DNA of 64,000 nucleotides from Tissierella sp. MB52-C2 (GTDB lineage Bacteria; Bacillota; Clostridia; Tissierellales; Tissierellaceae): positions 1,116,001 to 1,180,000 of the forward strand of contig NZ_CP133261.1 in assembly GCF_030931715.1 (NCBI RefSeq), written 5' to 3'. The translations under genes and the position numbers were made by a program. Under the pieces are notes generated by a model, which made no database searches, was not told the origin of the DNA, and worked only from the letters and a program-made list of their open reading frames with translations. Of this stretch, positions 1-64,000 are shown piece after piece. Every line of letters begins with the position of its first letter. Positions within the stretch are counted from its first letter, which is position 1.

Positions 1-527
1 GTTAATACTGGAGAATATTTAGTTGTATTAGTAGTTGGAGATAAAGTTTTTCCAGGAAAGAAAAACTTTGTAAAAGAACTTACTAAAAAACATCCAGATA
101 TTATATCTATTATTTTAAATGTGAATAATAGAAGGACTTCAGTAGTTTTAGGGGTTGAATTAAACCCTGATTCTGTTAGGAATGCTATACAAAATAGTAA
201 AATAAACAACATGGAAAATGTGTCTTTTATAAATGAAGATGCAGGAGAATACATGGTAAAAAGAGCTAGTAAAGGAGAAAGTGTGGACCTAGTAATAATT
301 GATCCACCAAGAGAAGGTAGTGATGAAGACTTCTTATCATCATTAGTAAAACTTTAACCTAAAAAATTGTTTACATCTCTTGCAACCCAGAAACACAAAA
401 AAATTTAGATTATTTATTAAAACTTAATTATAAAGTAAGAGAAATTCAACCAGTAGATATGTTTCCGATGACTGTGCATGTTGAAATAGTATGTCTACTT
501 GAACATATCAAAAGCGTTGAAAAATGA
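1..527 (+). pseudogene. 23S rRNA (uracil-5)-methyltransferase remnant (RlmD/RumA type)
   Basis: Frame 1 is open from the window edge and reads the central part of a RumA-type SAM-dependent rRNA methyltransferase. At about 150 it jumps in frame from NNRRTSVVLG to GVELNPDSV. The stretch of about 70 residues that normally holds the SAM-binding start is missing there. The motif IIDPPREG (about 298-318) is the conserved Asp-Pro-Pro loop. A stop at 355-357 and a frame change follow, and then the family's C-terminus continues as [11 protein letters not shown] (the catalytic Cys region), QPVDMFP and HVEIVCLL, ending at the TGA 525-527. So the gene has an internal deletion and a frameshift and is dead. 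Its C-terminal HVExxxLL motif is the one that recurs in the short remnants further along. Confidence 0.85.
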
Positions 528-694
528 GAGTTTAGAATAAATTAAAACAATTGAAACCTATGTAACTATTGAGTATATAAAAAATATGTTGATAAATTCA
601 GAAGGTATTTGATAGAAAGACGTTTTAAAAGAGCATTGTGTGACAAGCGGTGAGATTATACTCGTGCTATCCTAATATATAGGGAGGTGCTAAT

Positions 695-2047
695 ATGCAT
701 GCATGGGAAGCAATTCAGAGTTCCTTGAACTATATTGAAGATCATTTAACAGAAAATATAAAGATAGAAACACTCGCAAAGGTGGCGGCATTATCACCAT
801 ATTATTTTCAGCGCCTGTTTGGGCGTTTGGTAAAAAAACCCGTAAATGAATATGTGAGGCTGCGTAGGCTAGCAAGAGCTTCAGAAGCTCTTAAAAGTAA
901 AGAAAAACGAATTATTGATGTGGCACTTGATTACGGATTTTCAGACCATGCAAACTTTACGCGTGCGTTTAAAGATGCATATGGCATCACGCCGGATGAA
1001 TATCGTACATCTCCTGTTATACTCAATCATTTCATCATGCCCGATCTGCTATTGAACTATGTTATGGTTGATGAAAATGTACCATTGATTGCTGATGGTA
1101 TTTTGGTTGAAGTGATACGCAGAAAACTGGATGAACCGCGTATATTTATTGGAATTGAAGGCGAAGTGCCCGAGACTGAATTAACAGGAGGCAAAGCTAC
1201 CGGTATCGCTACTGCCGGGATTATATGGGATGAATTCCACCGTCGGAAATCTAACATTATGAATTTACTGCCGGAGGGCAATGAAGTTGGAATTCTCTAT
1301 ATGGGAGACGCCAGAGAAGGCTGCTGTACATATATGACCGGAGCAGAAGCCGCTGGAAATCCACAAGTCGAGGGATATGCTTCTTATACACTCCCACAAG
1401 GGGAATATGCTGTTTGCTGCTTTGAGGCGGAGAACTTTACAGAACTTATTGGTTCTGCGATTTTTAAAGCATCCACCTTTATGGGTAACTGGATGAAAAA
1501 TCACGGTTTGACTTGCGGTAATTTTGCTGCCGAGATGTATTATGATACAAATTCTGATGCAAGCTATATGGAGCTATGGCTGCCGTTAAGTTCGTCACAG
1601 AAGATGATGAAAATGAAAAAAACATGGGATAAAACCAATGGAGCACAAAAGCCGTCATTGGCAGCAGTCAGTGAATATGTGAAAAACCCTTTGTTTGAAC
1701 AGTTGTGCAAATATTTGGAGACAGAATATCAGAGCAAGCCCGTGTTGGAATATAGCAGATGCTCCATGCAGTATGGATGGAATGTGAAGTATAAAAAGGC
1801 AGGACGTACCCTATGTACACTATATCCAATGGAGGGATACTTTATTGCCCTCATTGTCATTGGTGAACGTGAGCAGACAGAAACCGAATTGATGCTTCCT
1901 TTTTTCACAGAGTATTTGCAGCAACTGTATCACGAAACAAAAACAGGTATGGGTCAGAAGTGGCTCATGATTAACGTGACGGATGACGCAGTGCTGGAGG
2001 ATGTTAAGCAATGTATCGCCATTAGAAGAGGTAAAAAAAAGAAATAA
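695..2047 (+). CDS. AraC-family regulator with GyrI-like and DUF3788-like C-terminal domains
   Basis: A 450-residue protein preceded by a GGGAGGTG ribosome site. Residues 1-110 are a two-helix-turn-helix AraC/XylS DNA-binding domain (IETLAKVAALSPYYFQRLF and FSDHANFTRAFKDAYGITP are the two recognition units). Residues of about 130-300 look like the GyrI-like/SoxS-Rob C-terminal ligand-binding domain. The last 120 residues (from about KPSLAAVSEYV) look like DUF3788. The DNA-binding domain is N-terminal, as in Rob-like regulators, so it probably senses a small hydrophobic compound. The next gene encodes a second stand-alone GyrI-like protein 16 bases downstream, so the two are probably co-transcribed. 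Its base composition is less AT-rich than most of the window, which suggests a different origin. Confidence 0.85.
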   Translation: MHAWEAIQSSLNYIEDHLTENIKIETLAKVAALSPYYFQRLFGRLVKKPVNEYVRLRRLARASEALKSKEKRIIDVALDYGFSDHANFTRAFKDAYGITPDEYRTSPVILNHFIMPDLLLNYVMVDENVPLIADGILVEVIRRKLDEPRIFIGIEGEVPETELTGGKATGIATAGIIWDEFHRRKSNIMNLLPEGNEVGILYMGDAREGCCTYMTGAEAAGNPQVEGYASYTLPQGEYAVCCFEAENFTELIGSAIFKASTFMGNWMKNHGLTCGNFAAEMYYDTNSDASYMELWLPLSSSQKMMKMKKTWDKTNGAQKPSLAAVSEYVKNPLFEQLCKYLETEYQSKPVLEYSRCSMQYGWNVKYKKAGRTLCTLYPMEGYFIALIVIGEREQTETELMLPFFTEYLQQLYHETKTGMGQKWLMINVTDDAVLEDVKQCIAIRRGKKKK

Positions 2048-2063
2048 TCTGGAGGTAATGGGA

Positions 2064-2525
2064 ATGGCAATAATATCAAAAATTAGTTTATTCGAGCAAC
2101 CGGAGCAGCATGTCCTATCTATCCGCACCACTATCAATTTCAATGATTATCAGAATACTGCCGAGCATGTCTATAAGAAAATTATGGAGTATACAGCATT
2201 TAATGGTCTGTTGCTTTCCGGTGGTCCTTTTGTATGCTACCATAATGCTGATTTGGAAAACCTTGATGTTGAAATGGGTTTTCCAGTAGCTAAACCAGTA
2301 TCGGGAAATAATGATATCGCTGGATATACAATTCCGGTTCAAAAAGCGGTTTCAGGTATCTTCTTAGGCGCTTATGAAGATACTGATCCACTGATGATTG
2401 AAATTATGCAGTGGATAATAGAGCATGGCTATGAACAGCAAGGAAAGATTTACAATTATTATTTGAATGATGATAATCGCAATACGAGTGAACTGCTTAC
2501 ACAAATTGTTGTACCGATAAAATAG
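2064..2525 (+). CDS. Stand-alone GyrI-like small-molecule-binding protein
   Basis: 153 residues from the ATG at 2064. This start is preferred over the upstream in-frame starts because GGAGGT at 2051-2056 is correctly spaced only for it. The sequence (FEQPEQHVLSIRTTINF near the start, YEDTDPLMIEIMQWIIEHGY in the second half) matches the GyrI-like/bacterial transcription activator effector-binding fold without a DNA-binding part. It follows the AraC-type gene closely and probably forms one operon with it. It could be a decoy or accessory sensor. The ligand cannot be named. Confidence 0.75.
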   Translation: MAIISKISLFEQPEQHVLSIRTTINFNDYQNTAEHVYKKIMEYTAFNGLLLSGGPFVCYHNADLENLDVEMGFPVAKPVSGNNDIAGYTIPVQKAVSGIFLGAYEDTDPLMIEIMQWIIEHGYEQQGKIYNYYLNDDNRNTSELLTQIVVPIK

Positions 2526-2570
2526 GTTTGACTCCTTTAAAAGCTTCTACTGTTTATAAATTAGACGTAA

Positions 2571-2665
2571 TTTACCCCGCAGCCAAGGGGCTAACAGCTT
2601 CAAACGTCATCATTTTTACCCACTCAAGGCATGTGGAGACGGTCGTGTTGATAGAGGAAGGATAG
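2571..2665 (+). other. Integration-site remnant 1 (methyltransferase-like C-terminus)
   Basis: This stretch has the layout shared by several short remnants in this window: CCAAGGGG, then about 20 bases, then a run that reads in frame as THSRHVETVVLIEEG and a stop. The HVExVVL motif matches the C-terminal HVEIVCLL of the broken methyltransferase at the window start. It lies just upstream of a large serine recombinase fragment, as expected for an old attachment site. Confidence 0.55.
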
Positions 2666-2767
2666 GTTGAAATAGCTAGGTTGAGAAGGCTTCAAGTGAA
2701 TATGTAGGTGTGTTTTATGTTCCTTAAGTTAGTTTTAGGGAACATTTTTACTTAGTGGGGGTCTATT

Positions 2768-3352
2768 GTGTACGTAAAAATGGAACTGTTTGGGCAAAAG
2801 GTGTATTATGTAAAGGAAAGACATCCTGCAATTATAGATAAGAAAATTTGGGAAGCAGTCCAGCTTGAAATGAAAAAAAAAGACTATATGGAGAGACATA
2901 GGGTTAGACAACTTGATTTTATAAGGGTAGAGGACAATCCATTTACAGGAAGAGTTAGTGGCAGTGTTTTGGGAAGAAAGACTTGGAACTCAACAGATGG
3001 AGGACTTAAACGGAGAGTTTGGCAGTGCAACAGGAAATACGAGAAGAAGGGTGAAGTAAGGTGTAGAAATAAGCATATTGATGAAGATGTTTTATATAAA
3101 GCAATTATTAGTAGCTTTAATGTCTTAGTGGAAAATAAGGAATATTTTATAGAAAAGTGGAAAGCTGAAGATGGAGACGAGCTTAAAAAGTATAGAGTAA
3201 ATGAATTTATTGAAATTATTGAAGATGGAATAGTAATTGAAGAATTTGATATAGATTTATATTTTAAGATGATTGAGAAAATGGTAGTATTTGAAGATAG
3301 GGTAATAGTTGGATTCCTTAATGGAGCAGAGGTTGAGTGCACAATTCAATAG
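2768..3352 (+). pseudogene. Large serine recombinase, C-terminal fragment
   Basis: The 194 residues correspond to the middle and C-terminal part of a TndX/TnpX-type large serine recombinase. They comprise the recombinase domain start (YYVKERHPAIIDKKIWEAV), the zinc beta-ribbon (WQCNRKYEKKGEVRCRNKHI) and the downstream domain (VLVENKEYF ... FLNGAEVECTI). The N-terminal catalytic resolvase domain with its active serine, about 300 residues, is absent. The second half of the zinc ribbon keeps its Cys pair, but the first pair seems replaced (NPFTGRVSGSVLG). It is therefore inactive. It is the tail of an element that probably inserted at the methyltransferase-type site nearby. Confidence 0.85.
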
Positions 3353-3697
3353 GGTGGAGATAAGACAGAAGGCAGTTGGGATTTGAAGGTATAGTCCTAA
3401 TTGACCTCTTTCTGGTAATTAATTGAAGAAACATAATGAATTAATTATGAGTATAATATATAATAAAATAAAGTGAATCTTCTTATTATTTTTTAACAAT
3501 AGGTTATTCGATATTTATTTAAATAAGGGTAGTAGAGATAACAATTATAGGAGAATATTCTCGAACCTTAAATCAGGAAACTAGGTATAGCTAGAGGTAT
3601 TACCCACATAATGGTTGGAAATATAGGAGTTAGGCGCAATATCATCTTTGGTTTGTAGGGTGGGCCAAGGAGGTCAAGTAAGGAAGGAATAAGCTTT
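3353..3697. other. Non-coding gap after the recombinase fragment
   Basis: No coding potential is seen in this AT-rich 345-base gap. The last 15 bases carry the AAGGAAGGA ribosome site of the next short ORF. Confidence 0.5.
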
Positions 3698-3955
3698 ATG
3701 TCATTTTCTATAGAAGTACATTTTGATGAGAAGAGTAATTTGATTATAAGAAACATGTGGAAAAAATTAATAGAAAGAGATATATCAGACTATATTGATC
3801 AATATGGAGGTTTTCCACATATTGCATTAGCAGTATTTAATGATATTGATATTTCAGATATGGAGAGATTAATAGATAAAGTTGTTGAAAATGAAAGTAT
3901 GTTTACTATAAAAATATCTAGTTTAGGAATTTTCTCATCAAATGAAAGTGAATAG
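3698..3955 (+). pseudogene. 2'-5' RNA ligase family protein, truncated
   Basis: 85 residues starting at an ATG with an upstream AAGGAAGGA. The pattern MSFSIEVHFDEKSN, the single FPHIALAVFND block (the first H-x-[ST/A]-like catalytic motif) and SSLGIF fit the N-terminal half of the LigT/2'-5' RNA ligase (2H phosphoesterase) superfamily. Such proteins are normally about 170 residues with two H-x-T/S motifs. Only the first is present here, so this is a truncated copy that is probably non-functional. Confidence 0.6.
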
Positions 3956-4272
3956 TTAAGCCAAATATAACATAGGAATATTATACCTATGTCGTATTAT
4001 ATACCTTATTTGGTGTATTACCGACAGGTGTCGGAGATTTATAAGTTAGATGAAATTCTTTCAGACAGGGTCAAAGTATTCATTTTATTTAACAATATAA
4101 TTTGATAAAGGTAAATTTGGGGTTTATATTACACGCAAGTTAAATTAACTACTTGCGATAAGATGAAGCGTACTATAAGTAGCCGTGGTTTTTTCTATAA
4201 ATATGAGACAAATTTTATATTCTTATTTGAATTGTCTCAAATAAGAAATTTATGAACTTTTTGGGGGATAAA
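3956..4272. other. Gap with several small hairpins
   Basis: No gene is seen. Several inverted repeats are visible: ACATAGG/CCTATGT (3971-3993), CCGACA/TGTCGG near 4021-4034, CGCAAGT/ACTTGCG near 4134-4156, and TGAGACAA/TTGTCTCA at 4204-4239. The last lies just upstream of the acetyltransferase start and has a long 20-base loop. They do not form a recognisable riboswitch or T-box. Confidence 0.4.
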
Positions 4273-5097
4273 ATGAGGTATATAGAGGATGAAAATTTTA
4301 AATATAAAGATGAACTGATAAAAGAATTAAGAACTTACAATTTGAAACATACTGGTGAAAAAGACTCATCAACTGAATATTTTTATGCTGTTGATAGTGG
4401 AAAACTGGTTGGAAGTGTATATACAAATTATTCTTGGGATTGGGTAAGTATTGGTAGTATATTTTATGAGAATATTGATGTTTTAAAAAAGTTGATTTCA
4501 GAGGTTAGTCATTATTATAAAAATAAAGCAATAGGCATGAAATTATATACAGAAGTTGAATCTAGGGTAGAAGATTTTAAGTCTATTGGTTTTGATATTG
4601 GAGGAATTACAGAGATAACACCAAGAATAAATAGATATTCTTATTTGAAGAATATTGATTTTGATATAAAAAGTAATTCTCAGACAGAAGTTATAGTTAT
4701 GACTGAAAAAATAGATAAATATAATTCTATTTTATTAAATCGAATAGAGAGATTTAATAGGGATAATAATATTTATCCAATGGAAGAAAGAAATATAATG
4801 TTTGTTGCATTAGATTATGATAAATTTGTTGGAGGCGTTCATGGGACCATTACTGAAGATTCAATGTATATAGGTTGGCTTGTAGTTGATGAAGAATATA
4901 AAGGAAATGGAATTGGTAAAAATCTTATGTGTAAAATAGAGGAAAAAGCAAAAGAGCTAAATGTCTATAGTATTAATTTAGGTACAGTAGAGTTTCAAGC
5001 AGTAAAATTCTATGAAAAATTAGGATACAAGATAGTTTTTGTAAAAGAGAATGATCCAAGAGGCTATAAATCATATAGTATGGTGAAAAAAATATAA
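4273..5097 (+). CDS. GNAT-family acetyltransferase (double GNAT domain)
   Basis: 274 residues from the ATG at 4273. A GGGGGA ribosome site at 4263-4268 favours it over the upstream in-frame ATG at 4252. The C-terminal half carries the acetyl-CoA-binding motif of GNAT enzymes (GWLVVDEEYKGNGIGKNL, with the GNGIGK pyrophosphate loop) and the closing FYEKLGYKIV block. The N-terminal half looks like a degenerate second GNAT domain (VSHYYKNKAIGMKLYTEVE). It probably transfers acetyl groups to an amine; the substrate is unknown. A Doc toxin scrap directly overlaps its stop codon. Confidence 0.8.
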   Translation: MRYIEDENFKYKDELIKELRTYNLKHTGEKDSSTEYFYAVDSGKLVGSVYTNYSWDWVSIGSIFYENIDVLKKLISEVSHYYKNKAIGMKLYTEVESRVEDFKSIGFDIGGITEITPRINRYSYLKNIDFDIKSNSQTEVIVMTEKIDKYNSILLNRIERFNRDNNIYPMEERNIMFVALDYDKFVGGVHGTITEDSMYIGWLVVDEEYKGNGIGKNLMCKIEEKAKELNVYSINLGTVEFQAVKFYEKLGYKIVFVKENDPRGYKSYSMVKKI

Positions 5098-5231
5098 TTG
5101 ATTTAGAAATTAATGATGGTGAGTACATTTATAAAACAATTAAAGTAAAAGCAGCAAAATTAGGTTACTTTTTAGTAAAGAACCATTCTTTTATAGATGG
5201 AAATAAGAAAATTGGGAGGAACAGTCAATGA
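5097..5231 (+). pseudogene. Doc/Fic toxin fragment
   Basis: Beginning on the last base of the acetyltransferase stop, one frame stays open for 44 codons. It reads AAKLGYFLVKNHSFIDGNKK, the conserved Fic/Doc signature around the catalytic His and the HxFxDGNKR motif of death-on-curing kinases. There is no start codon, and both the N-terminal part and the C-terminus after IGRNSQ are missing. It is a remnant of a toxin-antitoxin gene. Confidence 0.7.
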
Positions 5232-5285
5232 TAATGATTTGCTAAACTGGATAATAAATCATAGTTAAACTTATAAGTACACGAT

Positions 5286-5378
5286 TCCACCAAGGGGATA
5301 CTATCTCCCTACGACATCTTTATTGACCTCTCAAGGCACGTGGAATCCATAATCCTGTTGCAAAAGAAAAATAGATAA
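5286..5378 (+). other. Integration-site remnant 2 (methyltransferase-like C-terminus)
   Basis: CCACCAAGGGGATACTATC is followed by a frame reading YDIFIDLSRHVESIILLQ and a stop at 5376-5378. It aligns closely with the remnants at 7.65 kb and 31.75 kb and, in the HVExxxLL part, with the end of the methyltransferase at 527. No upstream coding part is present. Confidence 0.6.
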
Positions 5379-5510
5379 ATATAATAGAAGAAAAATGAAT
5401 AGAAATGTATTAGAATTGAGGACTTAGGTGAAAACTTTCAAGTCCTTTTTTAATAGAAAAATACATGGATTCCTACTTAGAGACGCAGCTTTGATTTTAT
5501 CAACAAGAAC

Positions 5511-5568
5511 TTGACTAATGAGTCAATTCAACATATAGTATACTTATAGGGATTGACCAGTGAGTCAA
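5511..5568 (+). promoter_or_regulatory. Promoter and twin operator for the TetR/PaaK-like operon
   Basis: A -35 TTGACT (5511-5516) and a -10 TATAGT (5534-5539) are 17 bases apart. A perfect palindrome, TTGACTAATGAGTCAA (5511-5526), covers the -35. A second, near-perfect copy, TTGACCAGTGAGTCAA (5553-5568), lies around and just after the expected transcription start, 42 bases downstream. This arrangement points to autorepression by the TetR protein encoded immediately downstream. Confidence 0.8.
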
Positions 5569-5581
5569 TATGGAGGTATCT

Positions 5582-6226
5582 ATGGCGAGAGAGGTATTTA
5601 AAAAACTAGCAGAGGATAAGAAAAATACTATTATTAAAAGTGGAATATGTGAGTTTTCAAAAAAATCATATTCAGAAGCAAGTACAGATATAATAACTAG
5701 AAATTGTGGTATATCGAAAGGTATACTATTTTACTATTTCGGAAGTAAAAAAGAATTCTATTTTTATTGTTTGGAGAAGGCTCTGGAACGGCTTATTACA
5801 GAACTGCCAGAGCTGGAAGTAAATGATTTTTATGGGATCATATTCTCATTTATAGAAGAGAAATTCAACCTTTGCCGTGAATTTCCAGAAGAGATGCGGA
5901 TTGTAAACATGGCAGCACGAGAGACGAATAGTCAGATTTCTGAGCGAAGGAATGAAGTACTCGCAAAGTATATGATAAAGGGTAAGGAAAAATCGGCAAA
6001 GGTAATGGGCAAGGCAGTGGCAGCGCTTAATTTAAAAGAAGAAGCTAATACTGAGAAAGTAACAGCGGCTTTTACCCTTTATATTGGGGCAATCATTAAC
6101 AAATATTTAGAAATTTACAAAGAGATGCCAGGTCAGTTTTTTAAACAGTCAGAAGAAATAAAAGCAGAGATAAGAGCGTGTATGGATTTTATGTTATATG
6201 GTGTGGTGAAGGAGGAATCAGAATGA
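5582..6226 (+). CDS. TetR-family transcriptional regulator
   Basis: 214 residues from the ATG at 5582; GGAGG at 5572-5576 decides this start. The N-terminal HTH is classic TetR (SEASTDIITRNCGISKGILFYYFGSKKEFY, residues about 25-55), followed by an all-helical ligand-binding domain. The gene overlaps the next gene by four bases (ATGA), so both form one operon behind two palindromic operators. It probably represses its own operon and releases it on binding an acyl-type ligand; the last point is inferred from the neighbouring adenylating enzyme. Confidence 0.9.
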   Translation: MAREVFKKLAEDKKNTIIKSGICEFSKKSYSEASTDIITRNCGISKGILFYYFGSKKEFYFYCLEKALERLITELPELEVNDFYGIIFSFIEEKFNLCREFPEEMRIVNMAARETNSQISERRNEVLAKYMIKGKEKSAKVMGKAVAALNLKEEANTEKVTAAFTLYIGAIINKYLEIYKEMPGQFFKQSEEIKAEIRACMDFMLYGVVKEESE

Positions 6227-7587
6227 AGAAAATTGGTATTTTTGAAGCTATGATATTATGCAGGAAATATAAAAAAATGAATGAAGCAGAAAAGGTAAAA
6301 ATACAAAAGAAACGACTTCATAAGATTGTAAGTTATGCAAGACAGAACAGCCCATATTACAAAGAGCTTTATAATAATATTGGTGATGAGTTCGAACTTT
6401 CTGAACTGCCACCAACAAATAAAAAGGAGTTAATGTCACATTTCGACGATTGGTCAACAGACCGTTCAATAAAACTTTCAGATATCAATGAATTTATGAA
6501 AGATCTTGACAATATTGGACGCAAATTCAACGAAGATTATCTTGTATTTACTACGAGTGGATCTACGGGCGATCCATTAGTAATGCTTTGTGATAGAAAC
6601 ACTAATAATATAATGGGTGGAATTAGTACAACAAGAGCTTTCGCCAGAAAACAAGACTTGAAAGCATTTTTGAAGGCTGGAAAAAAAACAATTGGAGTAT
6701 TTGCAACAGGTGGTTTCTATCTGGGAAATAGTTCAGTACGTTCAAGATTACTTGCGATGCCTTGGAAGAAAAAGCAGATGGATGTAACGAGTGCGCTGTT
6801 GCCAATATCACAGATAGTAGATGAACTGAATGCCTTTCAGCCTGCAATGCTTGGTGGGTATCCAACCATTTTGGAGCTCCTTATAGATGAACAGAAATGT
6901 GGGCGCCTTCGTATTAATCCTGTAATTATTATGACAGGTGGAGAGTATTTAAGTAATCATTTGCGTGAAAGACTCTCAGAAGTATTTCAATGTTATGTCC
7001 AGACGAATTATTCTTGTACCGAAGGAGGAACAATTGCGTGTGAATGTACAGAACAACATTTCCATATCAATGACGATTGGGTGATTATTGAGCCTGTTGA
7101 TAAGGATAATAAACCAGTTCCCAATGGTGTACAGTCTGATAAAATTCTACTTACGAATTTATATAATTATACACAGCCATTCATCCGGTATGAGGTTACT
7201 GATCGAGTGGTAATTCATCATGAACCTTGTGTATGTGGCAATGGATCTCCCTGGTTAACTATCGAGGGGCGTGTTGATGATATTGTCACGTTCTTGGAAG
7301 ATGGTAAAGAAATAAAAATTGCTCCACTTGCCATATATGCAATATTAAAAGAAATCCATGAAATTCAAAGATTTCAGATCGTGGCTTATAAGGATAATAA
7401 AATAGAATTAAGAATTAATCCTATCTACGGACATAGTAAAGAAGAAGTATTTGAATATGCCTGCAGCGCTTTAAGGAAGTTCCTTGCTTCCCATGGTATT
7501 CATCATGTAGAGATTTCTCTATCTACGGAGGAGCCAAAGCAGCATCCTAAAAGTGGTAAGTTTAAACATGTGATTAATGCTGGATGA
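6223..7587 (+). CDS. PaaK/CapK-like adenylate-forming enzyme
   Basis: 454 residues from the ATG at 6223, with GGAGG just upstream; the gene overlaps the TetR stop. It belongs to the phenylacetate-CoA ligase-like branch of the ANL superfamily. TSGSTGDP (about residue 110) is the ATP-binding P-loop, YSCTEGG lies near the middle, and the C-terminal block with GRVDDIV and a late lysine (HPKSGKFKHV) forms the mobile domain. It should activate a carboxylic acid as the acyl-adenylate, with or without CoA transfer. The acid is unknown. It is co-transcribed with the TetR regulator and stands alone otherwise, so its product may be the inducer. Confidence 0.85.
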   Translation: MKKIGIFEAMILCRKYKKMNEAEKVKIQKKRLHKIVSYARQNSPYYKELYNNIGDEFELSELPPTNKKELMSHFDDWSTDRSIKLSDINEFMKDLDNIGRKFNEDYLVFTTSGSTGDPLVMLCDRNTNNIMGGISTTRAFARKQDLKAFLKAGKKTIGVFATGGFYLGNSSVRSRLLAMPWKKKQMDVTSALLPISQIVDELNAFQPAMLGGYPTILELLIDEQKCGRLRINPVIIMTGGEYLSNHLRERLSEVFQCYVQTNYSCTEGGTIACECTEQHFHINDDWVIIEPVDKDNKPVPNGVQSDKILLTNLYNYTQPFIRYEVTDRVVIHHEPCVCGNGSPWLTIEGRVDDIVTFLEDGKEIKIAPLAIYAILKEIHEIQRFQIVAYKDNKIELRINPIYGHSKEEVFEYACSALRKFLASHGIHHVEISLSTEEPKQHPKSGKFKHVINAG

Positions 7588-7649
7588 AAACAGGCAATAA
7601 ACAGCTTTTCAGTACCAATTGTGACAGGATAATAAAAAGATACACATTT

Positions 7650-7727
7650 GCCACCAAGGGGATAATATCAACCTACGACATCATTATTGTCACCTCAAAG
7701 CACGTTGAGAGTATAATTTTGATGACG
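7650..7727 (+). other. Integration-site remnant 3 (methyltransferase-like C-terminus)
   Basis: GCCACCAAGGGGATAATATC followed by a frame reading YDIIIVTSKHVESIILMT. It is the third copy of the same remnant and is followed by a conserved two-hairpin sequence. The sequence between the ligase and this point (7588-7649) holds nothing recognisable. Confidence 0.6.
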
Positions 7728-7754
7728 TATTATGGTAATATGGAGAAAAAATAG

Positions 7755-7840
7755 AGCTTAACCACAACATGTAGTGGTTTGAGAACGAAATTTGGGTCAA
7801 AAATCAGTGGAAAAATACCGTTTTTTGACCCTTAAAAATA
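7755..7840 (+). repeat. Two-hairpin repeat, copy 1
   Basis: A palindrome around CCACAACATGTAGTGG (7762-7777) is followed 16 bases later by a long inverted repeat, GGGTCAAAAA...TTTTTTGACCC (7794-7831), with an imperfect inner stem. About 85 bases align with a second copy at 42787-42866, where the long stem is perfect. It is not obviously a terminator, because the long stem is followed by TTAAAAATAG rather than a T-run. It may be a structured end of a mobile element. Confidence 0.65.
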
Positions 7841-7896
7841 GGGTAATATGGTGTATGAAGCTTGGAAAATAGAATGCAAGAGGGAGGTGTTAGTAA

Positions 7897-8475
7897 ATGT
7901 ATAATATAGAAAAGGTACTTGAATTGCTTAATATATGGTCATCCAAAGAATTTTCAAATAAGGAATCAAATATATGTCTTTTCCCAGAATGTGCAGATAG
8001 TTCAATAGCTTCTCATTATATTTCAGAAAAAAGAGTGCTAAAAAAAATATCTGTAGATAACCATGTATATTATTATTCTCATAAAATGGATTTTCAAAAA
8101 ATAGGAACAAAAAAGGTATCTGTATTTAGTGGATTTTGTAACAAGCATGACTCAGAAATATTTGATGCAATTGATAATTATGATTATATACCTGGAAATA
8201 AAGAGCAAGAATTTTTATTTTTCTATAGAGCTTATTGTAAATCATATAAATCGAAGTTCGTGTTGGTCAATAGTTATAGAAAGTTAATAGGCTATATTAA
8301 AGAAAATAAACTAACTGAAATTAATTCTTACTTTGAAAAGATAACTATTTCAGAGAAGCAAAGAATAAAACTGTTAAAGTATTTTGAAAAAGAATTAAAT
8401 GATGAAAAAGCCATATTAGATGATTTGAGTAAAATTAAGGATACTATAGAATTTGGACTGAACCCGATTAGGTAG
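7897..8475 (+). CDS. HNH-like hypothetical protein, 3' end replaced by an IS
   Basis: 192 residues with a GGGAGGTG site upstream. The N-terminus contains CLFPECADSSIASHYIS and FCNKHDSEIF, a pattern of Cys-x4-Cys, Ser-His and Cys-x2-His that resembles the zinc/HNH-type fold seen in some phage-defence and hypothetical proteins. The assignment to a function is weak. The last seven codons lie inside the left end of an IS3-family element, so the original C-terminus has probably been lost. It starts just after the two-hairpin repeat. Confidence 0.45.
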   Translation: MYNIEKVLELLNIWSSKEFSNKESNICLFPECADSSIASHYISEKRVLKKISVDNHVYYYSHKMDFQKIGTKKVSVFSGFCNKHDSEIFDAIDNYDYIPGNKEQEFLFFYRAYCKSYKSKFVLVNSYRKLIGYIKENKLTEINSYFEKITISEKQRIKLLKYFEKELNDEKAILDDLSKIKDTIEFGLNPIR

Positions 8476-8491
8476 ACACGACAAATAGTCT

Positions 8492-9332
8492 GTTTAGTCA
8501 GGTTCAGTTTTTCATATTCTAAGGGAGATAAATAGCCAAGTGAAGAGTGTCTTCGCTTCCTATTATAAAATAGTTCTATATATTCAAATATGGCTTTCTT
8601 AGCTTCTTCACGTGTAGCAAAAACTTTATTATTATCCATCATTTCTGTTTTTAATGATTTATTAAAAGACTCCATAATTGCATTATCATATGGGTTACCA
8701 GCATTACTCATACTCGGTACAATCCCATGTTTTTCAATTTCAGCTTGATACCTTTTCCCTATGAACTGAGTTCCTCTATCTGTATGCACAATAAGACCTT
8801 CACCAGGGTCTTCGCTCCATATAGCTGATTCTAATGCATCTAGTACTAATTGTTCTCTCATATTTTTATCCATAGACCAACCGACAATTTTACGAGTATA
8901 TACATCCATATAAGCCATAAGGTATAGAAACCCTTCTTTAGTAGGAATATATGTAATGTCACCAACCCAAGTTTTATTTCTCATATCTGCAGAGAAATTT
9001 TACATAAGAATATTATCTTTTATTAGGTCTTGTTGGACCTTTTTATAATTGCCGTGCTTCTTCCTAGGGTGTTTTCCAGATAAACCGCACTCTCTCATTA
9101 TCCTGTACACTCTTTTATGGTTAACAATTATACCCCTAACATCTAGTTCTATTTTTACTCTTCTATATCCATAGCACATCTTAAATTGCTTATGTATATC
9201 TGTAATATATTCTTTTAAAGCCTCATTCTCAACTGATCTTTTACTTGGGGTTTGATTAATGTATTTGTAATAGCCTGATCTTGAAACTTTTAGCAATTTA
9301 CGCATTGTTTGAACACAATACTCATTAGAGTG
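8492..9332 (-). pseudogene. IS3 transposase OrfB (rve integrase) with nonsense mutation
   Basis: The upstream part (9305 down to 9003) reads an HTH_21-type leader, SRSGYYKYINQTPSKRS ... YRRVKIELDVRG. Then a TAA (9000-9002) interrupts the frame just before NFSADMRNKTWVGDITYIP. The DDE catalytic core follows in the same frame (first D in WVGDITY, second in VHTDRGTQF, E in MESFNKS). The natural stop after LNLTK, kept in the copy at 46.7 kb, is lost, so the frame reads through the IS end. The stop within the gene makes this copy inactive unless it is read through. Confidence 0.85.
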
Positions 9333-9352
9333 TTCTTTTATAAATCTAAATT

Positions 9353-9646
9353 TTACTTGCTTTGTACCTTGAGGAAGGCTGAGTACTTTTTTAGAATTTC
9401 ACATTCCTTTTGCAAAGAATCCACTTGTTTATTAAGTTTTATTATTTCAAATTCGTGATCTCTGCGAGCGTTACCTTCACCAGAGAAAGCTTCACTTCCG
9501 TGAGCTTCATATTCATTTACCCATCTATATACCATATCTCTAGATAAGTCTAGCTCATTAGCTATATGTGATACTTTCTTACCTTCCTCAATAACTTGTT
9601 TAACAACTTGAACTTTAAATTCTTTACTATACTTTTTTCTAGACAT
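9353..9646 (-). CDS. IS3 transposase OrfA
   Basis: 97 residues: an HTH (VSHIANELDLSRDMVYRWV) followed by a leucine-zipper-like coiled coil (IIKLNKQVDSLQKECEILKK), typical of IS3-family OrfA. Near the end the coding strand carries CTAAAAAAGTAC, a plausible -1 frameshift site for producing the OrfAB fusion. A GGAGGGG ribosome site lies upstream. It is intact but its partner OrfB is broken. Confidence 0.9.
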   Translation of the reverse strand: MSRKKYSKEFKVQVVKQVIEEGKKVSHIANELDLSRDMVYRWVNEYEAHGSEAFSGEGNARRDHEFEIIKLNKQVDSLQKECEILKKYSAFLKVQSK

Positions 9647-9734
9647 AAAGTACCCCTCCTAATAAAAGTATTGACTAAATCTACTAATCTATACGTCTAC
9701 TAAAAGGGGTTCAGTCCAGATTTTTATTTTTTAA

Positions 9735-9795
9735 ATCTGTCTACCATAAGGGGAGCATATCATAATAGGCTTCGTTTCTTTTTTATTTTAAATAC
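9735..9795 (-). repeat. Orphan IS end, copy 1
   Basis: Read on the minus strand this gives a GAAGCC stretch, then GATATGCTCCCCTTATGG, then TAGACAG. It matches stretches at 38.4 and 46.6 kb, and its AGGCTTCG part matches 37.15 kb. In the 38.4 kb copy it leads into the start of an IS3-type orfA (MGTKSSY). It is therefore the end of a second, otherwise missing IS type. Confidence 0.5.
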
Positions 9796-9900
9796 TATCG
9801 GCGAAATAAGGACAATATCTAGAACTTATATATATAGTTCAACTGTAAATATAAATTCTCAATGGTAATTCTTTATTTTTTATAAGAAATTTAAAGTATT

Positions 9901-9942
9901 GGACAAAAGTTAGCTGACAAGAAATTTATTCTGGAATATACT
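9901..9942 (+). promoter_or_regulatory. Shared peptide-island promoter, copy 1
   Basis: GGACAAAAGTTAGCTGAC (9901-9918), with TTAGCT at 9910-9915 and TATACT exactly 21 bases further (9937-9942). The same word with the same spacing stands before the first radical SAM gene, lanM and the intact lanthipeptide precursor. The word sits where an activator overlapping the -35 would bind. Confidence 0.75.
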
Positions 9943-9979
9943 TTAGATAAAGAAGGGAATAAAAGGGAGGTAGACAAGC

Positions 9980-10147
9980 ATGAATGCATTATTAGAAAGG
10001 ATAAATAGAACTGCAGATGAAATAACAGAACGAAATTTAATAATGGATATGTCAGAACAAAAAATCATTGAGTCAATTTCTGAAGATGAGATTTAAGTAT
10101 ATACTTTTATGAGTGCATGTCCTACAAGTTTCTTAACATGCTGTTAG
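9980..10147 (+). pseudogene. Class II lanthipeptide precursor, interrupted by a stop codon
   Basis: An ATG after GGGAGG opens a 38-residue leader-like peptide (MNALLERINRTADEITER ... SEDEI). A TAA (10094-10096) interrupts it, and the same frame then continues to the core SACPTSFLTCC and a TAG. The peptide aligns over its whole length with the intact precursor at 28517 (leader positions RI.A.E....NL.MD..EQ, core ACPTSF..CC). It has the shared promoter, so the leader is probably still expressed, but the core would be made only by readthrough. Confidence 0.75.
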
Positions 10148-10457
10148 TAGGATGATACAAATTTGAAGTATTAATTTAGAGTTTGAAGTAAGATATGGCT
10201 AGTATTAGAAATGACGATTTCTAATTAATATAATGTTAGCACCTTAAACGTTCAAAAATTAGCAATTAAAGGATAGTGATAAGCCTTTAGATCAAAAGTA
10301 AAAAGAAATTTTTAAAAAATGAATAAATATTATTTTAAGCATTTTAACTGGATTTACTTTATCCTTTTGTCTATAGGTGAGAACTAAATTTCACTTAGTA
10401 TAATCAAGGAAATATGTATAATTTCTACTATGCTTGTACTGGGGAAATTGGAATACA
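10148..10457. other. Gap between broken precursor and maturase fragment
   Basis: AT-rich, with no gene seen. It probably represents decayed sequence of the original peptide operon. Confidence 0.4.
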
Positions 10458-10715
10458 ATGGGAACTTTTAAAACTGATAAATCTCAATATTTCTATGACA
10501 CTGGGACAAGCAAAATGTTTTCTTGTGATATTGACGAATATGAAATACTAAAGAATTTGACTGAAATTGGAGATTTAAGTCAGCTAGAACAAACAGTATC
10601 TGGAAAAGAAAAGAAATTAGCACTAAAGAAAATAGAACAGTATATAAAAAGTGAAAAAAACTTTAAAAGGAGTGGTATTATGTTTAAAATCAAAAAAGTA
10701 TTGCCAGTTTTTTAG
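10458..10715 (+). pseudogene. N-terminal fragment of a radical SAM peptide maturase
   Basis: From the ATG at 10458 the peptide MGTFKTDKSQYFYDTGTS, then a run of IDEYEILKNL, and later KKLALKKIEQYIKSEKNF, matches the pre-domain found at the N-terminus of many peptide-modifying radical SAM/SPASM enzymes (FK..YYLYD...I..ID...Y.IL followed by an EAL.EI.ELK..G.F helix). The radical SAM barrel with CxxxCxxC is absent. The frame runs without a break into the start of the next gene. It is a leftover of a maturase that was probably once next to the broken precursor. Confidence 0.5.
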
Positions 10716-11374
10716 CAATTCTAATGTTAATTCCAAGTGTTAATGTATTAGCACAAGAACATAACATAACTGAGAAAGATTTAAAACTAGAAGAATTAAT
10801 ATCATCAATAGACATTGACAAGGAATTAGATAATGCAATTAATGGAGTTATGGATAATAAAGTTCCTAAAGAAATAATAGACTAAATAAAAATTGAAGGA
10901 GATTTTATTTCTGAAGAATCTTTAATAAGAAATTTTTCTACATTACCCTCAGAAACTCCGGAAATAGAAACAGGTTATACAGTAAAAAAACTTGGAGAAA
11001 TTAATGGTGAATCAGTATATTCAATGACAGCATATGCTAAAACTAAAGAAATAGAAGATAAAAAAACAAAATTTGGTGTTACTGCACTTGTTGGATTAGT
11101 TTGGATAGATAATTTCGGATCGGACAATGAACTAGAAAGTGTATTCTACGGATGGAAAACAACTGATAATTCAACAGTATCAAATAGGGAACTTAGAATT
11201 CTTATTGATGACGCAAATAAAGATGGAATAATTTATCCAAGAAGTAATGACTTTACTCATTTTAGTTATTATAGAAAAGGATATAGATTTAGTGCAAGTA
11301 CAACTGCAGATGTTACTGATGATAGAAATAAAGGCTCTATAACTGTTACTGCAAAAACAACATTATGGAATTAA
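10680..11374 (+). pseudogene. Secreted protein, frameshifted (bacteriocin-like context)
   Basis: An ATG at 10680 with AAGGAG upstream begins a signal peptide that is split by a frameshift in the T-run at about 10708-10713: MFKIKKVLPVF, then in the next frame LAILMLIPSVNVLAQEHN. A TAA at 10883-10885 breaks the frame again. The C-terminal 116 residues (TKFGVTALVGLVWIDNFGS ... FYGWKTTD ... ASTTADVTDD) are intact. Restored, it would be an exported protein of about 230 residues. No family is recognised. It lies before a small membrane protein that could have been its partner. Confidence 0.6.
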
Positions 11375-11408
11375 ATTTAAAGTATAATTATTAGAAGGGG
11401 TGAATTTT

Positions 11409-11856
11409 ATGAAATTTAAAGATAATTTAAAAATATTTATCTCAACATTATCATTTTTTATAATTGGATTTATAATACTTCTAATAATTGCTAATTCAAT
11501 AAATCTATATAATTATTTTAATATTTTTATAGTAGATTTCTGTAAAATAATTCTAAGTGTTTTAATAGCATTTATTATATTTAATTTTAAATATAGTAAA
11601 GAACCAAAAAAAACAAAATTATAAAAACTATAAAAAAGATTTAATATTAAAAATTATATTCACTATCTTTCTATCATCGATATTCATATATAATTCAAAA
11701 AATCCAATAGGATTATACGCATTAATGGATTATAAAGAATTTTATCTCAATTACAGTTTAGTAATACAAAGCTCATTTACTTTAATATTTATTCTTTCAA
11801 TGATTACAACATATTTGATACTTGAATATAGATACATGAAAAAGACGATTAATTAA
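11409..11856 (+). pseudogene. Small membrane protein, frameshifted
   Basis: From the ATG at 11409 (AAGGGGTG upstream) 71 codons give two hydrophobic helices and end at a TAA in the A-rich run near 11612-11624. A second frame then continues without its own start (KNYKKDLILKIIFTIFLSS ... TLIFILSMITTYLILEY) and gives two more helices, ending at 11856. A single indel in the run of eight A would join them into a four-helix protein of about 148 residues. It may be an immunity or transport partner of the upstream secreted protein; this is inferred from position only. Confidence 0.5.
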
Positions 11857-11876
11857 TCGTTTTTTTTCTTTTTTGT
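11844..11876 (+). terminator. Rho-independent terminator
   Basis: ACGATTAATTAATCGT, a self-complementary hairpin, is followed by a run of eight T. It closes the secreted protein/membrane protein unit. Confidence 0.75.
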
Positions 11877-12053
11877 TTATGAATACCACCCGCTAACCTA
11901 AGATCCAAGGTTAAAACATATAGAAAACATATAAAAATTATTTAGCTTTAACTTTGAAATATTATAGCAAATAAAACAGTTCCTTCAGATAGGAAATAAG
12001 GAAAGACTCAGACATATATATGTAAATGAATAAAGAAGAGATATGTAGCTAAA

Positions 12054-13473
12054 TTGAAATATAAAGTAATAAAGAAAGTCATGCTAGTCTGCATGGTGGT
12101 AATTATGCTGTCTGGATGTTCGAACAATGAAAATTTAGATAATGATTTTCCAGGTGTAGAAGGCAGCAAACAGCCAATAACAGAAGAAAACAAAGAACTA
12201 AGTGGAAAATTAACAGTACCCACTGTTTTTGATGGATATGTTGATATATTTGCTGAGGAGTTTATGGATATGCATCCTAATGTGGAGATTATAGTAGAAA
12301 GACCAGATGACAATAAGCCTCATAATGTATCGAATGGCTATCGATTTATTAAGTGGAACAGCCACTGATTTGGTAGATTTAAGTGGATTAGATATCAACC
12401 ATAAAGCTCAAAGGGCCTATTAGTTAATATATATGATTTTATGGACAATGATCCTGACTTTGACAAATCTGATTATTATACCAATATTTTTGAAGCTATG
12501 GAATACGAAGATGGACTATATGACATGCTGCTGACATTTCAGTATGATATGGTATGGATTAGTAAACCTTTAGCATAAAGTATAGAATTAGACTATGAAA
12601 ATTTAAAAGATATAAGTTATACTGAAATGCTTAATATATATGAGAAAGTTAAAAAGACAGACCCTTCACCAGATGAATTTTATCTTATGCCCGGTGTTAC
12701 AAAAAACTCATTTTTCAAATATGAATCTGTTGATTTTTATGATATTGAAACCGGAGATGCTAATTTTGATAGTAATGGATTCTTACGATATTTAAAGCTT
12801 ACAAAAAAGATGAATACAGTTTATCATCCACAGGATCAGGAATGGGACTTTACTCGTGTAGGAGTAGGAAATGAAGATTTTCTAATAAAGGATTTTATGT
12901 TTGCTAAATTTACAATGAGTAATATTGATATGGCGAAGATGATGGTTGAATTTGAAAACACAATAGACCCCATTCCATTTTTAAGCAGTAAAGGAAAGCA
13001 ATTTACTTTCAACATATGCTATTTACAATAACAGTAAGAATAAAGAATTGGCTTGAGGGTTTCTAAAATATTGTGCATCTGCCAAAGAATTACCCGTATT
13101 TGAAAGTGAAGAAGATGAATATCAATACTCTTTTATGTTTTAGGGAAATATACCAATAAATATTGAGAATTTCTATATCTATTTCAGACATAGTTTTGAA
13201 TCTGATATTAAGGATTATTCAAATATAGGTCTTGAAGCTCATTGGAAATTTATAAATGAAGAAGAGAAGGAAAAAATGATTCAGGATACTTTAGACCAAA
13301 TAAATGAATGTAACAAAGAGAAGAATGTATTAGTTGGAAGTCTGGAATTAACACATTTACTCAGAGAAGAACTAGATAATTACTACTATTATGACTTAGC
13401 AACGGCAGAAGAAACAGCAAAGATTACTCAGAATAAGGTCTTTACTTATTTAAATGAAGGGGAGAGGATATGA
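12054..13473 (+). pseudogene. Sugar ABC transporter solute-binding lipoprotein, decayed
   Basis: A TTG start is followed by a lipoprotein signal (VMLVCMVVIMLSGCSNN, lipobox LSGC) and a typical extracellular solute-binding start (GKLTVPTVFDGYVDIFAEEF). Frameshifts near 12330, stop codons (about 12419, 12576, 13029, 13141) and further frame changes break it. Recognisable stretches continue (YEDGLYDMLLTFQYDMVWIS; a run ending at 13031; 13276-13473). The gene is clearly dead. It was followed by its permease, also broken. Confidence 0.7.
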
Positions 13474-13916
13474 AGATAAAACATATGAAAAGAGATAGTC
13501 TATTACCATATATATTACCTAGTTTATGTGGGATATTATTTTTTTATGGTGTCCCTTTTATATTGTCTTTCTATTATACTCTTATAAATAATATGGGAGA
13601 AAATAAGTTTATAGGATTAAAGAACCTCTCTGAAACATTGTAAAATCCAATATTTCAGAGATGTTTAACAAATCAAAGTCTTTTTATAGTCATTGTGGTG
13701 CCGCTATGCCTTATTTTAGCTTTATTTTTTGCATTACAAATAAGGAAATTAAACAAAGGTAAGAATCTTATATTTTTAATATCCATCATACCCTTTGTTA
13801 TTCCATTAGGTACTAGCATATATTTTTGGAAATTTATCTTTGATGGAGATGGACTTGCTAATAAAATTTTGTATTCCTTCAATATTTCCATGATCAACTG
13901 GTACAAAAATAGCTGA
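13470..13916 (+). pseudogene. Sugar ABC transporter permease (MalF-like), decayed fragment
   Basis: The ATG at 13470 overlaps the previous remnant. It reads SLLPYILPSLCGILFFYGVP, the typical first membrane segment of MalF/UgpA-type permeases. A TAA stop at about 13641 breaks it, and two or three more hydrophobic segments follow (LFIVIVVPLCLILALFFAL, IIPFVIPLGTSIYFW). It ends at 13916 before the conserved EAA loop. It is a broken partner of the binding protein. Confidence 0.7.
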
Positions 13917-14007
13917 TTAAGCTACGAAGCAAAGGCTTCTATTGTTTATAAATGTACTGAATAAAATGAGAATAAATCGTAAAATTAAATGATTAAATTT
14001 TAAAAAT

Positions 14008-14049
14008 TGGACAAAAGTTAGCTGATTTTAGAAACTGAAGAATGTACAA
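14008..14049 (+). promoter_or_regulatory. Shared peptide-island promoter, copy 2
   Basis: GGACAAAAGTTAGCTGA (14008-14024); TTAGCT at 14017-14022 and TACAAT at 14044-14049, again separated by exactly 21 bases. It lies about 130 bases upstream of the first radical SAM gene. It links that operon to the lanthipeptide genes. Confidence 0.75.
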
Positions 14050-14176
14050 TTGATTATAATAAGATAAGAAAATATATAATTTAATTATCGGACAAGCTTT
14101 AAGTTTTCTTCATCGTAGTTGAATTTAAAAATTCTTATGTATGGAATGAAAATTAAAAATACTAAGGAGGTAAAAT

Positions 14177-15343
14177 ATGTATACTATCTATTTAACAACA
14201 AGATGTAATTATAGGTGCTCATATTGTTATGAAGATTATGGATATGAAACTGATATGTCTCAAAATCAAATTATAAATGTGGTGGATTATATTTTTAAAT
14301 ACGATAAAAATCAAAAAATTAATATTGGCTTTATGGGTGGTGAACCATTATTAAAAAAAGATATCATTTTTTTAGTCGTTGATTATATTAAAAAAAAATA
14401 TCCAGATAGAAATATAAAATATTACATGACATCAAATGCATCATTAATTACTAGGGATTTTGTAGATTTTATGAAAAACAATAATTTTGAACTAAGAATA
14501 AGTCTAGATGGAAGTAGAAGTACAAATAACCAAAATAGGTATAGTAAAAATAAAATTGATTATTATGGTGAAATATTCAATCATTTAAAATTTATGAGTG
14601 AAACCAAACTTAAATATTCAATAAGAATGACTGTGGCAAAAAATGCTATAACAGATTTATATGACAATATTAAGTACCTCTATGAGACATTTTCTGAACC
14701 GATAAATTTAATTTTCGATATTAATATGATTATTGATGATACAGTAGAGGACCTGATTCGTAAAGAAATCAAAAAAATAGAAAACTATTATGTATCGAAA
14801 AACTTGTGCTCTAATAAGAGTGGTCTAACCATAGATCAATTTGATGGTAAATTCGTAAATGTACTTTCAAATTTTGAAAATAGATTTGGGATGTGTTCTG
14901 CTGGAATTAGTTCTTTTAATTTTATGCCTGATGGGAAAATATACCCATGTGGATTTTTAACAAACAATGATAAATTCAGCATTGGAGATATTAATGAACC
15001 CATAAATACGTGTATGTCAAAACGCCTAGCAATTTCACTCGTTGAAAAGGAAAAAACAAAATGTAATGATTGTAAAATTAAATTCTTTTGTCATGGAATG
15101 AAATGTGGATATAAGAATTATATTAGAACAAGTAAGATTAATGTACCATCTGATTCGACTTGTAAGATTGAAAAGATATTCTATTCTTCAGTTATGAATA
15201 TTTTAAACTGTTTTTTGAATGATGAAAATACTGATAATATTTTGGGTAGAAAATTAAAATCTATAATAAAATCAATAGACTATACGGGTTTACAGCTAAG
15301 TGATTTTGGGGAACTAATAAAAAATAAAGTGGAGATAATATAA
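14177..15343 (+). CDS. Radical SAM/SPASM peptide maturase 1
   Basis: 388 residues with AAGGAGG upstream. C10-x3-C14-x2-C17 (TTRCNYRCSYCYED) binds the radical SAM 4Fe-4S cluster, FMGGEPLL is the SAM-binding GGE motif, and ISLDGS is the usual later strand. The C-terminus has a SPASM-type Cys set (FGMCSAG, YPCGFL, KCNDCKIKFFCHGMKCGY and a late Cys), expected to hold auxiliary 4Fe-4S clusters. Such enzymes install thioether, C-C or related links in ribosomal peptides. It is the first gene of an operon with a protease, two more radical SAM genes and two small precursors, and is controlled by the shared promoter. Confidence 0.88.
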   Translation: MYTIYLTTRCNYRCSYCYEDYGYETDMSQNQIINVVDYIFKYDKNQKINIGFMGGEPLLKKDIIFLVVDYIKKKYPDRNIKYYMTSNASLITRDFVDFMKNNNFELRISLDGSRSTNNQNRYSKNKIDYYGEIFNHLKFMSETKLKYSIRMTVAKNAITDLYDNIKYLYETFSEPINLIFDINMIIDDTVEDLIRKEIKKIENYYVSKNLCSNKSGLTIDQFDGKFVNVLSNFENRFGMCSAGISSFNFMPDGKIYPCGFLTNNDKFSIGDINEPINTCMSKRLAISLVEKEKTKCNDCKIKFFCHGMKCGYKNYIRTSKINVPSDSTCKIEKIFYSSVMNILNCFLNDENTDNILGRKLKSIIKSIDYTGLQLSDFGELIKNKVEII

Positions 15344-15348
15344 GATTT

Positions 15349-16362
15349 ATGAAAATAGGAGTAATTGATACCGATGGAATATTCGATCACACTTTTTTTA
15401 AAGATAAAAATATAAAAATAATTAGATATAACCATGGTATAAATGGTGTAAAAAATTGGAATTATAATTTCACCCATTCAGAATATATATGTTCTTCAAT
15501 ACTACAAGAAAATCCAAATGCAGAAATTATATTAGTAAGCATTATAGGTGAGGAATATAGAAAAAAAGGTGTAGATTTTATAAAGGCTCTTTATTATTTA
15601 ATAGATCAAAATGTAGATATAATAAACTTGAGCTTAGGAATAGAAAATACTTATTATAAGGAGTTGTTTGGGGCATGTGAGTATGCAAAAAGTAATAATA
15701 TTCTTATAGTTGCATCACATTCAAATAATGGTAATATTACATATCCGGCAAATTTTAATAATGTTATTGGAGTTACAGCAAAACCTTCTGAAAGTTATAG
15801 ACTATTTAATTATGATCATGAAAATAATGATATTTACTATAATTCAACCTTACCTTATATTTCTTATTTTCATCTAAATCAATATAATTTGATGATAGGA
15901 AATAGCTTTGTTACAGCAAAGATTACTGGTATACTGAGCAACTTTATAGGGGATCGTAATACCGATGATAAGAGTTTGCTTATAAATCTGATTAATAGTC
16001 CAATTAATAAAGTAACAAAGTATCAAGACTATAGAGATGAAAACTTTATATTTATAACTAATAGATCTAAAGATCCATTGCAGCTGAAATATATAGAAGA
16101 GTATCCAAATTGTAAGATGATTATAGATATAAATGAAATCGAATATTTTAAGGCAGATGGTAAAAATTTAGAAGAGGTTTCATTATTCATTGACATCAAT
16201 AGTTATAAATTGTCTTGTGAAGTAAGAAGTAAGTTGAATAATATTATTAAAAATAAATGGGCAGTCTACAATTCTATTTTGTCAAGATATCCTCATTATA
16301 ATTTTGTAGAACGTTTAGGTTTTTATAAAGAAAGCATTACCATCAATCAATATCTATTTTAA
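15349..16362 (+). CDS. Subtilisin-like (S8) serine protease, cytoplasmic
   Basis: 337 residues beginning five bases after the previous gene. The catalytic triad is visible: Asp7 in GVIDTDG, His43 in FTHSEYI, Ser186 in GNSFVTAKITG (replacing the usual GTSMAAP). The SHSNNGNITYPA segment holds the oxyanion Asn region. There is no signal peptide or propeptide, so it acts in the cytoplasm. In RiPP loci such proteases remove leader peptides, and that is the likely job here on the two small precursors downstream. The last 130 residues do not match the protease fold and are of unknown role. Confidence 0.85.
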   Translation: MKIGVIDTDGIFDHTFFKDKNIKIIRYNHGINGVKNWNYNFTHSEYICSSILQENPNAEIILVSIIGEEYRKKGVDFIKALYYLIDQNVDIINLSLGIENTYYKELFGACEYAKSNNILIVASHSNNGNITYPANFNNVIGVTAKPSESYRLFNYDHENNDIYYNSTLPYISYFHLNQYNLMIGNSFVTAKITGILSNFIGDRNTDDKSLLINLINSPINKVTKYQDYRDENFIFITNRSKDPLQLKYIEEYPNCKMIIDINEIEYFKADGKNLEEVSLFIDINSYKLSCEVRSKLNNIIKNKWAVYNSILSRYPHYNFVERLGFYKESITINQYLF

Positions 16363-16387
16363 TTAAATAAGGTTATGGAGGTAAGAA

Positions 16388-17488
16388 ATGTATTTTCTAA
16401 CATTAGAACTTATCAATGCTTGTAATATGACTTGTAAATATTGCTATTTAGGATCTAAAAAAAATAAATTGATGACTAAAAATACAATTGAAAGGTCTAT
16501 TGACATATGTATTAATGAAGCTGTAAAACAATATGATAAGAAATTAGATGTTTGTTTAATTGGAGGAGAGCCTTTAATGGCATATGACAACATGGTATAT
16601 ACTGTCAACTTAACTAATAGAAAGTGCGAAGAGAAAGGAATATCTGTTTTTTATAATACTATTATTAATGGGACGTTATTAAATAAAGAGATGATGGATT
16701 TTTTTATAAAAGAGAGATTTGATTTAAAAATTAGCTTAGATGGCTCAGAAAGTGTACACAATTTAAACAGATTTTACAATGATGGAAGTGGTAGCTATAA
16801 CGATGTAGTAGATAAATTAGACTTAATTAGAGATTATGAAAAGGCTACAGGCAAAAAATGCTCTGTTGCAAATGTAATAACAAAAAATAATGTAGACAAA
16901 CTGAAAGATACAATTATTCATATACATAATTTAGGTTTTAAAAGATTAGAGTCCGGTATTAATATATATGATGATTGGGATACCCCTTACCTGGAGATTT
17001 TAAAAGAGCAAATAAATTTGGCATTTGATTACTATATCACAAAAAAGATGGAGGGGGATAGCTTTTATTGGTTTTTTATAGAGAAAAAATTAAGAAATTA
17101 TTTTACTGATGTTGAGTTCTATGGATGTAGAGCTGGATTATACTCTTCATATATAAATGTTGATGGTCAGATATATACATGTAAAGAAGTTGAAAATAGA
17201 GATTTTTTAATTGGAGCAGAAGACAAAGGTTTATATCCAGATAAAATAAGAAACTTGATAAGAAAACAGAGTATCTATAATGAATGTATGGATTGCTCCT
17301 ATTTAAGTCATTGTAGTGCACGAGGCTGTATTATTGAGAATTTTGAAATAAATGGTGATATTTATAAACCGGTACAAATTAAGTGTTTAGAAACAAAGAT
17401 AGTTTTTGATATGTTTAAAAATAAAATTGGCAAAGAACAAGAAGAATCTTTTCGGAAATTTTATGAGAGGATGAATAGTAATGTTTAA
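16388..17488 (+). CDS. Radical SAM/SPASM peptide maturase 2
   Basis: 366 residues with GGAGG upstream. C12-x3-C16-x2-C19 (INACNMTCKYCYLG) is the cluster site, and LIGGEPLMAY the SAM-binding motif. The C-terminal SPASM part has FYGCRAG, IYTCKEV, NECMDCSYLSHCSARGC and a late Cys (IKCLET). It lies between the protease and the third radical SAM gene with short spacing and an eight-base overlap downstream. It is only distantly similar to maturase 1, so the two probably act on different positions or sequentially. Confidence 0.88.
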   Translation: MYFLTLELINACNMTCKYCYLGSKKNKLMTKNTIERSIDICINEAVKQYDKKLDVCLIGGEPLMAYDNMVYTVNLTNRKCEEKGISVFYNTIINGTLLNKEMMDFFIKERFDLKISLDGSESVHNLNRFYNDGSGSYNDVVDKLDLIRDYEKATGKKCSVANVITKNNVDKLKDTIIHIHNLGFKRLESGINIYDDWDTPYLEILKEQINLAFDYYITKKMEGDSFYWFFIEKKLRNYFTDVEFYGCRAGLYSSYINVDGQIYTCKEVENRDFLIGAEDKGLYPDKIRNLIRKQSIYNECMDCSYLSHCSARGCIIENFEINGDIYKPVQIKCLETKIVFDMFKNKIGKEQEESFRKFYERMNSNV

Positions 17489-18713
17489 GAATGATAATTT
17501 ACATATATTAAAAGTTGAGAATAAAGTATTAGTAACTAATTTCGAAAATGAAACTATGTTCTCTATTCCTATAGAAAAATATAATAAATTAGATGGTGAA
17601 ACTTTATATAATTTTTCAAGAAAAATATCAACAAATAAAAATGTATTGGACAAGCCATTTGATATAAATATAAACACTTTATACATAATATTAACGGAAA
17701 AATGTAATCTAGGTTGTACTTTTTGTGCTTTAGGATGTGATAGTTCTAGTGAGATGGATAATTTAGAATTAGATATAAATAGAATAAAAAACAAACTTAT
17801 TGATTTGATAAAACAATCTAATCCTAGAAAAATTATTTTAACAGGTGGGGAACCTCTTATATATGGAAAACTTGGAGAAGTAATTGAATTATTAAAAAAA
17901 CATACAACAGCTAAAATTGTATTACAATCTAATGGTTTGTTATTAAATGAAGAGATAATTGATAGATGTCTTAAAGATGTTGATTGTATAGAAATTAGTA
18001 CAAGCCACTATGATGAAATTGGAAAACTAGATAATAGTTTGGACTATTTAATTAAATCAGGATGTGATCTTAGTTTGTCCTTTTTATTTGATGGTAATTA
18101 CAATAAATTATATAAAGTTGTCGATTTAGTTTTAGATAAAAAGGTTGGATTTGTGTTGAATTTCATAGCAGGATTTGGAAGTGCGAAATTAAATGATTTA
18201 AATATATTATCAGGAGAGGAGAAGTTAAAGGTCTATTACAATCTAGCTAGATATTTATTAAATAAAGAAAACAAAGATATTGAAATTCTAAATTACACCT
18301 TTTTTTCGGGATTGAAAATCACTAAACCTTGTGGTGCATTTGGAAGCATATTAACTGTTTATCCTAACGGTAATATTTATCCATGTCATTCTACCACTGA
18401 GTCATGTTATTGTATTGGAAATATAGATGAAGATAACTTCGATAATGTATTAAAAGCTTACAAGAAACTAATGAATTCGTCAAAATACAAACAAAAATTC
18501 GTATTAAATCAAAATGGAATATGTAATGATTGCGAATATATCTACCATTGTGGAGGATATTGTTTAGCAAAAGATTCTAAAGAAAATTTGTCAGATTGTA
18601 TTTTAAGAAAATTTTGGGTTGATTATTACATATTATATTATGATTTTAAAAAAGCATTTCGAAATAATCTAACCAGTTTTGTAAATTATTATGAATTAAA
18701 ATACAAAAATTAA
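17481..18713 (+). CDS. Radical SAM/SPASM peptide maturase 3
   Basis: 410 residues overlapping the previous gene by eight bases. An N-terminal extension of about 65 residues (MFKNDNLHILKVENKVLVTN...) precedes C75-x3-C79-x2-C82 (TEKCNLGCTFCALGC). LTGGEPLIYG is the SAM-binding motif. The SPASM cysteines are in KPCGAF, YPCHSTTESCYC, ICNDCEYIYHCGGYC and DCILRKFW. The extension could hold leader-binding function, but I do not see a clear RRE (PqqD-like) pattern. It is followed directly by the two precursor genes. Confidence 0.88.
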   Translation: MFKNDNLHILKVENKVLVTNFENETMFSIPIEKYNKLDGETLYNFSRKISTNKNVLDKPFDININTLYIILTEKCNLGCTFCALGCDSSSEMDNLELDINRIKNKLIDLIKQSNPRKIILTGGEPLIYGKLGEVIELLKKHTTAKIVLQSNGLLLNEEIIDRCLKDVDCIEISTSHYDEIGKLDNSLDYLIKSGCDLSLSFLFDGNYNKLYKVVDLVLDKKVGFVLNFIAGFGSAKLNDLNILSGEEKLKVYYNLARYLLNKENKDIEILNYTFFSGLKITKPCGAFGSILTVYPNGNIYPCHSTTESCYCIGNIDEDNFDNVLKAYKKLMNSSKYKQKFVLNQNGICNDCEYIYHCGGYCLAKDSKENLSDCILRKFWVDYYILYYDFKKAFRNNLTSFVNYYELKYKN

Positions 18714-18872
18714 ATTGTATGTACTATATTCCTATATATATTACATAAATCTAAAGAAGGAGGTTAAATAAATAATATAAGATTTGGCTGTCTAAAAATG
18801 TTGAAGGTTACAACTTATCTAACAACAATAGACAGCATAGGAATTCAAATCTAAGGTTTAAGGAGGGAAATT
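18714..18872 (+). promoter_or_regulatory. Leader region of the twin precursors
   Basis: 159 bases between maturase 3 and the first precursor. They contain a strong but start-less AAGGAGG (about 18756-18764), then the AAGGAGGG used by the first precursor (18859-18867). The lone ribosome site may mark a deleted third precursor. A weak promoter (TTGTAT, TATATT) may lie near 18716-18742. Confidence 0.35.
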
Positions 18873-19037
18873 ATGAACGAAAAGGAACTAGTTTTAAAAA
18901 GCAAAGAAGAGGCTATTGTAAGCGAAGAATTAACTGTAGAGGAAGTTAATGTATATGGAATGTATTGTGGAGATCCTAGAATAGGTTGTTTTGTAGATTG
19001 TCCTGATTTATCGCCATGGATCACAGATGCGTGGTAA
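18873..19037 (+). CDS. RiPP precursor peptide 1 (three-Cys, PWITDAW tail)
   Basis: 54 residues after a strong AAGGAGGG. The N-terminal 25 residues are acidic and leader-like, ending in ELTVEEVNVYG. The rest holds three cysteines, YCGDPRIGCFVDCPDLS, and ends PWITDAW. The second peptide downstream shares the leader ending EELT.EEVN.YG, the Cys spacing (C-x6-C-x3-C here, also C-x6-C-x3-C there) and the PWITDA end. Conservation of both leader and core next to three radical SAM enzymes and a protease supports a precursor role. I do not recognise a described RiPP class. Confidence 0.85.
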   Translation: MNEKELVLKSKEEAIVSEELTVEEVNVYGMYCGDPRIGCFVDCPDLSPWITDAW

Positions 19038-19093
19038 GATTACAAGTAAGTTAGTATTTCCCAAGGAAAAATATAAAGAAAGGAGAATCTTTT

Positions 19094-19249
19094 ATGGATG
19101 AAAAAATCTTATTAGAAAATGAAAAATTAACAAATGAAGAATTAACAAAGGAAGAAGTTAATATTTATGGTAACCCTTGCGGTTCTATTAAAATCCATTG
19201 CTTATATGATTGTATAAACAATACCCCGTGGATAACAGACGCTAACTAA
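19094..19249 (+). CDS. RiPP precursor peptide 2 (three-Cys, PWITDAN tail)
   Basis: 51 residues with AAAGGAGA upstream. The leader is EEL TKEEVNIYG-like, followed by NPCGSIKIHCLYDC and the ending PWITDAN. Compared with precursor 1, the conserved positions are YG, CG, I, C, DC, PWITDA; the residues between vary, which is the pattern of a bacteriocin-type pair or of two products of one pathway. A strong hairpin follows the stop. Confidence 0.85.
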   Translation: MDEKILLENEKLTNEELTKEEVNIYGNPCGSIKIHCLYDCINNTPWITDAN

Positions 19250-19256
19250 TGATTAG

Positions 19257-19297
19257 ATCATACCTACTAGTTTGTACAGTAGGTATGATTAAATTTT
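19257..19297 (+). terminator. Hairpin after the precursor pair
   Basis: ATCATACCTACT (19257-19268) and AGTAGGTATGAT (19278-19289) form a perfect 12-base stem, followed by TAAATTTTC. The T-tract is weak, so it may be a partial terminator or an mRNA 3'-end stabiliser for the precursor transcript, with the ABC transporter genes read through. The following 170 bases to the ABC gene show no gene. Confidence 0.65.
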
Positions 19298-19467
19298 CTT
19301 GCTTTAAGCATGGAAAGTCATTGGCTATGACAATGTAAGAAAAAAATTTAGCTTCAAGTAAAAATACATACTAATAATGATGTTTTATCAATTATATCAC
19401 AATATTGAATGTATCCAAGTTAGTGGGTTTTATTATATATGTTTAATAAATTCAGAGGAGGTGCCGT

Positions 19468-20172
19468 ATGCAAATAGTTAAAATAAATTATTTAAAAAAA
19501 TATTTTGGTGAAGAACCAAACATTGTTAAAGCAGTAGATGATATTGAATTATTTATTGATGAAGGAGAGTTCGTTTCTATTATAGGAGATTCAGGCAGTG
19601 GCAAAACCACCTTACTAAATTTAATAGGGGGAGTAGATCGTCCGACTTCAGGTGAAATAATTATTGCGAACCAAGATATCAACGAATTAACAAACGACGA
19701 ACTTACAAGATTTAGAAGAAAACATATTGGATTTATATTTCAAAATTATAATTTGGTTTCGATTTTGAATGTCAGGGAAAATATTTTATTACCATTGGAT
19801 TTGGATGATAGGCAATATGACGAAGAATATTTTAATGAAATAGTAAGTACTGTAGGAATTGATGATAAGTTAGAGGAATTTCCAGCTAAGTTGTCAGGGG
19901 GGCAACAACAAAGAGTAGCAATAGCAAGAGCCTTAATTACAAAACCTAAGATTATTTTAGCTGATGAGCCTACTGGAAACTTGGATCATAAAAATGGAGA
20001 GAATATTATAAATCTATTGATAGAATCTAACCAGCGTTTTAATCAAACAATACTAATGATAACTCACAATTTAGAATTAGCAAAGAAAGCGAATAGAATT
20101 TTAGAAATCTTGGATGGAAAAATTGTAAAGGAGAAAATAATATGCAAAAGGCAAGAGATAGAGGATTTTTAA
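19468..20172 (+). CDS. ABC transporter ATPase (MacB/LolD/BceA type)
   Basis: 234 residues with GAGGAGGTG upstream. Walker A is GDSGSGKTT, the signature LSGGQQQRVA, and Walker B IILADEPTGNLD. The sub-family is that of ATPases that partner FtsX-domain permeases. It overlaps the permease gene by 31 bases. Its place after the precursors suggests export of, or self-protection against, the mature peptide. Confidence 0.9.
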   Translation: MQIVKINYLKKYFGEEPNIVKAVDDIELFIDEGEFVSIIGDSGSGKTTLLNLIGGVDRPTSGEIIIANQDINELTNDELTRFRRKHIGFIFQNYNLVSILNVRENILLPLDLDDRQYDEEYFNEIVSTVGIDDKLEEFPAKLSGGQQQRVAIARALITKPKIILADEPTGNLDHKNGENIINLLIESNQRFNQTILMITHNLELAKKANRILEILDGKIVKEKIICKRQEIEDF

Positions 20173-22523
20173 AAAGTTATGCTGTTCGAGGGATCTATTC
20201 AAATAAAATGAAATCTTTTTTTATAGGCCTCACTATTTTTATAATTACAGTATTTGTTCTTACAACCTCCTTGTATCTGGCAGGGATGAGGACCATCGTA
20301 GAAGATAGAATATTCAACTCACATCAGGCTACTTTTTTAAACTTTGATATTACGAATATTAATAAACTAAAAGAACATGAATATGTAGAAAAAGCTGGAA
20401 TGGGAAATATTATGGGAGAATACAGTCGGCAAGATTATAAAATAAGAGTAAGCTATATGGATGCTGATTTGAGAGATATGGCAAGCCTTTCGGATATTGA
20501 AGGGAAAGAACCGTCTGGCAAAAATGAAATTATTGTTCCTAAAGATTATTTGAACCATCTAGAGTTACCTGAAGAGATTGGGCAGAAACTTAAATTGGAT
20601 TTAGGAAATGGCGTGGAGGAAGAATACACCATATCCGGCATTATTCAAAAAGAGAGTGCGCCAAGATTGTATGTAGTCCTTGTTTCAAGAGATTATGTAG
20701 AACAATATGGTGATAAAACACAATACTATGCTCAATTGAAGATAAAAGACGCATCTTCTTATGGAGAAGAGGAATTAAAAACACTTATCCAATCAATTGC
20801 AGATGAAAATCAAGTAGAAAAGGTGAATTATTTCTCAGCTTATTTCAGCTATGTAAGGGGCTTTTCACCTTCACAGACATTGGCGGCGATAGGTGTAGGA
20901 GTGCTGTTGGCTTTTGCAGCATATATGATTCTTTATAATATATTTTATATTTTTGTATTACAGGATACTCGTGAGATAGGCCTTCTTAGACTTATTGGAG
21001 CAGATAAAAAACAGGTAAAGAAAATCCTATATCAAAGGGGTATCTACCTTGCTACGAGGGGAATTTTTATAGGTGTTTCTTGCAGCATTTTAATTGCTGG
21101 TTTTGTGTTGCCCAATGGGTTTCGACTAATATTTGAAAAAAATCTAATAGCTACTGGAAAAAGCCTCATACTGACTGTTCTATATGTCAGCTTAGTTGTG
21201 TTTTTATCCTTGAGAATTCCTATGAGAAGAATCAAAGTGATTTCTCCCCAAGAAGCTTTTAGTTCTTCTTTTGGAGAAAGCCATATTATAAATCGCAAAG
21301 AGCGATATAAGGTAACACCTAAATTTTTAGCTTTATTAAACACTGGAAGAGACCCCAAAAAAAGAAAAGGTATCATTATTTCCCTGGGAATTGCAGGAAT
21401 ACTATTTATTACCGCCGCATCCCACATACGTTCTATTGACACGGAGATATTGGCTCGTCAATCATATCCAAATGAGGAATTTAAGATATTTTTGTCACAG
21501 GAAAACAGTGGGAAAGAACATGATAATGTAGAAAACTATCGAATATTGCAACAAAATAATCCAATTGATAACGAACTTATCAAAAAAATAGAGGTACTGC
21601 CCAACATAAAAAGTGTTAGAGAATATAAAGGTACATTGGCAGAAGTTGTGATTAATCAAGGAGGTAGCAGTTATTCTAATATTGAAGGTTATCATCAGGA
21701 AGCGGAAGATGCTTTTAAGAAATATCTCCTAGATGGAACTGTGGATGGAGTAGAATTAGAAAGAGAGAATGGAGTAATTATAAAAAGTCCTGGAACTTTC
21801 AAGGAAGTTTATGGATGGGATGTTAAGTTGAACGATTCTATTCAAGTTAAAACAGTAAATGGCGAATTAGAATTAAAGGTTATGGGAATTATTTCGGCTT
21901 ATGAAAGTGAAAATGCTTTTTTATTTGTTCCCGAATCAATATTGCAAAATATACAACCTCTTGATAATTACAATTATCGATTCACTGTTGAACTTCAAAA
22001 TAAGGATTTGAATTCTCAAAAGGAAGCAGAAAAACTTCTTCGAAATATAATAGGAACAGAAGAATTGGAGATGGATACGTTGCAAGATAGTATTGGAGCA
22101 TATGAAATAGCTGTTAGGTCTACAAAAAGGGTGGCATATGGCATTACCTTTTTAATTATTTTTATGGGAATAATGAATTTGATAAACACGTTAATAACAA
22201 ATGTTATTAGCAGAGTTGTAGAAATCAGCACAATGCAGATTGTAGGATTAGACGAGAAACAATTAATTCAAATGATACGGAATGAGAATTTATACTACCT
22301 CGGGAGTATAAGTATCATTTCAGCCATAGGAGGCGGTATACTTTCATTGATTGTGTACCACATTATAAGGAATAATCCGATATTTGGGAGATTGCCTTAC
22401 GTTTTTCCTTTTATAGAGATGATGATTTATATTATAGTAATATTTATAATCGAAGAGATATTGTTACAGTATAGTATAAGATATCTTGAAAGAAAACCAT
22501 TAGTCCAGAGAGTAAAAAATTAA
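20142..22523 (+). CDS. FtsX-family ABC permease (MacB-like)
   Basis: 793 residues. There is a first membrane helix at about residues 25-50, a large extracytoplasmic domain, and an FtsX unit with three helices near 255-350 (LLAFAAYMILYNIFYIF..., DTREIGLLRLIGADKKQVKK is the typical cytoplasmic loop). A second extracytoplasmic domain follows, and then a final FtsX unit (VAYGITFLIIFMGIMNLINTLI ... STMQIVGLDEKQL). This two-FtsX layout is common in BceB/YtrF-like peptide exporters and immunity pumps. The ATPase gene directly precedes and overlaps it. Confidence 0.88.
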   Translation: MQKARDRGFLKSYAVRGIYSNKMKSFFIGLTIFIITVFVLTTSLYLAGMRTIVEDRIFNSHQATFLNFDITNINKLKEHEYVEKAGMGNIMGEYSRQDYKIRVSYMDADLRDMASLSDIEGKEPSGKNEIIVPKDYLNHLELPEEIGQKLKLDLGNGVEEEYTISGIIQKESAPRLYVVLVSRDYVEQYGDKTQYYAQLKIKDASSYGEEELKTLIQSIADENQVEKVNYFSAYFSYVRGFSPSQTLAAIGVGVLLAFAAYMILYNIFYIFVLQDTREIGLLRLIGADKKQVKKILYQRGIYLATRGIFIGVSCSILIAGFVLPNGFRLIFEKNLIATGKSLILTVLYVSLVVFLSLRIPMRRIKVISPQEAFSSSFGESHIINRKERYKVTPKFLALLNTGRDPKKRKGIIISLGIAGILFITAASHIRSIDTEILARQSYPNEEFKIFLSQENSGKEHDNVENYRILQQNNPIDNELIKKIEVLPNIKSVREYKGTLAEVVINQGGSSYSNIEGYHQEAEDAFKKYLLDGTVDGVELERENGVIIKSPGTFKEVYGWDVKLNDSIQVKTVNGELELKVMGIISAYESENAFLFVPESILQNIQPLDNYNYRFTVELQNKDLNSQKEAEKLLRNIIGTEELEMDTLQDSIGAYEIAVRSTKRVAYGITFLIIFMGIMNLINTLITNVISRVVEISTMQIVGLDEKQLIQMIRNENLYYLGSISIISAIGGGILSLIVYHIIRNNPIFGRLPYVFPFIEMMIYIIVIFIIEEILLQYSIRYLERKPLVQRVKN

Positions 22524-22540
22524 CTTAGATACTAAGTTAT

Positions 22541-22735
22541 TTGAAAACTACCATAAAAAATAGAACTGATACAAAAAGTGAATGCAGGCCAGTCATAAAC
22601 ACTATTGCAAAGGATACTTTTATGTCAAGGGTTACAGTAACGAGGAGGATAGCTGACCTTATCAGATGCGGATTAATTAGCAAAGAATCAGGTTACAGGG
22701 AAAATGACAGTAACTTTTCTAACCGATATTTTTGA
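22541..22735 (+). pseudogene. HTH fragment from a mobile-element protein
   Basis: 64 residues containing TIAKDTFMSRVTVTRRIADL and CGLISKESGYRENDSNFSN. This resembles the helix-turn-helix segment of replication or regulatory proteins carried on clostridial mobile elements. Upstream homology is cut by the ABC permease end, so it appears to be a fragment. Confidence 0.45.
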
Positions 22736-22753
22736 AAAATAATGCTAAACAGT

Positions 22754-22797
22754 AAAAAAGACAGGTTATCCACCAAGGAATTAGCTGTCTTTTTCAC
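22754..22797. terminator. Bidirectional-type terminator hairpin
   Basis: AAAAAGACAG (about 22755-22764) pairs with CTGTCTTTTT (about 22785-22794) and can work in either direction. Confidence 0.65.
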
Positions 22798-23323
22798 AGA
22801 CCGAGATGGGAGTCATTGTGAACCTATTTGTAGAGAGATGGTGATATGCATATCCATTGTTATGTTTGTGATAGGAAAAATTAACACTATGGTGTTATGA
22901 GTAGGGAAAACCATATTCGTATATCTTTCAATACTTATACTTTGACTTTAGGGATTAGCTAGTATTTGGCTATAACAACTTAATTCTTAGAACTTGAAAT
23001 GAGGAATTAAAATGAAGTTACAGTCAATCACGCTACATTTGCTGTGCTTGCTGATGCTAATAATTATTAAAACGGTATATCCTATAGCAAAATCAAAAAA
23101 CATCAAACAAAAGTTAGCTGGAATATTTAAGAAAATATACTATAATAGAATGACATCATAATGCATAAATAGATTTTCTTTATATAAATAATAATAGAAG
23201 GAAACCAATATGATCTAAATAATAATTTTAAACTGATTTAAACATACCTCATCCAAAAGAAAAGGTGATTGATCTTTGGTATATTTATTAATAATAGAAA
23301 TTTAAGTAAGTGGGTGAAAGATA
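22798..23323. other. Region upstream of lanM
   Basis: No convincing gene. A 49-codon frame (from 23011, MKLQSITLHLLCLLMLIII...) is hydrophobic at its start but overlaps the promoter motif and is not credited. The regulatory part is the shared promoter at 23105-23146. The mRNA leader from there to the lanM start would be about 170 bases. Confidence 0.4.
23105..23146 (+). promoter_or_regulatory. Shared peptide-island promoter, copy 3 (lanM)
   Basis: AAACAAAAGTTAGCTG (23105-23120); TTAGCT at 23114-23119 and a perfect TATAAT at 23141-23146, 21 bases apart. It drives lanM and the two-component genes behind it, so the regulator probably controls its own synthesis. Confidence 0.75.
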
Positions 23324-26131
23324 TTGGGAGATAAAAAGATTCAATTTGAAGGGTATATAAATAGTTATCTAGAAAATCACTTGGCAGAGAATAGATTAAG
23401 TAAAGAATATTTTAACCTGGGATTTTATGATTACTTATTAGAACAGGTTCAAAACAATTCAATAAAGACATTGTTAACTATTTTTTGGGCTTTTAAAAAA
23501 GAGCAACTTTTGATAGGAGATGTTCCAAAAGAAAGATATGAAAACTTTGCTCAATATTCATTAACAGAAGAATTTCATGAATTAGTTGATAAAATGTATC
23601 CATTATTAAAACCAAGATTAAATAAAATTCTTCAGAATCACATAATAAATTATAATGATTTAAAAAGTAGAGTTGGAAAAGATAAGGACGAAATTGATAA
23701 GAAGTTTGGATTTAGTATTGGAGACATAAAAGATTGTAATATAACATATGGAGTTTCGGATTACCATAGGGGTCTAAAATCAGTTTGTATAATAGAAGTT
23801 GATAATAAAAAGATAATTTATAAACCACGTTCTGGAAAAATAGATATTTCGTGGAGTAATTTTATTAACTGGTTTAACTCCAAAGGTTTATCGTTAAAAA
23901 TAGATACTATTAAGACATTAGATAAAGAAGAATATCATTGGCAAGAATATATAGATAACAAGTCATGTAAATCAAAACTAGAAATTCAAAATCTTTATTA
24001 TAGAATGGGTATCCTAGCAGCTATATCTTATGCTTTTAGAATAGAAGATTTGCATATGGAGAATATTATTGTAAGTGGGGAGTTCCCACACATAATAGAT
24101 TTAGAAACGATTTTTCAATTAGATGGGTTTCAAAAAAGTAATTTAGAGGTAAAAACTGTTAGTGACATTATAAATAAAAAAATTAGTGAGTCTGTTTTAA
24201 GCACACAACTTTTTCCCACACCTAGTAAATTCCATGATTCTGAAGTAGATATTTCAGGTATAGTGGGACAAGGTAAACAGATAATAAAAAATGGTAAAGT
24301 TAAAATTTCCAATCAATTTACTGATGCTGTTGAAGTTATAAGAGAAGACGGTATAATGGCAAGAAAAAGCAATATTGGACAAATAGAAGATAATTTTATT
24401 AATCCAAAAGATTATATTAAAGAAATAATAGAAGGATTTAAAGAAGGATATATATTACTTAAAGATAACAAAGAAGAACTTTTAGGGTTAATAAATTCAG
24501 GAGAATTATTTAAAGGAATTTCTCCAAGGTATCTTTTTAGAAATACAAATCTATATGCTATAATTCTTGAAATGAGTAGAAATCCTAAATATTTGAAAAA
24601 TAAGTCAGATTTAGATAGATTATATCATCTTCTTTTTAATACAGATAAAGATTATATACTTAAAAAAGTTTATCAATCAGAATTAGTAGACTTACTAAAT
24701 GATGATATACCGTATTTTTATGGATATATTAATGATAATACTGTATATAATTCTAATGGAGATGATTGTTTTATTCTAAAACAAACACCACTAATGGCAG
24801 TAAATGAAAGAATTAAAAATCTAAATCAAGAAGATCTAAATATTCAAATAGACTTTATATTAAAATCTATGGCTAAACCAAAAAAGACTTGGAATACTGT
24901 TAGGAATAAAAGTGATGATAATATAATTAAATATATAGATAATAACAATCAACTTGTGATAGAATCTGCTATAAAAATAGGTGATATGCTAATTAGTAAA
25001 GCTGTTTTTCATGAAAGAACAAAAACAATTAATTGGTTAGACATTCAAAATACATTCCCTACTTGGACCATTGGTTCACAAGGGGTATCCCTATATAATG
25101 GTTTAGCAGGGAATGCAATATTCTTTTCCAGTTTATATCTTGCAACAGTTGATATAAGGTACAAAGAAATATTGTATAAGATATTAAATACAATAAAATT
25201 AGATGTTGGGAATATAAAAAACATACCTCCTTCAGCATTTAATGGAATGATTTCTATAGCATATTTGTATGCGTTTTTGTATAAGCAAATAGGATACAAG
25301 AATATGCTTGAAGAGAGTGTTGATATTGTAAAAAAATATAAGGCAAAGATTTTGCAAAACATTTCATACGACATTATTGATGGGTTAGCTGGTATTCTTG
25401 TGGTGATTTTGAATATATTTGAGTTAAGTCAAGATAGAGAATTAGAACACTTATCTATAGAGGTGGGAAAAGATATAATTTCAAATATTAAAATAGAGGG
25501 GAAGTCAGCTTATTGGAAAAAAGGTAGTAACAATGAACTTATGATATCAGGATTTTCTCATGGCTTGGCTGGGGTATCCTATGCACTGGGTAAACTATAT
25601 AAGATGACGAATTATAAAGAAAGTATATATATAGTTGATAATTTAATAAAAATAGAAAACAATTATTATAATAGTGATATTGAGAATTGGATGGATTTAA
25701 GAAGTCAGGGTGATTTAAGTATAAATGACTCTCCTATACATTGGTGCCATGGGGCAACTGGTATCGGGCTATCAAGATTAAAGAATAAAGATTTTATAGA
25801 TACTTTTGATGATATTGATAAAGCTTTGAAAGCTGTCAAGAAGAATGGTTTATATCGTGATAGTGATTGTCTATGTCATGGAAATCTAGGAAATATGGAG
25901 TTGTTGTTAGAAGTATATAAAGAGAACAATGATATAGATTTATATAATCAGGCTATTATTAAAGCGAATGAAATAATAAAAAGGAATGAAGGTAGCCAAG
26001 AATATAAAAGTGGTGTAGGTCAAGAATTTAATAGTCCAAATTTTATGTTAGGATTATCTGGAATGGGATATGAATTTCTAAGATTATCAAATCCAAAAAA
26101 ATATCCATCTGTATTATTATTGGAGGTTTAA
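23324..26131 (+). CDS. lanM: Class II lanthipeptide synthetase LanM
   Basis: 935 residues from a TTG with GGGTGAA upstream. The N-terminal dehydratase (DUF4135) domain shows KPRSGKIDISW, IEDLHMENI and IIDLETIF, the kinase-like ATP site that phosphorylates Ser/Thr before elimination. The C-terminal LanC-like cyclase has the zinc ligands Cys808 (HWCHGATG), Cys851 and His852 (LCHGNLGN), and the GLAGNAIFF, GFSHGLAG and GLSGMGYEF repeats of the alpha/alpha barrel. Length and motifs are complete, so it should be active. It dehydrates and cyclises a precursor; the obvious partner is the peptide at 28517. The histidine kinase gene starts one base after its stop. Confidence 0.93.
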   Translation: MGDKKIQFEGYINSYLENHLAENRLSKEYFNLGFYDYLLEQVQNNSIKTLLTIFWAFKKEQLLIGDVPKERYENFAQYSLTEEFHELVDKMYPLLKPRLNKILQNHIINYNDLKSRVGKDKDEIDKKFGFSIGDIKDCNITYGVSDYHRGLKSVCIIEVDNKKIIYKPRSGKIDISWSNFINWFNSKGLSLKIDTIKTLDKEEYHWQEYIDNKSCKSKLEIQNLYYRMGILAAISYAFRIEDLHMENIIVSGEFPHIIDLETIFQLDGFQKSNLEVKTVSDIINKKISESVLSTQLFPTPSKFHDSEVDISGIVGQGKQIIKNGKVKISNQFTDAVEVIREDGIMARKSNIGQIEDNFINPKDYIKEIIEGFKEGYILLKDNKEELLGLINSGELFKGISPRYLFRNTNLYAIILEMSRNPKYLKNKSDLDRLYHLLFNTDKDYILKKVYQSELVDLLNDDIPYFYGYINDNTVYNSNGDDCFILKQTPLMAVNERIKNLNQEDLNIQIDFILKSMAKPKKTWNTVRNKSDDNIIKYIDNNNQLVIESAIKIGDMLISKAVFHERTKTINWLDIQNTFPTWTIGSQGVSLYNGLAGNAIFFSSLYLATVDIRYKEILYKILNTIKLDVGNIKNIPPSAFNGMISIAYLYAFLYKQIGYKNMLEESVDIVKKYKAKILQNISYDIIDGLAGILVVILNIFELSQDRELEHLSIEVGKDIISNIKIEGKSAYWKKGSNNELMISGFSHGLAGVSYALGKLYKMTNYKESIYIVDNLIKIENNYYNSDIENWMDLRSQGDLSINDSPIHWCHGATGIGLSRLKNKDFIDTFDDIDKALKAVKKNGLYRDSDCLCHGNLGNMELLLEVYKENNDIDLYNQAIIKANEIIKRNEGSQEYKSGVGQEFNSPNFMLGLSGMGYEFLRLSNPKKYPSVLLLEV

Positions 26132-27784
26132 ATGAATACTCAAAAAATACCAATAAAAGCCCCCAAAAAAAACATTGATAGGGGAACGCTACTTACAATC
26201 TATATTTTTATCCAGATGCTGTTATATCTCTTAACATTTAAAGCATTAAAAAAGAATGAATATAATATTATAGAATATTTATCAATATATTTAGCTTTAA
26301 TTTATAGTGCTATTGCTTATCTAGTTTTATTATTGAATACTAGAAATAATAAAACAATGTATTATTATTGTGTAGTAACAACTATTTTAAGTTTTTTTTT
26401 ACTGATAGATTTGAGTTATTTAAGAAACTATGAGGGTAGCTATAACTATATTCAACTTATTGTATTATTTATGATATTGAATATAAGTCAAGATATTTTA
26501 ACACAAAAGATAAGTAGAGGGTTATTTTATAAATATATAATAATTATTTTATGGACTATAGGCATAGTACTAGGATTATTTAAAAAAGATATGTATATGT
26601 TGATTTATCAAATAACATTTTTAATTATTAGTATTTATCCTATTATTTCTTTAATATACAATTATAAAAAGATTAAGAACTATGGTAAACATTTATTCCC
26701 TGTATTTTTATTTATAGCTTTAGTGAACACTATATTTCTTGTATCAGGTTTTTTTACAACAAGCTCAGAAAGAGGAATACATAACTATGACATTTATATC
26801 TATTTAAATATAATAGAACTTGTTATGAGTTATTTAATTCTATCAACTTTAGGATTCTGGGAATTAATAAAAAATAAAAAATATAATATAAATCGAAATA
26901 CTATAATTGGTTTGATTTTTGTTATGGGATATATATACTGTAGTAAGGAAAGACTGAAAATAGGTATTTTTACGATTTTCAGTTTTATTATAATATTAAA
27001 GCAATCTCAGATATTAGATTATTATATAAGGCTAGCGATTAATAAAAATAATGATATGCAAAGTGAATCGGAAACTTTTGGTTTGTTTAAGAACATAATC
27101 AAAGATAATGTTGCTGATTTTAAGAAAGAGGAGTTATATAAAGAGCGTGTTGCAGGTTTTTTACATGATGAGATATTACAAGATACTATATATGTAAAAA
27201 AAGAACTTCTTGATCATTATAAAATGTCTCCAAATGAAAAAATCTTTAAAGTTGTTGATAAGATTATTAATACAACAAGAGGACAAATAAGTTTATATAA
27301 GCCTTATATAAATTATGATTTAAATTTAGCAGAAAATTATTACAACCTTATTAAGTCTTTGAAAAATAGATTTAATATTAATAATATATTGGTAGACTTT
27401 GTTTGTGATGGTAAATTGTTCTTAAGCCCGCCATATGATTTGATAATTTACAGAATGATTCATGAATTAACTACCAATATCTTTAAGCATTCTAAAGGAG
27501 AATATTCTATCATAGAGCTTGAAGCGGATAAGAATAAGATTATTTTAAGTGTGACAAATTATGGAGATTATCTTGATAATGGAACCATTATAAACATTGA
27601 TAGCAGAGGGCTTAAAATCATAAAGAGTGATATAGATAGATTAAATGGGACTCTAGATATAAACTCATCTGTAGATTCAGATAGTTTAATTAGTGAGGGG
27701 GAATTTGATGAATCTATACTTAATATAAAAATTACGATACCGATTAAGGGAGAAAAGATGTATGAAAATTTTATTAATAGATGA
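26132..27784 (+). CDS. Membrane sensor histidine kinase (NarL-type, HisKA_3-like)
   Basis: 550 residues. The first 300 contain about eight hydrophobic segments in succession with short loops, so the sensor is buried in the membrane and has no large outside domain. The phospho-acceptor His345 lies in FLHDEILQDT, followed by a HATPase domain (RMIHELTTNIFKHS N-box, then LDNGTIINIDSRGLKI). GGAGG sits just before the ATG. It overlaps the response regulator by 23 bases. Such polytopic kinases often sense peptides (as AgrC/BlpH types do), so the modified peptide may be its signal; this is inference. Confidence 0.85.
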   Translation: MNTQKIPIKAPKKNIDRGTLLTIYIFIQMLLYLLTFKALKKNEYNIIEYLSIYLALIYSAIAYLVLLLNTRNNKTMYYYCVVTTILSFFLLIDLSYLRNYEGSYNYIQLIVLFMILNISQDILTQKISRGLFYKYIIIILWTIGIVLGLFKKDMYMLIYQITFLIISIYPIISLIYNYKKIKNYGKHLFPVFLFIALVNTIFLVSGFFTTSSERGIHNYDIYIYLNIIELVMSYLILSTLGFWELIKNKKYNINRNTIIGLIFVMGYIYCSKERLKIGIFTIFSFIIILKQSQILDYYIRLAINKNNDMQSESETFGLFKNIIKDNVADFKKEELYKERVAGFLHDEILQDTIYVKKELLDHYKMSPNEKIFKVVDKIINTTRGQISLYKPYINYDLNLAENYYNLIKSLKNRFNINNILVDFVCDGKLFLSPPYDLIIYRMIHELTTNIFKHSKGEYSIIELEADKNKIILSVTNYGDYLDNGTIINIDSRGLKIIKSDIDRLNGTLDINSSVDSDSLISEGEFDESILNIKITIPIKGEKMYENFINR

Positions 27785-28373
27785 TCATGGAATGTTTAGT
27801 GAAAGCTTAAAAATTACTTTAGAAAGAGATGGAAATATTGAAAGAGTAGATGTACTAGAAGATATAGATATGATAAAGTATAGAATATTAAATAATGAAT
27901 ATGATATTATTTTAATGGATATAAATATTAAAAAAATTACTGGAAATAAAGATGGACTCACAATTACAAAAGAACTTTTAGAAAAGGACGAGACATTGAA
28001 GATAGTTATGTTAACAGGATTTGATATGCCAGGATATGAAATAGAAGCCAAAAAAATTGGTGCCAAGGGGTTTGTATGTAAGGATGATTATACGGAAGTC
28101 CTAATAGAGAAACTTAAGAAGGTATATGCTGGAGAGAGTGTATTTAGAGAAGAAACTGTTTATATGGATGAATTAACAGAACGGGAGAAAGAAATATTAA
28201 TCTTATACAGTTCAGGACTTTCAAGAAAAGAAGTTGCTAACGAATGTCATATATCAGTAAGTTCATTAGCTGTAACATTAAATAGAATTTATGAGAAATT
28301 GGATATAAGAAATTATCAAGAGATGGTAAATAAGGCGTTGGAATTGGGATATATAAAACCAAACTTTTTTTAA
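27762..28373 (+). CDS. LuxR-type response regulator
   Basis: 203 residues. The receiver domain has the acidic pair IDDH, the phosphorylation site Asp53 (IILMDINI), and the conserved Thr (MLTG) and Lys (IGAKGFVCKDD). The C-terminal LuxR HTH starts with LTEREKEILILYSSGLSRKE. It is translated with the kinase by overlap. The four-copy motif ACAAAAGTTAGCTG at a fixed distance from -10 boxes, one of them before its own operon, makes this protein the best candidate to bind it. Confidence 0.9.
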   Translation: MKILLIDDHGMFSESLKITLERDGNIERVDVLEDIDMIKYRILNNEYDIILMDINIKKITGNKDGLTITKELLEKDETLKIVMLTGFDMPGYEIEAKKIGAKGFVCKDDYTEVLIEKLKKVYAGESVFREETVYMDELTEREKEILILYSSGLSRKEVANECHISVSSLAVTLNRIYEKLDIRNYQEMVNKALELGYIKPNFF

Positions 28374-28383
28374 ATTTACTTTT

Positions 28384-28420
28384 AGGCATGGGATTAGATA
28401 TCTAATTCCGTGTTTTTTTA
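28384..28420 (+). terminator. Terminator after the response regulator
   Basis: CATGGGATTAG pairs with CTAATTCCGTG (two G-U pairs), followed by TTTTTTTA. It ends the lanM-kinase-regulator operon and separates it from the precursor promoter. Confidence 0.75.
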
Positions 28421-28440
28421 TGGAGAGTTTTAATAGTATG

Positions 28441-28481
28441 TACAAAAGTTAGCTGACATTAATTATATTTTTAAATATAAT
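28441..28481 (+). promoter_or_regulatory. Shared peptide-island promoter, copy 4 (precursor)
   Basis: TACAAAAGTTAGCTGACA (28441-28458); TTAGCT at 28449-28454 and TATAAT at 28476-28481, with the same 21-base spacing as the other three copies. Confidence 0.75.
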
Positions 28482-28516
28482 TAAGATACAAAGAGAAAAG
28501 GAGGGGAAAAACAAAG

Positions 28517-28684
28517 ATGGAAATGTTACTAATAAGAATAGATAAAGCTGCAAATGAGGTAATCAGCAAAAATTTAACTATGGATGTAACAGAACAACAG
28601 ATGAGAGAATTAATCTATGAAGAAGAAGTTTTTGCGAGGTCTATATCAAGGGCTTGTCCTACAAGTTTTATAATGTGTTGTTAG
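28517..28684 (+). CDS. lanA: Class II lanthipeptide precursor, salivaricin A-like core
   Basis: 55 residues with GGAGGGG upstream. The leader MEMLLIRIDKAANEVISKNL and the acidic EEEVFA are followed by SISRACPTSFIMCC. This end aligns residue by residue with the C-terminus of salivaricin A (TITDDCPNSVFVCC), placing it in the lacticin 481 group. Ser, Thr and Ser residues and three Cys can give up to three thioether rings. It lacks the double-glycine (GG/GA) cleavage site usual in this class, and I see no C39 peptidase transporter nearby. The leader protease and exporter are therefore uncertain; the S8 protease and the ABC pump of the neighbouring cluster could serve. A broken paralogue is at 9980. 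Confidence 0.85.
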   Translation: MEMLLIRIDKAANEVISKNLTMDVTEQQMRELIYEEEVFARSISRACPTSFIMCC

Positions 28685-28992
28685 GATTAAAATATTTTGT
28701 TGCTGTATAAAAAATAGCTAACCCTATGTGGTAGGATAGTTGGCGTGTAATTAATAAGAAGAATAAGACAAAATGACATGATGGTAAAACATAATAAAGG
28801 TTATAGATGTTGTAAAAATTGTATTCAAGTATAAAAATCGATTTTAAGGAGGTGGTAAATTATGATTTATATGAATCCACAGAGGTATAAGAATGGCGAT
28901 TGAGTCTGGGCTTGATCAACTTCAATAAGGTAATAATGTTTGCTCAGAAAATGTTTACTTTTATGTTATATTTATTATAAGGAGGATTTAAT
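28685..28992. other. Gap with an orphan ribosome site
   Basis: At 28851-28903, AAGGAGGTGG is followed by an ATG and 13 codons (MIYMNPQRYKNGD) ending in TGA. The strong site before so short a frame suggests a truncated gene. Nothing else is recognised. Confidence 0.4.
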
Positions 28993-29439
28993 ATGTTTAA
29001 GAAAAGATTAATACCTTTAATATTAGTAGCTATTATAATTCTTTCAACAACAAGTATTTTTGCTGCGGAATTACCAGAGACAATAGTTAGGGATGGCAGA
29101 GTATTTACAATGGATAAAACAGCAGGTGGCGGTAAAGATACGGCAACAGCAGACTTCAATATGGACACGATTATGATGAGATCTTCTTACAGGGTTACTG
29201 GTAGTGATGTTAGGTTATATGTTGATTACTCACATGGACATGGTGGAGATCATTTTGCGGCTGGTTGGGTAGAAGCTACAGCACCTCGTTTCACTGCACG
29301 TGCGGAAGTTTGGGCTAATAATAGACTTGTAGTGACAGGTACAAATAATTGGAACAGAGGTAATAGAGCTGAAGCGGCTTCTTATTTGGCTGTAGGTATT
29401 ATTTCAAATGCAGTCCCTCGTATTTTCTATAATTGGTAA
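28993..29439 (+). CDS. Secreted small protein, possible bacteriocin
   Basis: 148 residues with AAGGAGG upstream and a clear signal peptide (MFKKRLIPLILVAIIILSTTSIFAA, cleavage near AAE). The mature part is rich in Gly, Ala, Asn and aromatic residues (VDYSHGHGGDHFAAGWVEAT ... FYNW at the end). The exported state, the terminal aromatic motif and a downstream FtsX-like lipoprotein recall lactococcin 972-type loci, but the similarity is too weak to assign the family. The only cysteine-free design argues against a lanthipeptide. Confidence 0.6.
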   Translation: MFKKRLIPLILVAIIILSTTSIFAAELPETIVRDGRVFTMDKTAGGGKDTATADFNMDTIMMRSSYRVTGSDVRLYVDYSHGHGGDHFAAGWVEATAPRFTARAEVWANNRLVVTGTNNWNRGNRAEAASYLAVGIISNAVPRIFYNW

Positions 29440-29441
29440 TA

Positions 29442-30497
29442 ATGGTACTTTATAAACATATCCGAATAATCTGCTTAATTGCATTATTTATTGTGTTGAC
29501 AGGATGTAGTGCAAAAGATGATATTAGTGTATCAGATTTACAAGAAACTCAGACTGAAACGACTGTACCAGAAGAATCTCCAAATCAGGTACCGAAGCCA
29601 CTTACATTTGATAGCCTTGATAGTTATGTTGATTATATTGCTGACGTTCAGTCATTTCAGCCTTACTATAGAACTGTGTTTGCTTTTGAAGGGCTTTCAG
29701 GTAACGTAACAGACGTGCCGATTGAAGATGTAAAAACCATGTATAATGAAATGAAAGATGTTTTTGATTATATTCTTCTGAGTGAACGGCCTTTAATTTA
29801 CAGGGGATATTACTGTGGTGAAACAAGTTTTGTATACGGATATGAATCAGAACAATTTTTTCAAGGTTATGAATCAGAGCAAACCGACGATGTTGACATG
29901 GGAAATTCAAAAGTAATTAATGCTCCTTCACAAGATTTGGAAGGTAATAAAATTTTGACAACGCCATTAAAGTCGATTTGGTTAGGTGAAAGTGCTTTCA
30001 ATCGTTTCGATAACAGCATAGAGAAGGGAAGGAACCTTCAGAACTCTGATTTTAAACTTGAATCACCGAACGAACCGATTAGTGTTGTGTTGGGAAGTGC
30101 ATATAAGGATATTTATGAAATAGGTGATATATTTTCTTTGGAATTGATTTCTGAGGTAATGGATTTTCAAGTTGTTGGGTTTTATAAGTCAGGGACAAGC
30201 TTTTCAATGGATGTTGGTGCTCTACATGATGTGGACTTGGATCACACTATTGTTATGCCGCATTTTATACCTGAATATGAACCGATTGGCGAGGCAGCCG
30301 CTTTTCAACATGCTTTTCTTATTGCTGAACTGATGTCGGGATATATCCATATTTCAGAACAGGTCGAAAAAATAAATGATGACACTTATAACAATTATGC
30401 ATACATTATGGAAGAAATGGCGAAGGAAAATGGTCTTTCCCGTCTGTATAAAATTCCATATTGGCCAGTAGGATTTGTTTGGAAGACAGCTAAATAG
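29442..30497 (+). CDS. Lipoprotein resembling the extracytoplasmic domain of FtsX/MacB permeases
   Basis: 351 residues from the ATG at 29442, two bases after the upstream stop (TAATAATG), so translation is probably coupled. The lipobox LTGCSAKD gives a lipoprotein. The segment ESAFNRFDNSIEKGRNL ... VVLGSAYKDIYEIGDIFSL ... FQVVGFYKSG is the typical core of the MacB-like extracytoplasmic domain, but no FtsX membrane helices follow. It probably works with the secreted protein upstream, for example in immunity or assembly. Part of a larger ABC system may have been lost. Confidence 0.55.
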   Translation: MVLYKHIRIICLIALFIVLTGCSAKDDISVSDLQETQTETTVPEESPNQVPKPLTFDSLDSYVDYIADVQSFQPYYRTVFAFEGLSGNVTDVPIEDVKTMYNEMKDVFDYILLSERPLIYRGYYCGETSFVYGYESEQFFQGYESEQTDDVDMGNSKVINAPSQDLEGNKILTTPLKSIWLGESAFNRFDNSIEKGRNLQNSDFKLESPNEPISVVLGSAYKDIYEIGDIFSLELISEVMDFQVVGFYKSGTSFSMDVGALHDVDLDHTIVMPHFIPEYEPIGEAAAFQHAFLIAELMSGYIHISEQVEKINDDTYNNYAYIMEEMAKENGLSRLYKIPYWPVGFVWKTAK

Positions 30498-30555
30498 AAT
30501 ACCAGTATAAAAATTAAAATCCTAAAACAGGGCTGTGTTAAGATAACCTATAAAA

Positions 30556-30598
30556 GAAAACTCGCTAGCTAAGGATAACTTACCTAGCGAGTTTATTT
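30556..30598. terminator. Shared terminator between convergent genes
   Basis: AAACTCGCTAG (5' arm) and CTAGCGAGTTT (3' arm) form a strong hairpin with A and T tracts on each side, serving both the lipoprotein gene and the FRG-domain gene. Confidence 0.8.
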
Positions 30599-30616
30599 GT
30601 AAAAATTTTATCCTGA

Positions 30617-31516
30617 TTAAGATGGAGGTATCTGACCTTCCTGCATTAGCTCAAGATTAATCTCATCCGCGATATTGCAAAGGTCTGGAAATAGGGCGAA
30701 TCTTGTTATTCCATAACGTGTTAATTGTTTCTTGATTAAGTCGATGCTTTCAGCAGCAATGCAAATCTTTAATAAATATTTATTAGCATCAGTGAACAGG
30801 TTCAGAGCCGTAACATCTGCAACACGTGGGAATACAGTGAAAGTTCCCCTTTGGGCTACTATCCTTGGGCTGTTCATAGGCCCGATTACTGCAGCTGGTT
30901 TTGTAGTGCCGAGTATTTGCGCATTAGGACCAAAGTAGAGATCTACAACCGGTTCATCCACATTAGGAATATACCCTGGATTTACGAAACTGTGGAATGA
31001 AAAGGCCTGATTCAATATTACGGGATTGAGTACCCATACTGCAGCATCATTTCCTACATCGGTAGGGGCTTGTGTAACGGCAAAAAACAAACCTACAAAT
31101 GCATCGCGGGACCAGTCCATCAGCCTGGTGGGTACACCATAGTGCTGCATTTGGAATAGCCAGTGCCAGTAAGCTGCAGGCCCGTTGGGAATAGGAAATG
31201 ACGGAAGGTACTGAACATCGGGTATTGCAAGAGATTTAAATTTCGATAAAAATAATATCTCATCATTGGGACTTAAGGGTGATCTTGCGATTCTCGGGAT
31301 CAGATTAAATCCTGCCTGTGGTTGGCCACGGTACCACAATTGACAGTTTTTATTGCTTGGGCAAATATTTCCGAATGCTTCATCTATTATTCTCAAATAA
31401 TCCTGTACGGATTTTGCGCGGCCTATACATTGAACAACAGGGGCATCCCCATTAGTTTTATTGGAACATTTGTTAAATTCTACTTCTATAGAGTTTGGTA
31501 CATTACTCATTTTCAT
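30617..31516 (-). CDS. FRG-domain protein
   Basis: 299 residues, with GAGGGGG before the start on the minus strand. The motifs LWYRGQPQ, MQHYGVPTRLMDWS and IVAQRGTFTVFP are the three blocks of the FRG domain (named after its Phe/Tyr-Arg-Gly). This domain is found in stand-alone proteins of mobile regions and next to restriction or defence genes; its activity is not settled. The composition is richer in GC than its neighbours, suggesting a separate transfer. It stands alone on this strand. Confidence 0.85.
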   Translation of the reverse strand: MKMSNVPNSIEVEFNKCSNKTNGDAPVVQCIGRAKSVQDYLRIIDEAFGNICPSNKNCQLWYRGQPQAGFNLIPRIARSPLSPNDEILFLSKFKSLAIPDVQYLPSFPIPNGPAAYWHWLFQMQHYGVPTRLMDWSRDAFVGLFFAVTQAPTDVGNDAAVWVLNPVILNQAFSFHSFVNPGYIPNVDEPVVDLYFGPNAQILGTTKPAAVIGPMNSPRIVAQRGTFTVFPRVADVTALNLFTDANKYLLKICIAAESIDLIKKQLTRYGITRFALFPDLCNIADEINLELMQEGQIPPS

Positions 31517-31753
31517 TCCCCCTCTAGATTAGGATATGTATTACATATGAATGTTGCCACTGATTTGTCCAAGCTTTGTGAGACTATTTGAGTTATTAAT
31601 CTATTTAGATTACGCTTTTGATTTATTACTAGAAGATAGGAGTATTAGTATTCTCTCATATAATATAGAAACAGTTCTGGTGAAGATAATCAAGACATTG
31701 GATACAAGAGTATCTCTTACTGAATAAGTATTTTGTATTCAGAAAAGTATCTA
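31517..31753. other. Promoter region of the FRG gene
   Basis: AT-rich, with no gene seen. The FRG gene's promoter should be here on the minus strand. Confidence 0.35.
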
Positions 31754-31835
31754 CCACCAAGGAGGGACCAGAATCTTATGGTATCATTATTGTACTCTCA
31801 ATGCATACAGAAGTTGTAGTCCTGTTGCATCGATA
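31754..31835 (+). other. Integration-site remnant 4 (methyltransferase-like C-terminus)
   Basis: ACCACCAAGGAGGGACCAG followed by a frame reading YGIIIVLSMHTEVVVLLHR and a stop at 31833-31835. It is the fourth copy of the remnant. A small gene begins directly behind it. Confidence 0.55.
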
Positions 31836-31846
31836 AGGAGATAAAT

Positions 31847-32062
31847 ATGAGCAATTCTAGAGAGGAAAAATGGGAAAAGATATTGAAAAATAGTATCCAA
31901 TTTAAATACTGCGGTGAGATTATTAAATCTAAAACAGTATATGATTTTGTAACATGTTTTTGTGGCAGGTGTAGTGTGGATGGAGGCAAAGAATATTTAT
32001 GTCAGTTAGCAGAAGAAGATAGTTACATAGAACTATTAATACTTGAAATAAGTAGAAGATAA
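31847..32062 (+). CDS. Small DUF7695-like protein
   Basis: 71 residues with AAGGAGA upstream. FKYCGEIIKSKTVYDFVTC, then FCGRCSVDGGKEYL, has the Cys-x2-Cys/Gly-type knuckle and the VDGG motif seen in a family of small proteins of unknown function common in Firmicutes (DUF7695-like). The first knuckle has lost one Cys (YCGE rather than CxxCG). It could bind zinc. It directly follows an integration-site remnant, like cargo at the edge of an element. Confidence 0.6.
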   Translation: MSNSREEKWEKILKNSIQFKYCGEIIKSKTVYDFVTCFCGRCSVDGGKEYLCQLAEEDSYIELLILEISRR

Positions 32063-32096
32063 AATTTTAGGAGTATAAGAGCTATATGGCTTAGTT

Positions 32097-32381
32097 ATGT
32101 TAATATGGTGCAGTTTTACAGAACCAATCCCTCAAAATATTACAATGTATATAAAAACATATGAAGAAGAACAACTAGAGGAAAGTTTTACCATTAAGAA
32201 TTACAGATTAGATAATTATAATAATTCATTTTTATATCAAGGTTATTATTATTTAACTAATATCTCACATAAAATTATAATATCTTGGGAAAGGATTTTT
32301 AACTGTTTAGGAATAATATATGGAATAGAATTCAATCAAAAAAAGAGCAAAATAATATTTCATACATCCATAAAAAGTTGA
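32097..32381 (+). CDS. Hypothetical protein
   Basis: 94 codons from an ATG with a poorly spaced AGGAG 24 bases upstream. No family, signal peptide or membrane segment is recognised (MLIWCSFTEPIPQN..., YLTNISHKIIISWERIF). It may be a fragment or a chance frame. Confidence 0.3.
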   Translation: MLIWCSFTEPIPQNITMYIKTYEEEQLEESFTIKNYRLDNYNNSFLYQGYYYLTNISHKIIISWERIFNCLGIIYGIEFNQKKSKIIFHTSIKS

Positions 32382-32459
32382 AAAAAATAGATACATTTAG
32401 AATAGTATATCATTTGCTATTGTTCATTTAGTGTATCATAGGTAGGATATAAAATTATA

Positions 32460-32518
32460 TTGACAAAAGGAGTTAATCTGATATCATATTATGTAAGTAA
32501 GTACTTACATAAGGAGGT
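32460..32518 (+). promoter_or_regulatory. Promoter and TetR operator of the MMPL operon
   Basis: -35 TTGACA (32460-32465), -10 TATCAT (32482-32487), then the palindrome ATGTAAGTAAGTACTTACAT (32491-32510) right at the transcription start, then AAGGAGGT. The operator position implies repression by the TetR protein that follows. Confidence 0.8.
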
Positions 32519-32523
32519 AAAAT

Positions 32524-33084
32524 ATGAAAAGTAATACTGGCAAACGAATGAGTAGAGAAGAAAGAAGAGAACAAATTCTTGAGTCGGCATTAAATATATT
32601 TATAGAAAAAGGATACAATGGCTCTACTACAATGGATATAGCTAAGGAAGCAGGAATATCAGAAGTAACATTATTTAGATACTTTGATTCAAAAAAACAA
32701 ATATTTTTAGATGCAATAGAGCCTATATTAGTTACTAGTTTAAAAGAATCAATAGTAGCGTCCAAGGATTTAGAGCCTATAGAAAAATTAGAATATATTT
32801 TGAAAGACAGAATTAAGTTTATTTCTAAACACCATGAAGTAATAAAATTAATATTAATGGAAAGTCAAATTAATCCTGAAATAGCTGACTTTAATTTTAT
32901 CAATCAAATAACAAGTTTATTAAAAGACTCAATAAAAGAAACAGATATGGAAATAAAGGATGAAAGTTTCCTCATAAGGTTATTAATGGGAAGCATTTTA
33001 TCATTTTTGTATTTACCTAAAATAGATGATGGAGACATTGATAACTATGTAAAGAATCTTATAGATAAAATAATTAAACAATAA
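32524..33084 (+). CDS. TetR-family regulator of the MMPL exporter
   Basis: 186 residues with AAGGAGGT upstream. The N-terminal HTH is GSTTMDIAKEAGISEVTLFRYFDSK; the remainder is helical. A 20-base palindromic operator overlaps its promoter, so it should repress itself and the downstream transporter gene, which begins about 30 bases after its stop. Confidence 0.9.
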   Translation: MKSNTGKRMSREERREQILESALNIFIEKGYNGSTTMDIAKEAGISEVTLFRYFDSKKQIFLDAIEPILVTSLKESIVASKDLEPIEKLEYILKDRIKFISKHHEVIKLILMESQINPEIADFNFINQITSLLKDSIKETDMEIKDESFLIRLLMGSILSFLYLPKIDDGDIDNYVKNLIDKIIKQ

Positions 33085-33113
33085 AGACTTTAAAGAAAGA
33101 GGGATTGATTAGC

Positions 33114-36100
33114 TTGAATAAATTATTTTCAAAATTAGGTAGTAGAATTGAAAAAACACCTTTTAAAATATTATTTATAACTATAATAATATTTGCCATT
33201 GCGATAGCTGGTGCTATAAAAGTAAATATGGCGACTGGTAGTGAAACTTTAGTTAAGACTGACAATAATGCATATATATCTAATTATGCCATGGAGCAAG
33301 AGTTTGGTGGTGATGCCATTATGGTATTGCTTGAAGGAGATCAAAAAGACTTATTGAAGTTGGATAATATGGAAAAGATGTGGAATGTGGAACAAAGGCT
33401 TAAGTATAATGAAGGAATATTTACCTTTATGAGTCCAGCTAGTATTGTACATCAAATAACTGATAGACAAGGAACTGAAATAAAGAAGCAGATACCAGAT
33501 ATAAGCAATGGACTAGGAGAATTAGGAGATAAGCTTACGGAGATTGGTACAGAATTAGGTAGTAAGGAATTACCAGATCCAGAAGCAGTAGAAAAGAAAC
33601 TAGATAATTTAATGGTATCAATGGATCCTAGTAAATTTATAGAAGATATGAGTGGAGAGCAGGAGGCAGAGTTAAAGAATAAATTGCTTACCATGGGTAA
33701 TGGTTTAGGTGAAATGGGAAAAAGGCTAACTGATATAGGAAATGAATTAGGAAGTAAGGATATACCAAATCCAAAAGCAATGGAAGAAAAACTAGGTGAA
33801 CTATCAAATATATCTAGTGTATTCGATGAGTTGGCTGGAGGCCAAGATAATCTAGCAAAAGGAGTAACAGAATTAGGTGGAGGCTTAGGACTTTCATCTG
33901 AAGGACTAAGGGAAATATCTGTACAATTAGTACAGATGGCGGAGCAGAAGAAAGATAATCCACAAATGTATCAAAAATTAACCATGTTTGCAGAAAATAT
34001 AGGGAAAAGTTCTGAAGGCCTATCTAAGATGTCTGAAAACACAGTTAAGCTTTCTCAGGGGAATGAAAACACCTCTCAGGCACTTAATAATATAGGTAAA
34101 AAGCTAAAAGAAGAAGTAGAAGAAATGAAAAATAGTTTATCAGGTGATGGAATATCTTCAGAAGAATTAAAGAAGATGTCAAGTGGTTTCGTTATAATGG
34201 GAGAAAACTTAAGTGATTTAAGTAATGGATTATTTGATATGGCAACAGAGGGAAGTATACTTCCAGAGAGTTCAGAAATACTATCTGATTTTAAAGCAAA
34301 TATAGAAAACGAAGTTGTAGGTATGAAAGATAATTTATCTGGTGGGATATCTCCAGATGAATTAAAGTTGATGTCAGATGGATTTATCACTATGGGTGAA
34401 AATCTAAGTAAATTAAGCAATGGCCTAAATACATTCCATAAAAAATCCGGAATGATGTTACCTTATTTTCCTCATAATCAAAAAGAATTAGACAGTATAT
34501 TATATGATGATTATGGTAAATTAAGGGATGTGTTTTCAGATACTGTAATAGATGATAATCATATGATGTTAATGATTAAATTAAAAGGAAATTTAGAGGA
34601 TAGTACGATTGATTCCATTTTTGAAGATGTATCCTATGCCATAGAGAAAGAAAATTTTGATGTCAATTATATAGTGTCAGGAAAACCAGTACTAGATTCT
34701 TCGTTAAGAACAGAAATGAAATCGAATATGATAATAATGGTTGCCTCTGCAGTGGTTTTAATGTTTATAATATTAAATTTAGTATTTAAAGTTAGATGGA
34801 GAGCCCTAAGTCTTGGGATAATATTTGTATCAGTAATTGCTACATTGGGATTAATGGGTCATTTAAATGTTTCCATGACCATGGTTTCAATGGCTGTATT
34901 TCCAATATTAATTGGTCTAGGTATAGATTATTCAATACAATTCCAAAATAGATATGAGGAAGAACAATCGGTAAAAATTACTCTTACACAAATTGGTAAA
35001 GCTGTTGGATTAGCAGTATTGGCTACAGTATTAGGATTTGTTTCATTATTTGCTTCACCAGTACCAATGATACAAGATTTTGGAAAGATGTTAACCATAG
35101 GTGTTGGAGTAAGTTTTGTAGGTAGTATATTTTTATTAATGCCAATACTTGATGCTAGAGATACAGTTGCATCAAAGGCAAGGGATTTTAGGATTAAAGA
35201 TTATGATAAGCCAACAGTATTAGATAAAATTTTAGGAGCTACAGGAAAAGTAGTTACAAAATTAGCCCCAATTATATTAGTGATATCTATAGGATTAGCT
35301 ACCTTTGGGATAATAGCTGATACAAAGGTTGGTATAGAGACTGATATAGAAACCTTTATGCCTCAGGATATGGATGCACTTCACGACATTCACTATATTA
35401 GAGATATAGTAGGTTCAACAAATCAAATGATTATATTTATGGAAGATGAAAATCTATTATCGGAAGAAAATCTACAATGGATGAGAGATACAGTAGATGA
35501 AATAAAGGGGGAGTTTTCAAGTAATATAGTTGACATTAAATTTATAGATAATTTAGTAGGAAATTTTTCAGATATAGAAGATTTAAACTTTACGGAGTAT
35601 ATGGATATTGTAAAGAAAGATATACCAGCAGCTCAAAGAAAGATGTTTATTAACGATGAAATGGATAAGGCCGTTATTCTTATGAATGTGGAGCATATGG
35701 CAACTGAAGAATTACAAGATTTTGTAGAGAATATGAACAGTATGTTAAAAGATGCCCCCATGAAGACTTCTATTACGGGAAAATCTGTTTTAGATGTAGA
35801 GATGGTTAAGGGATTGACTGATGGTAGGCTTAAAATGACTATTATAGGATTAGGTTTAGTATTTGTAGTATTACTATTATTATATAGATCTTTCTTTAAA
35901 GCATTAGTAGCTGTACTTCCAGTTGTTTTAATAGTAGGAATGTCAGGTGGAATTATGAATTTATTAGGATTAAAATATACTCCTATAACTGCTACATTAG
36001 GGGCATTGGTCTTGGGAATGGGAACTGAAATGACAATAATGCTACTTGAAAGATATTTAGAAGAAAGAAATTTAGGTAAGGAAAAAGACGAAGCTATGTC

Positions 36101-36347
36101 AATTACCATAAAAAATATAGGTAAGGCAACAGTAGCATCAGGATTAACAACTGTAGGTGGATTTAGTGTCTTAAGGACTTCAAAGTTTGTTATATTAAAG
36201 GACTTTGGCCTAATGACAGTAATCAATATATCCTTAGCGCTAATAGCTACCTTTGTAATATTACCAGCGTTAATTTGGATATTAGATAGATTTATTGTGA
36301 AGGAAAAGGTAAAGAAAGAAGTATATAAGGAGTTACCACAGGAATAA
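33114..36347 (+). CDS. MMPL/RND-family transporter
   Basis: 1077 residues from the TTG at 33114 (AGAGGG ten bases upstream fits better than for the TTG at 33105). One helix at residues 15-35 is followed by a long loop of about 450 residues, then five helices (about 540-700), a second loop and five more helices (about 910-1070), the RND pattern. LIGLGIDYSIQFQNRYEEE is the charged motif of MMPL proteins. The first loop contains repeated coiled-coil-like units (GLGELGDKLTEIGTELGSKE and GLGEMGKRLTDIGNELGSKD; later the SPDELKLMSDGFITMGENLS type twice). It is probably a lipid or drug exporter. Confidence 0.88.
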   Translation: MNKLFSKLGSRIEKTPFKILFITIIIFAIAIAGAIKVNMATGSETLVKTDNNAYISNYAMEQEFGGDAIMVLLEGDQKDLLKLDNMEKMWNVEQRLKYNEGIFTFMSPASIVHQITDRQGTEIKKQIPDISNGLGELGDKLTEIGTELGSKELPDPEAVEKKLDNLMVSMDPSKFIEDMSGEQEAELKNKLLTMGNGLGEMGKRLTDIGNELGSKDIPNPKAMEEKLGELSNISSVFDELAGGQDNLAKGVTELGGGLGLSSEGLREISVQLVQMAEQKKDNPQMYQKLTMFAENIGKSSEGLSKMSENTVKLSQGNENTSQALNNIGKKLKEEVEEMKNSLSGDGISSEELKKMSSGFVIMGENLSDLSNGLFDMATEGSILPESSEILSDFKANIENEVVGMKDNLSGGISPDELKLMSDGFITMGENLSKLSNGLNTFHKKSGMMLPYFPHNQKELDSILYDDYGKLRDVFSDTVIDDNHMMLMIKLKGNLEDSTIDSIFEDVSYAIEKENFDVNYIVSGKPVLDSSLRTEMKSNMIIMVASAVVLMFIILNLVFKVRWRALSLGIIFVSVIATLGLMGHLNVSMTMVSMAVFPILIGLGIDYSIQFQNRYEEEQSVKITLTQIGKAVGLAVLATVLGFVSLFASPVPMIQDFGKMLTIGVGVSFVGSIFLLMPILDARDTVASKARDFRIKDYDKPTVLDKILGATGKVVTKLAPIILVISIGLATFGIIADTKVGIETDIETFMPQDMDALHDIHYIRDIVGSTNQMIIFMEDENLLSEENLQWMRDTVDEIKGEFSSNIVDIKFIDNLVGNFSDIEDLNFTEYMDIVKKDIPAAQRKMFINDEMDKAVILMNVEHMATEELQDFVENMNSMLKDAPMKTSITGKSVLDVEMVKGLTDGRLKMTIIGLGLVFVVLLLLYRSFFKALVAVLPVVLIVGMSGGIMNLLGLKYTPITATLGALVLGMGTEMTIMLLERYLEERNLGKEKDEAMSITIKNIGKATVASGLTTVGGFSVLRTSKFVILKDFGLMTVINISLALIATFVILPALIWILDRFIVKEKVKKEVYKELPQE

Positions 36348-36371
36348 TTGTATTAGTAGAGGGGGATTATT

Positions 36372-36980
36372 TTGGAAAAGAGAAAAATAGTTCAAGGAGT
36401 TACTTTAATATTATTTATATTACTAATAATTCTTGGTAAAGTCCAACTTTGGATGGCCATATTCGGTGGTAGCTTATTATTATCAACCTATTTTGGACGA
36501 TTCTATTGTGGATATATATGTCCCATAAACACTGGAATGGAATTAATAGATAATAAGGCAAATAAAAATAAAAGAAAAAGAAAACCAGTACCAAAAGCAT
36601 TTAAAAATCCTATTATTAGATATGGAATTCTGGCTCTATTTTTAGGAACCATGGTTATAGTTTTTAAAACAGGTAAGAAATTACCTGTATTGCCAATATT
36701 ATTTGGCTTAGGGATAATAGTTACTATTTTTTATAGACCAGAATTTTGGCATAGATACCTTTGTCCCTATGGCACATTACTATCCATATTTTCCAGGTTT
36801 AATAAAAAAACATATGCAGTATATAATGAAAATTGTATAAAATGCGGTAAATGTGTGAGAGTATGTCCATCTGATGCATTTATTTGGGAAGATAAGAAGG
36901 AATATCCAGTTATAATAAAAAATGAATGTTTACAATGCGGGAAATGTGTAGAGGTATGTCCTACTGATTCAATAAAATAG
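36372..36980 (+). CDS. NapH/YccM-like membrane ferredoxin protein
   Basis: 202 residues from a TTG after GAGGGGG. Four hydrophobic segments, a CGYICP motif in the first half and FWHRYLCPYGT in the second, then two 4Fe-4S ferredoxin motifs (CIKCGKCVRVCP and CLQCGKCVEVCP). It should carry electrons at the cytoplasmic face of the membrane. It is the third gene of the TetR-MMPL operon; a redox role beside an exporter is unexplained. Confidence 0.85.
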   Translation: MEKRKIVQGVTLILFILLIILGKVQLWMAIFGGSLLLSTYFGRFYCGYICPINTGMELIDNKANKNKRKRKPVPKAFKNPIIRYGILALFLGTMVIVFKTGKKLPVLPILFGLGIIVTIFYRPEFWHRYLCPYGTLLSIFSRFNKKTYAVYNENCIKCGKCVRVCPSDAFIWEDKKEYPVIIKNECLQCGKCVEVCPTDSIK

Positions 36981-37093
36981 TACAGGGACAAAAGCATACT
37001 GTGAATTTTATAAAAAAATAGATGGTACTAAAACATAATTAAAGAGTTTCATGTATTATTATATTATAATCAAATAAGGAATGTATATTTAGA

Positions 37094-37136
37094 AAAAACT
37101 CAAAAAATCTATTACTAGATTTTTTGAGTTTTATAC
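37094..37136 (+). terminator. Terminator after the ferredoxin gene
   Basis: AAAAACTCAAAAAATCT and AGATTTTTTGAGTTTT form a perfect stem of about 15 bases with a six-base loop. Confidence 0.85.
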
Positions 37137-37356
37137 TTTTATGATCGATAGGCTTCGCCTCTTTTTTATTTCATCATGTATCTTAATAAAAAAGACATTA
37201 ATTTAAGGGATATATCGCCAAGATACACCATAGTCATATTTCTTCTTACTGCTAATGAAAGACTTTGGAACTCCCAGAACATACAGTAAGTCTAATGGAT
37301 TTGATTTTAATAAGACTAATCTTAGAGAAATTTGTATTTGTCAATCCAAAACAGAT
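37137..37356. other. Gap with orphan IS end, copy 2
   Basis: ATGATCGATAGGCTTCGCCT followed by CTTTTTTATTT (37140-37172) matches the stretch at 9754-9785 beside another orphan IS end. The rest shows no gene. Confidence 0.4.
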
Positions 37357-37842
37357 TCATTCATAAAAGTGGTAGAAATTATTTAACAATCTAAAAGAGC
37401 CATAGAAGGTAGTTTGTGATATCTCAAGGCGCTTGTTATGGTTAATGTGTGGTGAAGCATCATCATTTGGATAGCCTAGTAATAGTAATGCAACTGGTAT
37501 GATATTTGCGGGAACATTGAATGTTTCTCGTATAGTTTGAGGATCAAAATGGCCTACCCAAGTAGACCCTATCCCCAAATTTATAGCCTCTAGCATCATG
37601 TGTGTTGCAACAATGCTTGCATCAATATCACCACTGTCTTTATTATCAAATTTTCTTTTCCAGCTTACACATTCATCATAGCATACTAGTAAGGCTAGGG
37701 TGTGCTGAAAACGAAAAGGTATGCAGAGCTCCAGTTTGGCTAAATCTTCTTCGCTGTTTAAGACAAGGATTCGTTGTGGTTGATAATTAACTGCAGTAGG
37801 AGCAACTCGACCCGCCTCTAATATCATCTTTAATTTTTCCAA
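37357..37842 (-). pseudogene. Nitroreductase, N-terminus detached by local inversion
   Basis: The frame encodes EAGRVAPTAVNYQPQRIL onward to GSTWVGHFD and VALLLLGYPND, the FMN-binding nitroreductase fold minus its first 24 residues. The missing start (MDFLELAKKRYSVRKFSN...) is on the opposite strand 32 bases away, at 37874. If the segment 37843-37948 is turned round, the two parts join in frame as KVKDEM-LEKLKMILEAG, which is the expected family sequence. So this is one gene broken by a local inversion of about 100 bases that carried off the ribosome site and first codons. As the sequence stands the gene has no good start. Confidence 0.8.
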
Positions 37843-37873
37843 TTATAATTTGATAATTCAGGGAGGTTATACT

Positions 37874-37951
37874 ATGGATTTTTTAGAATTAGCGAAAAAA
37901 CGCTATTCTGTTAGGAAATTTAGCAACATCAAAGTGAAAGATGAAATGTAA
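37874..37951 (+). pseudogene. Detached N-terminus of the nitroreductase
   Basis: GGGAGG followed by an ATG opens a 25-codon frame MDFLELAKKRYSVRKFSN that ends at a TAA right after the breakpoint. RYSVRKF is the first FMN-phosphate binding motif of nitroreductases. It belongs to the coding remainder on the opposite strand. Confidence 0.8.
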
Positions 37952-38038
37952 GGGAGATTGAATATGATTATAGTCAAATATACAAGTATGAATATTTTTG
38001 TTATATACTATACTTTTTGTTAGTATGGAGGTATTAAT

Positions 38039-38374
38039 ATGGATTTTGAAAGTAAGTATGGAAAATGCCCGATGTATTATACGATTTCAAAAGTGGAAGG
38101 CAAATGGAAGTGGGCTATTCTGTATACGATTTCTCAATTTAAAGTTATACGCTACAACAGACTGCGGGAGAAACTTCAGCCCATAGCTCATAGAACACTG
38201 AGCAGACAGCTCAAGGAATTAAAAGCGGATAGATTGGTTCATCGGGAACAATATAATGAAGTTCCACCCAGAGTAGAGTATTCTCTCACAGAAGAAGGAA
38301 AAATACTTATCCCCATTCTTGAGCTTATGTCTGAATGGGGTAAACAGCGTTTAGATAGCCAAATGAAAGAGTAA
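38039..38374 (+). CDS. HxlR-family transcriptional regulator
   Basis: 111 residues with GGAGG upstream. CPMYYTISKVEGKWKWAIL (the Cys-Pro start and KWAIL helix) and HRTLSRQLKELKADRLVHR, then YSLTEEGKIL, are the winged-helix HxlR signature. HxlR proteins often sense thiol or aldehyde stress and control neighbouring reductases, which fits the nitroreductase upstream. ATACT/AGTAT half-sites (38008-38031) just before the start may be its operator. Confidence 0.85.
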   Translation: MDFESKYGKCPMYYTISKVEGKWKWAILYTISQFKVIRYNRLREKLQPIAHRTLSRQLKELKADRLVHREQYNEVPPRVEYSLTEEGKILIPILELMSEWGKQRLDSQMKE

Positions 38375-38401
38375 AATAGTTCTTGTTTTGTAAGAAATTA
38401 A

Positions 38402-38526
38402 ATAGAGAAATCTAAAGAGGCGAAGTCTTCAGTGATATGCTCCCCTTGTATTAGACAGTTAAAATAATAAAACTGTTTACTACAAGGAGGAGTATTTTTA
38501 TGGGAACAAAAAGTAGTTATGGAGCA
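38402..38526 (+). mobile_element. Orphan IS3-type left end with start of orfA, copy 3
   Basis: AGAGGCGAAGTCTTCAGTGA, then GATATGCTCCCCTTG, then TAGACAG, AAGGAGGAG and ATGGGAACAAAAAGTAGTTA, which reads MGTKSSY, the start of an IS3-type OrfA. A stop follows after two further codons. The rest of the element is gone. Confidence 0.5.
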
Positions 38527-38548
38527 TAAAACTCCAAACTACTTTTTA
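38508..38548 (-). terminator. Terminator of the DUF378 gene
   Basis: AAAAAGTAGTTATGGAG and CTCCAAACTACTTTTT form a long hairpin with A/T tracts on both sides; it uses the remains of the IS start. Confidence 0.7.
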
Positions 38549-38552
38549 AATC

Positions 38553-38771
38553 TTACTTTTCAATTACTTTCCCATTCATTTCCTTAACTGCTAATAGGTA
38601 AATTGCATATATACCTGCTATACCAACTATAGCACAAACTACTCTATCAAGCGCAGACATTTCTACAGTTGGAGAACCAAATATAGAACCTACAAAATCA
38701 AATCCAAAAAAACCTATTATCCCCAATCTTATAGCAGCGGCAGTAACTAACCACCATGTTAATCTTCTCAT
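38553..38771 (-). CDS. DUF378 small membrane protein 1
   Basis: 72 residues, two hydrophobic helices (WWLVTAAAIRLGIIGFFGFD and VVCAIVGIAGIYAIYLLAV), the DUF378 pattern with FGFDFVGSIFG. The function of the family is not known. A second member is at 51.5 kb. Here the usual GALNWG motif is replaced by AAIRLG, a noticeable divergence. Confidence 0.75.
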   Translation of the reverse strand: MRRLTWWLVTAAAIRLGIIGFFGFDFVGSIFGSPTVEMSALDRVVCAIVGIAGIYAIYLLAVKEMNGKVIEK

Positions 38772-39144
38772 TTCAGTTTCACTTCCTATAAAAATATATA
38801 ATGCTAAATAGGATTATGTGATAGATTATTTGTTTTATACATAAATAATAAATTTTATATAAGTATTAATTACTCGAGTGTACCTCTTTAAAAAAGATGT
38901 ATCTATATATCTATCTTAATTATATCTTTTCTACCTTGCATTCAGTTTGTAAACATTAGGATACGATTGCATATAAATCATATCACACTATAATTTTTAA
39001 TAAATTGTATATTTTTTAAATATATCCATAGTTTAACCTAAGTTGTTCCCCAATTTTTTTACTTTACTTATCAAAAAATAGAATAAAAAAATAAGGTAGT
39101 AAATAATATACAGGAAGTAAAAAAATAAAAAAGGAGGCCTTTCT
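38772..39144. other. Gap between DUF378 and copper-storage genes
   Basis: AT-rich divergent region. It contains the ribosome site of the minus-strand DUF378 gene (read on that strand AGGAAGTGA) and AAGGAGG (39131-39137) for the next plus-strand gene. No metal-regulator operator could be identified with confidence. Confidence 0.4.
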
Positions 39145-39492
39145 ATGGGTATTTTAACAGGTAAAAATAATGTAATGCAAGCATGTATAGATGCTTGTAA
39201 TAAATGTGTGCAAGCATGCCTTGAATGCTTTAATGCATGCTTAAATGAACCTGATGTTGGCGTAAGAAAGAACTGCATAAGCATTTTAGTTGAATGTGCA
39301 ATGATGTGCCAAATGTCTGTAGCAATGATGTCAATGAGTGCACAATTTTCTAAAGAGCATTGTCAATTATGTGCACAAATATGTGATAAGTGTGCACAAG
39401 AATGTGCAATGTTTAAAGATGACCACTGTCAAAAATGTGCAGAAATCTGTCGTATGTGTGCCGAAGAATGTAGAAAGATGGCTAACATGTAA
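39145..39492 (+). CDS. Four-helix copper-storage-type protein (Csp, DUF326)
   Basis: 115 residues with AAGGAGG upstream. Cys residues recur along predicted helices (ACIDACNKCVQACLECFNAC; CQLCAQICDKCAQECAMF; CQKCAEICRMCAEECRKM), the layout of cytosolic Csp proteins that bind many Cu(I) ions in the core of a helical bundle. No signal peptide, so it is cytosolic (Csp3 type). It may store or buffer copper; the Met-rich protein at 41 kb could be related in purpose. Confidence 0.85.
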   Translation: MGILTGKNNVMQACIDACNKCVQACLECFNACLNEPDVGVRKNCISILVECAMMCQMSVAMMSMSAQFSKEHCQLCAQICDKCAQECAMFKDDHCQKCAEICRMCAEECRKMANM

Positions 39493-39523
39493 TTTATCTA
39501 ACATTCAATCAGTCAAAAGTAAA

Positions 39524-39575
39524 AGAAGTCAGTGGTTATACAGAAAAGTTCTATTATACCCACTGACTTCATATT
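39524..39575 (+). terminator. Terminator after the copper-storage gene
   Basis: GAAGTCAGTGG and CCACTGACTTC form an 11-base stem; the weak T-run ATATTTTAAT follows. Confidence 0.7.
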
Positions 39576-39584
39576 TTAATTAAA

Positions 39585-40077
39585 TTATTGCAATGAATGG
39601 AATATTTTAATATTATAAGTAACTGTATAGTTTTTACCTGATTTTTTTGCAGTTAATAGGGCATTGTCACTTGATTCCACAATATTTGAAATATTATCAC
39701 CATCTTCTGGATAGTTTGCTACACCTAGAGAAACTGTGATTGAAGCTAACGGAGAATTATCAATTTTGCTAATATTAATTCTAATTTTTTCTGCAATTTC
39801 AAAGACTTTGTTTTTATTACAATTTTTTAATAAAACGACAATTTCTTCTCTACCATATCTACATGCATTATCGTCACATCAGATACTATTTTTAATTGTC
39901 TGACTTACTTTCTGTAAAACTATATCTCCTGCCTTACGGCCAAATTCGTTATTAAATCTTCTAAAGTTGTCAATATCTATGAAAATTAATGAATAAGTAT
40001 TATCCTTTTGTATCTTCATTACATCATTGTCCAATGCTCTTCTATTAAGTAAGCTGGTTAGTTTATCAATAATTATA
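39585..40077 (-). pseudogene. Diguanylate cyclase (GGDEF) remnant
   Basis: On the minus strand: KLTSLLNRRALDNDVMKIQ, then FIDIDNFRRFNNEFG (the metal-binding Asp motif), YGREEIVVLL in place of the GGDEF loop, and TVSLGVANYPEDGDNIS. A TGA interrupts it between QTIKNSI and CDDNACRYG, and the N-terminal sensor part is missing. The loop GREEI has also lost the catalytic pattern. It is a dead diguanylate cyclase gene. Confidence 0.8.
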
Positions 40078-40272
40078 TGATTGATGTCATAGTGATTTTT
40101 ATTTTTTCCACTGTCTACTTGACAGGGGCATTTTCAATCGTAGTCCTGACTGGCTTTTTACATTTTATGTGTGGGCTAAAAAGATACCATCTTCATAATG
40201 TCTCCATAATTATATTGTATAATAAATATAGAACAAAGCAAAAAACATATAAACTATTTGGAGGTAGTGCAA

Positions 40273-40665
40273 ATGAAAAAAAGAGTAATGACTTTAGGAG
40301 CTGCAGCTGTACTTATGGTAGGATTATTTAGTGGTTTTGCTTATGCTCATGGTAATCAACCTGTGGAGACAAATACGAGCAAAATCAACAAAGTAGAAGT
40401 TGTATCAGAAGAAAAGGAATATAAAGATATGACTGAGGTCATGAAAGAAAATAGTTTTGAAGATACAGCTAAGTTTATGGAGGGGCAGGATTACGAAACT
40501 ATGGATAACTTTATGAACAACTTGACTGACGAAGATTACGACAAGATAATAGATGCAATGAAAAATAATGGTTATGAAGGTATGGGCAGAATGATGGAGT
40601 CCATCGGAAAAGAGCAAATGATAGAAATACATAATTCCATGGGCGGAGCAAGAGGATGCCATTAA
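40273..40665 (+). CDS. Secreted small acidic protein
   Basis: 130 residues from the ATG at 40273 (GGAGGTAG upstream decides this start). Signal peptide MKKRVMTLGAAAVLMVGLFS, cleavage near AYA-HG. The mature part is acidic and Met-rich (DMTEVMKENSFEDTAKFMEG; MGRMMESIGKEQM) with His at both ends. No family is recognised. A role in metal binding at the cell surface is possible given the neighbours. Confidence 0.65.
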   Translation: MKKRVMTLGAAAVLMVGLFSGFAYAHGNQPVETNTSKINKVEVVSEEKEYKDMTEVMKENSFEDTAKFMEGQDYETMDNFMNNLTDEDYDKIIDAMKNNGYEGMGRMMESIGKEQMIEIHNSMGGARGCH

Positions 40666-40686
40666 GAAAGTATATTAATTATATAT

Positions 40687-40718
40687 AAGCCAGCAGATTG
40701 TTTTGCTGGCTTTTTTAA
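40687..40718 (+). terminator. Terminator after the secreted protein
   Basis: AAGCCAGCA pairs with TGCTGGCTT, followed by TTTTT. Confidence 0.85.
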
Positions 40719-40973
40719 ATAGATTTTGCATTTTCCATAATGGATAAAAAACTAGACCCATATAAAGGAGGGCTGTGTAAATAGCCATATTGTTATCTTG
40801 CATTAGAGATATCAACCTCAGTCAATTCTTTTTATAATGATAATATAAAAAGAATGCTCTCTTCTCGGTTTTAATCCTATTTGGATTCTTGCCAGAAAAG
40901 AGCATTTATTTTTACTTAAGCACAAATTTAATGACAGTCCCCAAAGGTATTCTAACCTATAAAAGTTAATCAC
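40719..40973. other. Gap with a long hairpin
   Basis: AATGCTCT (40853-40860) and AGAGCATT (40900-40907) with further inner pairing form a long hairpin flanked by A- and T-rich tracts, probably a bidirectional terminator for the minus-strand gene that follows. Nothing else is seen. Confidence 0.5.
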
Positions 40974-41192
40974 TTATCTTGGCTGATTTAGGTTAGAACA
41001 ACCTTGTCTTTGATCCTGCATTTCGTGCATCATATGCATATACATTTCGTAGTTTTCATTTGCTATTTGCATTTGTATCTGATAAATATGACAATACTCA
41101 TTTGCTAATTCACTATGAAGTTTATATAAATTTAAATGATACTCCATCATCATTTCCATATCCATATTATTATTGTTACTATTCATCTTCAT
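40974..41192 (-). CDS. Met/His/Asn-rich small protein
   Basis: 72 residues: an Asn/Met-rich start (MKMNSNNNNMDMEMMMEYHL) and a helix dense in Met, His, Tyr and Cys (CHIYQIQMQIANENYEMYMH, then MMHEMQD). A GAGGTG site precedes it on the minus strand. No signal peptide is seen. Met/His-rich patterns often bind Cu(I), and a copper-storage protein gene is 1.5 kb away; the link is inference. Confidence 0.55.
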   Translation of the reverse strand: MKMNSNNNNMDMEMMMEYHLNLYKLHSELANEYCHIYQIQMQIANENYEMYMHMMHEMQDQRQGCSNLNQPR

Positions 41193-41554
41193 TTAAATCA
41201 CCTCTATCTATTTTAATAATTAGCTTGTCAATATAGTATATGTTTTTACTAATTATATGGTTCCTCTTTGAACTAACATGTAATGAGGTTTTCAATAATA
41301 ATCTGTTAACACTCCTCTCTAAAAAATTATTCATTATTATTAATAATATGATTTCTTATATTGGGGAAAATAAAACTAATGATTTCAAAAAGTATATTAT
41401 ATAGAAGAGGCTTACATTTAATAGGAATATTATCTTCATAATATATTAATATTTAGATGTTAAACTGTATATAAAGGTAATCTATGGTGTAATGATTGAC
41501 ATGGAGAACTTCAAAAAGTTATTTCGGACAAAAGATTAGAAAGGATTGACAAAT
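41193..41554. other. Intergenic region
   Basis: Divergent region between the Met-rich gene and the SHOCT gene. It is AT-rich and no gene is seen. AAAGGA (41539-41544) is the ribosome site of the next gene. Confidence 0.4.
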
Positions 41555-41776
41555 ATGATGGGATATGGAATGATGGGAGGACTTGGAATGATTATTCCAA
41601 CGATACTCATAGGATTAGTTATATATGCGGTGGTTAAATTATCACAAAATGGCGGTGAAAACAATAACAATCAAAAGGAAAGAAATGATGCCCTTGATAT
41701 TTTAAAATTAAGATATGCCAATGGCGAAATTTCAGAGGAAGAATATATCCAAAAAAAGAAAATCTTAAGAGATTAA
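41555..41776 (+). CDS. SHOCT-domain small membrane protein
   Basis: 73 residues from the ATG at 41555 (spacing from AGAAAGGA rules out the TTG at 41546). A Met/Gly-rich start (MMGYGMMGGLGM), one membrane helix (IIPTILIGLVIYAVVKL), then the SHOCT motif DALDILKLRYANGEISEEEY. Proteins of this shape are frequent beside copper and heavy-metal genes. Confidence 0.8.
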   Translation: MMGYGMMGGLGMIIPTILIGLVIYAVVKLSQNGGENNNNQKERNDALDILKLRYANGEISEEEYIQKKKILRD

Positions 41777-41792
41777 TAAACATAAAGGTTCA

Positions 41793-41846
41793 TCTTTACA
41801 TAGGCAGCTTGGTAATTGTTTATGTAGTAAAGATGAGCCTTTTTAT
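41793..41846 (+). terminator. Terminator after the SHOCT gene
   Basis: GGTTCATCTTTACATA pairs with TATGTAGTAAAGATGAGCC (one bulge), followed by TTTTT. Confidence 0.85.
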
Positions 41847-41906
41847 AGTTTATAAAGGGTTATAATCCTCAATGGGTATAATTAATTTAAGGTGGTGGGT
41901 AATATA

Positions 41907-42232
41907 ATGAATGATACAGAAAAAATTAGAAAGCGATATGATAGATATGGTATTCACTAGTTGGGTATTCTGTTCCTGTAAAAGGGTTGAAGGAAATAAG
42001 GCGAGTATGTAAGCCCGATGGAAAAATAATTATGATTGAGCATGTGCGAAGTGAAAGAAAAGTATTAGGATTAATTATGGATGTTTTTAATCCACTAACT
42101 GTAAATCTTTGGGGTGCAAATATCAACAGGCGTACTGTGGAAAATGTAAAAAAAGCAGGATTTTTAGAGACTGAGGTTACAAATTTAGCTGGAGATATTG
42201 TAAAGGAAATAATTATCAATAATAAAAAGTGA
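41907..42232 (+). pseudogene. SAM-dependent methyltransferase, internally deleted
   Basis: GGTGGTGGG is followed by an ATG and MNDTEKIRKRYDRYGIH, then a stop. About 100 residues, including the SAM-binding GxGxG part, are missing. The C-terminal third then follows: PVKGLKEIRRVCKPDGKII, HVRSER, and NLWGANINRRTVENVKKAGF. These match UbiE/PmtA-like class I methyltransferases. Not functional. Confidence 0.75.
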
Positions 42233-42341
42233 AAGTTCGGGTGAATCACTTGATAGTAAATATGTGCAAATAATATATTATCAGTTAATCAATCCCTTTC
42301 ATATTATGTAACATAAACATAAAGTAAAGGAGGTTGAGAAT

Positions 42342-42740
42342 TTGATGAATAATTATTTAGTTTGTCCTGAGTTTCCTGCCGGAACTAGTGTAATATCAAT
42401 TGTAAGTCATCCACCAGAAATTCACCCAGGTACTTCTGTTAGAATAGTTAATCCTTGGATTGGGAATCTATGTGCAGTTCAATTACCAGATGGTATGATT
42501 CATCGTTGGTTTGCATGCTTTGAGTTGAGACCTGAAAATGCCTGTTCAAGCAATCCTCTTATTCCAGGTAGTTATGCTACAGTTATAAATTCAACTGGGC
42601 ATGGGAAGCCTCCGCATGTTGAAGTTGGAACTATAGTAAGAATTGTAAAATGTATTCCAACTATCTTCTATGATGTAATACTAAGCAATGGCGAATACCA
42701 TAGATGGTTAGCTGAGTTTGAATTGGCAAAGCCAATATAG
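42342..42740 (+). CDS. Tandem-repeat small protein (SH3/KOW-like repeats)
   Basis: 132 residues after AAAGGAGG; the start may be the TTG at 42342 or the ATG at 42345. Two similar halves of about 60 residues: PGTSVRIVNPWIGNLCAVQL then GMIHRWFACFELRP, and VGTIVRIVKCIPTIFYDVIL then GEYHRWLAEFELAK. Each looks like a small beta barrel of SH3/KOW type. Short intracellular product of unknown function. No membrane or signal segment. Confidence 0.6.
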   Translation: MMNNYLVCPEFPAGTSVISIVSHPPEIHPGTSVRIVNPWIGNLCAVQLPDGMIHRWFACFELRPENACSSNPLIPGSYATVINSTGHGKPPHVEVGTIVRIVKCIPTIFYDVILSNGEYHRWLAEFELAKPI

Positions 42741-42786
42741 ACATAAAAAGGACAGTAAAGGTTTCGGAGGAGAAATAATAGGGTTC

Positions 42787-42866
42787 GACCACAATATATA
42801 GTGGTTTTAGGAAGAAAATTGGGTCAAAAAACGGTGAAAAACACCGTTTTTTGACCCTTAAAAATA
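42787..42866 (+). repeat. Two-hairpin repeat, copy 2
   Basis: Palindrome CCACAATATATAGTGG (42789-42804), then GGGTCAAAAAACGGTG (42821-42836), loop AAAAA and CACCGTTTTTTGACCC (42842-42857), a perfect 16-base stem, then TTAAAAATATG. It matches the copy at 7755-7840. Here it precedes an integration-site remnant; there it follows one. Confidence 0.75.
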
Positions 42867-42904
42867 TGCTAAAATATAGATGACATTGGATAATTTGAGT
42901 GATG

Positions 42905-43026
42905 AAAGGGGGTACTAGCTACCTATGATATCATGTCAGGCTTATCCAAGAACACAATCGAAGCGAGATGTGATTGGCAGCAAGCAACTGCGGAAGTCGT
43001 AATACTGCTGGAGAGAAAACAAGCAT
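42905..43026 (+). other. Integration-site remnant 5 (divergent)
   Basis: A frame reads YDIMSGLSKNTIEARCDWQQ, then ATAEVVILLERKQA and a stop. The start (YDI..LS) and end (EVVILLERK) match the other remnants, with about 13 extra residues between. The following 100 bases to the minus-strand gene hold nothing. Confidence 0.4.
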
Positions 43027-43125
43027 AGCAATCTATGGAAATGGCCTAAATAAGAGGATTGCATCTATATAGAATGCCACAAATCCTATTCCTGACCTTG
43101 TAATTATCTTTGAAAACATTATGTA

Positions 43126-43911
43126 TTAATCACCAATGATTAATTGATTTTGATCATTAAAGAAAGTCTTATAGCCTAGCTGTACAAAAAAAATTACAGT
43201 TAATGCTACACTGCCAAGTATTCCAAGCATAATGGCAATTTGATATTCTATCGCTGTAATAGGTGAGATGCCGGATAGTATTTGACCTGTCATCATGCCA
43301 GGTAAGAAAACAATCCCCATACCAACCATGGAATTAATAGTTGGCAGTATTGCTGAATCAAAAGCATTGTTCACAATGTGTTTTGCAGCTGTTTTTGGAG
43401 TTGCTCCAAGCATTAAGGCTCCTTCAACTAAATTTTTCTGTGTGTGCATTCCATCAACTAAACGACTAACTCCCAAAGAGATACCAGTCATAGAATTGCC
43501 TATCAGCATACCAGCAATTGGAATAAAGTATTGAGGATCATACCAGGGCGATATGCGTATAACTACAAGTAGAAAATAGAATAGGCAGGAAACAGTACCG
43601 CCAATCATTGATAATGCAATTATTTGTTTAAGCTTTGGCGAAAGCTTTGATTTACTCCTCTTTATGATGTTATAGATAGAAAATACCTCCATTGCAATTA
43701 AAACAAGAAGTGTGTACAGAGGAGACGGGTTTTTAAAAAGGTAAACTAGAATATACCCTGTAAGAATAAGCTGAATTGTCATTCTTACGGAAGAAATAAG
43801 TATTTCTGTTTCTCTTGGAATTCCTTTTAACTTAACAATAATCATTAAAATAAAAACAAAGATATAAGCAGCAATCATTTGCAATAGATGCAGATCAATT
43901 ACACTATTCAT
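43126..43911 (-). CDS. fetB: Iron-export ABC permease, FetB type
   Basis: 261 residues with seven or eight hydrophobic segments. GNSMTGISLGVSRLVDGMHT, ALMLGATPKTAAK and VGMGIVFLPGMMTGQILSG are hallmarks of the UPF0014/FetB (YbbM) family. It forms an exporter with the ATPase encoded three bases upstream, and in E. coli the pair lowers intracellular iron. It shares an operon with a PadR regulator. Confidence 0.88.
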   Translation of the reverse strand: MNSVIDLHLLQMIAAYIFVFILMIIVKLKGIPRETEILISSVRMTIQLILTGYILVYLFKNPSPLYTLLVLIAMEVFSIYNIIKRSKSKLSPKLKQIIALSMIGGTVSCLFYFLLVVIRISPWYDPQYFIPIAGMLIGNSMTGISLGVSRLVDGMHTQKNLVEGALMLGATPKTAAKHIVNNAFDSAILPTINSMVGMGIVFLPGMMTGQILSGISPITAIEYQIAIMLGILGSVALTVIFFVQLGYKTFFNDQNQLIIGD

Positions 43912-43914
43912 TTG

Positions 43915-44553
43915 CTATACCTCCTTGGAATTTACAACTTTGCCTTGATAAATTTCTATAATATTTTCTGAATAAGTCTGTGCAACTTTTTTTGAATGAG
44001 TGACCATAATTAAAGTTTTGTTTGTTTCTTTTGTGTATGCAACTAATTTTTCAATGATAATTTGTTCTGTTTCTTCATCCATTGCAGAGGAAGGTTCATC
44101 CAATAAAAAGACTTCAGGATCAAGCAGGATTACTCTTCCTAAAGCAAGTCTTTGTTTTTCACCGCCAGATAACTTATCGCTGTCATCATTGAGATCCTTA
44201 TTCAAATGAACTATATTTAGAATATGGCCAAGTTTTACATCATCAACTGTTGGCTTTTCTGCAAATTTTAGTCCTATAAGAAGGTTATCTCTAACAGTTC
44301 CAGGAAAAATCGCTGGAAGCTGTGGCAGCATTACAACATTTCTTCTTAATTGTACAGAATTAATAGTATTTAAAGGTTTATCGTTATAAAAGATTTCTCC
44401 ACTATCACAGCTTATTAGTTTATTTAGGAGACGTAAAAGTGTAGATTTTCCACTTCCACTTTGTCCAACAATACACGTAACTTTGTATTTTTTTATATCA
44501 AGATCATTAATGTCTAGAATATTTCTGTATTTTACTTTCTTGAGCGAAAACAT
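43915..44553 (-). CDS. fetA: Iron-export ABC ATPase, FetA type
   Basis: 212 residues: Walker A GQSGSGKSTL, signature KLSGGEKQRLALG, Walker B VFLLDEPSSAMD. The short N-terminus (SLKKVKYRNILDI) is usual for FetA/YbbL. It lies between the PadR gene and fetB on the same strand with 19- and 3-base gaps. Confidence 0.88.
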   Translation of the reverse strand: MFSLKKVKYRNILDINDLDIKKYKVTCIVGQSGSGKSTLLRLLNKLISCDSGEIFYNDKPLNTINSVQLRRNVVMLPQLPAIFPGTVRDNLLIGLKFAEKPTVDDVKLGHILNIVHLNKDLNDDSDKLSGGEKQRLALGRVILLDPEVFLLDEPSSAMDEETEQIIIEKLVAYTKETNKTLIMVTHSKKVAQTYSENIIEIYQGKVVNSKEV

Positions 44554-44572
44554 ACAATTCTATCCCCTTTCG

Positions 44573-44881
44573 TTAATCTTTAATTTCTTTAAATAATTCA
44601 TAGGCTTTCTTTCGTGCTTCAACCAAGACTTCATTACCTAGCTCGGTTATATTGTAGTACTTTCTAATTTTACCCTCTACTGTTTTTTCTTCTTTTTCTA
44701 GGAGTCCACTGGATTCCATGCTGTGAAGAAGAGGATATAGCGTTCCTGGGCTCATATCATAGCCATGTTCACTAAGTTCTTCTATCATCCAAGCACCGTA
44801 AAAAGGTTCTTTCTTTGCATGATGAAGTATGTGAATTTGAATAAAAGCTAGAAAAAGTTTCCTCAAAATTTTGTCTTGCAT
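44573..44881 (-). CDS. PadR-family transcriptional regulator
   Basis: 102 residues: IQIHILHHAKKEPFYGAWMI, SPGTLYPLLHSMESSGLLEK and KYYNITELG form the PadR winged helix. It is the first gene of the operon with fetA and fetB and probably controls it. Upstream lie TCGATATCGA (44919-44928) and CCGAT, a likely operator. Confidence 0.88.
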   Translation of the reverse strand: MQDKILRKLFLAFIQIHILHHAKKEPFYGAWMIEELSEHGYDMSPGTLYPLLHSMESSGLLEKEEKTVEGKIRKYYNITELGNEVLVEARKKAYELFKEIKD

Positions 44882-45205
44882 TTTAGACCACCTCTAATGT
44901 ATAATTTAATTACTAAAATCGATATCGAAATCCGATAATATTATATCACCTATGATTTTGCAATACAAGTTCAATTTGGTATATTTATAATTACCAATTT
45001 GAATAGAAGTATGAAGTATTTTAACACTAATGGAGTAGTGTTTTTATTTATGTTTAAACTTTTATATGACTATCATTGCTATTTTCAAAGTGTATAGAAA
45101 CTTCCTTCAGGTTAAAAACTGACTGTAAAAGTAGGAGATATAAATCTAACTTAATTTTTAATAATATATAATATGTTAATTGAAGGGTGAAAGGATGACT
45201 TTATT
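44882..45205. other. Divergent promoter region, PadR/fet and chromate genes
   Basis: It holds the palindrome TCGATATCGA (44919-44928) close to the PadR start and the GAAAGGATG ribosome region (45187-45195) before the chromate transporter. No gene. Confidence 0.5.
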
Positions 45206-46405
45206 TTGAAAACAGAGAAAAACTTAGAAAATCAAAAAAGAGTAAGATGGAGAACTTTTTTAAAAGATGTATTCATTTGCTCTTTGGGATCATATGGAGG
45301 GCCTGAAGCCCATTATGGTGTATTTACAGATCAAATGGTTATAAAGAAAAATTATTTAACAGAAGAAGAGTTGGTTGAACTTATTGCTTTAACTGGCATT
45401 TTACCTGGTCCAAGTAGCACACAAACAATTGTTGCCATTGGCTATAAGATGGGGGGACCCTTATTGGCGCTACTGACTATGTTAGTATGGGCCTTGCCAG
45501 TGCTAATATTGATGACCTTGCTTTCATTTTTAAGCGAATTTTTAGGTAACATGAATATATCTCAGGATGGGCTTCGTTATATTGGGCCAATGGCCGTAGG
45601 ATTTATTGCTGTAGCTGCATATCATATAGGTCGTAAAGTAGTAACAGACAAGATTACTACTTTGCTGCTACTGCTGGGAATCATAATTACTTACTCTATT
45701 CGAGAACCCTGGATTTATCCGTTAGTTCTAATTTTGGGTGGAGTGGTGAGTATTATTGTTTCAAAAGAGAAGAATCTTTGGAATCATGTGAAAATAAACC
45801 CTCCTTGGAGATATTTGATAGTCTTTGGAATCTTTGCAATAGGAGGTATTCTTCTTAATTTTATATGGAATAACAGAATAGTTTATTTGTTTGAAAGTTT
45901 TTACCGATATGGTTATTTGGTTATTGGTGGTGGGCAGGTAGTGGTACCACTTATGTATAGTGAGTTAGTGGAAGTGAATAAGTTTATGACAAATCAGGAG
46001 TTTTTGACTGGATATGGACTTGTCCAAGGGATGCCTGGACCAATGTTTAGTTTTAGTGCATATGCAGGAGGAATGGCAGCTCGTGGTGGTGGGGTAGTGA
46101 CACAAATATTAGGTGCTATGGCAGGAGGTATAGGAATCTTTTTACCAGGTCTACTCTTAATTTACTTCATATATCCAATATGGGAAAATTTAAAGAAAAT
46201 TAAGGGAATAAAAGTTGCTTTGAAAGGTGTTACGGCCGTTGCTGGTGGATTAATTACAGTAGCTGCAATAGTTCTAATGCAAAAGAATGGATTTATGATT
46301 GATAATATTATAGTTGTTTTTATTACAATAATATTGTTACTGACAAAGAAAATCCCAGCACCATTGATTGTAATACTTGTTTTGATAGCAGGATTTATTT
46401 TGTAA
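45206..46405 (+). CDS. chrA: Chromate transporter ChrA, two-domain
   Basis: 399 residues from a TTG start. The first CHR domain has SLGSYGGPEAHYGVF and LPGPSSTQT; the second has VIGGGQVVVPLM and VQGMPGPMFSFSAYAG. The fused two-domain form has about ten to twelve helices. It probably exports chromate or a related oxyanion; sulfate-related roles are also possible. Stands alone. Confidence 0.88.
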   Translation: MKTEKNLENQKRVRWRTFLKDVFICSLGSYGGPEAHYGVFTDQMVIKKNYLTEEELVELIALTGILPGPSSTQTIVAIGYKMGGPLLALLTMLVWALPVLILMTLLSFLSEFLGNMNISQDGLRYIGPMAVGFIAVAAYHIGRKVVTDKITTLLLLLGIIITYSIREPWIYPLVLILGGVVSIIVSKEKNLWNHVKINPPWRYLIVFGIFAIGGILLNFIWNNRIVYLFESFYRYGYLVIGGGQVVVPLMYSELVEVNKFMTNQEFLTGYGLVQGMPGPMFSFSAYAGGMAARGGGVVTQILGAMAGGIGIFLPGLLLIYFIYPIWENLKKIKGIKVALKGVTAVAGGLITVAAIVLMQKNGFMIDNIIVVFITIILLLTKKIPAPLIVILVLIAGFIL

Positions 46406-46544
46406 TGGAGAAGGAAATGTTTAAGTTCCAAGGTCTTTTTATAATGTGGGAGATCATTATTTGGAATTTTGAGCCTAAATAAAGATAATTATTTTATAAT
46501 ACTTAAAGCTAGTATTATACTTATTTAAGATGATTTTTTAGGAA

Positions 46545-46606
46545 TATAAATGCATTGAGATATAAAGATCTTGGTGCCTTTATTTTATATAAATCTAAAA
46601 TTAAAT
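46545..46606. repeat. Conserved 60-base hairpin repeat, copy 1
   Basis: ATAAATGCATTGAGATATAA and AGATCTTGGTGCCTTTATTT, then TATATAAATCTAAAATTAA. The same arrangement, with a TAAATGCAYTARG stem and a TTTATTTTATAT tail, occurs at 50449 and 59782. This copy has mismatches in the stem. Confidence 0.6.
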
Positions 46607-46618
46607 ATAGAAAATTAA

Positions 46619-46660
46619 GAGGCGAAGTCTTCGATGATATGCTCCCCTCTTAGTATCAGA
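46619..46660 (+). repeat. Orphan IS end, copy 4
   Basis: AGAGGCGAAGTCTTCGATGA then ATATGCTCCCCTCTTAG, like the end at 38.4 kb. It lies directly against the defective IS3 copy. Confidence 0.5.
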
Positions 46661-46667
46661 CTGTACT

Positions 46668-47180
46668 GGACACGATTAGATAGACACGACAAATAGTTTA
46701 TTTAGTCAGGTTCAGTTTTTCATATTCTAAGGGAGATAGATAACCAAGTGAGGAGTGTCTTCGCGTCCTATTATAAAATAGTTCTATATATTCAAATATA
46801 GCCTTCTTAGCCTCTTCACGTGTAGCAAAAACTTTATTATTATCCATTATTTCTGTTTTTAATGATTTATTAAAAGACCCCATAATTGCATTATCATAGG
46901 GGTTGCCAGCATTACTCATACTCGGCACGATCCCAAGTTTTATTTCTCGTATCTGCAGAGAAATTTTGCATAAGAATATTATTTTTTATTAGGTCTTGTT
47001 GAATCTTTTTATAATTGCCGTGCTTTTTCCTAGGGTGTTTTCCAGATAAACCGCACTCTTTCATTATCCTGTACACTCTTTTATACCCCTAGCATCTAGT
47101 TCTATTTTTACTCTTCTATATCCATAACACATCTTAAATTGGTTATGTATATCTGTAATATATTCTTTTAAAGCCTCATG
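46668..47180 (-). mobile_element. Deleted copy of the IS3-family element
   Basis: The left end TGGAC and GATTAGATAGACACGACAAA, and nearly all following bases, match the IS at 8454. Near 46925 (SMSNAGNPYDNAIMGSFNKS) the sequence jumps to the region around the orfA-orfB middle (KHGNYKKIQ...), and further deletions follow. After AAAGCCTCAT at 47180 the match ends. It has no right end and no complete transposase. Its orfB tail keeps the natural stop after LNLTK. Confidence 0.88.
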
Positions 47181-47199
47181 TAGTATATGACAAAATATA

Positions 47200-47385
47200 T
47201 AGAATAGATATTTTATTGAAGGCATGGAAGCAAGTTGAAATCAACAAGGGAACTGGGGATATAGATGAAATATACATGAAGATGTTGTTAAATACGGAGA
47301 GTTTAAACTTCTCAAAGAAATACAGCAGAAATTAATGGAGAACAGATATAATCGCTGGAGTATAATAAAAATACTAAAAAACTAA
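47200..47385 (+). pseudogene. Group II intron reverse transcriptase remnant
   Basis: A frame reading LLKAWKQVEINKGTGDIDEI, and KLLKEIQQKLMENRYNRW in another frame, resembles the start of LtrA-like maturases (WKxVxxNKGxxGID ... LxxxLxxxxY). No catalytic domain remains. It lies at the broken edge of the deleted IS copy. Confidence 0.45.
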
Positions 47386-47757
47386 AATCTTAGATCTATG
47401 AATTTTGTTTGAGTTCAGTGGAGATGATTGTTATTTCTCCTGTACTCCGATCCTAATTGAGGTAAACAAGGTGCAGGAAACTTAGATTTTCACTTTATAT
47501 GTTATATATTAGATATGTGAATTGATATATATAGTTAAGGTTAAAGTTTAACATAAATAGGACAAAGGTGAATAAATACAGTTTTGTAAGGTTAATGTAA
47601 TAGATTAAGATTAACTAATATAGTTAGAGTTGATTTATTTTATCATTTATATAAAATTATTGATAGATTTTCATATATCGTTACGAAGTATTATATGAAG
47701 GGGTAATTACTTAATACAATCTACATGTAGAAAGTAGTATGGGGAAAGGTGGTAATA
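47386..47757. other. Gap before the sigma factor
   Basis: No gene seen. The last part should contain the promoter of the sigma factor operon. The ribosome site AAAGGTGG is at 47745-47752. Confidence 0.4.
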
Positions 47758-48318
47758 TTGAGTATAACTGAAGAAAACTTTATTGAACAGATGAAAAAGA
47801 AAAATGAGAAGGCTTTAGAGTATGTTATAGATAATTATGCTTGGATTCTCAAAACTGTTATAAAAAAACATCTGCATTATCTACCCAATTTTTACGAAGA
47901 GTGTATGAATGATTGTCTATTAGCTATTTGGGAAAATATTGACTGTTATGATGCTAAGAAGAGTAGTTTTAAAAACTGGGTAGGAGGAATTGCAAGATAT
48001 AAGTCTATAGATTATGCAAGGAAGTATTTAAAGGACTTAGAAAATAAAAATATAGAAGATGTAATTATCCCTGAAGAAGATAGTTCTTTAAAGAATATTT
48101 TAGAGAGAGAATTCAGCATTGAAGTTGAAAAAATACTTTGTAGTCTATCAAAAGAAGATAAAGATATCTTTAAAAAGCTGTATTTTGAAGATAGAGACAT
48201 GGATGAAGTATCTAGAGATACAGGTCTCAGCAAGTCTATCCTATATAATAGAATTTCACGAGGAAAAAAGAAAATTCGAAAAGGGATTAAGGGAGTGTAT
48301 AAAAATGAAGGACTCTAA
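47758..48318 (+). CDS. ECF-type sigma factor
   Basis: 186 residues from the TTG at 47758, placed six bases after AAAGGTGG (the GTG at 47749 lies within that site). Region 2 has YEECMNDCLLAIWENIDCYD then FKNWVGGIARYKSIDYAR; region 4 has FEDRDMDEVSRDTGLSKSIL. It overlaps the next gene by 15 bases. Together they form a sigma/membrane-antisigma pair, so it should respond to an envelope stress. Confidence 0.88.
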   Translation: MSITEENFIEQMKKKNEKALEYVIDNYAWILKTVIKKHLHYLPNFYEECMNDCLLAIWENIDCYDAKKSSFKNWVGGIARYKSIDYARKYLKDLENKNIEDVIIPEEDSSLKNILEREFSIEVEKILCSLSKEDKDIFKKLYFEDRDMDEVSRDTGLSKSILYNRISRGKKKIRKGIKGVYKNEGL

Positions 48319-49360
48319 AGATATATATAGACTTTTAAATCAAGTAGAATTTAATATCGAAGATTATGAAAAAAAGGAGTTAGAGGATATGGAAAAACAA
48401 AATTTGAAAAATAATCTAAAAAAGAGTATGAAGAAGAGATTTAACTTTAAGAGATTTGGTGCAACAGCTGCTGCTTTAATCTTGACGGTGGGTATTTTAA
48501 GTCAGACATCTTTTGGAAAGATTGTATATGCCAATGCAGAATCAAAGATTGCAGAGTTAAGCTATTCTATAGGAAGAGCCTTAGGCACTGAAAAAAATAT
48601 TCAGCCTTATGCTAATGTAGTAAATGAGGTAGTGGAGAATAATGGAGTAGGAATAAAGTTGATGGATGTGATCATAGATAAAGATGAGCTTATATTATCT
48701 ACAATTTTAAATACAAATGAACCTATAGAAGGGGTTGTTTTTAATAAAACTATATTTATAGATGGAAAGAAGAGAGAGACTAAAGGAGCAAGCGGCATCA
48801 GTGGAGCAATTGATGATTCTAATACCATATTTTCTGAAATCTATTTTATAGATATGGAGGATATTGAGCTTAAAGATGATATGGATATAAGAATTGTATT
48901 TGATGCCTTAAACTACTTTACAGGTGAATCTGAAAAAAAAGTAAAGGGAAAATGGGAATTTGAATTTAGGGCAAATGGTAGTGAATTAATGGATAATACC
49001 AATGCTTTGCCTTTAGATTATTCATTCAATATAGATAACAACAAATATACATTGGAGGAATTTAGATATAATCCTGTAAGTCAAAAGATATATGGAAAAA
49101 TAGACCAAAAACATAAGGGAGACTATGATATTTCCTTAAGAGGTAATGACAACCTAGGAAATAAAGTTGAATTTGGTATAAGTCGTATGTCTGATAAGGA
49201 TATGGTATTTAAGTATCAAAATATTTATGGAGATCTATCTGATAATCTAACATCTATTACTTTAACTCCATATGCTGTAAAATTCCCAGAAGAAAGTGGT
49301 AGAATGAATAATGATTATAAACAAGTTGGAGAGGAATTTACAATATATTTAAATAGATAA
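48304..49360 (+). CDS. DUF4179 membrane protein, likely anti-sigma factor
   Basis: 352 residues from the ATG at 48304 with GGGAG upstream. About 55 charged residues face the cytoplasm (KNNLKKSMKKRFNFKRFG), one helix follows (ATAAALILTVGILSQTSFG), and then a large outside region begins with the DUF4179 part (SYSIGRALGTEKNIQPYANV). This is the usual partner of clostridial ECF sigma factors. Translation overlap with the sigma gene supports that role. Confidence 0.85.
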
Positions 49361-49378
49361 CATTAAAAAGATGAAAAT

Positions 49379-50326
49379 GCTATAAACTTTAACTTCAATG
49401 GAGTAAAGAATACATCTCCAGCAGAAACAGTAGAAAGTTGTGCACTGGACTATTGTGTAAACAGAGGTAAAGAATTAATAAATTGGGATAAAAAATATCC
49501 ACGTAAGATCATAAGTAATAGTAAAGTACGTGGAGTTGGAATGGCTATTGCTCGACAGGGATCAGGTATAGCAAGAGTTGATATGGGATCTGCTACTATA
49601 AACATGTGTGATGATGGATCGTTTACATTATTAGTAGGTGCTACAGATCTTGGGACTGGTAGTGACACTATATTGTCACAAATCTGTGCAGAAACTATCG
49701 GGGTAGATTTTGATAAGATCAATATCATTGCCTCAGACACGGATATAACTCCATATGATGGAGGTGCTTATGCATCTAGTACTACCTATGTAACTGGAAA
49801 TGCAGTACTAAAAGCTGCTTCAGAAATGAAACGATTAATTGAGTTAGAGGGAGCTAAAGTTCTGGGAGTAGAAGTAGATAATGTGGAATTTAATGGTAAA
49901 GAAGTCAAAGTGGAGGGTTATAATGAAAAAATTAGTTTAGAAGACTTAGCCACTAAACTGATATATACCAGAAAACAATTAACAGCTCCAGATTCCTATC
50001 TAGCTCATAAATCTCCACCTCCATATATGTCAGAATTTGCAGAGGTAGAAGTTGATTTAGAAATTGGGAAAATGATAACTAATAATCTTATGAAATATAA
50101 AATACCTACAAGAAAAGATATTGGACGAATTACAGTAGAATTTGCAGAAAGCTATGAGCCAACTGGACCATTTGGTGCCAAATCAATAGGTGAGGTTGTC
50201 ATTAATAGTTCTTCTCCGGCAATTCAGGATGCAATATTTAATGCAACTGGTGTTAGAGTAAGATCTCTTCCCATAACTCCAGAAAAAGTTTTAAAAGGAT
50301 TAAAACAATTAAGTAAGAAAAAATAG
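49379..50326 (+). pseudogene. Xanthine dehydrogenase molybdopterin-binding subunit remnant
   Basis: No start codon. The frame reads RGVGMAIARQGSGIARVDMG, ATDLGTGSDTILSQICAET and YASSTTYVTGNAV, then TGPFGAKSIGEVV near the end with the active-site Glu (GAKSIGE). This is the C-terminal third of a xanthine dehydrogenase-type large subunit. Between EVDLEIGK and MITNNLMKYKIPT about 60 residues are deleted. It sits right behind the DUF4179 gene, so a deletion or insertion joined unrelated segments. Confidence 0.8.
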
Positions 50327-50782
50327 ATGAGTAGGATTCATTGATATGCTGAAAAGGTATATTTAAGGTAATAAACTGCTATTAATATATAGCTTTAATA
50401 GTTCATCTATTCTCTACCCTACAATATATATAAAAACTTAATAATTAAAACTATAAATGCATTAGGATACCAATATCTTAATGCATTTATTTTATATCAC
50501 TCCAAAACTAATTAAGGGATCTATACTTAAGACCAGATACTAGTCTAATTGAGTATAGCAAGAATATTTAATCGAAAGAGAATAGTAAAATAAAACTGAA
50601 CTCTTTAAGTTATTCCCAAGCTACTTCTTAAAACTTTTTGAATCTCGAATTAGTGATATTTTCAATATTCATTGCTAATGTAAGGTTAGTACTGAAGATA
50701 AAAGTAGTTATATCAAAGATATTTCTAATGGATAAGTTATAGTATGTTTTACCTGGGCATAATATATATGGGGGTGTGGATA
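50327..50782. other. Gap with hairpin repeat
   Basis: Apart from the 60-base hairpin repeat at 50449-50514 nothing is recognised. Confidence 0.5.
50449..50514. repeat. Conserved 60-base hairpin repeat, copy 2
   Basis: ACTATAAATGCATTAGGATA and TATCTTAATGCATTTATTTT, followed by ATATCACTCCAAAACTAATT. The preceding bases AATTAAAACTATAAATGCA are shared with the copy at 59782, so the repeat is longer than the hairpin itself. Confidence 0.65.
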
Positions 50783-51310
50783 ATGTTAAAACATTCATCT
50801 TTTAAAAAGTGGGAAGTTGTTGGTTTTTTCTGGATTGTCATATTGGGCTCACTGCTACATTTTACTTTTGAATTATCTGGAGGGTCTAAATTAGTTGCTT
50901 TATTTAGTCCAGTAAATGAGAGCGTGTGGGAACATTTAAAACTGGGATACTTTTCATTAACATTTTTCATGATAATAAAGTATTTTTTTATAAAGAATAA
51001 GGTGGATAATTTCTTTATAGCCAATTTTATGGGAATAATATCTATGTCTATTTTCATTATAGTTGTATTTTATAGTTATGAAGCTATAACTGGCAGCCAC
51101 AATCTAATAGTAGATATTGGCTCTTTTGTATTAGGTGCATTACTTTGTCAAATAATAAGCTATAACATTATGACAAAGAATATAAGAGTATCAGATAGTT
51201 TTGGATTAATAATGTTTATACTTATGGGTTTAAGCTTTATGTTTTTTACATTTTATCCATTGCATATACCATTATTTATGGACTCAAGAGGCTTTTATGG
51301 AATAAAATAA
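50783..51310 (+). CDS. DUF6512-like membrane protein
   Basis: 175 residues from the ATG at 50783 (GGGGGTG upstream). Five or six hydrophobic segments; the motif GSLLHFTFELSGGS and SPVNESVWEHLKLGYF are the marks of a family of six-helix clostridial membrane proteins (DUF6512). Function unknown. It stands alone. Confidence 0.7.
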   Translation: MLKHSSFKKWEVVGFFWIVILGSLLHFTFELSGGSKLVALFSPVNESVWEHLKLGYFSLTFFMIIKYFFIKNKVDNFFIANFMGIISMSIFIIVVFYSYEAITGSHNLIVDIGSFVLGALLCQIISYNIMTKNIRVSDSFGLIMFILMGLSFMFFTFYPLHIPLFMDSRGFYGIK

Positions 51311-51381
51311 CTATATTTCTTGGGAGAACAGTTTTGATTTTGTATCATAATATTCCAACTAAATTTGATACTTTAATTATA

Positions 51382-51430
51382 TCAAAAAGAGCTTGAAATT
51401 ACAGCTAATCACTGTCTTTTCAAGCTCTCC
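51382..51430. terminator. Shared terminator
   Basis: AGAGCTTGAAA and TTTTCAAGCTCT form a hairpin between the convergent DUF6512 and DUF378 genes. Confidence 0.75.
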
Positions 51431-51479
51431 ATTAATTAATTAAATTAGAGGATTTTTTCAGTAGTCCTGATTAACATCC

Positions 51480-51689
51480 TTATTCTTTTATTACTGGTCT
51501 ATCTTTATCTCTTTCCATTAAGAATTTTATACAATATAACCCTGCTAATCCTACCAGTCCATATACAATTCTACTAAGAACTGCATCTTGTCCTCCGAAA
51601 ATTGTAGCAACTAAATCAAATTGGAATAATGCAATTAATCCCCAGTTTAATGCTCCTATTATTACTAAAACTAAGCTCAGTGTATCCAT
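51480..51689 (-). CDS. DUF378 small membrane protein 2
   Basis: 69 residues with the full family pattern: LVIIGALNWGLIALFQFDLV, ATIFGG, and a second helix RIVYGLVGLAGLYCIKFL. AAAGGAG precedes it on the minus strand. A second, more divergent member is at 38.5 kb. Confidence 0.85.
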   Translation of the reverse strand: MDTLSLVLVIIGALNWGLIALFQFDLVATIFGGQDAVLSRIVYGLVGLAGLYCIKFLMERDKDRPVIKE

Positions 51690-52202
51690 TATATTTCTCC
51701 TTTCAATTTTATTAATTTGTAAATATTTCTATAATTTTAATATTTCCTATTTATTTAAAAATAAACATATAATTTACAAAGCTGTAATGTCATTATACAT
51801 ATGATTATAGGACTCAAATCCACCAGATTCAAAACTGCATCTATAGTTATTACCTATCAGTTAATCCATTAATATGTCCAACACACCCAAAACAATGTGT
51901 GCTAATCCATAGCCTATTAGTCCAGTTGTTATCATTACTTCTCTATTTTTGCTTCACATTTGGACACCATAATTGCCAAAGTTTGCATATGTAACAAAAT
52001 TAAGGAATCTATTTCCTAAATTCTGTGATAGAACAATATTTAATAGAACATGTAGAAATTTACATTGGATGATTTGAGTGATAACAGAAGAAAATTGAAA
52101 AAATAGAGTTTAAATTATAAGGTTACTGGTTGATGGATTGATAGATGAATTATATAATATGATGTACATAAGTAAAATAAGGCGAATTAAATGGAGTATA
52201 TT
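51690..52202. other. Intergenic region without recognisable genes
   Basis: 513 bases, AT-rich. A possible short remnant on the minus strand (51850-51970) cannot be assigned. The ribosome site of the next gene is GGAG at 52193-52196. Confidence 0.4.
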
Positions 52203-52529
52203 ATGGTAGGAAAGTATAAAGTAATAACTTTGTGTGGGAGTACGAGGTTTAAAGATGAGTTCTTGAAAGTACAAAAACAATTAACTCTAGAAGGGAATAT
52301 AGTTATTTCAGTAGGATTGTTTGGACATGCTGATGGTGAGTTTGAAAATGTCATCACTCCTGAAATTAAAGTAATGCTTGACGATATACATAAAAGAAAA
52401 ATCGATATGTCGGATGAAATTTATGTGATTAACAAAAACGGATATATAGGCGAAAGTACAAAAGGTGAAATAGAATACGCTATAAAGACTGGAAAAAGGG
52501 TTGATTATTTAGAGTGCCATAATGCTTAG
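52203..52529 (+). CDS. Nucleoside 2-deoxyribosyltransferase-like/DUF4406-type protein
   Basis: 108 residues from the ATG at 52203, chosen because GGAG at 52193-52196 lies six bases before it. VITLCGSTRFKDEFLKVQ at the start, DMSDEIYVINKNGYIGEST and GEIEYAIKTGKRV are the conserved blocks of a Rossmann-like family related to nucleoside deoxyribosyltransferases. The final conserved positions are present, so it may be active, but the substrate is unknown. Confidence 0.75.
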   Translation: MVGKYKVITLCGSTRFKDEFLKVQKQLTLEGNIVISVGLFGHADGEFENVITPEIKVMLDDIHKRKIDMSDEIYVINKNGYIGESTKGEIEYAIKTGKRVDYLECHNA

Positions 52530-52586
52530 TCTGTTTCACAATATTTATAAAATGTGTAATAGATGAATATAAACAGGGAGGATTAA

Positions 52587-53027
52587 ATGAAAATAGCAAG
52601 TATGCTTGAAAATAAAAAGATTAAAGTAGCTGAAATTCCAAAATGGGGAACTTTTCTACGAAAACTGTGGGAAGATAACTTTGCTAATCATTTAACTCTT
52701 GAAGAGAAAAAGGATATATATCTTTGGAACAATAATGATTTTTGTGGTTATTTATGGCACCTGTTTAGCTATGAGAAAAAAGAATGTCTACAAGGACAAG
52801 AAGCTGAAAAGGCCTTTAATGATGAGCATAAGGGTTCTTGTTATGTATTTTGGCAACACACAGATTATGTTTTAATTCTTGAGAATGCAGATGTACTGAA
52901 TTCAAATGATTTAGAGGGAGAATATGATATCTATGTTGTGGATAAAGAATTTAATTGGACTTATGTAAAGACACATGAAACTGGGTTGTGCGGATCTTAC
53001 TACGGTCGAAAAGATACAAAAATATAA
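52587..53027 (+). CDS. DUF4275-like protein
   Basis: 146 residues with GGGAGG upstream. WGTFLRKLWEDNFANHLTLE, YLWHLFSYEKKECLQGQEAE, CYVFWQHTDYVLILENA and DIYVVDKEFNWTYVKTHE form the pattern of the DUF4275 family in Firmicutes. No membrane or catalytic motif seen. Function unknown. Confidence 0.7.
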   Translation: MKIASMLENKKIKVAEIPKWGTFLRKLWEDNFANHLTLEEKKDIYLWNNNDFCGYLWHLFSYEKKECLQGQEAEKAFNDEHKGSCYVFWQHTDYVLILENADVLNSNDLEGEYDIYVVDKEFNWTYVKTHETGLCGSYYGRKDTKI

Positions 53028-53242
53028 AAAATGCTTGATTTCACATACGTAGAAAAAAGCAAGGAATGGTATTTGGCCGAATGAATATCCTATCATTTCT
53101 TCAAACAATAGGATACTATAGGGAGTTATTTAGTATTGGGATTAGACCATAAGAAATTGTTGAATGGATATTAAGGTGGCAAACAAATGAATTTGTTTCT
53201 CTATATTAAAGAGAACTTACATTCCATGCAAGGAGGATAAGT

Positions 53243-53800
53243 ATGAAAAACTTTCAAAGAGAAGACCTAATGTTTTCGTTATGTGGTTTGAATTGCGAAC
53301 TTTGCACTATGAAATTGGATAATTACTGCCCTGGTTGTGGTGGAGGTGCAGGTAATCAGGGTTGTGCTATTGCCAGGTGTAGTTTACAGCATGGAGACAT
53401 TGAATACTGTTATCTATGCAATGAATATCCTTGTGAAGAATATAGGGGCATAGATGAATTTGATTCTTTTATTACCCATCGCAATCAGCTTAAAGATATG
53501 AAAAAAGCGCAGAAAATAGATATAGAACAGTACAATTCTGAATTAATAGAAAAAGCCGAGATACTAAAACATTTGCTCGCAAACTATAACGATGGACGTA
53601 GAAAAAGCTTTTTTGGTATAGCTGTAAACCTTTTAGATTTGCATGATTTAAAAAACATTATAGAACAGATCAATTCCAAGACTGCATATGAAAACTTAAC
53701 TCTAAAAGAAAAAGCAAGTGTTGCAGTGACAGTTTTTCAAACTGCTGCAGAACCGAAAAATATTGTTTTAAAGCTTAATAAAAAGCATGCAAAGAAGTAA
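53243..53800 (+). CDS. DUF3795-family zinc-finger-like protein
   Basis: 185 residues with AAGGAGG upstream. FSLCGLNCELCTMKLDNYCP, GCGGG and CAIARC, then EYCYLCNEYPCEEY, give the Cys pairs of the DUF3795 family, probably holding zinc. The C-terminal half is helical (IDIEQYNSELIEKAEILKHL). Function unknown. Confidence 0.78.
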   Translation: MKNFQREDLMFSLCGLNCELCTMKLDNYCPGCGGGAGNQGCAIARCSLQHGDIEYCYLCNEYPCEEYRGIDEFDSFITHRNQLKDMKKAQKIDIEQYNSELIEKAEILKHLLANYNDGRRKSFFGIAVNLLDLHDLKNIIEQINSKTAYENLTLKEKASVAVTVFQTAAEPKNIVLKLNKKHAKK

Positions 53801-53844
53801 TACATTTTGGTAAAGAATAAGCCCCAAATTTGATTAGTAACTAA

Positions 53845-53897
53845 AAAGGCTAAGCCTTAGGTTTTTCAAGACCTATAGACTTGGCCTATTTTTTTAT
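53845..53897 (+). terminator. Terminator after the DUF3795 gene
   Basis: TAGGT/ACCTA within AGGC/GCCT pairing (about 53848-53888), followed by seven T. Confidence 0.7.
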
Positions 53898-53904
53898 ACC
53901 AAAA

Positions 53905-54001
53905 CACAGGTGATTTAGTTATACTAGACATTGGTCTACCTAAGATTGATGGCTGGTCAGTATGTCGTAGAATACGGAAAAATTCTAATATTCCTATAAT
54001 A
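53905..54001 (+). pseudogene. Response-regulator receiver fragment
   Basis: A frame without a start reads [20 protein letters not shown] and KNSNIPIIM, the phosphorylation-site strand (Asp in LDIGLP) and the following helix of an OmpR-type receiver. Both ends are missing. It abuts the next fragment. Confidence 0.7.
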
Positions 54002-54313
54002 ATGAGGATTGATGAATTAATGAATAACAAAGAAGAATTTAATATTATAGAGAAGATCTTATGTATAATTCCAATTTTATTTATATTGGCTATGTTTATA
54101 TTACATTTAATTTTGCCAAAGAAAACTTTTTCAATAGAAGAAAAGCGTTATTTAGCACAAAATCCCTCAATAAAGCTTGAAGAAGTATTAAATGGTAGTT
54201 ATTGTACTAAAATTGAATTATACTTTTCAGATCAGTTTTCTTTTCGAGATTTTTGGGTTAATATTCAAGACGGTTCCAATCAAGTTTTATTTAAAAAGTG
54301 GGAAATATGTTAG
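54002..54313 (+). pseudogene. DHHW-family protein, N-terminal fragment
   Basis: 103 codons: one membrane helix ([20 protein letters not shown]) and then [19 protein letters not shown] and [12 protein letters not shown], the start of the DHHW/AlgX-like family found in cell-wall modification loci. These proteins are normally about 370 residues. The ATG is fused onto the receiver fragment, so this is a deletion junction. Confidence 0.65.
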
Positions 54314-54349
54314 GATATACATAAATAAGTTTAATTCTTAATCATTATA

Positions 54350-54404
54350 TTGACTGAACTGGTCATTTGAGTTACAATATATACATATATGACTACTGTG
54401 GTCA
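54350..54404 (+). promoter_or_regulatory. Promoter with two operators for the TetR/ABC operon
   Basis: -35 TTGACT (54350-54355) and -10 TACAAT (54373-54378), 17 bases apart. Two similar 15-base inverted repeats, TGACTGAACTGGTCA (54351-54365) and TGACTACTGTGGTCA (54390-54404), lie 39 bases apart, one over the -35, one just after the transcription start. They are likely sites for the TetR protein. Confidence 0.8.
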
Positions 54405-54424
54405 CTTTAACAAAGGAGCTGGTT

Positions 54425-55048
54425 ATTATTTATTCTAAATTTAAGAATTTAAAATTAGAAAAACAGAAACAAATTATTGATGCCGCATTAAAGGAATTTG
54501 CTCAAAATGGATTTGAAAAGGCATCAACAAATGAAATTGTAAAAAATGCAAATATCTCTAAGGGAGCATTATTTAATTATTTTAATAGTAAAAAAGATCT
54601 ATATATATATTTATTTAACTACAGTATTGAGATTATTGAGAACTTATATGAGGAAATCGATTTAAATGAAAGAGATATATTTAAGAGGATTGGAAATATT
54701 GGATTACAGAAATTGCAAATTCAGAAGGAGTTTTCCTATGCTTTTGACTTTCTAGCCTCTTTACAACTGGAAGAATCAATGGAAGTAAAGACTATTATCG
54801 GAGAAAAGGTGGCTATTATTTATGATAAAGGAATAAAAAAAATGTATAAACATATTGATTATTCTAAGTTTCGTGATGATATAGAAATAGAAAAGGCAAT
54901 TGAAATTTTGAACTGGACAATGTTTGGATTTGGAGAGAAAGTTATTAAAAAAATAGATACCTTTAAAGATAGCACCGAATTCGGGGAAAAAACTCTTGAG
55001 GAATGGGAGCGTTATGCTGATATATTGAAAAATAACTTTTATAAATAA
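54425..55048 (+). CDS. TetR-family regulator of the ABC exporter
   Basis: About 207 residues. The HTH is KASTNEIVKNANISKGALFNYFNSKKDLY. The frame is open from an ATG at 54389, but this ATG lies about four bases after the expected transcription start and inside an operator. The ribosome site AAAGGAG (54412-54418) is downstream and correctly spaced for ATT at 54425. TetR homologues start at about YSKFKNLKLEKQ, close to that point. So an ATT start is proposed, or else a leaderless ATG start. It controls the ABC genes that follow. Confidence 0.8.
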   Translation: MIYSKFKNLKLEKQKQIIDAALKEFAQNGFEKASTNEIVKNANISKGALFNYFNSKKDLYIYLFNYSIEIIENLYEEIDLNERDIFKRIGNIGLQKLQIQKEFSYAFDFLASLQLEESMEVKTIIGEKVAIIYDKGIKKMYKHIDYSKFRDDIEIEKAIEILNWTMFGFGEKVIKKIDTFKDSTEFGEKTLEEWERYADILKNNFYK

Positions 55049-55101
55049 GGGTCTAGAAGCTTGAAAAGCTATGAAAATATAAGAAAAGGGGTGCGTATAT
55101 T

Positions 55102-55983
55102 ATGACAACGATTCTAAAAGTCCAGGGTTTACAAAAAAGATTTGGGAAGGTTCAAGCATTAAGTGATGTAACATTTAATGTGGAGGCTGGGGAGGTTATT
55201 GGATTTATTGGTCCTAATGGAGCTGGTAAATCTACTACTATCCGTATTTTACTAGGTATTATTAAAAGAGATGGAGGAAATGCAGAAATATTTGGAAAGG
55301 ATGCTTGGAAAGATAGTTTTGAAATTCATAAGAAAATATCCTATGTTCCTGGAGATGTGTCTTTGTGGGGGAGTCTGACAGGAGGGGAAATCATTGATTT
55401 ATTTATGAAATTACATGGTTCTGGAGATAAGGAAAAGCGGGATTATTTAATTGAACGTTTTGAATTAGATCCTAGAAAAAAGGCTAAAGGATATTCTAAA
55501 GGTAATCGCCAAAAAGTTGGTTTAATTGCGGCATTATCAGTTGATTCAGATTTATATATCTTTGATGAGCCGACTTCTGGTCTTGATCCTTTGATGGAAC
55601 ATGTTTTCCAAGAAGAAGTTGAAAAAATTAAAGCTGCAGGTAAATCAGTTTTACTATCTTCTCATATTTTAAGTGAAGTGGAGAGATTGGCAGATAAGGT
55701 TGTTATTATACGACAAGGGGAAATTGTAGAAGCTGGGACTCTTGATGAATTACGTCATTTGACTCGTTCTACAGTAACCTTAGAAACAGAAAAAGATGTG
55801 GCTAAAATGCTTAATGTAAAAGGAGTTCATGATTTTGTACAAAAAGATAATCAAGGAATATTTTCTGCAGATCATAAATATCTTAATGATATTTTAGTGG
55901 AAGCGACTAAATTAGGAGTTAAAAAGTTTGAAGCTGCCCCACCGACCCTTGAGGATTTATTTATGCGTCATTATGAAGGATAA
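55102..55983 (+). CDS. ABC-2 type exporter ATPase
   Basis: 293 residues, AAAAGGGG upstream. Walker A GPNGAGKST, signature YSKGNRQKVGL (a KGN variant of LSGGQ, usual in this subfamily), Walker B LYIFDEPTSGLD. The C-terminal part includes the DrrA-like extension (VTLETEKDVAKML). It pairs with the permease that follows and is regulated by the TetR upstream. Confidence 0.88.
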   Translation: MTTILKVQGLQKRFGKVQALSDVTFNVEAGEVIGFIGPNGAGKSTTIRILLGIIKRDGGNAEIFGKDAWKDSFEIHKKISYVPGDVSLWGSLTGGEIIDLFMKLHGSGDKEKRDYLIERFELDPRKKAKGYSKGNRQKVGLIAALSVDSDLYIFDEPTSGLDPLMEHVFQEEVEKIKAAGKSVLLSSHILSEVERLADKVVIIRQGEIVEAGTLDELRHLTRSTVTLETEKDVAKMLNVKGVHDFVQKDNQGIFSADHKYLNDILVEATKLGVKKFEAAPPTLEDLFMRHYEG

Positions 55984-56004
55984 ATATTATAAAGGAGGGG
56001 AAAT

Positions 56005-57618
56005 ATGATGAAAGAAAAATTTGCGCGTTGGAATATACTATTTGTACAATATTTAAAACGTGATTGGAAGAAAGTCATTATTTGGATTTTAGGTCTTGGT
56101 TTGTTTGCATCTGCTTTTATTCCAGCCTTTGAAGAAATTGCAAAAGGAGAAGGATTGATAGGGATGTACGAAACTTTACAAAATCCCGCTATGATATCTA
56201 TAGTAGGGCCTACACCAATTGAAACAGCAAGTGATTATACTTTAGGGGCAATGTATGCACATGAAATGCTTCTATTTTGTAGTCTATTTGCAATGACAAT
56301 ATCTATGTTACATGTAATAGGGCATACGCGTAAAGAAGAAGATCTTGGTCTGACAGAACTTGTGCGTTCATTTCAAATTGGTCGTCAAGCAAACTCTCTT
56401 GCTGTAATAGCAGAGACAGTTTTTATAAATATTCTATTAGTACTTTTTATCAGTGGTGTAATGATGAGTTTTGGTGCTGATACTATTTCAGGTAAAGGTT
56501 CCTTTCTATTTGGAACTTCCATTGGAGTGGCAGGTATTATAGGAGCTGTAATAGCCCTTGTTATGGCACAAATTATGCCAGTATCATCGGCGGCGACAGG
56601 GTCTTCCCTTGGGATTATGGGACTTCTTTATATTATTCGTGCAGGAACGGATATTTCTAACGTTAATCTATCTATGATAAACCCTTTAGGATGGACTTAT
56701 TTAACTTATCCTTTTACAGAAAATAACTTAGACCCAATTATTTTTGCTTTAATTTTTAGTATAATTACGATAATAATTGCTTTTGTCCTCGAAGGAGGAC
56801 GTGATATGGGAGCTGGATATCTTCCTGAAAGAGAAGGCAGAGCAAATGCAAAGGAATCTTTATTATCTGTTCATGGTTTATTTATTAAGCTTAATAAAGG
56901 TATTATTATTAGTTGGCTAATTGCATTTCTTATTCTAGGAGCTGCATATGGTGCTATTTATGGAGATATGCAAAGTTTTCTCGAAAGCAATGAAATGATG
57001 AAACAGATGTTTACTCATTCAGGTATTTCCATTGAAGAATCATTTACAGGTACAATTATGATGTTTATGATTGGTTTGGTTACAATATTACCGATTACCA
57101 TTGTTAATAAACTTTTTTCCGAAGAAAAAAACTTATATTTAAGTCAGATTTATGGTACTAAAGTGAAGCGTAGTCAGCTTTACTGGACCAGTGTTTCTTT
57201 GGCAATTGTAGTAGCCATAATAGGAGTTTTATTAGTCGCTGGTAGTCTTGGCGGGACTGCTATTAGTGTTATGAAAGATGATTCTATGGAGATATATGAT
57301 TTTTTTGCTATTGGCTATAATTCCCTACCATCTGTATTAATATTCATCGGTCTAGCAGCCTTATCCCTTGGTTGGATACCCGTACTAGGCAAAATGGTTT
57401 ACGTTTATCTAGTATACTCTTTTTTATTAAATTATTTTGAAGGTATATTGGATTTACCTAAATGGTTTATAAAAACATCTCCTCAGGGCTGGTTACCTAA
57501 AATGCCAATGGAAGACTTTGATATTAAGATTTTTATTATAATAACTGTAATTAGCGTTCTTTTAATGATAATAGGTTATTATGGTTATAATAGAAGAGAT
57601 ATGATTGAAGGAGCTTAG
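56005..57618 (+). CDS. ABC exporter permease (polyketide/antibiotic exporter-like)
   Basis: 537 residues (ATG at 56005 or 56008 after AGGAGGGG). About twelve hydrophobic segments in two similar halves, each with an outer helix and a KEEDLGLTELVRSFQIGRQA or EEKNLYLSQIYGTKVKRSQL-like coupling segment. The layout TetR, ATPase, large permease matches exporters of drugs or peptides from Firmicutes. The substrate is not known. Confidence 0.85.
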   Translation: MMKEKFARWNILFVQYLKRDWKKVIIWILGLGLFASAFIPAFEEIAKGEGLIGMYETLQNPAMISIVGPTPIETASDYTLGAMYAHEMLLFCSLFAMTISMLHVIGHTRKEEDLGLTELVRSFQIGRQANSLAVIAETVFINILLVLFISGVMMSFGADTISGKGSFLFGTSIGVAGIIGAVIALVMAQIMPVSSAATGSSLGIMGLLYIIRAGTDISNVNLSMINPLGWTYLTYPFTENNLDPIIFALIFSIITIIIAFVLEGGRDMGAGYLPEREGRANAKESLLSVHGLFIKLNKGIIISWLIAFLILGAAYGAIYGDMQSFLESNEMMKQMFTHSGISIEESFTGTIMMFMIGLVTILPITIVNKLFSEEKNLYLSQIYGTKVKRSQLYWTSVSLAIVVAIIGVLLVAGSLGGTAISVMKDDSMEIYDFFAIGYNSLPSVLIFIGLAALSLGWIPVLGKMVYVYLVYSFLLNYFEGILDLPKWFIKTSPQGWLPKMPMEDFDIKIFIIITVISVLLMIIGYYGYNRRDMIEGA

Positions 57619-57939
57619 TAAATATAATCATATTAAATAGATTATTTAGTAGTTTTATATCCAAAGTGTCCTACAAAATATTTCTTTTAGGGAATACTAT
57701 GTTGGTATAGGCAGCTAATCTGTATTTTATTTTTCATATAATTAAAATAAAAGAGGTTAAGTCTTCAGGTCAGCTTAAATGACTAAATAGACTTGACCTC
57801 TTTTCGCATAAATTCAATTCAATATTGCTTTCCAAATAAATATCAATTAAACTAATAAAAAGGGGGGAAGTTACCAAGGAATAGAGATATTACAAAAGTA
57901 TTCAAATTATAGATTTTGTAAATCTTTGGTAGCGGTAAA
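57619..57939. other. Gap with terminator
   Basis: It contains the terminator at 57749-57806. GGGGGGAAG (57861-57869) lies too far from the next start (about 70 bases) to be its ribosome site, so that start may lack a good site. No gene. Confidence 0.4.
57749..57806 (+). terminator. Terminator of the ABC exporter operon
   Basis: AAAAGAGGTTAAGTCT pairs with AGACTTGACCTCTTTT (one G-U pair). Confidence 0.8.
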
Positions 57940-58500
57940 ATGAATAGAAAGTTATCTAGTAAAATGAGCACAAGGTTATTAGGATTAATCGCTTTTATTG
58001 CAACTGGGGGAGGATTAATTATTTCAACAGCAGTTAATGAAGAAAACTTCTATAAGACAGAAATTTTAATAATTTTTGGATGTTTTTTTGCCATAAGTCT
58101 AGCAGATCACTTTAAAAAATTAACAGAAAGAGATGGTAAAATCAAAGTTAATAAGAGAAGTTTATATGTTCTAATATGTTCATTTATAGGGGTTACTTTA
58201 ACATGGTTTATAAACCATGAAATGGGATATGGAGCAGTTATTGCTAATGGATTAGTAGGTGTAATGGCTGCTATATTTCTTCCAAACGACTTGGCTGGTA
58301 TAACATATACATCATCTTTTGTTGGAATGAGTTCATTGGCAGTAATACCCTCCATGGGGGCAGCTGCACTAGGAAGTTTGATAGTGGGATTAATTCTTTT
58401 AACTACTGTGGAAATTTATGCGGGTATTGGTGGAAAAGGTGGAACTACAGCAGCATTGTCTACAATAATTACGAAAACAATAATGAGAATTTTTAGTTAG
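57940..58500 (+). CDS. Membrane protein of unknown family 1
   Basis: 186 residues with five or six hydrophobic segments. LGLIAFIATGGGLIISTAVN, GAVIANGLVGVMAAIFLPN and the ending EIYAGIGGKGGTTAALSTII are glycine-rich. The gene behind it carries a very similar ending (AYIGIGGRLGTIAAIS), so the two look like paired subunits. No known family is recognised. The ATG has a weak ribosome site. Confidence 0.6.
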   Translation: MNRKLSSKMSTRLLGLIAFIATGGGLIISTAVNEENFYKTEILIIFGCFFAISLADHFKKLTERDGKIKVNKRSLYVLICSFIGVTLTWFINHEMGYGAVIANGLVGVMAAIFLPNDLAGITYTSSFVGMSSLAVIPSMGAAALGSLIVGLILLTTVEIYAGIGGKGGTTAALSTIITKTIMRIFS

Positions 58501-58510
58501 GAGGTATTAC

Positions 58511-58903
58511 ATGGAAGAAGTGATTATTTTAATAATATCAATAGTTGCGGGTATGGGTACTTATATAGTAGCCAATATTTTAAAGAGAGGAGCAGTTATT
58601 GCTTCAGCCATCATAACTTTGGTATCGGGGCTTATGCTTCCCTATTTTTTTCCTTTAACGGGTGGTGTATTGGCAACAGCTGCAGCCTGTTCTTCTTATG
58701 CTGGAATGATTTCTCTTGAAAATGCACTAAATCTTTTAGAAATGGCTGTAATATCTTTAATGACAGGAATACTCTTTATAGCTGCTAGAACTGCATATAT
58801 AGGTATTGGTGGAAGGCTAGGTACAATAGCTGCTATATCATGTTTTGCATGGATCGGATTTAAAAAAGTATTTGTAGGATTAGATGAACAATCTGAGGGC
58901 TAA
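58511..58903 (+). CDS. Membrane protein of unknown family 2, paired with the preceding one
   Basis: 130 residues, with GGAGG just before the ATG. Four hydrophobic segments; the ending RTAYIGIGGRLGTIAAISCF corresponds to IYAGIGGKGGTTAALSTI in the upstream protein. It starts 10 bases after the upstream stop. A two-component channel or carrier is a guess from the paired layout. Confidence 0.6.
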   Translation: MEEVIILIISIVAGMGTYIVANILKRGAVIASAIITLVSGLMLPYFFPLTGGVLATAAACSSYAGMISLENALNLLEMAVISLMTGILFIAARTAYIGIGGRLGTIAAISCFAWIGFKKVFVGLDEQSEG

Positions 58904-58955
58904 ACATTTGTTACATAAAGTGGGAAGTGCAAATGGTAAAGGGAGGGAGTAATTT

Positions 58956-59678
58956 ATGAAAATTAACAAAACAAAGTTAATAGCATATTGTGGGATGATA
59001 GCCTTGTTAGCTAGTATGATTGTAGGTTTATTAGGATTTTCAAACAGTACAAAAAATATAAATGATATTAAAAATCAATTGTTAAAAAAGCATGTTGAAA
59101 ATAATATAAATTTAACAATGAAATATATCAATAATTCTTATGGTACATTAACTCAAGGAGATGGAACCTTGCTTGATAGTGATGGTAACAGTATAGAAGG
59201 TAGATTTGGGGTGGTAGACACTGTATTAGAAGATTTAGGAGATAAGTCTACTATTTTTGTTAAAGTTAAAGATGACTTTAAAAGAATTTCAACAAATATT
59301 ATGTTTGATGAAAACGAAAGGGCAATAGACACATTTTTAGGTACTGACCATAATGCATATCAAACAGTAATAAATGGTGAATTGTATATAGGGGAGGCAG
59401 AAATACTAGGTGAAAGTTATTATACGGCCTACCAGCCTATAAAAGATAAAAATAACAATGTAATAGGGTTATTGTTTGTAGGTATGCCAACAAAAACATT
59501 GGATAATATTGTAAAATCACATGATGCAGAAATGAGTAAAATCAACATATTAATTATTGTATTAAGAGCTATCTCATTAGGCTCACTAATTGCATTGGTC
59601 AGTGCATCAGTGGTGGGTACAAAATTTAATATTGCCAAGACACATACATCAGAGGAATTTTCTGATATATCTGAGTAA
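58956..59678 (+). CDS. Cache-domain membrane protein without a signalling domain
   Basis: 240 residues, GGGAGGG upstream. One helix (IAYCGMIALLASMIVGLLGF), then about 150 extracytoplasmic residues with the single-Cache pattern (GVVDTVLEDLGDKSTIFVKV, FKRISTNI, YIGEAEILGESYYTAYQPIK, NVIGLLFVGMP), then a second helix (IVLRAISLGSLIALVSASVV) and a short tail. Chemoreceptors or kinases would continue with HAMP and signalling domains. Here the protein stops. It may be a ligand sensor for the two membrane proteins upstream. Confidence 0.75.
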   Translation: MKINKTKLIAYCGMIALLASMIVGLLGFSNSTKNINDIKNQLLKKHVENNINLTMKYINNSYGTLTQGDGTLLDSDGNSIEGRFGVVDTVLEDLGDKSTIFVKVKDDFKRISTNIMFDENERAIDTFLGTDHNAYQTVINGELYIGEAEILGESYYTAYQPIKDKNNNVIGLLFVGMPTKTLDNIVKSHDAEMSKINILIIVLRAISLGSLIALVSASVVGTKFNIAKTHTSEEFSDISE

Positions 59679-60062
59679 AATGAGCATATCATAAGTTAAG
59701 TTAATCCGCAATTTTTTTATTTTGTTCATTTCATACATTGTAAACATGCTAAATATTATATGTGAAAATTATATAAAATTAAAACTATAAATGCACTAAG
59801 ACTTTTTTGTCTTAGTGCATTTATTTTATATTAATCCAAAACCAAATACCAATATACATTAAAAAGATATAAAAGTGGATATGAAGATTAATTTTTATTT
59901 AAAATGTCTTGAAAAAGAATAAGGAGATATAAACATGGTTACCCTATGCCTTATATAAAAGATTTTAGAGTTATATAAAAGGGATACTTATTTTTGCATT
60001 ATAAAGCAAAAATATAGTACAAATAACCTGTGTTGTGCTTTTATTATGAAAAGAGGGAATCA
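59679..60062 (+). other. Region upstream of the eut operon
   Basis: It holds the third 60-base hairpin repeat (59782-59851). Nearer to the eut start are TTTTTGC/GCAAAAA (about 60000-60016, loop ATTATAAA) and a competing pairing AAAGCA/TGCTTT (about 60004-60042). These could form an attenuator before eutS, but they lack the ANTAR consensus. The promoter is not certain. Confidence 0.4.
59782..59851 (+). repeat. Conserved 60-base hairpin repeat, copy 3
   Basis: ATAAATGCACTAAGACTTTT and TTGTCTTAGTGCATTTATTT, then ATATTAATCCAAAACCAAAT. The stem is perfect over about 15 bases here and works as a terminator for the Cache gene. Confidence 0.7.
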
Positions 60063-60407
60063 ATGAATATATTAGAAAGAAAGATATTTGAATCAGTACC
60101 AGGAAAACAAGTGACGTTGGCACATATCATAGCAAATCCAGATGATCGAATCTTTGAAAAATTAGGCTTAAATGACGAAAAGTATCATGCAATTGGTATT
60201 TTAACCATAACTCCACCAGAGGTTGCAATTATCGCTGTGGATATAGCTAAGAAGACTGCACCTATTAAAATAGGATTTGTTGATAGATTCAGTGGATCTG
60301 TATTTATTTTAGGAGATGTATCAGCTATACAATCTGCTATGGAACAGGTTGTCACTTCTTTAAGAGATCTTATGCAGTTTTCTGTCCCCAAAATAACAAG
60401 AACTTAA
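60063..60407 (+). CDS. eutS: Microcompartment shell protein, EutS-like 1
   Basis: 114 residues from the ATG at 60063 (GAGGGA upstream). VPGKQVTLAHIIANPDDRIF and AIGILTITPPEVAIIAVDIA are the BMC-domain motifs with the EutS/PduU-type permutation, and [20 protein letters not shown] follows. It should form hexamers in the shell of an ethanolamine microcompartment. It is the first eut gene in the window. Confidence 0.9.
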   Translation: MNILERKIFESVPGKQVTLAHIIANPDDRIFEKLGLNDEKYHAIGILTITPPEVAIIAVDIAKKTAPIKIGFVDRFSGSVFILGDVSAIQSAMEQVVTSLRDLMQFSVPKITRT

Positions 60408-60423
60408 TAGGTAGGTATAGAGA

Positions 60424-60864
60424 ATGAAAAAAATTATGTTAATTGGATCAGTTGGAAGTGGGAAAACTACCCTTTGCCAAAGAATTCAAGGAGAGACAAT
60501 TAAATATAAAAAAACACAATCAGTTGAGTTCTATTCTCAGATGATAGATACACCAGGTGAATTTGTCTTGCATAGAAGATTCTATAGTGCTTTACAAATG
60601 ATGGCTGCTAGTTCAGATGTTATTGGATTCGTTTGCAGCGTGACGGAATTAGGCCAGACATTTTCACCCTATTTTGCACAAAATTTTACGAAACCATGTA
60701 TAGGAATTATTACAAAGATAGATTTAGCACCAAATGAAGAAGCTATTATAAATGCTGAGAAAAGATTAGAGTTAGCAGGTGTTGACAAAATCTTTCGTCT
60801 CTCAGCTGTTGAAGATGAAGGAGTAGCAGAGTTGATAGCTTATCTTTCTAAGGAGGAGGAATAA
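60424..60864 (+). CDS. eutP: EutP/PduV-like GTPase
   Basis: 146 residues. P-loop GSVGSGKTTLC, then YKKTQSVEFYSQMIDTPGEF (G3 region DTPGE) and IITKIDLA (G4-type, TKxD). EutP proteins are small GTPase-like proteins with acetate kinase activity reported in Salmonella. It lies between eutS and the adenosyltransferase gene with 16- and 2-base gaps, so it belongs to the same operon. Confidence 0.9.
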   Translation: MKKIMLIGSVGSGKTTLCQRIQGETIKYKKTQSVEFYSQMIDTPGEFVLHRRFYSALQMMAASSDVIGFVCSVTELGQTFSPYFAQNFTKPCIGIITKIDLAPNEEAIINAEKRLELAGVDKIFRLSAVEDEGVAELIAYLSKEEE

Positions 60865-60866
60865 AC

Positions 60867-61445
60867 TTGCAAATTTATACTAGAACTGGTGATAAAGGAT
60901 ACACTAAGATAATCGGCGGCATTCAATTAGCAAAAGATAGTGAACGTATAAAAGCATATGGAACTATTGATGAATTAAATAGTTTTGTAGGATATGCTAT
61001 TACACTTATAAAAAACAATGATTTGTTGAAGAAGGAATTGACACAGATCCAACAGTATTTATTTGATTGTGGCAACGATTTAGCAACACCAGCAGGAAAA
61101 GGAACGTACCGAGTTACATCTGATTTGACAGAGTGGATTGAAAAATGTATTGATGATTATGCAGATATTCCTAAAGAAGTGGAGTCTTTTATTTTGCCAG
61201 GTGGTTCACAAGCAGCAAGCATTTTACATATTTGTAGAACAATTGCTAGAAGAGCAGAAAGAGAGATAGTAACGTTCCAATGGACTAATGATATGAATGA
61301 AGAGGTTTTGACATTTATTAATCGCTTATCGGATTACTTTTTTTCATTAGCACGTGTTGTAAATGCAAATGAAGGTATAGAAGATGTACTTTATGAAAGA
61401 AGTGGAAAGGTATTTCATATAGATTTGAAAAAAGAAGATTTATAA
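60867..61445 (+). CDS. PduO-type cobalamin adenosyltransferase
   Basis: 192 residues from a TTG with GGAGGAGG upstream. YTRTGDKGYTKIIGG is the ATP-binding start; KAYGTIDELNSFVGYA, CRTIARRAEREIV and FINRLSDYFFSLARVVN are the PduO family motifs. It makes adenosylcobalamin, the cofactor of ethanolamine ammonia-lyase. PduO type, not the EutT type, is used here. Confidence 0.9.
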   Translation: MQIYTRTGDKGYTKIIGGIQLAKDSERIKAYGTIDELNSFVGYAITLIKNNDLLKKELTQIQQYLFDCGNDLATPAGKGTYRVTSDLTEWIEKCIDDYADIPKEVESFILPGGSQAASILHICRTIARRAEREIVTFQWTNDMNEEVLTFINRLSDYFFSLARVVNANEGIEDVLYERSGKVFHIDLKKEDL

Positions 61446-61486
61446 TAACTAGGAATATATTTTTTTGTTGGAAAGGAGTAGTAGCT

Positions 61487-62626
61487 ATGCAAAAAATAAG
61501 ATTTGGAACAACGTTATATATTGGTGAAGAAAGTCTGAAAAGATTATCAGATTTTAAGAATGAAAAGATTTTGATAGTAACAGATTCTTTTATTGCTTCA
61601 TCAGATTTACTTTCACGCATTAGAAGTTATATTGATAGCAGCACAGAAATAATGGTATTTTCTGAAGTTATTCCAGATCCCCCAATTGATAACATTGTTG
61701 CTGGGTTAGAATATAGTAAGGATTTTCCAGCCACCATTTTATTAGCAATAGGTGGTGGCTCTGCCATAGATGCAGCAAAAGCTATGTTTTATTTTGGTAA
61801 ATTGACTGAGAGATTTAATGAGATACGATTTGTTGCTATTCCTACAACAAGTGGAACAGGCTCAGAGGTTACAGATTTCTCGATTATCACCGATGATGAA
61901 AAGGGAACAAAATATCCATTGATTACGGATGAAATATTGCCGGATGAAGCTATTTTAGATTCTGGTCTTGTTGCAGGTTTACCACCTAGGCAAACTGCTG
62001 ACACGGGTATAGATGTTCTTACTCACGCTATAGAAGCTTATGTTTCCACTAGTGCCAATGATATCTCTGATGCTTTAAGTGAAAAAGCTATACGCTATGT
62101 ATTCACTTATTTAGATAGGGCTTATAAAGATGGAAATGATAAAGAAGCACGTGAAAAAATGCATATGGCATCAACAATGGCTGGAATGGCCTTTAACATA
62201 GCTTCACTAGGGTTAAACCATGGCATAGCACATGCAGCAGGAGCACGTTGGCATATTCCACACGGAAGAATAAATGGTATTTTATTACCAAATGTTATTC
62301 GCTATAATGCGGGGGTTATCAAAGGAAATTATACTAAGAATACTACCCCTGCTGCAAATCGATATGCAGAAATCGCTAGATTCTTAGGATTAAATGCTGG
62401 AAACGCACAAATGGGTGTACGAAGTTTAGTAAATGCAATCCTTGCACTTGAAAAGAGACTTTCCATTCCAAAGAGTCTTTCTGAATGGGGAGTTAGTAAG
62501 GAACAATTTGAATCAGATAAAAATGTAATAGCAGAAGCTGCTCTCGCAGATCGTTGTACAGCAACAAACCCTATTGCCCCAACTAGAGAAGATGTAATTA
62601 GTATTCTAGGGAAATCATTTATATAA
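61487..62626 (+). CDS. eutG: Iron-containing alcohol dehydrogenase, EutG/PduQ-like
   Basis: 379 residues, GGAAAGGAG upstream. GGGSAIDAAKAM and IPTTSGTGSEVTDFS are the NAD-binding and cofactor parts of the Fe-ADH family. DTGIDVLTHAIEAYVSTSAN and GLNHGIAHAAG hold the metal-site Asp and His. It reduces acetaldehyde to ethanol within the microcompartment, recycling NADH. Some of its neighbours in Pdu systems (PduQ) are of the same family, so the exact name depends on context; here it is eut. Confidence 0.9.
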   Translation: MQKIRFGTTLYIGEESLKRLSDFKNEKILIVTDSFIASSDLLSRIRSYIDSSTEIMVFSEVIPDPPIDNIVAGLEYSKDFPATILLAIGGGSAIDAAKAMFYFGKLTERFNEIRFVAIPTTSGTGSEVTDFSIITDDEKGTKYPLITDEILPDEAILDSGLVAGLPPRQTADTGIDVLTHAIEAYVSTSANDISDALSEKAIRYVFTYLDRAYKDGNDKEAREKMHMASTMAGMAFNIASLGLNHGIAHAAGARWHIPHGRINGILLPNVIRYNAGVIKGNYTKNTTPAANRYAEIARFLGLNAGNAQMGVRSLVNAILALEKRLSIPKSLSEWGVSKEQFESDKNVIAEAALADRCTATNPIAPTREDVISILGKSFI

Positions 62627-62650
62627 ATTTTGATTAAATGAGGTGATTAT

Positions 62651-62995
62651 TTGGAGGGAAATGAAAGAATTATACAGGAATATGTTCCTGGTAAACAAAT
62701 CACTGTTGCACATGTTATTGCAAAGGCTGATTCAGAAATATATCAGAAGATGGGGATAGTACAATCTGGAAATGAAGCAGTGGGCATTTTAACCATAACA
62801 CCAAGTGAAGCATCAATTATCGCTGTTGATATAGCAACAAAAGCTGCTGAAATAGAAATTGGTTTTGTTGATAGATTTTCAGGTGCAGTGGTCATAATAG
62901 GGGATGTTTCCTCAGTTAAGATTGCTTTAGAAAATATTTTAGAAACTATGGAAAGTCTTTTAAATTTTACAGTTGTACCTTTATCTAGCACTTAA
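62651..62995 (+). CDS. eutS: Microcompartment shell protein, EutS-like 2
   Basis: 114 residues from a TTG with AGGTGA upstream. [40 protein letters not shown] and [20 protein letters not shown] are close to the first EutS-like protein. The two paralogues in the same operon could form mixed or specialised shell tiles. The ANTAR RNA follows. Confidence 0.9.
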
Positions 62996-63019
62996 ATTAC
63001 ATTTAAAAATTAATATATA

Positions 63020-63104
63020 AACTATGACAACGGGGTCATAGATAAAAGCAAAGGTGCTTAATAAGGGGACAATTATAGACCTTTTATTAAGCGTTTATTT
63101 TTTG
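63020..63104 (+). promoter_or_regulatory. ANTAR-type antitermination RNA before eutA
   Basis: P1 is CTATGAC-AACGGG-GTCATAG (63022-63041) and P2 is AAGC-AAAGGT-GCTT (63046-63059). Both have hexanucleotide loops with A at position 1 and G at position 4, the consensus of ANTAR-protein targets. A terminator overlaps P2: GCTTAATAA (63056-63064) pairs with TTATTAAGC (63084-63092), followed by TTTATTTTTTG. Binding of a phosphorylated EutV-like protein to P1/P2 should block terminator formation. The regulator genes are not in the window. Confidence 0.9.
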
Positions 63105-63147
63105 AAAAAATTCAAAATATTCAACATGTTTAAAGGGAGTAGATAAG

Positions 63148-64000
63148 ATGTCAGAAACTTTATTAAGCGTTGGTATTGATATTGGAACATCAACAACACA
63201 ATTAATTTTATCAGAACTTTCAATTGAAAATATGGCATCAGTTTTTACAATTCCAAGGGTTTCCATTACGGATAAAAAGGTGATATTTAAAAGTGATATT
63301 ATCTTTACTCCTATATTAGAAAACAATCTAATAGATTCTGATGGGATAAAGGCATTTGTAGAGCAGCAATACAAAAGAGCAGGTATTACAAAATCAGATA
63401 TTCAGACTGGGGCAGTAATTATAACTGGGGAAACAGTTCGAAAGGAAAATGCCCAGACAGTTGCTAAAGCTTTAAGTGGCTTTGCTGGAGATTTTGTTGT
63501 GGCAACAGCTGGCCCTGATTTAGAGAGTATTATTGCCGGAAAAGGAGCGGGCACTTGTTCCTATTCTGAAAAACAACATACAACGGCGGTAAACCTTGAT
63601 ATTGGAGGCGGGACAACAAATCTAGCAGTATTTAACGATGGGGATATTGAGGATACGGCTTGCTTTGATATTGGGGGTCGCCTGATAAAGGCGGATACCA
63701 ATGAAATTATTAGTTATATTTCCCCAAAAGTAAAGGAAATCATCAAAAGAGAAGCTTTAGATATTCATATAAATGAGAAGATAAATCTTAAGGAATTAGA
63801 TAAACTTTTAGATATATTTGTACAGGTACTGGAAAACAGCATTGGATTAGGTAAAAAGAGTCCTTATTTTGACTTGCTGATAACCAACAAACCATTGAAG
63901 ACAAAGCTGCAGATTAAATGTATTTCATTTTCAGGTGGTGTAGCAGATGGTATTACAAAAGAAAGTTTACAAAATCCCTTTGCATATGGTGATATTGGAC
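63148..64000 (+). CDS. eutA: EutA, ethanolamine ammonia-lyase reactivase (partial)
   Basis: The 284 residues up to the window edge start with AAGGGAG before the ATG. LSVGIDIGTSTTQLILSEL is the nucleotide-binding phosphate-1 motif, and LDIGGGTTNLAVFNDGDIED the phosphate-2 motif of the actin/Hsp70-like fold. Full-length EutA is about 470 residues, so the rest continues past 64000. It removes damaged cobalamin from the lyase. It is preceded by the ANTAR RNA. Confidence 0.92.
   Translation, partial: MSETLLSVGIDIGTSTTQLILSELSIENMASVFTIPRVSITDKKVIFKSDIIFTPILENNLIDSDGIKAFVEQQYKRAGITKSDIQTGAVIITGETVRKENAQTVAKALSGFAGDFVVATAGPDLESIIAGKGAGTCSYSEKQHTTAVNLDIGGGTTNLAVFNDGDIEDTACFDIGGRLIKADTNEIISYISPKVKEIIKREALDIHINEKINLKELDKLLDIFVQVLENSIGLGKKSPYFDLLITNKPLKTKLQIKCISFSGGVADGITKESLQNPFAYGDIG

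Follow-up and report, generated by a model that had tools for sequence, protein, structure and literature searches.

PapB joins Cys to Asp or Glu, with the Cys lying upstream in a Cys-Xn-Asp arrangement (n 0-6; part of PMC9413430), and freyrasin carries six CX3D units (NF047865). In the Qhp system (QhpD, QhpE, and the exporter QhpF), the cytoplasmic subtilase QhpE takes the leader off after QhpD has formed Cys-Asp/Glu thioethers and before ABC export, as outlined in a section of PMC7876137; the system acts on an enzyme subunit. In thuricin CD (TrnC/TrnD, TrnA/TrnB), two precursors are accompanied by at least two radical SAM enzymes, which may form a complex (excerpt of PMC12093266). The CcpM system for Cys-rich peptides (TIGR04068/TIGR04066), in the locus described below, unites a radical SAM enzyme, an S8 protease, and an exporter. 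Lachnocin genes (NF038169/NF038170) for a short peptide, a radical SAM maturase, and an S8 protease occur side by side on a Paraclostridium sordellii plasmid (L185), with a precursor of GACHCGCDGKPW type.

The cassette analyzed here belongs to Tissierella sp. MB52-C2 and lies in the window, the whole stretch of 64,000 nt to which all coordinates refer (GCF_030931715.1, NZ_CP133261.1, positions 1,116,001-1,180,000, forward). It looks like a variant, not previously studied, of a known bacterial type of peptide factory, and no curated family or publication was found that covers the three-enzyme cassette. With moderate confidence, we read it as a RiPP cassette for two related, S8-trimmed, radical-crosslinked peptides, which are co-regulated with a lanthipeptide and likely form a bacteriocin-type pair.

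Cassette layout and enzymes

On the plus strand, rSAM1 is followed by S8, rSAM2, rSAM3, two paralogous precursor genes, and an ABC/FtsX pair (Table 1); all eight frames are open with intact motifs. An earlier note on this DNA had described three adjacent radical SAM genes. Three such genes are present, both precursor genes lying downstream of them, but they are not strictly adjacent because the S8 gene separates rSAM1 from rSAM2. The assignment as a RiPP-type locus stands, since genes for related precursors (two in the window, one in the orthologous locus of genome G065) stand beside those for a cytoplasmic S8 protease and for three radical SAM enzymes of the SPASM type, and Pfam and NCBIfam bear out the MacB-like transporter. 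Ribosome-binding sites precede both precursors. The hairpin after precursor 2 is strong (z -4.74; 0 of 200 shuffles equally good), while the one predicted before precursor 1 reaches -20.3 kcal/mol (z -2.5; 3 of 200 shuffles equally good) and the stretch 5' of the G065 precursor is unlike it.

Table 1. Features of the cassette and its surroundings, in window coordinates.
Feature	Position	Strand	Description and basis
Promoter box (fourth)	9903-9942	+	5' of broken LanA-like copy (about 9980-10145); box scan
Promoter box	14011-14050	+	ACAAAAGTTAGCTGA-N19-TACAAT, 5' of rSAM1; box scan
rSAM1	14177-15343	+	SPASM radical SAM, PapB-like; ORF list, NCBIfam, Pfam, alignment
S8	15349-16362	+	Cytoplasmic subtilase, likely leader protease; ORF list, NCBIfam, Pfam, alignment
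rSAM2	16388-17488	+	Radical SAM, PapB-like; ORF list, NCBIfam, alignment
rSAM3	17481-18713	+	Divergent SPASM radical SAM; ORF list, NCBIfam, Pfam, alignment
RNA hairpin	18780-18852	+	Predicted, rSAM3/precursor 1 gap; folding vs shuffles
Precursor 1	18873-19037	+	54 aa, presumed core MYCGDPRIGCFVDCPDLSPWITDAW
Precursor 2	19094-19249	+	51 aa, presumed core NPCGSIKIHCLYDCINNTPWITDAN
Terminator-like hairpin	19251-19295	+	3' of precursor 2; folding vs shuffles
ABC ATPase	19468-20172	+	LolD/MacB type, candidate export/self-protection; NCBIfam, Pfam
FtsX-type permease	20142-22523	+	Two FtsX stretches; Pfam
Promoter box	23107-23146	+	1 mismatch, 5' of LanM; box scan
LanM	23324-26131	+	Class II lanthipeptide synthetase; TIGR03897
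Sensor histidine kinase	26132-27784	+	Family read from sequence
Response regulator	27762-28373	+	C-terminal LuxR-type helix-turn-helix; family read from sequence
Promoter box	28442-28481	+	5' of LanA; box scan
LanA-like precursor	28517-28684	+	55 aa, ends RACPTSFIMCC; sequence

All three enzymes exceed the Pfam Radical_SAM cut-off, and in the alignments they keep CX3CX2C together with seven further cysteines of the SPASM region. Pfam SPASM is passed by rSAM3 alone (29.0); rSAM1 scores 21.4 against a cut-off of 21.5, and no match is reported for rSAM2. The radical SAM core of rSAM1 is preceded by no N-terminal extension, and 74 residues precede the first Cys of CX3CX2C in rSAM3, whose structure model is poor (pLDDT 46.9), so that any leader-binding domain there is hypothetical.

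The PapB model NF047865 gives the best NCBIfam score for rSAM1 (174.7 bits) and rSAM2 (190.3 bits); neither these nor rSAM3 (55.5 bits) reach its cut-off of 340, and scores of this kind are common to other SPASM enzymes (186 bits for the CcpM enzyme of a second locus). The cassette also differs from the freyrasin system in its three enzymes, S8 protease, and two precursors of 3 Cys each, although a core Cys again lies upstream of an Asp. The third enzyme, the S8 protease, and the other precursors likewise set it apart from thuricin CD. With the CcpM model, rSAM1, rSAM2, and rSAM3 reach 119, 122, and 41 bits (cut-off 500), and TIGR04066 finds no match in the window cassette; the second locus, L204, is a CcpM system by its 546.5 bits with TIGR04068 and 256.9 bits with TIGR04066. 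The lachnocin maturase model gives 100 bits for rSAM1 and 60 for rSAM2 (cut-off 550).

An alignment of six S8s shows no variation at D7, H43, N126, and S186 of this protease (Pfam Peptidase_S8, 50 bits); from the subtilase family, we take these to be the catalytic residues. The protein starts with MKIGVID at the catalytic domain and therefore shows no signal peptide or propeptide. The earlier description of an intact triad without a signal peptide thus holds as far as the sequence can be read, and the subtilase is kept as the likely leader protease. With the QhpE model NF049966, it scores 98.3 bits against a cut-off of 165, which was exceeded in none of nine genomes, where other S8s score equally high. 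Leader cleavage after YG finds no support in G065, whose precursor has YE instead.

Precursors and recurrence of the cassette

Both window precursors show the shared leader and the C-x6-C-x3-C spacing claimed before; they are 53% identical, and a query with precursor 1 recovers precursor 2 in the genome (E 2e-11). Three random Cys within 25 residues would show this spacing with p 0.006, and shuffled cores have any common 4-mer with p 0.007. The precursors find no family match in NCBIfam or Pfam up to E 1 and one marginal match in PHROGs (precursor 2, E 0.01, function unknown), in keeping with the statement that they are unlike described families. Across 160 related genomes, profile A3 (E 0.01) retrieved two precursors in G000, the window's own genome, one in G065, which belongs to another family of the same order, and one short frame in G045 (E 0.0065), which overlaps the beginning of a 427-codon frame in antisense and which we read as chance. 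Beyond the latter, this search brought up no homolog lacking radical SAM neighbors, which the earlier note had named as a counterargument.

The G065 precursor ends in FGTAFINPNR, and the PWITDA end once proposed as a mark of the class finds no support. What is kept in all three precursors is EVN.Y in the leader and CGx5CxxDC in the core. CxxDC arises by chance with p 0.017-0.036 per core, and no acidic core residue other than its Asp is shared by all three precursors. G065 has all three enzymes, without PWITDA. As only one precursor was found there, the three enzymes need no precursor pair.

The cassette, with one precursor, was found again in G065, and the gene set is shared by two families within a single order. 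Its enzymes and transporter are 29-59% identical between the two genomes (rSAM1 46%, rSAM2 45%, rSAM3 32%, S8 40%, ABC ATPase 59%, FtsX permease 29%), and among 249 genomes of the order, near-self scores with the rSAM3 profile are confined to 2.

Thirteen further loci combine two radical SAM enzymes and S8 with short CxxDC peptides (L043, L044, L046, L047, L050, L051, L106, L107, L108, L109, L112, L114, and L174), including Clostridioides difficile and P. sordellii plasmids; L046 is a second such system within the window's own genome. Across 18 loci, 97 small ORFs lie between genes, and 25 of them carry CxxDC where 0.44 would be expected, 3 of the 25 coming from the window and G065 and 10 from one contig. 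These loci resemble the window in their PapB-like short radical SAM enzyme, second radical SAM enzyme, S8, and short CxxDC precursor, and also in the ABC genes of those stretches that were read, but they have one PapB-like enzyme and the window two. Leave-out profiles do not support membership of the window enzymes in this set: with the window and G065 excluded from training, the profiles single out none of rSAM1, rSAM2, and rSAM3, and S8 ranks 36 of 77 with 94.6 bits, where true members reach 193-378. By these profiles, the enzymes of the window and G065 stand as near to other SPASM enzymes or subtilisins as to the set. In plasmid tblastn, a set locus has the highest bit score with rSAM3 (3 records at 1e-10) and rSAM1 (7 records at 1e-15), and by one bit for rSAM2 among the 20 of 37 records listed; for S8, no set locus appears at 1e-15, and at 1e-4 one is first of 29, tied at 65 bits.

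A lanthipeptide block and a shared promoter box

The LanM that follows the cassette scores 699 bits with TIGR03897 (cut-off 304) and, together with a LanA-like peptide that has no NCBIfam match, marks a class II lanthipeptide locus. Identity to G065 is 73% for LanM, 70% for the histidine kinase, 88% for the response regulator, and 71% for LanA. A 15-bp box with a -10 element at fixed spacing lies upstream of the rSAM operon, LanM, and LanA. With as many as 2 mismatches allowed, the window contains 4 box sites (0.22 by chance), and box, N19, and -10 together yield 4 (0.05 by chance). The genome has 9 sites with up to 1 mismatch, all on the forward strand (reversed control 0), and intact LanA-like frames lie downstream of boxes at 3 places. 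G065 has 4 sites, 3 of them in the locus and the fourth being C20; the same box precedes its precursor operon. The response regulator, linked by position, is a candidate reader of the box.

The region at 9.9-13.9 kb of the window is a broken duplicate of the second lanthipeptide locus, where the same LanM-kinase-regulator-LanA block flanks the CcpM radical SAM/S8 cassette (L204-L205). The block thus stands beside a radical SAM/S8 cassette at three places considered, the window, G065, and G000 1.045-1.076 Mb. The block, the shared box, the L046 system, and the wider CxxDC locus set had been absent from the earlier note.

We tentatively entertain a further reading, in which the lanthipeptide would be a pheromone or obligate partner of swappable radical SAM cassettes and the block a portable controller acting via ACAAAAGTTAGCTGA-N19-TAYAAT. 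The block would then drive either the three-enzyme CxxDC cassette (window, G065) or the CcpM cassette, and therefore two unrelated ring chemistries within one regulon.

Proposed pathway and alternative readings

In the favored pathway to two S8-trimmed, crosslinked peptides, the leader EELT.EEVN.Y would deliver both precursors to the radical SAM enzymes, and rSAM1 and rSAM2 may form thioether crosslinks from core cysteines, probably of the Cys-Asp type; the CxxD geometry of the cores appears compatible with the PapB rule. The best candidate is a link between Cys10 and the beta-carbon of Asp13, which is invariant; Cys3 and Cys14 are possible further donors. rSAM3 could add a second modification or be a partner subunit, as TrnD for TrnC. 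S8 would then cut off the leader intracellularly in a QhpE-like manner, leaving two products of about 25 residues, and an ABC transporter would export them, the FtsX pair serving as exporter or for self-protection. The kinase and regulator encoded in the lanthipeptide block may act at the box, so that the rSAM operon, LanM, and LanA would be turned on jointly. The most likely role is that of a bacteriocin-type pair, with the lanthipeptide either completing a cocktail or acting as inducer.

The same cassette could instead catalyze other chemistry, namely sactionine (alpha-carbon) links or a three-residue cyclophane on W-I-T, giving a sactipeptide-like or mixed thioether/C-C product. This we consider rather unlikely: rSAM1 and rSAM2 score best with the ranthipeptide PapB and not with cyclophane or sactipeptide models (none at cut-off), and the precursor tails vary widely, even though thuricin CD likewise uses two radical SAM enzymes and a precursor pair (PMC12093266, in the same excerpt), triceptide enzymes join an aromatic residue i to i+2, including Phe to Ser (part of PMC11002830), and this spacing fits W-I-T (window), F-I-N (G065), and Y-x-S (several other precursors).

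A hybrid product, with LanM acting on the two precursors or the radical SAM enzymes on LanA and a single peptide bearing both ring types, is improbable. Both precursors contain Ser/Thr and Cys, the blocks adjoin in three places with a box in common, and at the second locus of G000 the LanA-like peptide is the sole Cys-containing precursor found near CcpM/S8 among the listed frames and the small frames behind boxes. However, the LanA leader is by eye unlike those of precursors 1 and 2, the LanM block (70-88%) and the radical SAM cassette (29-59%) differ in identity to G065, and the block accompanies two different cassettes. Decay into a present yet unproductive locus is slightly more doubtful still; the TMD-NBD exporter gene found between rSAM1 and S8 in G065 is absent from the window cassette, and the duplicate at 9.9-13.9 kb is broken, but the eight open frames with intact motifs, the box and terminator hairpin, and other TMD-NBD exporters in the genome (L046, L204) argue against it. 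An unsecreted product, either a peptide-derived cofactor or a part of an intracellular protein, comparable to PQQ or Qhp, is very improbable despite sub-cut-off scores with QhpD- and QhpE-like models, given two short variable-core precursors, ABC genes behind them, a lanthipeptide neighbor, and ten precursors in a related contig, features that together are typical of secreted peptides, and given that no dehydrogenase subunit was noticed among the frames read by eye.

As a likely RiPP cassette for a peptide pair, the locus offers a defined test object for the action of several SPASM radical SAM enzymes on one small substrate. The motif to mine is CGx5CxxDC, not PWITDA, and it points to a broader, uncurated set of CxxDC loci, some of them plasmid-borne in C. 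difficile and P. sordellii. Should the promoter link hold, lanthionine and radical chemistry would be joined in one regulon, with the lanthipeptide as a possible inducer.

Gene content and recurrence of the cassette

Eight open frames on the plus strand constitute the cassette: rSAM1, an S8 subtilase, rSAM2, rSAM3, two precursors, an ABC ATPase, and an FtsX-type permease. Pfam detects a Radical_SAM domain in rSAM1, rSAM2, and rSAM3, SPASM above cut-off in rSAM3 and just below in rSAM1, Peptidase_S8 in the protease, and ABC_tran and FtsX in the transporter genes. In alignments, all three radical SAM enzymes retain CX3CX2C and seven more cysteines. The protease, whose N-terminus is the start of the catalytic domain itself, retains Asp7, His43, Asn126, and Ser186, confirming the intact triad described in the earlier note. 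Precursor 1 retrieves precursor 2 from the genome at E 2e-11, and at 53% identity the two are paralogues. As frames, domains, motifs, and precursor paralogy were all found, the proposed RiPP-type gene set is real; its three radical SAM genes are present but not all adjacent, since the S8 gene sits between rSAM1 and rSAM2. In trees, rSAM1 and rSAM2 are weakly placed, and rSAM3 is a long branch. The stretch from rSAM3 to precursor 1 has a predicted hairpin, which could allow precursor excess over the enzymes; Rfam gave nothing at gathering score (window 13500-30600).

Across 150 related genomes, the cassette S8 has a single strong match in another genome (40% identity at 225 bits, against 60 bits for the next). 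It lies in G065, from another family of the same order, where a minus-strand locus (L034) holds the full set of precursor, ABC, FtsX, rSAM1, S8, rSAM2, and rSAM3, but with an additional TMD-NBD exporter between rSAM1 and S8. Window and G065 proteins share 46% (rSAM1), 40% (S8), 45% (rSAM2), 32% (rSAM3), 59% (ABC), and 29% (FtsX) identity, and the precursors 32-33%. All three precursors have E-L, EVN-Y, and C-G-x5-C-x2-D-C in common. Given this recurrence with conserved precursor residues, the cassette is a conserved unit with CGx5CxxDC as its core motif. The PWITDA ending, initially put forward as the mark of the class, is confined to the window precursors and was ruled out in this role by the alignment with G065.

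Of the 249 genomes of the order, three score beyond 1e-25 with a two-sequence rSAM3 profile: the window's own genome (G000) and G065, both near-self, and G060 (91 bits), where no S8 was found within the stretch read (L048). The sole further match in G000 at this threshold is an enzyme of locus L045. For the corresponding S8 profile, 391 genomes of the class yielded two beyond 1e-20: G000 itself and G536 (77 bits). At E 0.01, a precursor profile matched two sequences in G000, one in G065, and one in G045 (E 0.0065) among 160 related genomes, the last being a short frame that lies, on the opposite strand, over the beginning of a frame of 427 codons; tblastn of precursor 1 against 72,556 plasmids gave none at E 1. 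Precursor homologues apart from radical SAM genes, which the earlier note named as evidence against its reading, were thus not encountered in the genomes and plasmids searched. Neither NCBIfam nor Pfam contains a family matching the window precursors, in line with their suggested position outside described families.

The adjoining lanthipeptide block and its promoter box

The cassette is followed 3' by a lanthipeptide block of LanM (699 bits, cut-off 304), kinase, response regulator, and a 55-residue LanA-like peptide ending RACPTSFIMCC. This block also follows the cassette in G065 (LanM 73%, kinase 70%, regulator 88%, LanA 71% identity), with a similarity far higher than that of the cassette. 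A second block with boxes in G000 has a LanM 65% identical to that of the window. Behind this block come a TMD-NBD exporter, CcpM (TIGR04068, 546.5 bits, cut-off 500), TIGR04066 (256.9 bits against a cut-off of 200), a frame that by eye looks acyl-carrier-like, and an S8 protease of 390 residues. Counting the occurrences met around cassettes, which is no census, the block stands in three places, each beside a radical SAM/S8 cassette of one of two kinds. Parts of the second locus recur as a decayed duplicate in the window, which holds a box, a broken LanA-like copy, a split secreted protein, and fragments of a sugar ABC transporter. The secreted-looking protein at 28993-29439 has no meaningful NCBIfam match (best E 0.057).

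Block and cassette have a 15-bp promoter element in common, ACAAAAGTTAGCTGA, which a 19-base spacer separates from a -10-like TAYART downstream. By chance, 0.22 boxes (up to two mismatches) and 0.05 boxes with -10 (up to three) are expected in the window. The 3.89-Mb genome G000 contains nine boxes at up to one mismatch, eight of them exact and all on the plus strand, and none in the reversed control. G065 has four, three of which are at the locus: before the precursor operon, before LanA, and, with one mismatch, before a third gene, presumably NlpC/P60-like; the fourth is on contig C20.

Features in the window and in related loci
Feature	Position	Remark
IS3-like element (type by sequence reading)	window 8328-9646	before decayed duplicate; 94-97% DNA identity
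Decayed duplicate of second-locus parts	window 9870-13920	79-91% DNA identity
Box	window 9903	before broken LanA-like copy
Small secreted-looking protein	window 11024-11374	near decayed copy
Box	window 14011	before rSAM1
Cassette	window 14177-22523	
Predicted hairpin	window 18780-18852	
Box, one mismatch	window 23107	before LanM
Box	window 28442	before LanA
Small secreted-looking protein	window 28993-29439	near lanthipeptide block
Second lanthipeptide locus	G000 1.045-1.076 Mb	
Five boxes outside the window	G000 1,046,902-1,068,254	
Fourth G065 box	G065:C20:18087-18101	one mismatch, outside the locus
L045	1172-7269 of G000:C1:945000-958500	RiPP-like by eye; several radical SAM-like genes, PqqD-size protein, 45-residue CGFNC peptide
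L046	G000:C1:1573500-1586500	second two-radical-SAM/S8 system of the genome; two CxxDC precursors, ABC-2-type genes (types by eye)
L041 (G536)	6968-8008	S8 of CxxDC-locus type (307 bits); no radical SAM gene within 14 kb read
L049 (G068)	2956-9726	S8 of 664 residues with one PapB-like radical SAM (247.7 bits), an acyl carrier protein, and an exporter; two short peptides in tandem, cores differing
L050 (C. difficile plasmid p_TW11)	8062-9585	gene annotated murJ (lipid II flippase), opposite strand, adjoining CxxDC locus
L114 (IMG/VR contig)	1-14339	

Proposed maturation and known relatives

PapB is described as linking the sulfur of Cys to the side chain of an Asp or Glu further downstream, at a spacing of 0-6 (PMC9413430), and the Qhp system as combining Cys-Asp/Glu thioethers made by a radical SAM enzyme, leader removal by a cytoplasmic subtilase, and export by an ABC protein (PMC7876137). 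In thuricin CD, TrnC and TrnD are described as one complex acting on two precursors (PMC12093266). Judged from sequence, the cassette would install a Cys10-Asp13 thioether in the precursor core, and Cys3 and Cys14 may form additional links. The S8 protease would cut the leader near VN-x-Y-[GE], leaving 25 residues of each window precursor, and the product would leave via the ABC/FtsX pair or an exporter encoded elsewhere. Induction would proceed through the response regulator of the lanthipeptide block. The role of rSAM3 is the least certain element of this scheme. The predicted structure of this enzyme is poor. Its N-terminal stretch could be a short leader-binding domain, but when 16 second radical SAM enzymes were compared with solved structures over their N-terminal stretches, no such domain came up.

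All cassette proteins stay below the cut-offs of specific RiPP-enzyme models, and membership of the cassette S8 in QhpE was rejected upon comparison with the QhpE model. Neither the cassette nor the CxxDC loci treated below are described in the literature searched, including the available parts of PMC7876137, PMC9413430, PMC11002830, PMC10885120, and PMC12093266, a selection outside which much of the RiPP literature lies. However, S8 proteases paired with radical SAM peptide genes are already known from Qhp and from the lachnocin annotation on locus L185; the cassette is therefore a variant rather than new in kind.

Relation to CxxDC loci elsewhere

Searching plasmids with rSAM3 (tblastn) led to one C. 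difficile and one P. sordellii plasmid. Around each match, a short ORF and genes for an S8 protease and an ABC exporter accompany two or three radical SAM genes. Similar loci occur in the own genome (L046) and in G004, G041, G053, G081, G535, G536, and G598; a second P. sordellii plasmid carries one as well, as does an IMG/VR contig in which ten precursors are arranged in tandem. Together with the low G+C content of the window, the hosts of the matched plasmids point to Clostridia as its probable origin. Both radical SAM types (rSAM-A and rSAM-B) together with S8 are present in 15 of the 18 loci examined (window, G065, and 13 others), and one fixed filter finds a small intergenic CxxDC ORF on the same strand in 13 of the 15; L047 and L112 carry one that was dropped by the filter's overlap or length rule. 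The remaining three, L110 (pair only), L041 (S8 only), and L049 (one radical SAM and S8), have no CxxDC ORF. Overall, CxxDC occurs in 25 of 97 small ORFs from the 18 loci against 0.44 expected from shuffled residues. One contig accounts for ten of the 25, and window and G065 for three. The scanned peptides have no NCBIfam match, and no Pfam model comes near cut-off.

Profiles that contained the window and G065 rows scored these rows high, which is circular. Leave-out profiles were built from the other loci alone (10 S8, 12 rSAM-A, and 16 rSAM-B sequences; window, G065, and near-identical copies omitted). Here, the S8 proteases of window (94.6 bits, rank 36/77) and G065 (69.6 bits, rank 44/77) fall among ordinary subtilisins, while true members, each left out in turn, reach 193-378 bits. 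Window and G065 scores for rSAM1 (203 and 232) and rSAM2 (194 and 196) are level with those of SCIFF-type maturases (196-199) and the single L049 radical SAM (231); rSAM3 reaches 111-116, where a SCIFF-type maturase has 106 and the G913 enzyme 201. Consequently, the early profile support for the window enzymes as a branch of the CxxDC set is gone. With precursor profiles trained without window and G065, precursor 2 ranks first of 478 small window ORFs, though at an E of only 0.16-0.28, and precursor 1 third with one profile and outside the top six with the other; the G065 precursor is first of 87 (E 0.011-0.027). Chance alone would give CxxDC in 2-4% of cores of this type. Among the plasmids, a CxxDC-set locus is best by bits for rSAM3 and rSAM1, and best by one bit among the matches listed for rSAM2; the cassette S8 has no match at 1e-15, and at 1e-4 a CxxDC-set locus comes first but tied. 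Because leave-out scores, precursor ranks, and plasmid matches are mixed, common ancestry of the window and G065 cassettes with the CxxDC set is no more than possible.

Several candidates fell away. The rSAM2 scan of genome contigs gave 11 loci, two of which were read (L026, L030); judging from the peptide in front, we take their enzymes to be SCIFF maturases, and the other nine have similar or lower rSAM-A profile scores. Matches in G913 and G679 were rejected as members (no S8 found at L179, broken frames at L180). Plasmid matches in Anaerococcus, Enterococcus raffinosus, and P. bifermentans contain no two-radical-SAM/S8 locus; a further one is an Acetoanaerobium stretch without annotation. 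Among viral sequences, query A6 yielded 60 loci, comprising the full system L114, the partial L116, and a remainder below the score limits used; A5 and A2 yielded none, and L114's own enzyme matched itself alone. The phage collection gave a single weak partial match.

The murJ neighbour at L050 could hint at a target or at self-protection, and genes annotated as accessory gene regulator B and cyclic lactone autoinducer beside the P. sordellii plasmid loci L051 and L174 suggest quorum control. The L049 system is perhaps intermediate between the CxxDC kind and CcpM-type systems. At L114, the ten CxxDC precursors, mostly YCxPxxCxxDC...C, lie beside one radical SAM pair and S8, and this array represents a natural combinatorial set.
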